From positions 1 to 33,751 of the forward strand of contig JAJFIU010000121.1 of the NCBI GenBank assembly GCA_021774695.1: a stretch of DNA of 33,751 nt, in the 5' to 3' direction. Position 1 is the first letter of the stretch. Every line of letters begins with the position of its first letter. The position numbers and the translations under genes were made by a program. Below, in pieces: positions 1 through 33,751 of the stretch. The stretch is from Alphaproteobacteria bacterium (lineage in GTDB: Bacteria; Pseudomonadota; Alphaproteobacteria; Sphingomonadales; Kordiimonadaceae). The notes under the pieces were generated by a model. The model searched no databases. It had not been told where the DNA came from and was given only the letters and a program-made list of their open reading frames with translations.

Positions 1-475
1 CGTAGACAGCCCAAGCATTTACACCCCAGTGAAAGAAGGTGATTTGCATTGCCTGTTTTGCCGCTTCAATCGATCTTGGATCCGCATCGGGCGGCGCGAG
101 AAAGTGTGTCATTGGTTCTGCCACGCCGAAGAACAGCAGCCCAATCCCAATGCCCGCCGAAAACAGCATGGCAAACCATGACAGAAAACTATAGTCAGGC
201 TCAGATTCGTTTGGTCCTAGCTTTATTTGGCCGGAACGACTGAAAGCCAAATAAAGGCAAAAAACCAGAAAACCGGCAACGGCTAGCATATATATCCAGC
301 CTACAGTCTCTGCGATCCAGGTTTGAAGTCCAGCAAACATATCGGCGGCCTGGTCTCCGGCCACTAGGGTCAGAATGACCATCAGCGCAATCAAACCTGC
401 CGCTGGGTAAAATACAGGTTTTAGAATTCCGCTCTTATTAACCGGCAATCCGTCTTCCGCAGAAACATTAAGCAT
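1..475 (-). CDS. BCCT-family osmolyte transporter, N-terminal part (runs off window)
   Basis: Secondary transporter of the betaine/carnitine/choline (BCCT) family, which imports quaternary-ammonium osmoprotectants with Na+ or H+ at the inner membrane. The reading frame starts at an ATG at 475, preceded by an AAGGGAAAG ribosome-binding site, and stays open to base 1, giving about 158 residues. Visible are a hydrophobic segment near residues 24-42, a second near 60-78, and the family-typical stretch GIGIGLLFFGVAEP followed by FHWGVNAWAVY, which belongs to the conserved core helices. The MarR/EctR-like gene lies just upstream on the same strand, fitting control of compatible-solute uptake by salt. 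The substrate cannot be told because the aromatic binding-box helices lie outside the window. Family assignment is firm; choline, betaine and ectoine transport are all open. Confidence 0.9.
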   Translation of the reverse strand, partial: MLNVSAEDGLPVNKSGILKPVFYPAAGLIALMVILTLVAGDQAADMFAGLQTWIAETVGWIYMLAVAGFLVFCLYLAFSRSGQIKLGPNESEPDYSFLSWFAMLFSAGIGIGLLFFGVAEPMTHFLAPPDADPRSIEAAKQAMQITFFHWGVNAWAVY

Positions 476-630
476 ACTGATGACAGCTTTCCCTTAGAAT
501 TCTAATCACTTACACAACTGTAGAAAAGCAGTTGGAGGCGCGGATTACCTGTTTTATCTATGAAAACCTAGCGTTCCCCTGCGCCGCGTAAAGTTGTAAC
601 GATTTGAATTCGAAGTAACAAGAACTGTTA

Positions 631-1104
631 TTATGCCTTGGGCATCTCACCCACTTCTAAAATGGGTGATGCATCCAGGTCTTCCGCACTCATCATGGAG
701 GCGATACGCTGCAGAGCGCTAACCAACATCGTGCGCTCCCAATCCTCAAGTTTACGGTACTGCCTCAAAAAGCCAGATTGCAACAGCTCGGGTGCCTCCT
801 CCAGCCGTTTGAGGCCGTCTTCGGTTAGGCAGGCATAGACGATACGCTTATCAGTGTCGGACCGCTCGCGGCGTACCACGCCCGCTTTTTCAAGCCGGTC
901 GAGTATAGAGGTGATCGTTGCTTGGCTTAGAGAGACTTCTTTGGCAACTGCGCTCGGCGAAACCCGCCCTTTACTGCGCAGGGCCTGCATTACCACAAGT
1001 TGAGGTGCCGTAAGGCCAGATTGTTTGACAAGCTGTTTTGACTGTAAATCAATCGCACGCGTGATACGGCGAATGGATATCAATATTTGGTCATAGTCAC
1101 TCAT
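631..1104 (-). CDS. MarR-family regulator, EctR-like
   Basis: A 157-residue winged-helix repressor of the MarR family. The longest frame begins further upstream at 1233, but the ATG at 1104 is preceded by AGAGGTG at proper spacing and begins with the typical MSDYDQILISIRRI, so I use it. The DNA-binding core is the stretch with SPSAVAKEVSLSQATITSILDRLEKAG and the wing RRERSDTDKRIV (roughly residues 50-95). The C-terminus, ending in DASPILEVGEM after an MMSAEDL helix, resembles EctR, the MarR protein that represses ectoine synthesis genes in halotolerant proteobacteria; that is a recollection of the family, not a search. The BCCT transporter gene follows about 155 bases downstream on the same strand. 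A role in osmotic control is inferred. No ectABC genes are in the window. Confidence 0.85.
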   Translation of the reverse strand: MSDYDQILISIRRITRAIDLQSKQLVKQSGLTAPQLVVMQALRSKGRVSPSAVAKEVSLSQATITSILDRLEKAGVVRRERSDTDKRIVYACLTEDGLKRLEEAPELLQSGFLRQYRKLEDWERTMLVSALQRIASMMSAEDLDASPILEVGEMPKA

Positions 1105-1153
1105 GTGCGGCACCTCTATATACGAGCTTTTCAAATGAACCTTGAACGTGAAA

Positions 1154-1163
1154 ACTCTAGAGT
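1154..1163. promoter_or_regulatory. Short palindrome upstream of marR, possible operator
   Basis: ACTCTAGAGT is a perfect 10-base palindrome 50 bases upstream of the marR start codon, inside the expected promoter region. MarR proteins usually repress their own gene through such dyads. Nothing else ties the site to the protein, so this is only a candidate. Confidence 0.25.
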
Positions 1164-1344
1164 AAAGCATTGAAATGAAGCAACCGATATCATTGCTTGA
1201 GGATGCTCGACGAGAGTTGTAATTGATCACCATCTGACGCAGCTGTTCCTAAACCAAATAAACGTCCCTGATTAAATATACTCGTTTGGGATTTAACATT
1301 TAGATTAGATTGATTAGATGACGAATTTGAGCAACCCACCACCT

Positions 1345-1545
1345 GAAATCGGAAGTTTGTCCTTGATGGGCCCCAAAATGAGTTTTCCGAATCAGATCGC
1401 TAGCGTGCTTTCTGTCACACGATTTTTTAACAATCTAAATATATTAATTAAATCAATTAGTTATGTGAATATCAATCAGGCTCATAACCTGAAGGCCGTA
1501 GGTTCATAGCGAAGCTGATGACGCGCAAAGTAACAAGGCTAATCC
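1345..1545 (+). repeat. Dispersed repeat, copy A, with initiator-tRNA-like anticodon arm
   Basis: First copy of a repeat found again, same strand, at 12340-12539. The 69-base core at 1477-1545 matches 12471-12539 at 60 of 69 positions without gaps. The preceding 130 bases align more weakly, but landmarks such as AAAATGAG keep the same distance (102 versus 101 bases) to the core. The core opens with TCAGG-CTCATAA-CCTGA, a 5-bp stem and 7-base loop identical in form to the anticodon arm of initiator tRNA-Met (CAU), followed by AGGCCGTAGGTTCA, the variable loop and start of the T arm. After that the tRNA likeness ends: the T stem does not close and there is no acceptor stem. It is therefore a tRNA-derived or tRNA-targeting repeat, not a tRNA gene. 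Confidence 0.75.
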
Positions 1546-1585
1546 GTCAAAAGGTAATCTCAACTAACACTGCCGCAATCGCTTG

Positions 1586-2299
1586 TCAGGGCATGCTTTC
1601 TTCGTAAAGCCGTCGCACATCAGGAATAGTGATTTGGCGTCCGTTGAAAATTGCAAGGCCGTCAGCGTGCAGGTCAGAAATGATTCGCGATAGCGTTTCC
1701 TCGCGTGCGCCAACCATGGACGCAATTTGGCGCCGCTTCATTGGTACCTTGAACGCAACCGAACCCTTATCATCCGCATTTGCAGAATGCCGCGACAGCA
1801 ACAGCAGTAAATTTATCATGCGGACCCGCACTGGGATCAGCGGTGTCCGCAAAGCCAGTGCGTCGCGCGGTCCTGGATCTCGGGCAACGGTTTTTAGATA
1901 CCGCAAGGAAAGATCACTATTTTCTCGCAGTAATGACAAAACCACAGAGCCTGGAATTAGACACACTTTGATCGGTGTAAGAGCTATGGCTGTCGCAGCG
2001 TGCGCTTCTCCCGCGAAGAAACTTCTCCAACCCAGTGTTGATCCCGCCTCGGTGACACCAAAACTGGTTTCGTTGCCAAACCGATCAAACCGGCGTAAAA
2101 AAACATGCCCTTCCTCAAGGCAATATACGCCTTTTGGATCATCGCCTTGCTCGAATAGACTGCTGCCTGCCTCATAACCACGGGCAAATTTATTAGAAGT
2201 TACACGGGTCAATTCATTAGCGGATAACTCAGCCCATTCAACCTTAGGGCATACCGAACAAGATGCGCACATTGGACCGGTTCGCCTAGTATAGGCCAT
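1586..2299 (-). CDS. FNR-type Crp/Fnr transcriptional regulator
   Basis: A 237-residue regulator: N-terminal cysteine cluster, cyclic-nucleotide-like beta-roll, dimer helix and C-terminal helix-turn-helix. ATG at 2299 follows GGGGGAGT at six bases; a TTG eight codons upstream is less likely. Cysteines at 11, 14 and 17 form C-x2-C-x2-C, and Cys113 sits in KVCLIP, aligning with the fourth cluster ligand (Cys122) of E. coli FNR in its MVCEIP segment. This suggests an oxygen-labile [4Fe-4S] cluster, though the N-terminal spacing is shorter than in E. coli FNR. The recognition helix has E201-x2-S204-R205, the contacts that read TTGAT. A perfect FNR box (2454-2467) lies between this gene and the divergent usp gene, and two more lie downstream in the phosphate cluster. 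Family certain; oxygen sensing inferred. Confidence 0.9.
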   Translation of the reverse strand: MAYTRRTGPMCASCSVCPKVEWAELSANELTRVTSNKFARGYEAGSSLFEQGDDPKGVYCLEEGHVFLRRFDRFGNETSFGVTEAGSTLGWRSFFAGEAHAATAIALTPIKVCLIPGSVVLSLLRENSDLSLRYLKTVARDPGPRDALALRTPLIPVRVRMINLLLLLSRHSANADDKGSVAFKVPMKRRQIASMVGAREETLSRIISDLHADGLAIFNGRQITIPDVRRLYEESMP

Positions 2300-2453
2300 A
2301 TCCACTCCCCCAAAATTTCCCAACTTCTTCTAAGCCGAGACCTCACAAGAAATATTATGCGTGAACTAATCTCAATGTACCAACGATTATTGTTGTTTTA
2401 GCGGCTATTTCACAACATCGGCATCGGCGTAGAAACTTCGAGCCAGCCATTTG

Positions 2454-2467
2454 TTGATATATATCAA
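2454..2467. promoter_or_regulatory. Perfect FNR box (TTGAT-ATAT-ATCAA)
   Basis: An exact match to the FNR/ANR consensus TTGAT-N4-ATCAA, in the divergent region between the FNR-type regulator (minus) and usp-Na/Pi cotransporter (plus). Centred at 2460.5, it would sit at -41.5 for a start near 2502, leaving a leader of about 60 bases before the usp ATG at 2565. That is the class II activation geometry. It could also mediate autoregulation of the regulator. Confidence 0.8.
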
Positions 2468-2564
2468 GAGAAAATATTGATCGAAATGCTACTTGGTTTC
2501 GGAAGGGGACCAAGTCACGAACTGTCTATGTTTGTCGCCAGTTCAACAAAGGACAAAAAACAAA

Positions 2565-3083
2565 ATGGGGGAAGGACATACCTTGGGAGATACACCGGAG
2601 GAGGATAGATCGGGCCCCATCCTTGTTGCAATTGACTTCTCTGACGATTCAGAAGCTGCAGCCAGTTGGGCAGTCAAGCAGGCCAGCGCGCTGAGAGCGC
2701 CGCTGTGTTTCATCCATGTTGTCCATGAACCCGTTGATCAACCAGGGTTTTACCGCGAAAACCCAAGTGATATTACTCGTCCCATGTCGGAAGTGGCGGC
2801 GGAAATGCTTAATAAATATATAGCATCTCTGGCCTACAACTTTCCTCGTATAATGGCGTTAAAAGCGGCTGAAGCTATTGTGGTAAGAGGGCTGCCGCCA
2901 ACACGCATCGTGGAGGCTGCCGAAAAAGTGGGTGCAAGCCAAATTGTTATGGGATGCCGCGGGTTGACCGGAATGCCGCGTCTGATGGTCGGCTCCCAAA
3001 CAGAACGTGTGCTCCAGCTTTCCCCAATTCCTGTAACGGCTGTAAAAGCTCCGGGCAAAAACGGAGATAACCAGGATGCGTAA
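2565..3083 (+). CDS. Universal stress protein, UspA family
   Basis: A 172-residue cytoplasmic protein with one Usp domain. ATG at 2565 follows AAAGGAC; a longer frame from a TTG at 2493 would add residues unlike the family. The domain begins with PILVAIDFSDDSE and ends with the nucleotide-binding signature G-x2-G-x9-G-S, read here as GCRG...VGSQTERVL, then the usual SPIPVTAVK strand. The intact glycines suggest ATP binding, as in the MJ0577 subgroup. Usp proteins aid survival under starvation or low oxygen, and several are FNR/ANR-controlled. The perfect FNR box about 100 bases upstream fits that. The last 8 bases overlap the start of the Na/Pi cotransporter gene, so the two are translationally coupled. 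Its exact role in phosphate physiology is unknown. Confidence 0.9.
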   Translation: MGEGHTLGDTPEEDRSGPILVAIDFSDDSEAAASWAVKQASALRAPLCFIHVVHEPVDQPGFYRENPSDITRPMSEVAAEMLNKYIASLAYNFPRIMALKAAEAIVVRGLPPTRIVEAAEKVGASQIVMGCRGLTGMPRLMVGSQTERVLQLSPIPVTAVKAPGKNGDNQDA

Positions 3084-4872
3084 CCTAACAGTATCGCCTG
3101 TGCTGGCGTGGCACGCAAAACAACGGTCATTGATTGGTCTGGCAGTTCTATTCTTAGTTTTTCTCATCTGGATTGTCACCACACCTGCGTTTGCTGCGTC
3201 GCCGGGCGGCAATGCCATCGACTGGATGGGTATGAGCTTGCAGCTTTTTGGCGGACTTGCACTTTTCCTTTTTGGCATGGAACAAATGGCATCGTCTTTG
3301 AAGCAGGTGGCCGGCGAACGTATGAAAGACATTCTCGGTCGCCTGACCGGCAATCGCTTCGTTGGCATGATCACCGGTGCTTTTGTTACGGCGATTATCC
3401 AGTCATCGTCCGTAACAACCGTTATTCTCGTGGGTTTTGTGGCCACAGGGTTGATGTCGCTCGCTCAAGCCGTTGGTGTGATTTTCGGTGCCAACATAGG
3501 GACAACGATTACCGCACAAATTGTCGCTTTCAAGGTGACAAAATTTGCGCTTTTGTTTGTCACGCTGGGCTTTGGCATGATGTTCGCTGCCAAGAAAAAC
3601 AAGATAAAACAATACGGCAGTCTGATTATGGGGCTTGGCCTGATTTTTTACGGTATGGCGGTAATGAGTGTCGGAATGAAGCCGCTAAGAAGCTTTGAGC
3701 CCTTTATCGAACTGATGGGTAGCGTATCAAATCCATTGATCGGAATTGCGGTTGCTGCGGCCTTTACTGCGCTTGTTCAATCATCGTCGGCAACGCTGGG
3801 CGTCATCATTGCACTTGCAATGCAGGGGTTGATCTCTCTCGAAGGCGGGATTGCAATGGCGCTAGGCGCCAATGTGGGAACTTGTGTAACAGCGGGGCTT
3901 GCTGCAATAGGCCAGCCACGCGAAGCTGTGCGCGTTGCGGTCGCTCATGTGTTGTTCAATGTCATTGGCGTATTGTTGATAGTCGGCTTCATCCCTTATT
4001 TTGCAGATTTAATCCGGTCCGTTTCCCCGAACTACGGGGACATGAGCGGGCAGGCGAGATTGGCGGCTGAAACACCGCGTCAAATCGCCAACGCTCATTC
4101 CATCTTCAATGCCATTATAGCAATTGGTTTTATGCCTTTTCTTAGTCCGTTTGCGCGACTATGCGAACGACTTGTGCCGGATCAACCACTCGAAAAATCA
4201 CTTGTGATCAAGGCTAAATATCTAGATCCGACGCTGCTGGAAACCCCGGTTTTTGCACTAGACAGGGCCCGCTTTGAAATTGGTCGAATGGCCGGGTTAG
4301 TCAATGAAATGTTAAAACAGTCCCTGCCAACAGTGATGACGGGAACAGCGGAAGAGTTAGAAGAAATTGCCGACATGGATGCTGATGTTGACGCTCTATA
4401 TGCCGAGATTATTGACTATCTCGGACGGGTCAGTGTCAAGGAGCTGTCAGATAGTGAAACCAAGCAATTGATGCGCCTGTTTGAAATGGCGCAGCGGATT
4501 GAAGACATCGGTGACACGATAGAGACAGGCATGGTTATGTTGGGACTGCGGCGGATAGCGGACGGCATCGTTATAAGCCCGACAACGCTGGAAAAAATAA
4601 TGGAATTCCACGCACAGGTTGTTCATGCCATGGAGCTAACGGCAGACGTCATCAAAAAGCAGGATGGCAAGAAATTAAAGCAAGTTAAAGGGATGAAACA
4701 AGACATAGCCCGGATGGCCGAAGCCGCTGCACGGCATGAAGTATCGCGCCTGACGGCTGATGCCCCTAACCGGGTAAACACCTACACCCGCGAAGTCGAA
4801 ATTATCGATTATCTAAGTCGTATTTTCAAACGCTGTCGCCGAGTTGCAAAAACAGCGATGGCATCTGCTTAA
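3076..4872 (+). CDS. Na+/phosphate cotransporter (NptA/PNaS family) with C-terminal PhoU-like domain
   Basis: A 598-residue inner-membrane protein predicted to import (or in some bacteria export) inorganic phosphate with sodium. Residues 15-40 form a first hydrophobic segment. Two inverted repeats each carry the hallmark QSSS motif, at 109-112 (AIIQSSSVTT) and 235-238 (ALVQSSSATL), each followed by a G-A-N-[IV]-G-T turn. From about residue 395 the protein becomes soluble and helical, as in the PhoU-like domain fused to many NptA proteins, with acidic E/D-rich helices around 420-540. Start ATG 3076 overlaps the usp stop region. It is one of two phosphate transporters in the cluster, the other being Pit. 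Family certain; transport direction and regulation inferred. Confidence 0.92.
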   Translation: MRNLTVSPVLAWHAKQRSLIGLAVLFLVFLIWIVTTPAFAASPGGNAIDWMGMSLQLFGGLALFLFGMEQMASSLKQVAGERMKDILGRLTGNRFVGMITGAFVTAIIQSSSVTTVILVGFVATGLMSLAQAVGVIFGANIGTTITAQIVAFKVTKFALLFVTLGFGMMFAAKKNKIKQYGSLIMGLGLIFYGMAVMSVGMKPLRSFEPFIELMGSVSNPLIGIAVAAAFTALVQSSSATLGVIIALAMQGLISLEGGIAMALGANVGTCVTAGLAAIGQPREAVRVAVAHVLFNVIGVLLIVGFIPYFADLIRSVSPNYGDMSGQARLAAETPRQIANAHSIFNAIIAIGFMPFLSPFARLCERLVPDQPLEKSLVIKAKYLDPTLLETPVFALDRARFEIGRMAGLVNEMLKQSLPTVMTGTAEELEEIADMDADVDALYAEIIDYLGRVSVKELSDSETKQLMRLFEMAQRIEDIGDTIETGMVMLGLRRIADGIVISPTTLEKIMEFHAQVVHAMELTADVIKKQDGKKLKQVKGMKQDIARMAEAAARHEVSRLTADAPNRVNTYTREVEIIDYLSRIFKRCRRVAKTAMASA

Positions 4873-4960
4873 AGACAGATTGGAATAGAGTTCTGGCGGC
4901 CTGTACTCATGGTTGCAAGCTTATCAGATTGTATTGTGTTTTTACAAGCTGGGATACCGT

Positions 4961-5332
4961 CTAGAAAAAATCTCGCCTTGAAATAACACCCAGAATAGTG
5001 CCGTCGCCATCAAGAACAGGTAGGTGCCGGTACCCGCCGCGGTCCATCGACCATAGCGCGTCGCTAACGGACGTCTCGGGCGACGCAAAATCAGGATCGG
5101 GCGTCATCACCTGGTCGAGAGTGGCTGTCGCGAGGTCAAAATCGGCATCCACCATAAGCCGCACCATATCACGCTCGGTAAATATACCGACTAATTGCTT
5201 GTCTTCCACCACAAGCACCGCGCCGATATCATGAGCCTTCATGCTGTTGGCGGCTTCCCACACAATCGCCTCTGGGGGTAGTGCAACTACGGTCTGCCCA
5301 GCTACCAACTCAAGAATGCTTTTTGGGGCCAT
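4961..5332 (-). CDS. Tandem CBS-domain protein
   Basis: A 123-residue protein made almost entirely of a CBS pair (Bateman module), which usually binds adenine nucleotides and reports energy state. The first CBS motif covers about residues 8-60 (VWEAANSMKAHDIGAVLVVE then GIFTERDMVR) and the second 70-123 (SVSDALWSMDRGGYRHLPV then GVISRRDFF). The ATG at 5332 has GGGAGAA six bases upstream. It is convergent with the Na/Pi transporter and divergent from the DUF47-pit pair. A FixK-type palindrome 64-77 bases upstream of its start is well placed for class II activation of this gene. No catalytic domain is attached; it probably acts on a partner not identifiable here. Confidence 0.88.
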   Translation of the reverse strand: MAPKSILELVAGQTVVALPPEAIVWEAANSMKAHDIGAVLVVEDKQLVGIFTERDMVRLMVDADFDLATATLDQVMTPDPDFASPETSVSDALWSMDRGGYRHLPVLDGDGTILGVISRRDFF

Positions 5333-5395
5333 GTTATTTCTCCCGATGCTTGGCTATTATTCATCGCAGAAAACCACAAAAACAAAAAACTTTCG

Positions 5396-5409
5396 TTGAC
5401 CCTTGTCAA
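5396..5409. promoter_or_regulatory. FixK/FNR-type box (TTGAC-CCTT-GTCAA)
   Basis: A perfect inverted repeat matching the alphaproteobacterial FixK/FNR consensus TTGA(C/T)-N4-(A/G)TCAA. It lies in the 286-base divergent region between the CBS gene (minus) and DUF47-pit (plus). A -41.5 placement gives a minus-strand start near 5361 with a 29-base leader for the CBS gene; toward DUF47 the leader would be about 175 bases, so the CBS gene is the better-placed target. Confidence 0.65.
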
Positions 5410-5618
5410 TGTTTTCCTGTGTCAGTGATCCTAAAGCTAATTTCACAATCTTTTGCAAATTGGTTGGACGGGTTGTACGGGCTGGTGCGCACCTTTTGGG
5501 TTGGCAATACGTAGCACGGCCCGTGTCATACGTAGCTGAGAATACGCAATTTAATGAGAAAAACCGCTATTTTTTGAGTTCTGTATTTATCATTTAATGA
5601 ACCTGGATAGGAAAAAAC

Positions 5619-6299
5619 ATGGTTGCTAAAAATCCGTTTTCCGATCTCTTTGGACGGTCGCCGATCAAACCTCTGCAACATCATATTGAAGTTGTTCAAA
5701 AATGCGCGCTGCTAACAGTTGATTTATTTGATGCCGTTTTTGCGGGCAATAGAGATGAGGTGCAAGAGCAAATCAATCGCATATTTGAAGTCGAGTCCGA
5801 GGCCGATCAGATCAAGAATGACTTACGGGAGCATTTGCCGAAAAGCCTGCTCATGCCCATTGATCGCCGCGATTTACTCGAAATTCTGAACTTGCAAGAC
5901 GCCATTGCAGATACGGCGCAAGATATTGCTGCCATTGTTCAACTACGACGGTTTGAAGTGCCTGAAGAGTTACAGCAGCCTTTTATGCTGCTGGTTAGAA
6001 GGTCTATCGACGCCTGCAATCAATGCTCGCTTATTATAAACGAACTGGACGAACTTGTTGCCACTGGTTTTAGAGGCCGAACCTCCGATGTTGTCCATGA
6101 AATGATCGCAGAGCTCAACAAGATTGAATCGGATGCGGATAACCTTGGTAATGATTTAAGCCGCGAGTTATTCCGGCACGACGCGACCATGAGTCCGGTT
6201 TCGCTGATGTTGACTTTCCGGGTCGTGGAGCTGATTGGCGGCATGGCTGATTATGCAGAAATGGTTGGCAACCGTCTTCGTCTTGTCTTAGCGCGCTAA
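5619..6299 (+). CDS. DUF47/PhoU-like protein paired with Pit transporter
   Basis: A 226-residue all-helical protein of the DUF47 (TIGR00153) family, relatives of PhoU that pair with Pit transporters and are thought to regulate them or bind metals. The two PhoU-type metal motifs are visible as EVESEADQIKNDLR (about residues 52-65) and KIESDADNLGNDLSRE (about 165-180), both of the ExxxDxxxxxD type. The N-terminal FxxLFGRSP is typical. ATG 5619 is preceded by a GGATAGG-like site. The pit gene begins 22 bases after its stop, so they form an operon. It is cytoplasmic and probably docks on the transporter. Family assignment is strong; effect on transport is inferred. Confidence 0.9.
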   Translation: MVAKNPFSDLFGRSPIKPLQHHIEVVQKCALLTVDLFDAVFAGNRDEVQEQINRIFEVESEADQIKNDLREHLPKSLLMPIDRRDLLEILNLQDAIADTAQDIAAIVQLRRFEVPEELQQPFMLLVRRSIDACNQCSLIINELDELVATGFRGRTSDVVHEMIAELNKIESDADNLGNDLSRELFRHDATMSPVSLMLTFRVVELIGGMADYAEMVGNRLRLVLAR

Positions 6300-6321
6300 C
6301 AACTCCCAGGGGGGAATTTCA

Positions 6322-7587
6322 ATGGATATTATTAGCCAGTACGGCACTATTTTCGTCATTTTGGCCCTTGTCTTTGGTCTTTACATGACATGGGGGATCG
6401 GAGCAAACGACGTCGCCAATGTGATGGGAACATCAGTTGGATCAGGCGCGATTACGGTTAAAACCGCGATCATTATCGCCGCCATATTCGAATTTCTTGG
6501 TGCCGCGATGGCCGGAGGGCATGTAACCCAAACCATTCGCAAGGGCATTATTGACGCGAGCGGTTTCGTCGATAACCCGGAGTTAATGATATACGGCATG
6601 CTTGCCGCACTGCTGGCAGCGGCTGTCTGGTTGATGATCGCGTCTTCCCGAGGCTGGCCGGTGTCTACCACACATTCGATTGTCGGTGCCCTTGTTGGTT
6701 TTGCGATTGCAGCAGTAGGAATGGAAGCCGTGGCATGGGACAAAATTGGTCAAATTGTTGCCAGTTGGCTGGTTTCTCCAGCGCTGGGCGGCGGTATTGC
6801 TTTTGTATTGATGATGAGCATTCGCTATCTGATTTTTGAAACGGACCACCCCTTTGAACAGGCAAAAAAATGGGGTCCTGTTTATATTTTCTTTGTCGGG
6901 TTTATTATATCGCTGGTGACCATTTTCAAGGGCTTAAAGCATCTCAATATCGAGCTTTCTGTTGAAATGAGTTTTCTTGTTGCTGTTATTTTTGGACTTG
7001 TGGTCGCGGCGATTGGCTGGGCCATGATCCGCAGAATTACGGTGGATAAAAAAGCAGACAAAGATTACCATTTTGCCAGCGTTGAAAAAGTTTTCACACC
7101 GATGATGATTTTTACCGCCTGTGCAATGGCCTTTGCCCACGGATCCAATGATGTGGCAAATGGTGTTGGGCCAATCGCGGCGGTTTACGGCATCGTGCAA
7201 AGCGGCGGAGAAGTTTTGCAGAAGTCCAGTATGCCAATCTGGATCCTGTTGATCGGTGGTTTTGGCATCGTCATTGGATTGGCGACATACGGTTACAAAG
7301 TGATGCAAACAATTGGCACCAAAATCACCGAGCTAACGCCGACACGGGGTTTTTGTGCCACGATGGCCGCCGCTGCAACCGTTGTGTTGGCGTCGCGGAC
7401 CGGCATGCCTGTGTCAACCACCCATATTGCGGTGGGAGCCGTCGTGGGTGTTGGTATGGCAAGAGGGGTCGGTGCCATTGACCTGCGCGTTGTCACTGGC
7501 ATCGTTATGTCCTGGGTGATTACGTTACCTGTTGGCGGCATTCTGGCAGCATTGTTTTACTTCACGCTCAGAGGCGCCTTCTCGTAA
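6322..7587 (+). CDS. Pit-family inorganic phosphate transporter
   Basis: A 421-residue integral membrane transporter of the PiT family, which carries metal-phosphate with protons (bacterial) or sodium. The two inverted halves each begin with the family signature: GANDVANVMGTSVGSGAI at about residues 27-44 and GSNDVANGVGPIAAV at about 275-289. Each half is followed by a P-V-S-T-T-H motif (about residues 113-118 and 357-362). A central hydrophilic loop near residues 235-250 separates the halves. ATG 6322 follows a very strong AGGGGGGAA site, 22 bases after the DUF47 stop. It is the second phosphate importer of this cluster and would supply the polyphosphate kinases encoded downstream. No frameshift or missing motif seen. 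Confidence 0.93.
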   Translation: MDIISQYGTIFVILALVFGLYMTWGIGANDVANVMGTSVGSGAITVKTAIIIAAIFEFLGAAMAGGHVTQTIRKGIIDASGFVDNPELMIYGMLAALLAAAVWLMIASSRGWPVSTTHSIVGALVGFAIAAVGMEAVAWDKIGQIVASWLVSPALGGGIAFVLMMSIRYLIFETDHPFEQAKKWGPVYIFFVGFIISLVTIFKGLKHLNIELSVEMSFLVAVIFGLVVAAIGWAMIRRITVDKKADKDYHFASVEKVFTPMMIFTACAMAFAHGSNDVANGVGPIAAVYGIVQSGGEVLQKSSMPIWILLIGGFGIVIGLATYGYKVMQTIGTKITELTPTRGFCATMAAAATVVLASRTGMPVSTTHIAVGAVVGVGMARGVGAIDLRVVTGIVMSWVITLPVGGILAALFYFTLRGAFS

Positions 7588-7603
7588 TTTCACCAGAAGA
7601 CTC

Positions 7604-7804
7604 TCATGGGAAAAGGCTGGTGTTTAGCGGGCGGGACTTTGTTTTTTTTGCACCTGTATTTGTCGCACCGGCATTTATAGCATCGGCATATATCAAGGGC
7701 AGCGGACGCTCATCGTTGAACCTGGCGCTCACACTACGGCCCCTGTCCATATATACATTATACCACTCCAGATAGTCGCTGGCGCGCCCTGTCTGGGCGA
7801 CAGT
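7604..7804 (-). pseudogene. Possible degenerate transposase C-terminal fragment
   Basis: On the minus strand a frame without a start codon runs 66 codons to a stop at 7604-7606. Its middle reads YLEWYNVYMDRGRSVSARF and then PLPLIYADAI. This loosely resembles the C-terminal end of IS3/IS481-type DDE transposases (pattern YN-x-RxHSxL...TPxxxY), but key residues are changed. It could equally be chance. Together with the 442-base gene-free gap it suggests decayed DNA. Confidence 0.2.
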
Positions 7805-7973
7805 CTAGTCATATTGTCAACCCCAAACACCTTGGCAGAGGACGAGCAAATTTTTGCGCACTTCGTTGCGGGACAAACGGCAGAGTTTCTTGAATGTGAT
7901 AAACTGGGCTTAATACGTCAAGCTGCTGCATCGTTGGGTAACTGGCAGAGCTTTTATCGGGGCAGGTTTTCCG

Positions 7974-8007
7974 GGAGCGGTGTTTGTATAGGCTTAAACA
8001 CCGCTCC
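7974..8007 (-). terminator. Strong hairpin downstream of the HHH/polylysine gene
   Basis: GGAGCGGTGTTT (7974-7985) pairs perfectly with AAACACCGCTCC (7996-8007) across a 10-base loop. It lies just beyond the stop of the minus-strand gene ending at 8030. No long U-tract follows on either strand, so it may be an mRNA 3'-end stabiliser rather than a classical intrinsic terminator. Confidence 0.45.
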
Positions 8008-8029
8008 GGTGATTTAATTGAAGAAAGAC

Positions 8030-8527
8030 CTATTTTTTTTTGCTTTTCTTTTTGCTTTTCTTTTTCTGGTCTTTTTTCTTATTTTTAGTCGCTTTTTTTG
8101 GCTTTTTAACGTTCTTTTTCTTGTTTTTGGTCACTTTTTTGGACTTTTTGACGACTTTTTTCGTATTCTTTTTGGTTGATTTTTGCGATTCCTTGGCTTT
8201 CCTGGCCTTCTTTTCCTTTTTCTCTTTCTTATCTTTCTTGGCTTTTTTCATCGTTTGTCCTTTTTTTGACGCTTTAACTTTAGTTTCAAGAGTATCTGGT
8301 TCTGCCGCAACGGCTTTTCCGTTCTGCAGGGGCACGGCCCGCGCAGCAATAGTTGTCTGAGCCGCCTTAGATATGTGCGTGGCCCGAACCGGGCCAAGGC
8401 CCTTTACTTTTACCAGAACTGCAAGACTTGCAGCTGCCAGCTCCTCGGCAGTTGAGATATTGTGCTCCGCAAGGCAACCCGCCATGTGTGGGCCGATGCC
8501 TGGAACCTCTGTTACCGGCGTATTCAT
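8030..8527 (-). CDS. Helix-hairpin-helix protein with histone-H1-like polylysine tail
   Basis: A 165-residue protein with two unlike parts. Residues 1-60 hold a helix-hairpin-helix fold: VPGIGPHMAGCLAEHNISTAEELAA, then VKGLGPVRATHISKAA, the GxGxx hairpins that contact DNA backbone phosphates. From residue 83 to the end, 46 of 83 residues are lysine in KKxKK-type repeats, like histone H1 or AlgP tails. ATG 8527 is chosen because GGGAGGGA lies five bases upstream; the frame extends to 8602 without such a site. The gene is divergent from ppk2-ppk1 and shares an FNR box with it. From AlgP, an H1-like protein known to affect polyphosphate granule placement in Pseudomonas aeruginosa, I infer a nucleoid or polyP-granule binding role. 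No enzyme domain is present. Confidence 0.8.
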   Translation of the reverse strand: MNTPVTEVPGIGPHMAGCLAEHNISTAEELAAASLAVLVKVKGLGPVRATHISKAAQTTIAARAVPLQNGKAVAAEPDTLETKVKASKKGQTMKKAKKDKKEKKEKKARKAKESQKSTKKNTKKVVKKSKKVTKNKKKNVKKPKKATKNKKKDQKKKSKKKSKKK

Positions 8528-8605
8528 CTCGTCCCTCCCTTTCAAATTTATATGACGAACAACGCCATAAGGTGCGCACAATCCTGCAGATTCTCTGGCC
8601 ATGCA

Positions 8606-8619
8606 TTGATAATCATCAA
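8606..8619. promoter_or_regulatory. Perfect FNR box (TTGAT-AATC-ATCAA)
   Basis: Exact match to TTGAT-N4-ATCAA in the divergent region between the HHH/polylysine gene (start 8527) and ppk2. A -41.5 placement gives starts near 8654 (toward ppk2) and near 8571 (toward the HHH gene, 44-base leader), so it can serve both. The rightward start lies before every ATG candidate of ppk2 but just after the TTG at 8648, which supports a downstream ATG. Confidence 0.78.
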
Positions 8620-8752
8620 GGAAAAGTTGAGCGGTTTCTTCTAAGCATTGTGGTTAATTGGGGATATTTTCAGAGCGATGTCACACACCGGTTCAAGCCG
8701 AATTATCACTCGTTACTCTAGCTTGCTGAAAACAATAGGGATGTCCGAAACA

Positions 8753-9607
8753 ATGTCTAAAAAGCGAACCCGTGATGAAAACAGCGTTAACACGTCTGAA
8801 AACCGCGCTGCATGTTCACCCGCGGCGCGGAAAAAATTGGCCCGCGACGACTATGAAAAAGAACTGCGGCGGCTCCAGATTGAACTTGTGAAATTAAAAC
8901 ACTGGGTTCAGCGACACGGCCTGAAAGTTGTCGTGATATTTGAAGGCCGTGACGCGGCAGGTAAAGGCGGTGTGATAAAACGAATTATCGAAAAACTTAG
9001 CCCGAGGGTTTGCCGTGTCGTCGCACTAGCCACGCCGAGCGAACGGGAAAAAACCCAAGGGTATTTTCAGCGCTATGTGCCCCATCTACCAGCAGCCGGG
9101 GAAATCGCCCTGTTTGACCGCAGCTGGTATAACCGTGCGGGCGTTGAGCGGGTGATGAATTTTTGCACCGACGATGAATATGAGGAATTTTTGCGCAGTT
9201 GCCCCGAATTTGAACGCATGCTGGTGCGCTCTGATGTTGTACTTATTAAATATTGGTTTTCCGTGAGTGACGAAGAGCAAGAGCGGCGCTTTCAGGCGCG
9301 CTCGAAAGATCCAACCAAGCAATGGAAACTCAGTCCGATGGACATCGAATCCCGCAATCGTTGGGTAGATTATTCCCGCGCCAAGGACCGGATGTTTTCC
9401 CACACCGACATCAAACAGGCACCCTGGTTCGTGGTGAATGCAGATGTCAAAAAAGCGGCACGCCTCAATTGTATTAGCCACTTTCTGAGCATGATCCCTT
9501 ACGAGGGCCCGGATCATAAACCGGTCAAACTACCCAAAAGGCCGGAACCGGCCGGTTATGTCAGACCGCCAATGTCAGATCAAAGCTTTATACCCGAGAT
9601 ATACTAA
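8753..9607 (+). CDS. ppk2: Polyphosphate kinase 2 (PPK2 class I)
   Basis: A 284-residue P-loop kinase that transfers phosphate between polyphosphate and nucleoside diphosphates, in most class I members favouring NTP formation. Walker A is GRDAAGKGG (residues 65-73), Walker B is FDRSWYNRAG (121-130), and the lid region follows with YWFSVSDEEQERRFQAR and the typical KQWKLSPMD. The N-terminal KKLARDDYEKELRRLQIELVKL is the usual PPK2 leader helix. The start is uncertain: ATGs at 8678, 8741 and 8753 and a TTG at 8648 are in frame. I chose 8753, with AGGGA eleven bases upstream, which gives a family-typical length. ppk1 follows 24 bases after the stop, so they are probably cotranscribed, under the FNR box at 8606. 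Confidence 0.92.
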   Translation: MSKKRTRDENSVNTSENRAACSPAARKKLARDDYEKELRRLQIELVKLKHWVQRHGLKVVVIFEGRDAAGKGGVIKRIIEKLSPRVCRVVALATPSEREKTQGYFQRYVPHLPAAGEIALFDRSWYNRAGVERVMNFCTDDEYEEFLRSCPEFERMLVRSDVVLIKYWFSVSDEEQERRFQARSKDPTKQWKLSPMDIESRNRWVDYSRAKDRMFSHTDIKQAPWFVVNADVKKAARLNCISHFLSMIPYEGPDHKPVKLPKRPEPAGYVRPPMSDQSFIPEIY

Positions 9608-9631
9608 CTCCCAACCATACGGAGAGATACG

Positions 9632-11911
9632 ATGAACGCCAAAAGTAAAATTGTAGCGACGGAGGCAAAGGGCGGTGACGTCGCCGTCGCCGACCCGAAA
9701 TTGCTCGAACAGCATCTGGCGCTGGTAAAATCAGGGCTGCCTGTGCCGGCTAACAATGGTACTGACCAAGAACCGGAATTCAATCTGTCTTCGCCGGAAG
9801 TTTACCTTAATAGGGAGCTAACCTGGTTGCGCTTTAACGACCGCGTGCTCAATGAAGCCAGTGACGTGCGTTTGCCAATTTTGGAACGCCTTAAGTTTCT
9901 GGCTATTACCGGCTCCAACCTTGATGAATTCTTCATGAAACGTATTGGGGGGCTAAAGCAGCAGGTCGGAGCTGGTGTTCATGATTTAACTGTTGATGGC
10001 CTGTCACCAGTGCAGCAGATAACCCAATGCCTTGCCTTTGTCGCCGACTTCCAGAAAAAAGTGCGAACCGTTTACCTTGATATTTTGACCGAGCTGAAAA
10101 AACACCGGATCACTATTATTGACAACAGCGAGTATGACGCTTTGCCCATCGAAGATCGATTGGCCCTGCGGGGTATTTACCGGGAAAAAATATTTCCACT
10201 CATAACGCCGCTTGCGATGGATCCTGCCCATCCGTTTCCTTTTATTTCCAATCTTTCCATTAATCTTCTGGTGGAATTGTCTGAAGGTGGTGATGAAAAA
10301 GATAGCACCAAACTGGTACGGGTTAAGGTACCACAAGGCGAGAATGTGCCGCGTTTCCTTAAGGTGCCGTCAAAAGACGTTTACGTTAGCCTTGTCGACG
10401 TAATTCGGACTAATTTGGACTCCCTTTTTCCGGATATGGATGTGCTTTCGTGCGAGGTTTTTCGGGTGATCCGCAATTCCAACACAGAGCGTAGCGAGGA
10501 AATGGCCGATGACCTGCTTTCGATGATTGAACTGGAACTGCGGGACCGAAAATTTGCACCTATTGTCCGCTTGGAAGTGGAGCAGGGCATGCGCCAGCTT
10601 CATAAAGGTATGTTGGCATGTGAACTGGGGCTTGATGAAGGTGTGGATGTGTTTGAATCGGACACCCTCCTGGGTTTCAAAGATGTTATGGAGCTGGCCA
10701 TGCTCGACCGCCCAGAGCTTCGGGATCAGGACCATCATCCCATCACCCATGTTCGGCTTAAGGACGAGGGTAGTATCTTCCATATACTGAGAAAGTCTGG
10801 CTCGATATTGCTGCAGCATCCATACGAATCGTTTGTCACATCGGTTGAACGTTTTGTGCGTGAAGCAAGCCAGGACTCCAAAGTGCTGGCCATCAAAATG
10901 ACTTTATACCGCACATCCGAGGGCACAAAGATTATCGAGTATCTTGTTGACGCGGCGCGCAAGGGCAAACAGGTGGCTGTAGTTGTGGAGCTTAAGGCCC
11001 GATTTGACGAGGCCGCCAATATCCTTTGGGCCAGCCGTCTGGAAGAGGCAGGTATTCATGTCACATACGGCGTGGTCGGCCTGAAGACGCACTCCAAAAC
11101 CATCCTTGTAGTACGTCAGGACTATGACGGCCTGCGGCGGTATGCCCATATTGGCACAGGCAATTATCACGCGGGTACTGCACGGCTGTACTCGGATATT
11201 GGCCTGCTTACCTGTGACGAGGAAATCGGTGCTGATCTCACTGATCTCTTTAACTATCTGACATCAGGGTGCCAGCAATCAAACAAATACCGCAAAATAT
11301 TGACGACACCAAAGGTCTTTAAAAAAACGCTGATCAAAAACATAACTCGGGAAACCGACTTCGTGCAAAACGGGCGGCCCGGCCATATCAGGCTCAAAAC
11401 CAACGCTCTGGAAGATTCAGACATTGTCAAAGCGCTTTATAAAGCGTCCCAGGCTGGCGTGAAGGTTGAATTGGTTATACGGGACACCTGCCGCCTCATT
11501 CCCGGCGTGCCGGGACTATCTGACAATATTACCGTCGTCAGTGTTATCGGTCGTTTTTTGGAGCATGCTCGTATTTACCATTTCAGAAACGGCGGGCAAG
11601 ATGAATATTTTATCGGTTCAGCTGACCTGATGCGCCGTAATCTGGAAAGCAGGGTAGAGGTTATCGTTCCGGTAGAGGAAAAATCTCATCAGACAGAGCT
11701 TAATCATATCTTGAAGATTCAGCTGAAAGACCACCGAAACGTATGGGACATGTGTCCTGACGGTGAGTATACCCAGCGGCAACCCGGACTCGGCCAACGC
11801 AGGATGGGATCGCAGTTAACCCTTGTAAGGCGGGCGCAAAAGCGCGCTGCAGACGCCGATAAAATACGCAAGCGTATGCCGCGTGGTTTTGCCCGGCGGG
11901 TTTCTCGCTAG
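9632..11911 (+). CDS. ppk1: Polyphosphate kinase 1
   Basis: A 759-residue enzyme that reversibly makes polyphosphate from ATP at the membrane or granule. The N-terminal domain opens with YLNRELTWLRFNDRVLNEA (residues 58-76) and SNLDEFFMKRIGGLKQQ (95-111). The two phospholipase-D-like catalytic domains are intact: KTHSK with His487, matching the autophosphorylated His435 of E. coli, then HIGTGNYHAGTARLYSDIGL (506-525), and later LEHARIYHF with His645, matching His592. ADLMRRNLESRVE follows. It is a little longer than usual because of a 50-residue leader and a basic tail ending FARRVSR. ATG 9632 follows ACGGAGAGA. It lies 24 bases after ppk2. No exopolyphosphatase gene accompanies it in the window. 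Confidence 0.96.
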   Translation: MNAKSKIVATEAKGGDVAVADPKLLEQHLALVKSGLPVPANNGTDQEPEFNLSSPEVYLNRELTWLRFNDRVLNEASDVRLPILERLKFLAITGSNLDEFFMKRIGGLKQQVGAGVHDLTVDGLSPVQQITQCLAFVADFQKKVRTVYLDILTELKKHRITIIDNSEYDALPIEDRLALRGIYREKIFPLITPLAMDPAHPFPFISNLSINLLVELSEGGDEKDSTKLVRVKVPQGENVPRFLKVPSKDVYVSLVDVIRTNLDSLFPDMDVLSCEVFRVIRNSNTERSEEMADDLLSMIELELRDRKFAPIVRLEVEQGMRQLHKGMLACELGLDEGVDVFESDTLLGFKDVMELAMLDRPELRDQDHHPITHVRLKDEGSIFHILRKSGSILLQHPYESFVTSVERFVREASQDSKVLAIKMTLYRTSEGTKIIEYLVDAARKGKQVAVVVELKARFDEAANILWASRLEEAGIHVTYGVVGLKTHSKTILVVRQDYDGLRRYAHIGTGNYHAGTARLYSDIGLLTCDEEIGADLTDLFNYLTSGCQQSNKYRKILTTPKVFKKTLIKNITRETDFVQNGRPGHIRLKTNALEDSDIVKALYKASQAGVKVELVIRDTCRLIPGVPGLSDNITVVSVIGRFLEHARIYHFRNGGQDEYFIGSADLMRRNLESRVEVIVPVEEKSHQTELNHILKIQLKDHRNVWDMCPDGEYTQRQPGLGQRRMGSQLTLVRRAQKRAADADKIRKRMPRGFARRVSR

Positions 11912-12339
11912 ATTTGAACAAGTCGGTTTGCGGCATACCGCCCTCGACCGAGTGTGCTTATACCTGCAGCGCAGGTAGTGGCAGCGTTATTACAGTCAAC
12001 GTCGACACATGCTATAGCGGCAAAAATCGACTTGCCAATAGACTGCGCGCCCAATTTTTTCCGTTGGTTTGACTGCTTGTGGATTACGTCTGCCCTCTTT
12101 CCTATTACCGGTCATGGTCTCGCCCTGCGTGCAATCCAACTTACTCAAAGGATCCCTTGAGCTAGTACCGCTCATACGAAGGCGTATGCTTTAAAGGCTG
12201 TTGTAAGGCTTGAGGAGCGCTTGCTCCAGCAGTGGGCAATGGACCCTATATTGTCAATTAGGGGCAAATAATAAATGGTAGTTAATAAGTAAACTCTTCA
12301 TACGTTTGCGAGGTTGATTAGTAAGGGGTGAAGGGTGTG

Positions 12340-12539
12340 AAAATTGGAAAATTGTCACTAGTGGCTTTTAAAATGAGCCTTTCGAATCATGAAACTCACA
12401 CAAAATTGCACTCACGAATTTTAATAATCAAAACATTTCAATAAAATCATATAGTTACACACCTATCTATCAGGCTCATAACCTGAAGGTCGTAGGGTCA
12501 TAACGAAGCTGACGAGGCGCGAAGCAACGAGACTAATCC
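12340..12539 (+). repeat. Dispersed repeat, copy B, with initiator-tRNA-like anticodon arm
   Basis: Second copy of the repeat at 1345-1545, in the same orientation about 11 kb away. The core 12471-12539 differs from copy A at 9 of 69 positions, seven of them transitions. It again carries TCAGG-CTCATAA-CCTGA and AGGTCGTAGGGTCA before leaving the tRNA-like pattern. The upstream part (12340-12470) is AT-rich and shares TTGTC, AAAATGAG and CGAATCA with copy A at near-equal spacing. Divergence suggests the two copies are not recent duplicates. Confidence 0.75.
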
Positions 12540-12629
12540 TTGTACCTTCCATTTTGGCTGTTTTTAGGAAGTCCAACTAATCTCGAGGTGCGTGCATTAT
12601 TGCGTGCAGAGAAGGGCCGGAGATCGATA

Positions 12630-12660
12630 GGTAATACCCCCATTTATAGGGGGTATTGCC
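12630..12660. repeat. Strong GC-capped hairpin upstream of the IS110 remnant
   Basis: A 12-bp stem: GGTAATACCCCC (12630-12641) pairs with GGGGGTATTGCC (12649-12660), with one G-U, around an ATTTATA loop. No U-tract follows, so it is not an obvious terminator. It lies 189 bases before the IS110-type transposase remnant. IS110 elements encode a structured bridge RNA upstream of their transposase, so it could be a relic of one, but only one stem is clear. Confidence 0.5.
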
Positions 12661-12848
12661 GATAGTCCTTTGGGGGCGCTTAGCCAATGTGATGCAAGCG
12701 GGCTTGCCGTCTTTATCTTTTTATCAAAACCTGAATAGTCGCTGGGGCCACTCACCGTCGCTTGGTTGTCGCCGCGAAAAGTGAGCCCGCATCATCCAAA
12801 ACTCTTCTGGGTTGGGTCTGAGGTGCAGTATATTGGGGGAGCGGTATA

Positions 12849-12980
12849 TTGGAAAAAAGAGAGTTTGTCGGTATTGATGTGTCAGGGGAGTATCTGGATG
12901 TGCATGTGTATCCGGTCGGATACACATGCAAGGTAGCCGACAACGCCTTCAGGTGCGGCAGGCTACGCGAGTTTGCTTAA
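12849..12980 (+). pseudogene. IS110-family transposase, N-terminal remnant
   Basis: A 43-codon frame begins at TTG 12849 and reads MEKREFVGIDVSGEYLDV, then HVYPVG (first residue taken as Met), ending at TAA 12978. VGIDVSK-x-x-LDV-x-V is the conserved start of the IS110 DEDD transposase RuvC-like domain, containing its first catalytic Asp. After about residue 25 the match fades (KVADNAF resembles the usual V-x-N-D-x-x-G stretch) and the remaining 300 residues are missing. It is a dead fragment. No matching C-terminal part was seen downstream before the convergent MsrQ-like gene. Confidence 0.65.
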
Positions 12981-13095
12981 ATGCTGCAGGAAAAAGCAGA
13001 GCGGCCCTGATTTCCGGCCACTAATCATCCTCAGCGAGGCAGCATTTTGATGCTGAAAATAAATGACGGGTGGAGCGGTTTTCTTATGGGCATGC

Positions 13096-13689
13096 CTAAA
13101 GTTTTCCTCGAATACGGCTTAACTCGAAAAGGCAGATGGCGATGCTGATGTAAAGTGCTGTTGCGGGTTTTAGGCTTGTTAGCGCCCAATGAGCAAAACC
13201 AAGCCCTGCGGCTAAATAGACAATTCGGTGAAGTGTTTTCCAAGATCGTCCAAGCTTTCGGACAGAAATATTGTTGCTGGTTACAGCCAGCGGCAGGAAT
13301 AGCAGGAATGCTATCCAGCCGGTCAACAGCGATGGGTCCTGGCCTTCCTTCAAAACAAGGCCAGCGGGCCATTTTTTGTCTAGATAAATTGCAGTATGAA
13401 TAAAGGCGAAGGCAAAACTTGCAACGCCGATTGCCCGCCGGTGACTTAGTAGAAGCTGGGTTGCTTTTACTCTGGGCAATAATCGTTTTAGCGGCGTTGC
13501 CAGAAGTGCCGCACACAAAAACCCTATGCTCCAATGCCCTGACGTGAGAATGGCCTGCCCGTAAGATATCGTATCGAGATAGCGCCCCATCAAAACGAAC
13601 GCAGCCGGCATCGCCAAAAGCGGCCACACAATCACCCTGCGGGCCAATAAGGAAGCTAAGCGGGAAGAGGGGGCTGAAGGAGGTTTCAT
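13096..13689 (-). CDS. MsrQ/ferric-reductase-like haem b membrane protein
   Basis: A 197-residue inner-membrane protein of the ferric-reductase-like transmembrane family, closest in length and layout to MsrQ (YedZ), which passes quinol electrons to the periplasmic methionine-sulfoxide reductase MsrP. About five to six hydrophobic segments are visible. Candidate haem-ligating histidines lie in SGHWSIGF, in SHRRAIGVASFAFAFIHTAIYL, and in LHRIVYLAAGLGFAHWAL. I use ATG 13689 because the extra N-terminal residues from 13740 are not membrane-like; neither start has a strong ribosome-binding site. No msrP gene is adjacent, so the electron acceptor is unknown. The HHH lipoprotein gene lies upstream on the same strand with a 116-base gap. 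Confidence 0.75.
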   Translation of the reverse strand: MKPPSAPSSRLASLLARRVIVWPLLAMPAAFVLMGRYLDTISYGQAILTSGHWSIGFLCAALLATPLKRLLPRVKATQLLLSHRRAIGVASFAFAFIHTAIYLDKKWPAGLVLKEGQDPSLLTGWIAFLLFLPLAVTSNNISVRKLGRSWKTLHRIVYLAAGLGFAHWALTSLKPATALYISIAICLFELSRIRGKL

Positions 13690-13805
13690 ATTGCTTATTC
13701 TAGCGATGACTAAATGTGCCGTGCAGCACGCCCAATACATTCTTCGTAGTAAGCATTTCCGGTCTTCCCACCTTTAACCATCGTTTCGAGCTTTTTTAAA
13801 ACTCT

Positions 13806-14300
13806 CTAGTCAAGAGTTACATAACGTTTCAGGTTTTCCACTTCAGCGTCACTGACATATTTGCTCATTTCGCGCGCGAAATCATCCAGTGAAGCATAGG
13901 GCCGGTATTCGTCAAATTCATGGGCTAAATGGCGCGGAGTAAGCGAAGACGGGATCAGTTTATAATCCGCCGCGGCACCGGTGTTCAGGCCAACCTTAAT
14001 AAACAGCTGGCCGTATAATGCCTTAACTTCTGAAGCCTCTTTACCCGCACCGATAATGGCATGCAGGCTAGACATGGTAGCAAACGGACGGGCCGCAACT
14101 ATTGCCGCGACATCGGTATCGCTTAAACCTTCTATGTTTGCCAACTGCGCGGCCGTTGCTTCATTAGGATTGATGAGCGGTGCAGAGGAATAGGTTTGCT
14201 CAATATCCTCGACTGCGACTGTTTCAGTCTCGCTGCACGCAGATAATGTAAACCCGCTAATCATCATTACGCTGATCAGCAATTGTTTTATCGTCGCCAT
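13806..14300 (-). CDS. Exported lipoprotein with helix-hairpin-helix (ComEA-like) motif
   Basis: A 164-residue protein with a lipoprotein signal: MATIKQLLISVMMISGF followed by lipobox LSAC, Cys22 being lipidated. Next comes a ComEA-type motif, LINPNEATAAQLANIEGLSD and VAAIVAARPF (about residues 43-75), then a second similar helical unit near RPYASLDDFAREM (about 135-147). ComEA-like HHH units usually bind DNA, but in small exported proteins they may serve protein contacts. I chose ATG 14300 because GGAG lies seven bases upstream; earlier Met codons to 14318 have no such site. The MsrQ-like gene follows on the same strand and may be cotranscribed. Its function is unknown. Confidence 0.75.
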   Translation of the reverse strand: MATIKQLLISVMMISGFTLSACSETETVAVEDIEQTYSSAPLINPNEATAAQLANIEGLSDTDVAAIVAARPFATMSSLHAIIGAGKEASEVKALYGQLFIKVGLNTGAAADYKLIPSSLTPRHLAHEFDEYRPYASLDDFAREMSKYVSDAEVENLKRYVTLD

Positions 14301-14576
14301 GTGTATCTCCATCATCATTGTTGAAACGCCTTGATTCTATTAATTGCATTAATTTTTGTTTCACGCAAAACCTGTGTGACGGTTATTCCTGATTTATGCT
14401 GTCGACGATCTATTTTGCTACATCACAACCCTCACAATCGGAACGATCTTCGGGTTTTGGGACACCTGACTATGCTTTGAACAATCGGATAAAGCAGGTT
14501 TGACGTTCGGTACATTGCGCATTTGCACACGTGAATGTGAGTTTGCGCTGATAGGAAAGCTCGTTAGTTTTACAGT

Positions 14577-14918
14577 GTGAAAAGAAGTACGCAACATATT
14601 GCCGCGTTGATACTGATGGCTTTTATTTCCGCATTTGTTCATCCAAATCCGACACCAGTTTTTTCGGCAGAAGAAAATGAAGCGCCAGTTGGCACATCAA
14701 TCGAGTGCGACGGCGAAGGCATATCGGTCGAAGCCCTCACATTCCAACCATGTTCAGCGGACTGTAACTTGGTCTGTCAATTTTGCGCCGTTGAAAGCGT
14801 CGCTCTGATTTCAGTCGCGCCTCATGATTTTCCCAGCATGGATAATCATCTTGAGCCGGAACTGTCCGGCCTTCGACTCATGCCTGACCCTACACCGCCC
14901 AAAACCACTTTCCTCTGA
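14577..14918 (+). CDS. Small exported Cys-rich protein, function unknown
   Basis: A 113-residue frame beginning at GTG 14577, its only usable start after an in-frame stop; the nearest purine-rich site, GGAAAG, is far (about 18 bases), so the start is soft. Residues 1-30 look like a good signal peptide: MKRSTQHIAALILMAFISAF with cleavage likely after VFSA. The mature part has a cluster C-x3-C-x3-C-x2-C in PCSADCNLVCQFC and one earlier Cys, followed by a proline-rich end. This could bind metal or form disulfides; the layout loosely recalls small DUF2946-type exported proteins, but I do not recognise a family. The LACTB-like gene begins 70 bases downstream on the same strand. Confidence 0.5.
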   Translation: MKRSTQHIAALILMAFISAFVHPNPTPVFSAEENEAPVGTSIECDGEGISVEALTFQPCSADCNLVCQFCAVESVALISVAPHDFPSMDNHLEPELSGLRLMPDPTPPKTTFL

Positions 14919-14988
14919 GATATTGACTAAACCGGCGCTGCCTGAGTGTGGTGCCTAATTTGTTATTCTTCAAGGAAGGACCTATGAT

Positions 14989-16470
14989 ATGCGTTCCCGC
15001 ATTCTCACTAAAACATATCGCGTACTCATCATCTATTGCGGGGTGGTCGTTAGCTTAACTACGCCTTACGGATCGCCCGCCATCGCGGTAGAAAACAGAA
15101 ACACCGCTATCAAACAAATTGACAGGCTGGCGGAACAAATCATCAGTGCGCTCGAAATACCTGGCGTACATCTCAGTATTGGTATGCACGGTAAGCTTGT
15201 TTACTCACGGAGTTTTGGCGTCAAGAATTTGGCTAGCAATACACCAGTTGGGGCAGATACCCTGTTCCGGACGGCAAGTGTAGCCAAGTCAGTTACCGGC
15301 GTATTGTTGGCGCGAATGGCCCAAGAAGGGACTATAGATCTGGATCAACCTCTTGCAGATTTTCATCCTGATCTGGCAACACTCAACCGCAAGATGACAC
15401 TCCGGTTGTTGTCCGCGCATTTGGGGGGCGTTCGCCACTATCAGGCCAAGGATGAAAAGATTGACGCGATTGTTTATGAAACGCCCCAACAGATACTGGA
15501 CATATTCATATCCGACCTGCTGGTGGCTGAACCGGGCACCCGCCATAAATATTCGACCTTTGGTTTTAGTCTTATCTCAGCGGCGCTGGAGCTAAAAACA
15601 GGTCGAAAATTTGATGAGCTTTTATTTGAATATGTCTCGAAGCCGCTAGGGCTCAAAAACACGATGCCTGACTATCCAAAGCTCAACTATCATCGCAAAA
15701 CCAATTTCTACGAACGAGATGGGGAAAAAGGTATAACGCGCGCTGGCGATGTTATCTCAAGCTATAAATACGCTGGTGGTGGTCTTCTCAGCACACCGGA
15801 TGATCTGGTTAAAATCGGGCAGGGAATTCTGACCGATCAATTTATCTCCCCAGACATGCGGACGATGATGTTTACTCCTCAACGCACATCACAAGGCACA
15901 ATGGTTCGCGAAGGGCTTGCGTGGCGTGTTGGCAGCGATTACTGGGGAAACCAGATTATCCATCATGCGGGATCAATGAGTGGTGCGCGCTCCGTTATCA
16001 TTATTTACCCGGCTTTGGATATAGTTGTGTCGCTGATGAGCAATCTCACCATAAACCCATACTTTATTGAGAACACAGTTCAATTGATTACCGCGCCTTT
16101 GATTAAAGCCGAGTTACAGCTCAACAATCTTAACGACAAAAAGGAAACTCTGAAGAAATACAGCTTTAACGGAACCTTCATTGGTGAAGAGATAACTGGA
16201 ATCGCCGTGCTAATGCTTGAAGCTGACCACGTAGCCGGGTTTATAGAGACGACATCTGCGATGAACGAAATATCGACTTCCAACGGTTTTGTTGAAATGC
16301 AACGCTACCCTATTTTGGCAAGCGATATCATCGACGGCGAACTGACCGCATTCATTTTGACGCCGTTCGGCATAATGGACGTGCCGGTTATTTTTGAAGG
16401 CAACGATATCACTATGAATCGAAGGCTGGGACAGATTTCACTTCAATTGACTTTGCTGCCAGATCAATAA
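14989..16470 (+). CDS. LACTB-like serine beta-lactamase-fold hydrolase (exported)
   Basis: A 493-residue exported serine hydrolase of the beta-lactamase/penicillin-binding superfamily (S12/class C fold). ATG 14989 follows AAGGAAGGA at nine bases; an ATG at 14984 is out of frame. Residues 1-33 form a signal peptide or anchor. The catalytic S-x-x-K is TASVAKS (Ser97, Lys100), the second motif is HKYSTFGFSL (Tyr188-Ser-Thr190) and the third is HHAGSMSG (His326-Ala-Gly). LLSAHLGGVRHY (140-151) and the YST motif resemble LACTB, a peptidase-like member, more than drug-hydrolysing enzymes. A C-terminal beta-rich part from about residue 385 is extra. It may cleave peptides or D-amino-acid bonds; antibiotic resistance is not indicated. 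Confidence 0.85.
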   Translation: MRSRILTKTYRVLIIYCGVVVSLTTPYGSPAIAVENRNTAIKQIDRLAEQIISALEIPGVHLSIGMHGKLVYSRSFGVKNLASNTPVGADTLFRTASVAKSVTGVLLARMAQEGTIDLDQPLADFHPDLATLNRKMTLRLLSAHLGGVRHYQAKDEKIDAIVYETPQQILDIFISDLLVAEPGTRHKYSTFGFSLISAALELKTGRKFDELLFEYVSKPLGLKNTMPDYPKLNYHRKTNFYERDGEKGITRAGDVISSYKYAGGGLLSTPDDLVKIGQGILTDQFISPDMRTMMFTPQRTSQGTMVREGLAWRVGSDYWGNQIIHHAGSMSGARSVIIIYPALDIVVSLMSNLTINPYFIENTVQLITAPLIKAELQLNNLNDKKETLKKYSFNGTFIGEEITGIAVLMLEADHVAGFIETTSAMNEISTSNGFVEMQRYPILASDIIDGELTAFILTPFGIMDVPVIFEGNDITMNRRLGQISLQLTLLPDQ

Positions 16471-16486
16471 AAGCGGGTTTTTTATC

Positions 16487-17359
16487 CTACTCATCGTCTG
16501 ACATTTTGTCCTGTGTATTCAACTCAAAGTCGCTGGCGTCATGGCGGTTGCGCAATTGGCCGGATGGCTCACCCCAGGCACGGTTGACCATTTTGCCGCG
16601 TTTCACTGCCGGGCGAGCAGCTATTTCAGCGGTCCAGCGCTGGAGATTTTTATAGGACGTAACATCTAGAAATTCACCAGCTTCATACAATAGCCCCAGC
16701 GCCAATGCGCCGTACCAGGAGAAAACAGCGATGTCCGCGATGCTGTAGTCTGCACCAGCCATGTATTTATTGTCAGCCAAATGCCGGTCAAGCACATCCA
16801 TCTGGCGCTTTATTTCCATGGCAAAGCGGTCAATAGGATATTCCATTTTAGTTGGTGCGTAGGCATAAAAATGGCCGAAACCACCTCCCAGATAAGGCGC
16901 GCTGCCCATCTGCCAAAACAGCCAGTTCATACACTCGGCGCGGGCTGCGGGGTCGGTCGGAATAAGTTCGCCGAATTTCTCAGCAAGATACAATAAAATG
17001 GAACCAGATTCGAATAGGCGTGTAGGTGCCTCGGCGCTATGGTCCATAAGAGCGGGAATTTTTGAATTCGGGTTTACGTCTACAAAACCAGAGCCAAATT
17101 GTTCGCCTTCGCTAATGTTTATAAGCCAGGCGTCATATTCCGCACCCATATGGCCAAGGGCCAGCAGTTCCTCCAGCATCACCGTTACTTTCACGCCGTT
17201 GGGTGTCGCCAGCGAATAAAGCTGAAACGGGTGTTTGCCGACTGGCAAATCTTTTTCGTTGGTCGGGCCTGCAATCGGCCGATTAATGTTGGCCCAGTTG
17301 CCGCCGTTTTCGGTGTTCCATTTCCAGACTTTAGGCGGCGTATATTCGGTGGCAGTCAT
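16487..17359 (-). CDS. yghU: Glutathione S-transferase, YghU-type disulfide-bond oxidoreductase
   Basis: A 290-residue cytoplasmic glutathione transferase of the Nu class. E. coli YghU binds two glutathiones and reduces disulfides and organic peroxides, and the length here is almost the same. The N-terminal extension (YTPPKVWKWNTENGGNWANINRP, then AGPTNEKDLPVGKHPFQLYSLATPNG) is characteristic. The thioredoxin-like domain follows with NPNSKIPALMDH and the glutathione-contacting FESGSILLYLAEKFG, and the helical domain with GADYSIADIAVFSWYG. ATG 17359 has AAGGAAT upstream. It is convergent with the LACTB-like gene, only 16 bases apart, and divergent from the small membrane protein. No odd features were seen. 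Assignment is confident; physiological substrate unknown. Confidence 0.92.
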   Translation of the reverse strand: MTATEYTPPKVWKWNTENGGNWANINRPIAGPTNEKDLPVGKHPFQLYSLATPNGVKVTVMLEELLALGHMGAEYDAWLINISEGEQFGSGFVDVNPNSKIPALMDHSAEAPTRLFESGSILLYLAEKFGELIPTDPAARAECMNWLFWQMGSAPYLGGGFGHFYAYAPTKMEYPIDRFAMEIKRQMDVLDRHLADNKYMAGADYSIADIAVFSWYGALALGLLYEAGEFLDVTSYKNLQRWTAEIAARPAVKRGKMVNRAWGEPSGQLRNRHDASDFELNTQDKMSDDE

Positions 17360-17615
17360 GGTAAATTCCTTGCATTGCTATTCAGCTTGATTGCTCTGGG
17401 CGTTAAGATAGTGCTTTGTGTCGCCAGTTGAAGGCGCGCTATATCAATTGAGCGTGATTAGATGCTTTTATTGTCGCTTCAGAATACCGCCTCAGCTGTT
17501 CGAAAAACCTTTATAGTGGCTCACAGCGGCGGCGCAGTTTGCCCGAAATTTGTATCAGATGAAACAATCTGCTAGTGTTGTTGCTTCTTGAAATCATCTA
17601 GGGGAGGGAATTTCT

Positions 17616-17996
17616 ATGGTTAACAAGATTATTGCATGGGTCGTTGTCGCGGTGACATTTGTCATTTGGACGTATGGTTACGGCTATATTAACAGCCTGA
17701 GTGCCGAAGATGGCTTGATGGGTGCGCTGACATTAATGGTCATTGTCGCGTACATGATGGGGCGCAGCCCTGTGCCTGAAGGCGACATGATGACCACAAT
17801 CATGGAAAGCATGAAGGGCTTTTTGATGAATGTCGTGTGGCTGACCGTGGCAGTTTTGGTTTTCGAAGCTGTTATGATGGCAATCGGAGGGGGCTTTGAC
17901 CCAATGGCGCTGGTGAATGCAGCCATCTTTACCATCATTACTACGGCTACAAGCGCATTGACGTTCAGTGCAATTGGCGCGGCGATGAAAGACTAG
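17616..17996 (+). CDS. Small integral membrane protein, function unknown
   Basis: A 126-residue hydrophobic protein starting at ATG 17616 after a very strong GGGGAGGGA site. Three to four membrane segments can be drawn: about residues 3-22, 34-49, 70-92 and 98-120, with a short acidic loop (PVPEGDMMTTIMESMKG) between the second and third. Methionine is frequent. I do not recognise a family. A textbook intrinsic terminator at 18019-18048 ends the transcript 22 bases after the stop, so it is monocistronic. The strong ribosome-binding site and terminator argue for real, possibly high, expression. Confidence 0.75.
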   Translation: MVNKIIAWVVVAVTFVIWTYGYGYINSLSAEDGLMGALTLMVIVAYMMGRSPVPEGDMMTTIMESMKGFLMNVVWLTVAVLVFEAVMMAIGGGFDPMALVNAAIFTIITTATSALTFSAIGAAMKD

Positions 17997-18018
17997 AACT
18001 AACCCATCGATAAAGCTT

Positions 18019-18048
18019 AAGGCGTGGCTTTTGGCCGCGCCTTTTTTT
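18019..18048 (+). terminator. Intrinsic terminator
   Basis: AAGGCGTGGC (18019-18028) pairs with GCCGCGCCTT (18034-18043) through a TTTTG loop, with a single G-U, and runs into seven Ts (18042-18048). It closes the small membrane-protein gene. Confidence 0.9.
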
Positions 18049-18120
18049 GTGATAGTATGGGATTGGCGTGTGGGCTGGCAGTTGGACGCAGATTGAATCT
18101 GGATCAATGAAGGGGGCATT

Positions 18121-19371
18121 ATGGCAAAAAGAGCAAAATCTATATTTATCGCTGTACTGTTTGGCAGCCTCGTGTCGATCGGCGCCAGCAGTCAAGCCGG
18201 CGATGAACCGCAAGGCAGTGCTCGTGATCTCATTGAGGACATATGTACTACCTGCCACCGCAGCAACATGATAACCCGCAGTTCAGGATACACCCGCGAG
18301 GGCTGGGCTGAACTTACAAGTACCATGGTTGATCTGAGCGGAAACCCCGTACTGCGGGACGAAATTGTCACTTATCTTGCCGAGCATTACGCGCCCAATG
18401 ACAAGCGTGCATCTAAGCTGGTTCCCGGCGATATGGAACTCAGTTTCAAAGAATGGCAGGTACCAACCCTTGGGCAACGGTCGCGTGATCCGGTGGAGGC
18501 CGCTGACGGTACCATATGGTGGGCAGGCCAATCGGGTAATCTGATTGGCAGTATCAACCCAACTTCAGGTGAGATGACCGAGTATCCCCTACCTGCTGGG
18601 GCCATGCCGCATTCGGTAACAGTCGGCCCGGACGGTGACATTTGGTACACCGGCAACAAGAATGGCACTATGGGCAGGCTCAATCCCGAAAATGGGAAAA
18701 TCAAAGTATATCCAATGCCAGACTCCGCCGCGAGAGACCCGCACACCGCGGTGTTCGACCGGCGCGGAATACTCTGGTTCACGCTCCAGCAAAGCAACAT
18801 GGTTGGCCGCCTGGACCCTGAAACCGGCGCTATCCGGCTTGTGACAATGAAAACACCGCGCTCGCGGCCATACGGTATCAAGGTTGACGCGGACGGTGCG
18901 CTTTGGGTGGCCTGTAATGGCAGCAATTGTCTGGTTAAAGTTGATCCAGTGACAATGGATCTTACCGAAGTTAAGCTGCCAACCCCAGCAACAACGGTGC
19001 GACGGCTGGACTTCGCTGAAGACGGCATAATCTGGTATGTTAACTCGTCGCAGGGGCGGCTTGGCCGTTACAATCCAGAAAACGGGGCAATTAAAGAATG
19101 GCCGTCTCCCAGCGGGCCAAAGTCTCACCCCTATGCGCTTGTGGTTGTGGACGGTATTGTCTGGTATAACGAGTCAGGAAAACGCCCAGATGCTCTGGTG
19201 CGTTTCGACCCAAAAACTGAGCAATTTCAAAGCTGGGCTGTGCCGTCTGGCGGTATTTATGCCGGCATCATCCGGCATATGCGGCCAACGCGAGACGGCA
19301 ACCTGCTTATCCACCAAAGCAGCACCAATAAAATTATACTGGTGACCCCAAAAGCAACTGGCGGACACTAG
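18121..19371 (+). CDS. Exported cytochrome c / Vgb-like beta-propeller fusion
   Basis: A 416-residue exported protein. The signal peptide (about residues 1-26, ending SSQAG) precedes a small haem-c domain with one CTTCH site (Cys42, Cys45, His46). From about residue 115 to the end is a propeller of repeated blades with the pattern D-G-x-I-W-W/Y/F...G-x-I/L-x-P-x-x-G, as in virginiamycin B (streptogramin) lyase: GTIWWAGQSGNLIGSINPTSG, then DIWYTGNKNGTMGRLNPENG and further blades. ATG 18121 follows GAAGGGGG. The haem fusion makes antibiotic cleavage unlikely; periplasmic redox or substrate binding is more plausible. It precedes another propeller gene, a PQQ-type sugar dehydrogenase, by about 150 bases, and may feed or take its electrons. 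That link is inference. Confidence 0.82.
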   Translation: MAKRAKSIFIAVLFGSLVSIGASSQAGDEPQGSARDLIEDICTTCHRSNMITRSSGYTREGWAELTSTMVDLSGNPVLRDEIVTYLAEHYAPNDKRASKLVPGDMELSFKEWQVPTLGQRSRDPVEAADGTIWWAGQSGNLIGSINPTSGEMTEYPLPAGAMPHSVTVGPDGDIWYTGNKNGTMGRLNPENGKIKVYPMPDSAARDPHTAVFDRRGILWFTLQQSNMVGRLDPETGAIRLVTMKTPRSRPYGIKVDADGALWVACNGSNCLVKVDPVTMDLTEVKLPTPATTVRRLDFAEDGIIWYVNSSQGRLGRYNPENGAIKEWPSPSGPKSHPYALVVVDGIVWYNESGKRPDALVRFDPKTEQFQSWAVPSGGIYAGIIRHMRPTRDGNLLIHQSSTNKIILVTPKATGGH

Positions 19372-19518
19372 GGCATTCATGCGGCCCCGGACGGTTTGCA
19401 ACCTTAGTTATATTGTTCGGCCTATTTTGATAGGTTATATTGTAGCGTAAGTTTCGCAAAATTTATAACGGCCACAGACTAATATTGGCCAAAGAAACAA
19501 TCAGAGAGCAGGGGTTTT

Positions 19519-20679
19519 ATGCGTGATTTTTCATATTTTGTTCTAGCCGTGTCTGCGTGTTTTTCCACATTTACAGTGCTCGATGGGGGCGCAAGCAAAG
19601 CGCAAGCGCAGGAAGAAGATGCATCGGTTGTCAGCGAAGCCGCCAGCTTTCGTATAGAGGTTGTCACAGAGAACATGGATGTTCCCTGGACCATGGAATT
19701 TTTGCCGGACGGCACCGCGCTTGTTGGCGAACGCGGGCCCGGAAAACTTTACCGATTGGATGTGAAAACCGGGGAGCGAACTGCTATTTCTGGCCTTCCG
19801 GACATGCTGCGGGACCGGAAAATAAGCTCCGGCCTTTTTGATGTACGCGCGCACCCGAATTTTGCAAAAAACAATTGGCTGTATTTGGCATACGGCGTTG
19901 GAAACACCGAAGGAAATGGCTTGGCGGTTGACCGTTATAAATTGTCCGGTAACAGCCTTTCTGGAGGTGAGCGATTATTTGAAGCTTCACCGAAAATATC
20001 CGGGAAATGGCATTTTGGCGGCCGCATGGCTTTCTCAGGCGGTTATTTATTCCTGACTACCGGCGACGGCTATGATCACTCCGCGCGCGCCCAGCAACTC
20101 AATGCCCATGCGGGGAAAATACTGCGTTTGCATGGTGATGGCCGCGTGCCCACAGATAACCCCTTTGTCGGCGTCGAAGGCGCGCTGCCTGAAATTTGGT
20201 CATACGGTGTACGCAACCCTCAAGGGCTTGATGTGAACCCAACCACCGGCGAAATATGGGCAAACGAACACGGCCCTCAAGGCGGAGATGAAGTGAATAT
20301 CATGCGGGCTGGCAAGAATTATGGCTGGCCAGTTATCACCTACGGAGAAGAATACGGCGGCGGCCCCATCGGTGACGGGATCACCCACAAGCAAGGTATG
20401 GAGCAACCGCTATATTACTGGGTGCCGTCAATTGCGCCCAGCGGCATGGAATTTTATCAGGGCAACGCATTTGCCCGCTGGAAAGGCAACCTGTTTGTCG
20501 GCGCGTTAGCGCTTACCCATATCAACCGGCTTGTTATTGAGGGCGAACGGGTGATTCACGAAGAGCGTCTGGTGGCTGACAAGGGTTGGCGTGTGCGTTT
20601 CATCGAGGAAGGCCCGGACGGCTATCTGTATTTCGGCGTTGATGACGGTATGATCATGCGTCTGGTTCCAGTGGATTGA
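19519..20679 (+). CDS. PQQ-dependent sugar dehydrogenase, Asd/YliI-type (exported)
   Basis: A 386-residue periplasmic six-bladed propeller of the glucose/sorbosone dehydrogenase family, oxidising sugars with bound PQQ. A signal peptide ends near AQAQ (about residue 31). Typical landmarks are VPWTMEFLPDGTALVGERGPG at the start of blade one, WHFGGRMAF with the presumed catalytic His, RNPQGLDVNPTTGEIWANEHGPQGGDEVN, and near the end WRVRFIEEGPDGYLYFGVDD. This matches the soluble aldose sugar dehydrogenases (E. coli YliI) better than GDH-B. ATG 19519 is preceded by GCAGGGG. No PQQ synthesis genes are in the window. Electrons would go to a c-type cytochrome; the upstream haem-propeller protein is a candidate. 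Substrate unknown. Confidence 0.88.
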   Translation: MRDFSYFVLAVSACFSTFTVLDGGASKAQAQEEDASVVSEAASFRIEVVTENMDVPWTMEFLPDGTALVGERGPGKLYRLDVKTGERTAISGLPDMLRDRKISSGLFDVRAHPNFAKNNWLYLAYGVGNTEGNGLAVDRYKLSGNSLSGGERLFEASPKISGKWHFGGRMAFSGGYLFLTTGDGYDHSARAQQLNAHAGKILRLHGDGRVPTDNPFVGVEGALPEIWSYGVRNPQGLDVNPTTGEIWANEHGPQGGDEVNIMRAGKNYGWPVITYGEEYGGGPIGDGITHKQGMEQPLYYWVPSIAPSGMEFYQGNAFARWKGNLFVGALALTHINRLVIEGERVIHEERLVADKGWRVRFIEEGPDGYLYFGVDDGMIMRLVPVD

Positions 20680-20886
20680 TCGATTTAGCGTCTCTGGTCT
20701 ATAATTGCCTCCATAATAGCTACACAAATGTCCCGCCAAAAGGCAAAGCCTGAATGGCAGAAAATTCCGGAGTCTGCGCAAAACATATAGCGCGCGGGCC
20801 GCCGCAAACTAATTTGTTTTGGCTGGTTACATCTGCATCGCTAATGCCTATGTTAGTAAGCTAATTTTAGATTGTGAAATAAAGCG

Positions 20887-22737
20887 ATGCGTCCAGCAAC
20901 CGAACTATCCCCGGATTCTGAAGAACAAAACCATTGGGCTACAGTAAAGCGGCTGATGCCTTACTTGTGGACACCGGGCCGGTGGGACCTGCGAATTCGT
21001 GTTATTGCAGCCATGACCCTGTTGGTGTTGGCGAAGTCCATCGGCGTTTATGTGCCGTTTTTGTTTAAGGACGCGGTTGATATAATCACGCCCGGTTTGC
21101 GTGTGAGCGGTGAGCAAATGGTTGCGGTGGTGCCGGTGGCCTTGATTATCGGATATGGTGTCGCCCGCGTTTTAACGCTTTTGTTCGGAGAACTGCGCGA
21201 CGCTGTGTTTGTTAAAGTCGGCCAACACGCTTTGCGGCAAATTGCACTTAACACCTTCAGACATCTGCACAAATTGTCTTTGCGGTTTCACATGGAACGC
21301 AAAACCGGCGGGCTAAGCCGGGTGATTGAACGCGGAACAAGGGGCATCGATTTTTTGCTGCGGTTCATGCTGTTCAATATCATGCCGACGTTGCTTGAAA
21401 TCGTTTTGATCTCCAGTATTTTTTGGGTCAAATTTGGTTTCCTTTATGCAGCAGTCACATTCGTCTGTTTGGTTAGTTACATCTATTTTACCGCCACCAT
21501 CACCGATTGGCGCCTTAAATTTCGCCGCGAAATGAACGAGCAGGATACCAAGGCGAACAGCAAGGCCGTGGATAGCCTTCTCAATTTTGAAACGGTAAAA
21601 TATTTCACCAATGAGGACTATGAAAGCAGGCGCTATGATGTGGCGTTAGCCAGCTACGAATCTGCGGCAGTTCGCAGCCAGCTATCCTTGACGCTTCTGA
21701 ATGTGGGGCAGGGTATCATTGTCTCGTTGGGCTTGGTGATTGTACTATGGATGGCAGCAAAGGGCGTGGTTGATGGCCGCTTTACAATTGGTGAGTTTGT
21801 CTTGGTGAACAGTCTTTTGGTCCAAATTTATATGCCGCTTAATTTTCTCGGCTTTGTCTACCGCGAGATCAAACAGTCTTTGACCGATATGGAAAAGATG
21901 TTCCAGGTGATCGACACCAACCCTGATGTACAAGACAGGCCAAATGCCAGACAATTGGAGATCAAAGGCGGCGCCATAGAATTTAAAAATGTGTGTTTCG
22001 AATATAATCCGGACCGGCGGATATTGCATGGTGTTAGCTTTGAAGTACCTGCGGGTACAACAACTGCGATAGTGGGTGCAAGCGGTGCAGGGAAGTCCAC
22101 GATTTCACGCATTCTGTTCCGGTTTTATGATATCGCATCCGGCACCGTGACGATCGACGGTCAGGATATCACGTCGGTGACTCAGCAGAGCCTACGCCAA
22201 CAGGTAGGTGTGGTGCCGCAGGATACCGTGCTTTTTAACGATAATATTCTATACAATGTCAGGTACGGCCGCCCGGAAGCAACTGACGACGAGGTCAAAG
22301 CCGCGGCTGGATTAGCTCAAATCCACGAATTTATCGCCAAGTTGCCAGACGGCTATGAAACCCAGGTTGGTGAGCGTGGACTGAAGCTGTCGGGCGGCGA
22401 AAAACAGCGGGTTGCAATAGCGCGTACTATATTGAAAAACCCGGCGATTTTGCTGCTTGATGAAGCGACATCTGCGCTGGATAGCCGCACCGAGCAAGAG
22501 ATACAGTCTGCATTTGAGAAAATTTCTGAAGGTAGAACCACACTCGTTATAGCGCACCGCCTGTCAACTGTGGTGAAGGCGGACGAGATTTTGGTAATGG
22601 ACGACGGGCGCATCATCGAACGTGGCACCCACGACGCCCTGATTGCTTTGGACGGCACATATAGTGCCATGTGGCAGCGCCAGCGTGAGGTGTCGGAAGT
22701 TGAAGAAAAATTGGTGGAACTGGTGGAAGTTTCCTAA
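20887..22737 (+). CDS. Atm1/HMT1-type ABC exporter (half-transporter)
   Basis: A 616-residue inner-membrane ABC half-transporter, acting as a homodimer. Residues 35-340 form the six-helix exporter domain, with the Atm1-family stretch NFETVKYFTNEDYESRRYD (233-251) and E-R-G-T-R-G-I (148-154). The nucleotide-binding domain has Walker A GASGAGKST (397-405), signature LSGGEKQR (501-508), Walker B ILLLDEATSALD (521-532) and H-loop IAHRLSTV. Bacterial Atm1 proteins export glutathione-metal or glutathione-polysulfide conjugates and aid metal detoxification; mitochondrial Atm1/ABCB7 supports cytosolic Fe-S assembly. ATG 20887 lacks a clear ribosome-binding site, the only doubtful point. It stands alone, with 200 bases upstream and no cotranscribed partner. 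Confidence 0.92.
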   Translation: MRPATELSPDSEEQNHWATVKRLMPYLWTPGRWDLRIRVIAAMTLLVLAKSIGVYVPFLFKDAVDIITPGLRVSGEQMVAVVPVALIIGYGVARVLTLLFGELRDAVFVKVGQHALRQIALNTFRHLHKLSLRFHMERKTGGLSRVIERGTRGIDFLLRFMLFNIMPTLLEIVLISSIFWVKFGFLYAAVTFVCLVSYIYFTATITDWRLKFRREMNEQDTKANSKAVDSLLNFETVKYFTNEDYESRRYDVALASYESAAVRSQLSLTLLNVGQGIIVSLGLVIVLWMAAKGVVDGRFTIGEFVLVNSLLVQIYMPLNFLGFVYREIKQSLTDMEKMFQVIDTNPDVQDRPNARQLEIKGGAIEFKNVCFEYNPDRRILHGVSFEVPAGTTTAIVGASGAGKSTISRILFRFYDIASGTVTIDGQDITSVTQQSLRQQVGVVPQDTVLFNDNILYNVRYGRPEATDDEVKAAAGLAQIHEFIAKLPDGYETQVGERGLKLSGGEKQRVAIARTILKNPAILLLDEATSALDSRTEQEIQSAFEKISEGRTTLVIAHRLSTVVKADEILVMDDGRIIERGTHDALIALDGTYSAMWQRQREVSEVEEKLVELVEVS

Positions 22738-22785
22738 AAAAACAAGACTAAATATTGAACGCCTTTTCGCTCGCGGTAAAATATC

Positions 22786-24504
22786 CTATTTGGAATAAAC
22801 CAGTTTGCCCGCCAGATAAGTTGATTTAACGGACCGCGCCCTGAACGACCTGTCCATAGGCTCGGGCAACTTGCCGTCCAGCACAACAAAATCAGCCCAT
22901 TTTCCAACAGTGATACTGCCGACTTGGTCCTTCCAGGGCGTAAGGTCAGCGGCGGATTGCGTGTAAGCCGTTAAGGTTTGCTCAAACGAGACAGCTTGTT
23001 CGGGGTGCCATGTGCCGTCACCGAGCCCAAACGGACTTTCCCGGAATATAGCATCATTAAAATGTGCCAGCGGATTGAGCGGCGAGGTTGGCCAGTCGCT
23101 GCTGAGTACCAGATTAGCGTTGGCTTTAAGTATGCTTTGCCAAACATAGGCGTTGTTTTCGCGCTCATCGCCCAAGCGCTCGTTGATATATTTGCCGATC
23201 GTGCCAGTGGCGTGATTGGGCTGCATTACAGGAACGACACCAAGTTCAGTGAAACGCAGCACATCGTTGGGCGTGGTAACTTCAATATGTTCAATGCGGT
23301 TGGAGCGACCAGCGGGCGCGTTGCCAACATCGGCGTAAGCGTCAAGAACCATACCCACCGCGCCGTCGCCGATCGCATGCACGGCAACAGAAAAGCCGTT
23401 GTCATTGGCTGTTTCGATACTGGATTTCATCTCGGCAAGGGACATGAAGGGAACGCCGTTTACGTCAGGGCGGTCAGCATAGGGTTCTTTCAAAACGGCG
23501 GTGTGGGTGGACAACACGCCGTCCATATAGAATTTGATGAAGCCATATTCAAACAGCGGGCCAAGCGTGTCCATTTCCATGCTCTTTGCCCGCGCGTTCA
23601 TATCGCTGCGAGCGGCCACGAGTGCTTCAGCACCTTCGTTTAGCCCCACCGTACCAAACCATGTGCGTAGGGTTAACTCCTGGTTTTCCTGCAAGTCCTG
23701 ATACAAGTCTGCAGCATCCAGCGACGCAATTTCGTGCACGCCGGTTATGCCGTAGCTGTTTGCATTCTTGATTGCTTGCACCAGCGCAGCCCGTGTTTGT
23801 TCTGCCGTTGGAATTTGTCCCGGCAAGTCATCGAAAAGAACGATTGCCTGCTCAAGAAAAATGCCGGTCGGTTCTCCGGTATCCGAATTAACCAAAATCT
23901 GACCACCTGTAGGAACCGGCGAGTTTGCTTTAATACCTGCAAGTTCAATTGCTTTGCTGTTTGCCCAGGCCGAGTGGCCGTCAATGTCTTCCAGCAAAAT
24001 AGGCCTGTCGGGAACAACGGCATCCAGATCTTCTTTAGTGGGCAGTTTGCCTTCGCCGAGCGTGTAATCCCAGTTGCCACCAATAATCCACTGACCTTCG
24101 GGCAATTCTTTGTCTTTTTGGGCAATGATTTCCAGCCATTTGGATTTTTCCGGGATGTAAGACAGGTCAACACCGGTGATTAACCTCAGACCCATCGCCA
24201 GGTGAATGTGGCCGTCTATGAAGCCAGGGGTTACTGTGCGTCCTGCGGCATCGATAACCTCGGTAGAAGGCCCGGCCATGGCGGCGATTTTTTCCGTTGT
24301 TCCTACGGCGATAAAGCGCCCATCCTTCACTGCAAAAGCCTGTGTACGGGGAGCGTCTGGGTTGGACGTGTAGGCGTCGGCATTAACAACAATCAGGTCT
24401 GCGCCGCCAGCCGGCATGGCTGGTTGGTCGTCGTTACTGCAGGCGCTGAGCAACAGTAGCAACGCGCCACTTATTACCAGCATTGGCTTGAACAGATTTT
24501 CCAT
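22786..24504 (-). CDS. YtcJ-like amidohydrolase, lipoprotein
   Basis: A 572-residue metal-dependent hydrolase of the amidohydrolase family 3 (YtcJ/LAF3 group). The N-terminus is a lipoprotein signal with lipobox LLSAC (Cys22 lipidated), so it works at the membrane in the periplasm. The metal-binding HxH is GFIDGHIHL (His99, His101). Further landmarks are DIDGHSAW, EYGFIKFYMDGVLST with the bridging-ligand Lys region, HAIGDGAV, RIEHIE and SSDWPTSPLNP with the catalytic Asp. ATG 24504 follows AAGAAG; a TTG one codon earlier is unlikely. Relatives act on N-acyl or N-formyl amides and similar compounds; the substrate cannot be told. It is convergent with the Atm1-type gene. Confidence 0.88.
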   Translation of the reverse strand: MENLFKPMLVISGALLLLLSACSNDDQPAMPAGGADLIVVNADAYTSNPDAPRTQAFAVKDGRFIAVGTTEKIAAMAGPSTEVIDAAGRTVTPGFIDGHIHLAMGLRLITGVDLSYIPEKSKWLEIIAQKDKELPEGQWIIGGNWDYTLGEGKLPTKEDLDAVVPDRPILLEDIDGHSAWANSKAIELAGIKANSPVPTGGQILVNSDTGEPTGIFLEQAIVLFDDLPGQIPTAEQTRAALVQAIKNANSYGITGVHEIASLDAADLYQDLQENQELTLRTWFGTVGLNEGAEALVAARSDMNARAKSMEMDTLGPLFEYGFIKFYMDGVLSTHTAVLKEPYADRPDVNGVPFMSLAEMKSSIETANDNGFSVAVHAIGDGAVGMVLDAYADVGNAPAGRSNRIEHIEVTTPNDVLRFTELGVVPVMQPNHATGTIGKYINERLGDERENNAYVWQSILKANANLVLSSDWPTSPLNPLAHFNDAIFRESPFGLGDGTWHPEQAVSFEQTLTAYTQSAADLTPWKDQVGSITVGKWADFVVLDGKLPEPMDRSFRARSVKSTYLAGKLVYSK

Positions 24505-24853
24505 CAAAATGCTTCTTTTGAATTTGCCGTCCCCACGGCTGAATTATTGAATTCGCTGTTACAGTACTAGCAAATCATCGATTGAGAAAATGAAATCTTA
24601 GGAATAAAGTCCGAATGATGCACCAACAATTAAAGCTGATGCCACTTGGAGCAGAAGCCGGGCTAGGGCGGAATCAGTTGCCAAATCCGTTCGTCGTCTT
24701 TACCTTTCAGATCGTCCCAATTGGCTTGCGCAGGCTGTTGCAAAATATCAGGTAGGGACGCGAACAACTTTTGGGCTATCAGTTGTTCATCGGGGTGCCG
24801 CAAAATCAGAGGATGATGCGGTGCTTTTTCTCGATCTTTCGGCAGCAACCTAG
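24505..24853. other. Gene-poor stretch before the TonB-receptor remnant
   Basis: This stretch contains the amidohydrolase promoter (just above 24504) and a 61-codon minus-strand frame, 24663-24848, starting at TTG with no clear ribosome-binding site. That frame has a protein-like composition (LILRHPDEQLIAQKLFASL) but no recognised family, so I leave it uncalled. It may be decayed DNA left when the TonB receptor was lost. Confidence 0.4.
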
Positions 24854-25015
24854 GTCAACATGGTGCTGTCACACAAAATAAAATTGGCCCAAAGCGGTTT
24901 TGATATGGAGCTTTTCGCAAGGCTTGATAATCTTACCGATACTTTCGTTGAACCACAGTTGGGCCTGCCCAGTGCTGGGCGCTCGTTCAAATTGGGGTTA
25001 AAAGCGGTGTTTTGA
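24854..25015 (+). pseudogene. TonB-dependent receptor, C-terminal remnant
   Basis: A 53-codon frame follows a stop at 24851 and ends at TGA 25013. It reads ...FDMELFARLDNLTDTFVEP then QLGLPSAGRSFKLGLKAVF. The N-L-T-D...P...G-R-x-F pattern and terminal Phe are the last strands of an outer-membrane TonB-dependent receptor barrel. The other roughly 600 residues are absent, so this is the stump of a lost receptor gene. It lies 27 bases before a PepSY membrane-protein gene, a common partner of ferric-siderophore receptors, which supports the reading. Confidence 0.7.
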
Positions 25016-25042
25016 CACGCCGCGAAATAAGTGGGGGTCTAT

Positions 25043-25618
25043 TTGAAGCCGCAATTACTGTTCAGGAAAATCCACCATTGGGGTTCCATATTCGTGGCGC
25101 TGCCGTTGATGCTTATGATCGGCGCTGGCATTTTCTTGATGTTGAAGAAAGAATTTGACTGGATTCAACCACCAACGATTGAAGGCAGCGAGGCAGGGAT
25201 ACCGACTTTGTCGGTCGCGGAGCTATTTGAGGCCGCAAAAACAGCACCCGACGCAAATTTCGATTCCTGGGATGACCTCGACCGGTTGGACTTCAAGCTT
25301 GGCAAAGGCGTTGCCAAGTTTGTCGGTGTAAACAACTGGGAAGTGCAGGTTGATACCCACACTGGTGCTGTTTTGCAGGTATCATTCCGACGATCAGATA
25401 TAATCGAAAGCCTTCACGACGGCAGCTTTTTCAGCGACGGTGTGAAGCTATTTTTGTTTTTGCCAGCGGGCATCGGGCTGTTCATACTATGGTGCACCGG
25501 CCTTTACCTGTTTTTCCTGCCGCATCTCAAAAACCGACAAAAAAAGCAGAATAAAAAGAAATTAACGAAACTGGCTGAAAGCCAAACGGTAGAGGGAGCC
25601 CGGCAACCAGCTGAATGA
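25043..25618 (+). CDS. PepSY-associated membrane protein (iron-uptake type)
   Basis: A 191-residue inner-membrane protein of the PepSY-associated TM family. The N-terminal FRKIHHWGSIFVALPLMLMIGAG is the first helix with the usual R-K-x-H-x-W start, and residues 130-160 (GVKLFLFLPAGIGLFILWCTGLYLFF) give the last helix before a Lys-rich tail. Between them is a periplasmic PepSY-like domain ending in WEVQVDTHTGAVLQVSFRRSD. I prefer TTG 25043, preceded by GGGGG at six bases, over GTG 25031, which has no ribosome-binding site. Such proteins are encoded beside siderophore receptors and may reduce or hand over ferric iron. Here the receptor upstream is only a remnant, so the gene may be orphaned. 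Confidence 0.8.
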   Translation: MKPQLLFRKIHHWGSIFVALPLMLMIGAGIFLMLKKEFDWIQPPTIEGSEAGIPTLSVAELFEAAKTAPDANFDSWDDLDRLDFKLGKGVAKFVGVNNWEVQVDTHTGAVLQVSFRRSDIIESLHDGSFFSDGVKLFLFLPAGIGLFILWCTGLYLFFLPHLKNRQKKQNKKKLTKLAESQTVEGARQPAE

Positions 25619-25689
25619 AGGCTAATTGGACATAAACCAGGGGCGCGAAGTTTCGAAACAGAGGCAGTGCCCAATTAAGGGGAACTACA

Positions 25690-28600
25690 ATGAAACTTGG
25701 TAAAAAAATCACAATTTTGCTTGCTTGCACCGCTCTTACCGGTGGTGCTTATATCGCACCGGCATTCGCGGAGACCAGCGAAAAAGATTATTATGTCGCG
25801 CCCGAGTATCTGGACGGCTTGCAATACCGAAATATAGGGCCGTGGCGCGGGGGCAGAGTGACCACCGTTGCGGGCACCACTAGTGACAAACGCGTTTACT
25901 ATATGGGCGCAACAGGCGGCGGTGTCTGGAAAACGACTAATGCTGGCGGCGACTGGATCAATGTCAGCGACAAGTTTTTCAAAATGGGATCTGTGGGTGC
26001 ACTAGCCGTGGCTCCTTCTGATCCTAATGTTGTGGTCGCCGGAATGGGTGAGTCTCCGTTTCGCGGCGTTGCTTCTTCTCACGGCGACGGCGTTTATATA
26101 TCGCGCGATGCCGGTAAAACCTGGGAAAATGTTGGCCTGAAAGGCAGCCGCCAGATATCGACGGTGCATATTCACCCAACCAATCCTGATGTCATCTGGG
26201 TTGCAGTGCAGGGCTCTCCTTGGGGCCCAACGGAAGAACGCGGTGTTTTTAAAACCATTGACGGCGGCAAGACCTGGAATAAAACCCTGTTTGTAGACAC
26301 CACCACAGGCATCATCGATCTGACAGTGGACGCCAATAACCCGCGTATTCTTTATGCATCATCTTGGGACACCGACCGTGAGCCTTGGCTTATTCGCTCT
26401 GGCGGACCGGGCTCAGCGATCTGGAAATCAATAGACGGCGGCGAAACATGGAATAAAACCAGCAAGGGCCTGCCAGAGGAAATGGGCAAAATCGGGGTTA
26501 TCGCTTCCGGCGCAAAAACCGATCTTGTTTGGGCAATCGTTGAGGCCAAAGAAAAGGGCGGACTTTATAAGTCAACAAACGGCGGCGACAGTTGGAGTTT
26601 TGTTAACGGTGATAGGCGCTTGCACGCAAGGTCATGGTATTACATGCATGTATTCGCCGACCCAAAGGACGAAAATACGGTTTATGTTCTCAATGCACCC
26701 TTTATGAAATCGGTAGACGGCGGTAAAAGTTTTGAGCAAATTTCAGTGCCGCACGGCGATACCCACGACTTGTGGATCAACCCTGAAAACCCGGACGTGA
26801 TGATCAACGCTAACGACGGTGGTGGTACGGTATCGCTGGATGGAACAAAAAGCTGGTCAACAGTTTATAACCAGCCTACTGCGCAGATATACCGTCTGAA
26901 TGCTGATAATAATTTTGCTTACCGTCTGTACGGCGGCCAGCAAGATAACAGTACGGTTGCAATTTTAAGCCGCGCGCCTGACGGCTCTATCGGGCTTGAG
27001 GATTTTCATGCAGTTGGCGGCTGCGAAAGCGGATTTGTCGGTCTTGACCGCGATAACCCGCGTTATGCATATTCGGGCTGCTATTTGGGCCAAATCGACG
27101 AATATGATTTTGCCACCGAAACAGACCGCAATGTAAGCGCATACCCGGAAATGTCTTTTGGTAGTGCGCCTAAAAACCGCAAATACCGCTTTAACTGGAA
27201 CGCGCCGATTTTTGTCTCGCTGCACAATCCGTCTGAGATTTATCATGCTGGCAATAAGTTGCTGAAATCAACGGACCGCGGCGTTAGCTGGAGCGAAGTT
27301 AGCCCAGACCTGACCCGCAATGACCCTGCAACACAGGGCCCGGGCGGCGGACCAATCACTAACGAAGTGTCGGAAAATTATAACACCATCACTTACGTCG
27401 CTGAAAGCATGCACGCTGCGGGAACCATGTACGCAGGTTCTGACGACGGACTTGTACACGTAACCCGTGACGGCGGTGCTAACTGGGAAAATATCACCCC
27501 GCGCGGCATTGGTGCGGCTTTGATTAATGCGATTGACGTGTCTCCGCATGACCCGGCGACGGCCTATATCGCGGTGACAAAGTATAAGGAAAATGATCAC
27601 ACGCCGATGATCTTTAAAACCACCAATTACGGCAAGCGCTGGAAGCAAATTGCAGACGGTATTCCGGACGGTGATTTTGTCCGTGTGGTGCGCGAAGATA
27701 CCGAGCGCAAAGGCATGTTGTATGCAGGCACCGAATCTGGGCTGCATATTTCGTTTGACGACGGTGACAACTGGCAACCAATGCAATCAAACCTGCCGCA
27801 TGTGCCGGTTACCGACATGAAAGTGCACGGCAAAGACTTGGTGTTATCCACGCAAGGGCGCGGCTTCTGGATCCTGGATGACATTGCACCACTTCGGCAA
27901 ATGACTGGAAACACAGACACGGCGTCCTTGTTTGCGCCCTCCACTGCTTACCATGTTCATACCGCTGGCGGCAGGAACGGAGGGGCTACCAGCCCGAATC
28001 CGCCGTCCGGTGCGGTTCTATACTATAGCCTTGCTGACACGCCCGACGACGGTATCTCGCTTGAAATATTGAATAGCGACGGTTCAGTGATCAGAACGTT
28101 GAAATCTGACGCCAAAAAAGGTGAAAAAGGCGGTGGCTCCGGCAGCGCTTATAACTTGCCGATGAAAACCGGACTGAACCGGGCGCAGTGGGACTTGCGC
28201 GTTGATGCCTTGGAGAAAATTGACGGATTATGGTCGGTTGCTGGCGGCGGCGACAGCAAGGTAGATGGCTATATGGTTGCCCCCGGCACTTATACAGCGC
28301 GGTTAACGGCAGGAGACACTGTTAGCGAGCAAACTTTCGCCGTTGCCTGGGATCCGCGCGTCAATATCGATGCGGCATTGATTGTGGAGCAGACGACAAT
28401 GGCAAGGCAAAGCCATGAAATGTTGGCCGAATTGCAGCAATCGGTGATTTCAATGCGCAAGGCTAAGATGCTGGCCAAGTCCCAAACTGAAGCCAACAGC
28501 GATGTTGAAGCCCTTAAGGCTGCAGGCGATGCTGCAGTGACGGCTATCGAGGCTTGGGAAAAAGGCTTGATCAACACCGAGCGTGAGTTCTTTCAGGATG

Positions 28601-28842
28601 TGTTGAACTGGCCTGACAAGCTGCATTCAGACCTGCAATTCTTGCTGGGAAATCTGGACGGCGGTATTGCGCCGGTGAATGCAGGAACCAAGCAACGGTT
28701 TGAAGATGTGGCCGCCATATTCCGTGACGCAATGGCTGCACGCGACGCGGTAGTTTCTGGCGAGATCGCAGCGTTTAATGCGGCGTTTGCAGCAAGTGGT
28801 CGCAGCGCAGTAACAGTGCCAAGTTTCACAGACTCTGAGTAA
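25690..28842 (+). CDS. Exported Asp-box (BNR/VPS10-like) beta-propeller protein, paralogue 1
   Basis: A 1050-residue exported protein with signal peptide MKLGKKITILLACTALTGGA...AFA. It contains many Asp-boxes (S/T-x-D-x-G-x-T/S-W): SRDAGKTW, TIDGGKTW, SIDGGETW, STNGGDSW, STDRGVSW, TRDGGANW, SFDDGDNW, each at the turn of a propeller blade as in sortilin, sialidases and xyloglucanases. The GPWRGGRVTTVAG opening, the GGQQDN motif near residue 418 and the TGLNRAQWDLR beta-sandwich near residue 830 recur in its neighbours. The C-terminus is helical. ATG 25690 follows AAGGGGA. No catalytic residues are recognisable; it could be a binding scaffold or glycan/peptide hydrolase in the periplasm or outside. 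It heads a tandem array of three. Confidence 0.87.
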   Translation: MKLGKKITILLACTALTGGAYIAPAFAETSEKDYYVAPEYLDGLQYRNIGPWRGGRVTTVAGTTSDKRVYYMGATGGGVWKTTNAGGDWINVSDKFFKMGSVGALAVAPSDPNVVVAGMGESPFRGVASSHGDGVYISRDAGKTWENVGLKGSRQISTVHIHPTNPDVIWVAVQGSPWGPTEERGVFKTIDGGKTWNKTLFVDTTTGIIDLTVDANNPRILYASSWDTDREPWLIRSGGPGSAIWKSIDGGETWNKTSKGLPEEMGKIGVIASGAKTDLVWAIVEAKEKGGLYKSTNGGDSWSFVNGDRRLHARSWYYMHVFADPKDENTVYVLNAPFMKSVDGGKSFEQISVPHGDTHDLWINPENPDVMINANDGGGTVSLDGTKSWSTVYNQPTAQIYRLNADNNFAYRLYGGQQDNSTVAILSRAPDGSIGLEDFHAVGGCESGFVGLDRDNPRYAYSGCYLGQIDEYDFATETDRNVSAYPEMSFGSAPKNRKYRFNWNAPIFVSLHNPSEIYHAGNKLLKSTDRGVSWSEVSPDLTRNDPATQGPGGGPITNEVSENYNTITYVAESMHAAGTMYAGSDDGLVHVTRDGGANWENITPRGIGAALINAIDVSPHDPATAYIAVTKYKENDHTPMIFKTTNYGKRWKQIADGIPDGDFVRVVREDTERKGMLYAGTESGLHISFDDGDNWQPMQSNLPHVPVTDMKVHGKDLVLSTQGRGFWILDDIAPLRQMTGNTDTASLFAPSTAYHVHTAGGRNGGATSPNPPSGAVLYYSLADTPDDGISLEILNSDGSVIRTLKSDAKKGEKGGGSGSAYNLPMKTGLNRAQWDLRVDALEKIDGLWSVAGGGDSKVDGYMVAPGTYTARLTAGDTVSEQTFAVAWDPRVNIDAALIVEQTTMARQSHEMLAELQQSVISMRKAKMLAKSQTEANSDVEALKAAGDAAVTAIEAWEKGLINTEREFFQDVLNWPDKLHSDLQFLLGNLDGGIAPVNAGTKQRFEDVAAIFRDAMAARDAVVSGEIAAFNAAFAASGRSAVTVPSFTDSE

Positions 28843-28877
28843 TAATATTGGCGCTGAATAATAATATCAATGAGGAC

Positions 28878-28900
28878 GAGGGGGGCTTGTGTGCCCCCTC
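28878..28900 (+). repeat. Intergenic hairpin between propeller genes 1 and 2
   Basis: GAGGGGGGC (28878-28886) pairs with GCCCCCTC (28893-28900), one G bulged, around a TTGTGT loop. No U-tract follows. It stands 36 bases after gene 1 and 18 bases before the start of gene 2, so it is more likely an mRNA-stability or attenuation element than a full terminator. Confidence 0.6.
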
Positions 28901-28918
28901 ACGCTTACAGGAGTGGTA

Positions 28919-31900
28919 ATGAATAGTATTTTTAAAACAATGACATGCGTGGGCGCTTTAATGTTAGGCGCGGGTACGGCAAGTGCGGATATTGACAGCG
29001 ATTTGATGTCGGGTATTAAGGCGCGGGTGATTGGCCCGGCGGCGATGAGCGGACGGGTGGCTGCAATTGACGCAGTAGCCTCGGACCCCAGCCATATTGT
29101 GGTTGGTGCGGCGACCGGCGGCGTGTGGATATCATCCAACGGCGGGTTGAATTGGACCCCCACATTTGATGGGGAAGAGTGCGCCTCAATAGGTTCAGTT
29201 GCCATCAACCAAAGCAATCCGGATATCATTTGGGTAGGCACCGGCGAGGGCAACACCCGAAATTCTACATCTATTGGTTGCGGTATGTTCAAGTCATTGG
29301 ACGGCGGTAAAACCTGGAATAAAGTTGGCCTTGAGAATAGCGAACGAATTAACCGCATTGCTTTGCACCCCACCAACCCGGATGTGGCCTATGCGGCGGT
29401 CCTGGGTAAGCTTTGGGGCGACAGCGATGAGCGCGGCCTCTATAAAACTACCGACGGCGGCAAAAACTGGTCAATTATGCTGGCTGGCGACGAGACCACC
29501 GGTGCCTCTGATGTGCAGATGGACCCGACCAACCCCAACAAGCTGTTTGCATCCATGTGGCAGTTCCGGCGCTGGCCATTTTTCTTCAAATCAGGCGGTG
29601 AAGGCTCGGGGTTGTTTGTGTCCCATGACGGCGGCGATAATTGGAACGAATTAACCGAGGAAGACGGCCTTCCCAAAGGTGTACTGGGGCGCTCCGCCTT
29701 TACCATATCGCGCAGTGACCCGAACCGGGTCTATGCGTTGATAGAAGCCGAAAAAAGTGCATTGGCGCGCTCTGATGATGGCGGCCGTTCATGGAAACTG
29801 GTTAACACTGACAATGACATCAATGACCGGCCATTTTATTATAATGGCATTTCGGTTGACCCGCAGAACCCAGACCGGGTTTACCGGGTTGGTTCACGGG
29901 TAAAAATGTCTATCGACGGTGGTAAAACATTCTCATTTATTGAGAAAATCAATTGCTGCGCGCCTAGAAATGACATTCATATCGACAATCATGCCTGGTG
30001 GATTAACCCGGCAAACCCAAAGCACATCATCGACGGCAACGATGGTGGTCTGGGCATAACGCAAGACGGCGGCCAGACATGGCGCTTTGTTGCCAATCTT
30101 CCGCTGGCGCAGTTCTATCACATAGCAGTGGACAATGATTTGCCTTACAATGTGTATGGCGGTTTGCAGGATAACGGCGCATGGCGCGGGCCATCAGAAG
30201 TGTTTGAAAACGGCGGCATTCGCAACCTGCATTGGCAGGAAGTGGCCTTCGGAGATGGCTTTGATACCATTCCTCACCCGGAAAACAGTCGTAAAGGCGT
30301 TTCCATGAGCCAAGGCGGCTTTCTAGTTAGTTGGAACCTTGATACCGGGGAGCAACGCCTAATACGCCCCAAAGGGCCAGAAGATGGCACAGAATTGCGG
30401 TTTAACTGGAACGCCGGGTTTGCACAAAGCCCGTTTGATGCCAATACGATCTTTTATGGTAGTCAATATGTCCATAAATCGACGGACCGCGGCAAAACGT
30501 GGCAAATTATCAGCGGCGACATGACAACCAATAATCCCGAGTTTCAGACTTTCCGCGAAAGTGGCGGGATTACACCGGATGTAACGGCTGCAGAAAACTA
30601 TACATCCATTACCTCGGTTAACCCGTCGCCGGTTGACGCCAATGTACTTTGGATTGGTACGGATGATGGCCGGGTGCATGTAACCCGCGACGGCGGCACC
30701 ACTTGGGACAGTGTTGAGGATAATATCCGGCGCGGACCCAAGGGTGGCTGGATCCCGATGATTGAACCGTCGCTGTACGACGCTTCAGTTGCTTTTATCG
30801 CTGTTGATGATCACCGGCGCGGCGATAACAAGCCTTATGTTTACCGAATGGAAAACTATGGCAAGCGCTGGCGCTCGTTGGTGACCGATGACATGACCGG
30901 TTATGCGCTGTCGGTGCGCCAAGACCATGTGGATGAAAACCTGTTGTTTGTGGGCACCGAATTCGGTCTTCATTTTAGCACGAATGCGGGTAAAGACTGG
31001 ACCAAATGGGCGTCGGACGTGCCAACGGTTTCAGTGATGGATATGGCGATCCAAAAGCGCGAAAACGATCTGATTTTAGGTACGCACGGCAGGTCAGCTT
31101 ATGTAATCGACGACTATAGTGCGCTACGCGGCCTGAGCGATGAAACGTTCAAGGAGCCACTCAAAATACTGTCTGTCACTAACGGCCAGCAATATATTGC
31201 CAGCCAAACGCCTTCGACCCGGTTCCCCGGGGACGGCGAGTTTCGGTCCGAAAATGAGCCCTACGGTGCGATGATTACTTTCATGGCGTCGGGGGATGAT
31301 TTGAAACATCCTGATGCTGAGAAAAACAAGGCTCGTATGGTGGCAAAACGGGCAGCCCAAACTGAAAGTGACGACGAGAAAGACGAAGGCGAAAGCGAAG
31401 GTAACAAAAAATCATCTGATAAAGTGACGATTAAAATAGTCAATTCGTCGGGCGAAACTATTCGTACTTTCAAAGCAGATGTTCATCAGGGCATTAATCG
31501 TGTTGTTTGGGATATGCGCCAGGACGGTTTTAATGGGGCACCACCCGCTAAACCACGCAAAGACGGTACGCTGCCAGCCGGACTAGAGATTTTGCCGGGT
31601 TCCTACAACCTTACTATTGAGTTAGGCGATAATTCGTCGAGCCACGAAGTGCGTGTGCTCGCTGACCCGCGTACTGAATTTAGCGCTGCGGACCAGATGA
31701 AAAACTTTGAAATGCGCACCCACCTTTCGGGCTTGTTCGAGCGCGTACAACTGGCCCTCACAGAGTTGATGAATGCTCGCCGCGATATTGCAACGCTGAC
31801 CACGCTGATCAAATCGTCTGACATTGACGAAGAAGCCAGCAAAAAGCTTTCCGAGCAAGCTGGTGACGCCAAGAAAGCGCTGGAGGAAATGGAGAAACAG

Positions 31901-32176
31901 TTCCGAACACCACGAGGTACCAGGGGCATTGTTTTCCGCGGTGGAAATGTCAGTTCATTTGTTGGGCTGGCAGCGACCTATGTTGGTAGTTCTCGCGGTG
32001 CGCCCAATGAGGCTGCATTGCAGCAGGTAGCCAAAGCGGAAGCTGCTGTTGCGGGTGCCGTTATAGCGCTCAACAAGCTTCTAGAGGAAGATGTGGCCTC
32101 ACTTAGAGCCGCGGCGAGCGCAGCTGGCATTGGCCTTCTGAACCAAATACCACTCGAGCAGGCTGACACTGAATAG
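28919..32176 (+). CDS. Exported Asp-box (BNR/VPS10-like) beta-propeller protein, paralogue 2
   Basis: A 1085-residue paralogue of its upstream neighbour. ATG 28919 is preceded by CAGGAG at six bases; an in-frame GTG ten codons earlier lies within the intergenic hairpin and is rejected. The signal peptide ends in TASA. Blades carry SLDGGKTW, TTDGGKNW, SHDGGDNW, SDDGGRSW, SIDGGKTF, TQDGGQTW, STDRGKTW and TRDGGTTW. GGLQDNGAWRGPS corresponds to GGQQDN of paralogue 1, and HQGINRVVWDMR to its TGLNRAQWDLR. A highly acidic, low-complexity insertion (ESDDEKDEGESEG, about residues 815-827) precedes that domain and is absent from paralogue 1. The C-terminal 150 residues are helical. Function unknown; the tandem layout suggests joint export and related ligands. 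Confidence 0.87.
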   Translation: MNSIFKTMTCVGALMLGAGTASADIDSDLMSGIKARVIGPAAMSGRVAAIDAVASDPSHIVVGAATGGVWISSNGGLNWTPTFDGEECASIGSVAINQSNPDIIWVGTGEGNTRNSTSIGCGMFKSLDGGKTWNKVGLENSERINRIALHPTNPDVAYAAVLGKLWGDSDERGLYKTTDGGKNWSIMLAGDETTGASDVQMDPTNPNKLFASMWQFRRWPFFFKSGGEGSGLFVSHDGGDNWNELTEEDGLPKGVLGRSAFTISRSDPNRVYALIEAEKSALARSDDGGRSWKLVNTDNDINDRPFYYNGISVDPQNPDRVYRVGSRVKMSIDGGKTFSFIEKINCCAPRNDIHIDNHAWWINPANPKHIIDGNDGGLGITQDGGQTWRFVANLPLAQFYHIAVDNDLPYNVYGGLQDNGAWRGPSEVFENGGIRNLHWQEVAFGDGFDTIPHPENSRKGVSMSQGGFLVSWNLDTGEQRLIRPKGPEDGTELRFNWNAGFAQSPFDANTIFYGSQYVHKSTDRGKTWQIISGDMTTNNPEFQTFRESGGITPDVTAAENYTSITSVNPSPVDANVLWIGTDDGRVHVTRDGGTTWDSVEDNIRRGPKGGWIPMIEPSLYDASVAFIAVDDHRRGDNKPYVYRMENYGKRWRSLVTDDMTGYALSVRQDHVDENLLFVGTEFGLHFSTNAGKDWTKWASDVPTVSVMDMAIQKRENDLILGTHGRSAYVIDDYSALRGLSDETFKEPLKILSVTNGQQYIASQTPSTRFPGDGEFRSENEPYGAMITFMASGDDLKHPDAEKNKARMVAKRAAQTESDDEKDEGESEGNKKSSDKVTIKIVNSSGETIRTFKADVHQGINRVVWDMRQDGFNGAPPAKPRKDGTLPAGLEILPGSYNLTIELGDNSSSHEVRVLADPRTEFSAADQMKNFEMRTHLSGLFERVQLALTELMNARRDIATLTTLIKSSDIDEEASKKLSEQAGDAKKALEEMEKQFRTPRGTRGIVFRGGNVSSFVGLAATYVGSSRGAPNEAALQQVAKAEAAVAGAVIALNKLLEEDVASLRAAASAAGIGLLNQIPLEQADTE

Positions 32177-32181
32177 TCAAT

Positions 32182-32211
32182 TTGGCTTCGGTTCTTATGG
32201 GCCGAAGCCAA
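32182..32211 (+). repeat. Intergenic hairpin between propeller genes 2 and 3
   Basis: TTGGCTTCGG (32182-32191) pairs perfectly with CCGAAGCCAA (32202-32211) around a 10-base loop, six bases after the gene 2 stop. There is no U-tract. Its place mirrors the hairpin in the preceding spacer. Confidence 0.65.
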
Positions 32212-32248
32212 CGCACTAAGTCAACGGACACGTCATAGAGGACAGAAT

Positions 32249-33751
32249 ATGAAATATACAAAACTATTGGGCGCCGCTAAAATTGCGGGGTTAGCTGCCT
32301 TTATGGCTGTAGGAACGCTGGGGCAGCCCGTTTTGGCGGCAGACGAAAACCCGTTCGCCGCCCTTAAACTGCGTAATATGGGTCCAGCGCTTACATCTGG
32401 CCGGGTTTCAGATTTTGCGTTTCATAAAGATGCACCACAATCCTTCTATTTGGCAACTGCCTCGGGCAATTTATGGAAAACCGAAAACAATGGCACTACA
32501 TGGCAAGCGCTTTTTGAAAAAGAAGGCTCTTTCGCCATTGGTTCGGTTGTTATTGACCCCAATAACCCGGACACTGTGTGGGTTGGAACCGGCGAAAATA
32601 ACGCGCAGCGTTCGGTGGCGAACGGTGACGGTATTTACAAGTCCATAGACGGCGGCAAGACATGGTCAAATATGGGTTTGAAAGAGTCTGGCCATATTAG
32701 CCAGATATGGGTGGACCCGGCCGACAGCAACACGGTGCTGGTTGCGTCGCAGGGCCCGCTTTGGAATGCCGGCGGTGATCGCGGCCTCTATAAAACCACG
32801 GACGGCGGTAAAATCTGGAACCACATTCTGGAGATAGACGAACACACCGGTGTAAACGAGTTTGTTGTCGACCCGCGCGACAGTGATAATGTGGTGGTGT
32901 CAACCTACCAACGCCGGCGTCATGTTTGGGTGCTTATCAATGGTGGCCCTGGAAGCGGCATCCAGCGCACCACGGATGGCGGCGCGAGCTGGCAGAAAGT
33001 AAATTCCGGCTTGCCATCAAAAGATGATATGGGCCGCATTGGTCTGGCGGGAGCACCCTCTGCGCCTAATACTATCTATGCTATTATCGAGGCCAGTAAC
33101 GCCGAGCGCGGCGTGTATCGCTCGGACAATTTTGGTGTTACATGGCGCAAACAGTCCAAGCATATGACCACCAGCCCGCAGTATTACAACGAAATCATCG
33201 TTGACCCGAACAATGCTGAACGATTGTACTCCATGGACACCTTTACCAGTGTGTCGAACGATGGCGGTAAGAGTTTCACTAGACTGTCTTATAGGTTCCG
33301 GCATGTGGATGACCACGCGATGTGGATTGACCCCAAAAACAGCAACCATATGTATATTGGCGGCGACGGCGGTGCCTATGAAAGCTGGGATATGGGGTCC
33401 ACATGGCGACATATAAGAAACCTGCCGATTACCCAGTTTTACCGTATCCAGCCCGATAACGCCGAGCCATTTTACAATGTGTGCGGCGGCACCCAGGATA
33501 ACAATTCACTGTGCGCACCTTCCCGGACAACGAATATGCACGGGGTTGGCAACGAAGATTGGACGATTATTTTGGGCGGCGATGGTTACGAGGCGCAGAT
33601 CGATCCCACCGATCCTAATATTATCTATACCCAGTACCAATATGGTGGCTTGGCGCGCTATGACCGACGCACTGGCGAGCGGGTTTACATCGCACCTCAA
33701 ACCGGATCGGGTGAAAACGCGCCTAAATGGAACTGGAATACCCCACTGGTT
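32249..33751 (+). CDS. Exported Asp-box (BNR/VPS10-like) beta-propeller protein, paralogue 3 (runs off window)
   Basis: The first 501 codons of a third paralogue, open to the window edge. ATG 32249 follows GAGGACAGA. The signal peptide MKYTKLLGAAKIAGLAAFMA... ends at VLA-AD. The mature start (LKLRNMGPALTSGRVSDFAF) parallels the GPWRGGRV and GPAAMSGRV openings of the other two. Asp-boxes include SIDGGKTW, TTDGGKIW, TTDGGASW and SNDGGKSF. CGGTQDNNSLCAPS (from about residue 412) matches the GGxQDN motif of paralogues 1 and 2, but is bracketed by two cysteines that could form a disulfide. The DIDPTDPNIIYTQYQYGG-like blade follows. Expected total length about 1050 residues; at least 550 lie beyond the window. 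Confidence 0.87.
   Translation, partial: MKYTKLLGAAKIAGLAAFMAVGTLGQPVLAADENPFAALKLRNMGPALTSGRVSDFAFHKDAPQSFYLATASGNLWKTENNGTTWQALFEKEGSFAIGSVVIDPNNPDTVWVGTGENNAQRSVANGDGIYKSIDGGKTWSNMGLKESGHISQIWVDPADSNTVLVASQGPLWNAGGDRGLYKTTDGGKIWNHILEIDEHTGVNEFVVDPRDSDNVVVSTYQRRRHVWVLINGGPGSGIQRTTDGGASWQKVNSGLPSKDDMGRIGLAGAPSAPNTIYAIIEASNAERGVYRSDNFGVTWRKQSKHMTTSPQYYNEIIVDPNNAERLYSMDTFTSVSNDGGKSFTRLSYRFRHVDDHAMWIDPKNSNHMYIGGDGGAYESWDMGSTWRHIRNLPITQFYRIQPDNAEPFYNVCGGTQDNNSLCAPSRTTNMHGVGNEDWTIILGGDGYEAQIDPTDPNIIYTQYQYGGLARYDRRTGERVYIAPQTGSGENAPKWNWNTPLV

Follow-up and report, generated by a model that had tools for sequence, protein, structure and literature searches.

The 10.3-kb block described here lies within a 33,751-base stretch that was analysed as a whole (the window). 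It is a second, accessory phosphate/polyphosphate (polyP) gene set, other copies of PPK1, PPK2, DUF47-Pit and Na/Pi being present in the same genome, and we consider it probable that this island belongs to the Crp/Fnr regulon of the cell, of the low-oxygen type. The gene make-up proposed in the first-pass annotation was borne out by Pfam/NCBIfam profiles, with PPK2 scoring 379.2 bits, above the curated cut-off of the equivalog TIGR03707 (301.8), and PPK1 748.7 bits, above its profile cut-off (465.85). The block genes are:

1586..2323, minus strand: Crp/Fnr regulator (REG), likely start ATG 2299
2493..3083, plus strand: universal stress protein (Usp), likely start ATG 2565, 8-base overlap with the next gene
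3076..4872, plus strand: Na/Pi cotransporter with C-terminal PhoU domain
4961..5332, minus strand: CBS-pair protein
5619..6299, plus strand: DUF47 (PhoU_div) protein
6322..7587, plus strand: Pit-type phosphate transporter (PHO4)
8030..8602, minus strand: helix-hairpin-helix (HHH) protein with lysine-rich tail, likely start ATG 8527
8648..9607, plus strand: polyphosphate kinase 2 (PPK2), likely start ATG 8741
9632..11911, plus strand: polyphosphate kinase 1 (PPK1)

Palindromes in the block promoters

The window contains exactly three perfect TTGAYNNNNRTCAA palindromes (TTGAY-N4-RTCAA, of the FNR/FixK/Dnr type; hereafter boxes). Every divergent promoter of the block, three in all, has one of them, and none lies elsewhere, just as the first-pass annotation had placed them. 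Only 0.25 are expected, none of 100 shuffles reached three, and chance was rejected as their origin on this count. One of the three is of the form TTGAC-N4-GTCAA. When one mismatch is allowed, the window holds 7 sites versus 5.1 expected, so that only perfect boxes are informative. The boxes and the -10-like elements near them are:

2454..2467, no strand assigned: box 1, TTGATATATATCAA, REG/Usp promoter
2430..2432, minus strand: -10-like CTA, offset 28 from the centre of box 1, towards REG
2489..2491, plus strand: -10-like CTA, offset 28 from the centre of box 1, towards Usp
5396..5409, no strand assigned: box 2, TTGACCCTTGTCAA, CBS/DUF47 promoter
5431..5433, plus strand: -10-like CTA, offset 28 from the centre of box 2, towards DUF47-Pit
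8606..8619, no strand assigned: box 3, TTGATAATCATCAA, HHH/PPK2 promoter
8641..8643, plus strand: -10-like CTA, offset 28 from the centre of box 3, towards PPK2

The block has the promoter arrangement of an FNR regulon member, with a box in all three divergent promoters. In four of the six outward directions, a -10-like CTA is found 28 bases away from the centre of the box, the spacing of class II activator sites; at this offset, CTA is absent in the CBS and HHH directions. Sphingopyxis Fnr sites, as given in the part of the source available, lie mostly at -41.5 or -42.5, with one at -93.5. Genome-wide, CTA stands at offset 28 in 8 of 92 box directions (mean 1.02), the word having been chosen after inspection of the block promoters; with the block left out, the signal is weak (4/86, P 0.015 uncorrected). 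The dinucleotide TA at offset 29 occurs in 18/92 box directions (mean 4.8), or 14/86 (mean 4.6) without the block. With the block included it ranks first among 1,312 dinucleotide tests (corrected P 0.004). Without the block it still ranks first, but at a corrected value of 0.38 with all words and offsets ranked, and no word is significant after this full correction. A TATAAT scan at box spacing gave a weak signal.

The genome-wide scan proposed earlier showed that perfect boxes are commoner than chance, with 46 in the 3.80 Mb genome versus 16 for a reversed-pattern control, and they exceed the control in 18 of 19 genus genomes, this one counted. The block has 3 boxes in 10.3 kb versus about 0.12 at the genome rate; it does not rank as the densest, contig C68 having 13 in 50.6 kb. 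Of the 46, 31 lie no more than 300 bases from an ORF start, and 33 are not deep in an ORF. Some boxes are upstream of genes of low-oxygen life: among those named by eye, one box is upstream of a hemN-like gene and another upstream of a small ORF preceding a ccoN-like gene on contig C60.

Second copies and related loci

Identities between the second copies and those of the block are 44% for PPK1 (contig C78), 56% for PPK2 (C115) and 36% for Na/Pi (C137), while the second DUF47 (C117) is 60% identical and accompanied by a Pit at 80%. No perfect box occurs on contigs C78, C117 or C137. On C115 there is one upstream of PPK2, which makes this the sole second copy with a perfect box. The C115-type ppk2 box recurs in five of six genus orthologs, G018 having none, and G013 and G016 are near-identical and so not independent in this count. 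In the genus PPK2 clade, a box is present in 6/7 rows, C115 included, and in 0/12 of the other PPK2 rows, the block row being left out of the count. Six ppk2 upstream stretches, trimmed around the box, have TTGA-N6-TCAA as their longest invariant element. In 10 of the 18 genus-mates, no PPK2 was found at E 1e-20.

A parallel island is present in a distant genome of the class (G240), with Usp, Na/Pi and PPK1 48%, 60% and 65% identical to those of the block, together with an FNR-type regulator, two CBS genes and a PPK2-like gene. It contains eight TTGA-N6-TCAA sites (0.13 expected; at most two in 300 shuffles), seven of which are of TTGAG type, not TTGAT/C. In G284, a PPK2-PPK1 pair (68% and 63%) has a perfect box before PPK1; in G276 and G364, two of the four genomes with a block-type PPK1, the stretch fetched contains no TTGA-N6-TCAA. 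Conservation of the boxes in relatives is mixed: a box is kept at the genus-type ppk2 and a parallel island is present in G240, but searches with REG, DUF47, PPK1, PPK2 and Na/Pi found the block as a whole in none of the other genomes sampled. Apart from our own locus, four of five class loci with Usp beside Na/Pi show no TTGA-N6-TCAA up to 300 bases from the Usp match. Phylum-wide, 29 stretches cover the 32 Na/Pi matches listed outside the own genome; among these listed loci, a Usp-Na/Pi pair is found in eight (0/8 with TTGA-N6-TCAA) and DUF47-Pit near Na/Pi in one, with no PPK1 and no PPK2. The plasmid collection gave no match of at least 60% identity for PPK1 (94 records) or Na/Pi (16 records).

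Candidate regulators and alternative readings

REG scores 57.4 bits with PF00027 (cNMP-binding fold) and 54.4 bits with PF13545 (Crp-type HTH). It has N-terminal cysteines C11-x2-C14-x2-C17 and a central C113, of which C11, C14 and C113 are invariant in five aligned sequences, window included, while the third N-terminal cysteine is placed unlike that in the C-x2-C-x7-C of classical-looking rows. REG fits the cysteine pattern of an FNR-type (Fe-S) regulator, with putative cluster binding. Its recognition helix, REETLSR, retains the E-x2-S-R contact as first annotated; the S is kept in four of five aligned rows and is A in one. Its score with the FnrL equivalog NF045989 (57.8 bits) is far under the cut-off of 300, so that REG is FNR-like, not FnrL. 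Among named genomes, searched with one narrow pattern, REG matches seven loci, all from metagenome-assembled genomes (six at 34-48% identity, one a 63-residue match), and tblastn in their flanks found no other block gene. At the loci inspected by eye, REG relatives in other families adjoin cytochrome-like genes and boxes, not phosphate genes.

Of the FNR control originally claimed, the part that stands concerns the boxes, which are real, over-represented, at class II distance in four of six directions, and recurrent at polyP genes in relatives; nothing ties them to the neighbouring REG. REG as proven controller was rejected: none of the 18 genus-mates, some of them incomplete, yielded an ortholog-like match to it (best E 1.4e-11, 24% identity), yet the ppk2 box is conserved in the genus. 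There is close to an even chance that the boxes are read by other Crp/Fnr proteins (a C60-type protein with C-terminal cysteines, a FixK-like one on C68 or a NIT fusion on C54), REG having come late, with targets that are its own or overlap theirs. In this genome, no fewer than three Crp/Fnr proteins besides REG carry recognition helices of the form E-x2-(S/C)-R and could read the boxes, the C60 type recurs in genus and family with E-T-F-S-R, and the cytochrome-like neighbourhoods of REG relatives point the same way. Against this, REG lies within the block with its own box and -10-like element, E-x2-S-R and four cysteines, and the G240 island likewise contains an FNR-type regulator. The signal, too, could be nitric oxide (NO), nitrate or redox instead of oxygen. 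We regard it as unlikely that the block answers denitrification through NO, nitrate or another cue (a Dnr/NnrR/NarR-type reading): the TTGAC-N4-GTCAA box, the nitrate-sensing NIT domain fused to Crp/Fnr on C54 and the cytochrome-like and multihaem-like genes seen by eye beside REG relatives would suit it, but the four-cysteine pattern of REG and the box upstream of the hemN-like gene do not, and some published FnrL sites also have TTGAC-type halves.

Phosphate transporters and ppk genes are usual targets of PhoB, which would favour ordinary Pho-type control with coincidental palindromes. This is highly improbable: unlike Pho regulon promoters, those of the block have no Pho-box-like site above background (best match 9/14 to the consensus, versus 11/14 at four window places outside them), and there are three perfect boxes where 0.25 are expected. 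A binning error, by which the contig of the block (C26) would be foreign and its rarity in the genus an artefact, scarcely deserves credence. The 18 genus-mates have no close match to REG, the block-type DUF47, PPK1, PPK2 or Na/Pi; nevertheless, GC is 0.494 in the block and 0.508 in the rest of the window (own contigs 0.494-0.528), and tetranucleotide correlation is 0.931 and 0.971 (own contigs 0.924-0.975), although a genus-mate stretch (G015) reaches 0.944. Contamination was rejected as the source of the island on this GC and tetranucleotide fit; the stated contamination is 0.69%, and the two Pit copies of the genome share 80% identity.

A proposed low-oxygen polyP module and known regulons

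Control of polyP is usually discussed in connection with phosphate starvation, the stringent response or stress. As judged from its genes and promoters, the block is plausibly an extended FNR-type phosphate/polyP module. When oxygen falls, an FNR-type protein would bind the boxes and activate in the class II manner. This protein could be REG, an Fe-S-type regulator that perhaps controls its own gene; beside it or in its place, one of three others could act, namely the FixK-like protein, the NIT-domain fusion, or the Crp/Fnr that adjoins hemN and occurs throughout the genus. The activator would switch on usp-Na/Pi, DUF47-pit and ppk2-ppk1, possibly also the CBS and HHH-lysine proteins. PPK1 and PPK2 would build up and consume polyP to buffer energy and phosphate, the lysine-tail protein might help to organise granules, the Na/Pi and Pit transporters would move Pi, and the box-free PPK1, Pit and Na/Pi copies would serve ordinary phosphate nutrition. 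The 'phosphate import' of the first-pass annotation was conjecture; transport by Na/Pi-PhoU and Pit proteins can also go outward, and could do so here.

A more speculative reading, which we would not expect to hold, is that of a horizontally spread, FNR-wired polyP battery that is distinct from phosphate nutrition and turns up across unrelated families of the class, where the FNR-type regulators differ. Low oxygen would turn on PPK2 (recharging nucleotides from polyP), Pit and Na/Pi-PhoU (expelling released Pi with cations), PPK1 (refilling), the lysine-tail granule organiser and the Usp/CBS sensors. If true, polyP-accumulating organisms would have a counterpart here whose anaerobic polyP cycle is switched by transcription.

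Turnover of polyP decided by oxygen supply, through a gene set kept apart from the other copies in the genome, would help to explain how some bacteria survive spells of anoxia. Such a gene set would also give a simple genetic handle on an aerobic/anaerobic polyP cycle resembling the one behind biological phosphorus removal.

The claim that no regulon of this make-up has been described survives where the set as a whole is concerned; its parts have precedents. In Rhodobacter capsulatus, FnrL directly activates ppk2 at the site TTGATGCGTGTCAA (ChIP-seq and RNA-seq) and also a UspA-domain gene (PMC4634722), and in the block, too, the ppk2 and Usp genes are each preceded by an FNR-type palindrome. 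The reach of FnrL in R. sphaeroides is said to include 'polyphosphate dependent phosphorylation' (PMC4263372). Among the FnrL targets named in the parts of these texts covered here, there is no gene for Na/Pi, Pit/DUF47, PPK1 or a lysine-tail protein (PMC4634722, PMC4263372); in the block, by contrast, such genes are gathered in a single island that belongs to a second set. The polyP-accumulating 'Ca. Accumulibacter' UW-LDO-IC is described as having FNR-type boxes and uspA induction under anoxia, and its FNR motif regulon, as presented in the text available, lists respiration, hemN, uspA, pta and phaC but not ppk or phosphate transporters (PMC6446978).

AlgP of Pseudomonas aeruginosa is described, in the accessible part of the source, as a lysine-rich, histone H1-like protein of polyP granules (PMC9239181). 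The HHH protein of the window resembles this polyP-linked protein in its lysine-rich, low-complexity C-terminal tail. Unlike AlgP, it has an HHH domain, which in the comparison with the fetched loci was found in this copy only, and 46 of its last 90 residues are lysines.

Boxes and probable transcription units

Pfam and NCBIfam profiles agree with the gene identities that the first-pass annotation gave for the phosphate/polyP block. Because of the gene spacing, the sequence suggests transcription as three rightward units and three leftward single genes:

usp-Na/Pi, rightward unit, 8-base overlap
DUF47-pit, rightward unit, 22-base gap
ppk2-ppk1, rightward unit, 24-base gap
regulator, CBS and HHH-lysine genes, leftward, single genes

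The window (contig C26 of a probably alphaproteobacterial draft genome of 3.80 Mb, with 172 contigs and 90.7% completeness) holds exactly three perfect TTGAY-N4-RTCAA palindromes (2454, 5396 and 8606), one per divergent promoter of the block, as originally noticed; 100 shuffled versions averaged 0.25 such boxes and never reached three. The genome-wide scan that the same reading had called for returned 46 perfect boxes, versus 16 for the reversed control. With ORFs called mechanically, 33 of the 46 lie outside deep ORF interiors and 31 have an ORF start no more than 300 bases away. The pattern outnumbers its control in 18 of the 19 genomes of the genus, this one included, with the highest count here; the sole exception is G002 (8 boxes versus 9), and margins are small in several genomes, e.g., 25 versus 21. 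Boxes also precede a hemN-like gene and, on contig C60, a ccoN-like gene (both named by eye). Contig C68 (50.6 kb) has 13 boxes and encodes FtsH, a PAS kinase, formate dehydrogenase, acetate-CoA ligase, PEP synthase, a P-type ATPase, a regulator labelled FixK-like, a thymidine/AMP-phosphorylase-type protein and PRPP synthetase. Given these further sites, the block is apparently one among several clusters of a regulon and not the sole one. C68 (stretches L016-L018) also carries VIT1 and CBS genes, and its gene themes are proteolysis, energy charge and stress.

Each of the 46 boxes was taken in both outward directions (92 in all), and short words were profiled by distance from the box centre. 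CTA occurs at offset 28 in 8 directions (mean per offset 1.02), four of them among the six of the block (usp, regulator, DUF47 and ppk2); this -10-like word is absent towards CBS and HHH. TA at offset 29 is found in 18 of 92 directions (mean 4.8); leaving the block out gives 14 of 86 (mean 4.6). Since CTA had first been spotted in the block itself, all di- and trinucleotides were then ranked at every offset. With the block included, TA at 29 (corrected P 0.004) and CTA at 28 (corrected P 0.06) rank at the top; with the block excluded, TA and TAT at 29 still lead, at nonsignificant corrected values (0.38 and 1.1). A class II FNR site at -41.5 would put the -10 element roughly 30 bases from the box centre, and the consulted portion of a Sphingopyxis study places Fnr sites mostly at -41.5 or -42.5, with one at -93.5 (PMC7713065).

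Candidate readers of the boxes

The block regulator is FNR-like, as first described, with cysteines at 11, 14, 17 and 113 and the E-x2-S-R contacts; its FnrL profile score is 57.8 bits versus a cut-off of 300. Relatives (34-56% identity) were found in 6 of 58 other genomes sampled, none of the same family, plus a few MAGs, and some adjoin box-bearing cytochrome-like and multihaem-like genes (by eye). The genus-mates with a conserved ppk2 box have no ortholog-like copy. The genome itself encodes three further Crp/Fnr proteins whose recognition helices are compatible (C68, C60 and C54), and of its other Crp/Fnr matches one (C74) is barely above the cut-off and three are below. Because of these compatible proteins and the missing ortholog-like copies, the reader of the boxes may be the block regulator or another Crp/Fnr protein of the cell. 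Two of the other proteins deserve description:

L019:11812-12567 (-), Crp/Fnr regulator on C60, beside a hemN-like gene
L041:3073-4719 (-), nitrate-sensing NIT domain fused to Crp/Fnr on C54, with C-terminal cysteines

C60-type regulators recur in the genus and family, with a C-terminal C-x2-C-x5-C in 11 of 11 rows (L019, L062, L067-L069, L071, L072, L077, L079, L081 and L082; L073 and L076 contributed no row). These cysteines recall Bacillus Fnr, whose cluster ligands are C-terminal according to passages of PMC3520743, and by this analogy the C60-type protein might be an oxygen sensor built along those lines. The C54 fusion gene has perfect boxes on both sides, and proteins of similar length and C-terminus occur in L064-L066, L078 and L080.

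Conservation of the boxes and origin of the block

The genome has other copies of PPK1 (C78, 44% identity), PPK2 (C115, 56%), DUF47-Pit (C117, 60% and 80%) and Na/Pi (C137, 36%). In a tree, the C115 PPK2 clusters with genus copies; the C78, C117 and C137 copies are probably likewise of genus type, since they are equally distant from the block's versions. None of the 46 perfect boxes lies on C78, C117 or C137, and C115 has one, upstream of PPK2. The block is thus, by all appearances, a second, accessory gene set. Among 384 other sampled genomes of the class, 4 have block-type PPK1 (63-65%) and 8 have block-type Na/Pi (E 1e-90 or better). A stray contig is an unlikely source, because the block's base composition is consistent with that of the genome; the block may have arrived late or be a rare survivor.

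PPK2 (E 1e-20) is present in 8 of the 18 genus-mates, six of which (G006, G010, G013, G015, G016 and G018) have C115-type orthologs. A perfect box lies upstream in five of these six and in the genome itself, i.e., in 6 of 7 rows, counting the near-identical G013 and G016 separately; no perfect box lies within 450 bases in another twelve PPK2 rows, three of them from the genus. When the six upstream stretches, cut beforehand around the box, are aligned, TTGA-N6-TCAA is invariant and the inner bases vary (mean identity 55%). The conserved box has the appearance of a footprint left by FNR-type control of ppk2 in genomes without an ortholog-like block regulator. PPK2 matches with one internal stop (G012:C24, G017:C22, G010:C87 and G049:C1) are possibly decayed copies, or matches overrunning the gene end.

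A parallel island exists in G240, from another family of the class, with Usp (48%), Na/Pi (60%) and PPK1 (65%) in one row and, convergent to PPK1, an FNR-type regulator with C-x2-C-x7-C cysteines. It also has two CBS proteins, a second Usp and a PPK2-like gene cut by the stretch end (34% over 92 residues). Its 19.9-kb stretch contains eight TTGA-N6-TCAA sites (L126:883-19217) versus 0.13 expected. For seven, a gene (ORF or match start) begins no more than about 200 bases downstream; the eighth is over 300 bases ahead of the PPK2-like gene. The half-site is TTGAG in seven of the eight, differing at the fifth base from the window's TTGAT/TTGAC. In G284, PPK2 and PPK1 are adjacent (68% and 63%), and a perfect box precedes PPK1. 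Block-type PPK1 in G276 and G364 has neither TTGA-N6-TCAA nor other block genes in the fetched stretch, of five class loci with Usp next to Na/Pi, four are free of such a site within 300 bases of Usp, and the eight phylum loci with this pair have none at all. Gene pairs therefore seem to travel as modules, only some under such boxes. On the recurrence of gene set and boxes in relatives the outcome is mixed: the genus keeps a ppk2 box and G240 has its parallel island, yet no other sampled genome had the whole block, and several Usp-Na/Pi pairs are box-less.

Proposed low-oxygen control

We consider it fairly probable that the block belongs to the cell's low-oxygen-type Crp/Fnr regulon, a probability that the full word ranking and the box-less Usp-Na/Pi pairs lower slightly. 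A Crp/Fnr protein controlled by oxygen (or NO) would switch on the block genes, PPK1 and PPK2 would turn over polyP, and the transporters would move Pi, with import or export alike possible. The lysine-tail (HHH-lysine) protein may, by analogy, serve polyP granules as AlgP does, the granule role being that of AlgP in the part of PMC9239181 consulted. The first reading knew of no described regulon of this make-up. This stands for the whole island, of which the full-text matches listed, covering subscription literature thinly, contain no description under FNR-type boxes; it does not stand for all its parts, as in R. capsulatus ppk2 and a UspA-domain gene are published targets of FnrL (excerpts of PMC4634722). 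For R. sphaeroides, polyP is mentioned among FnrL targets (excerpts of PMC4263372). Elsewhere in the window (25690-33751), three large related tandem repeat proteins have, by eye, a BNR/sortilin-type beta-propeller look.
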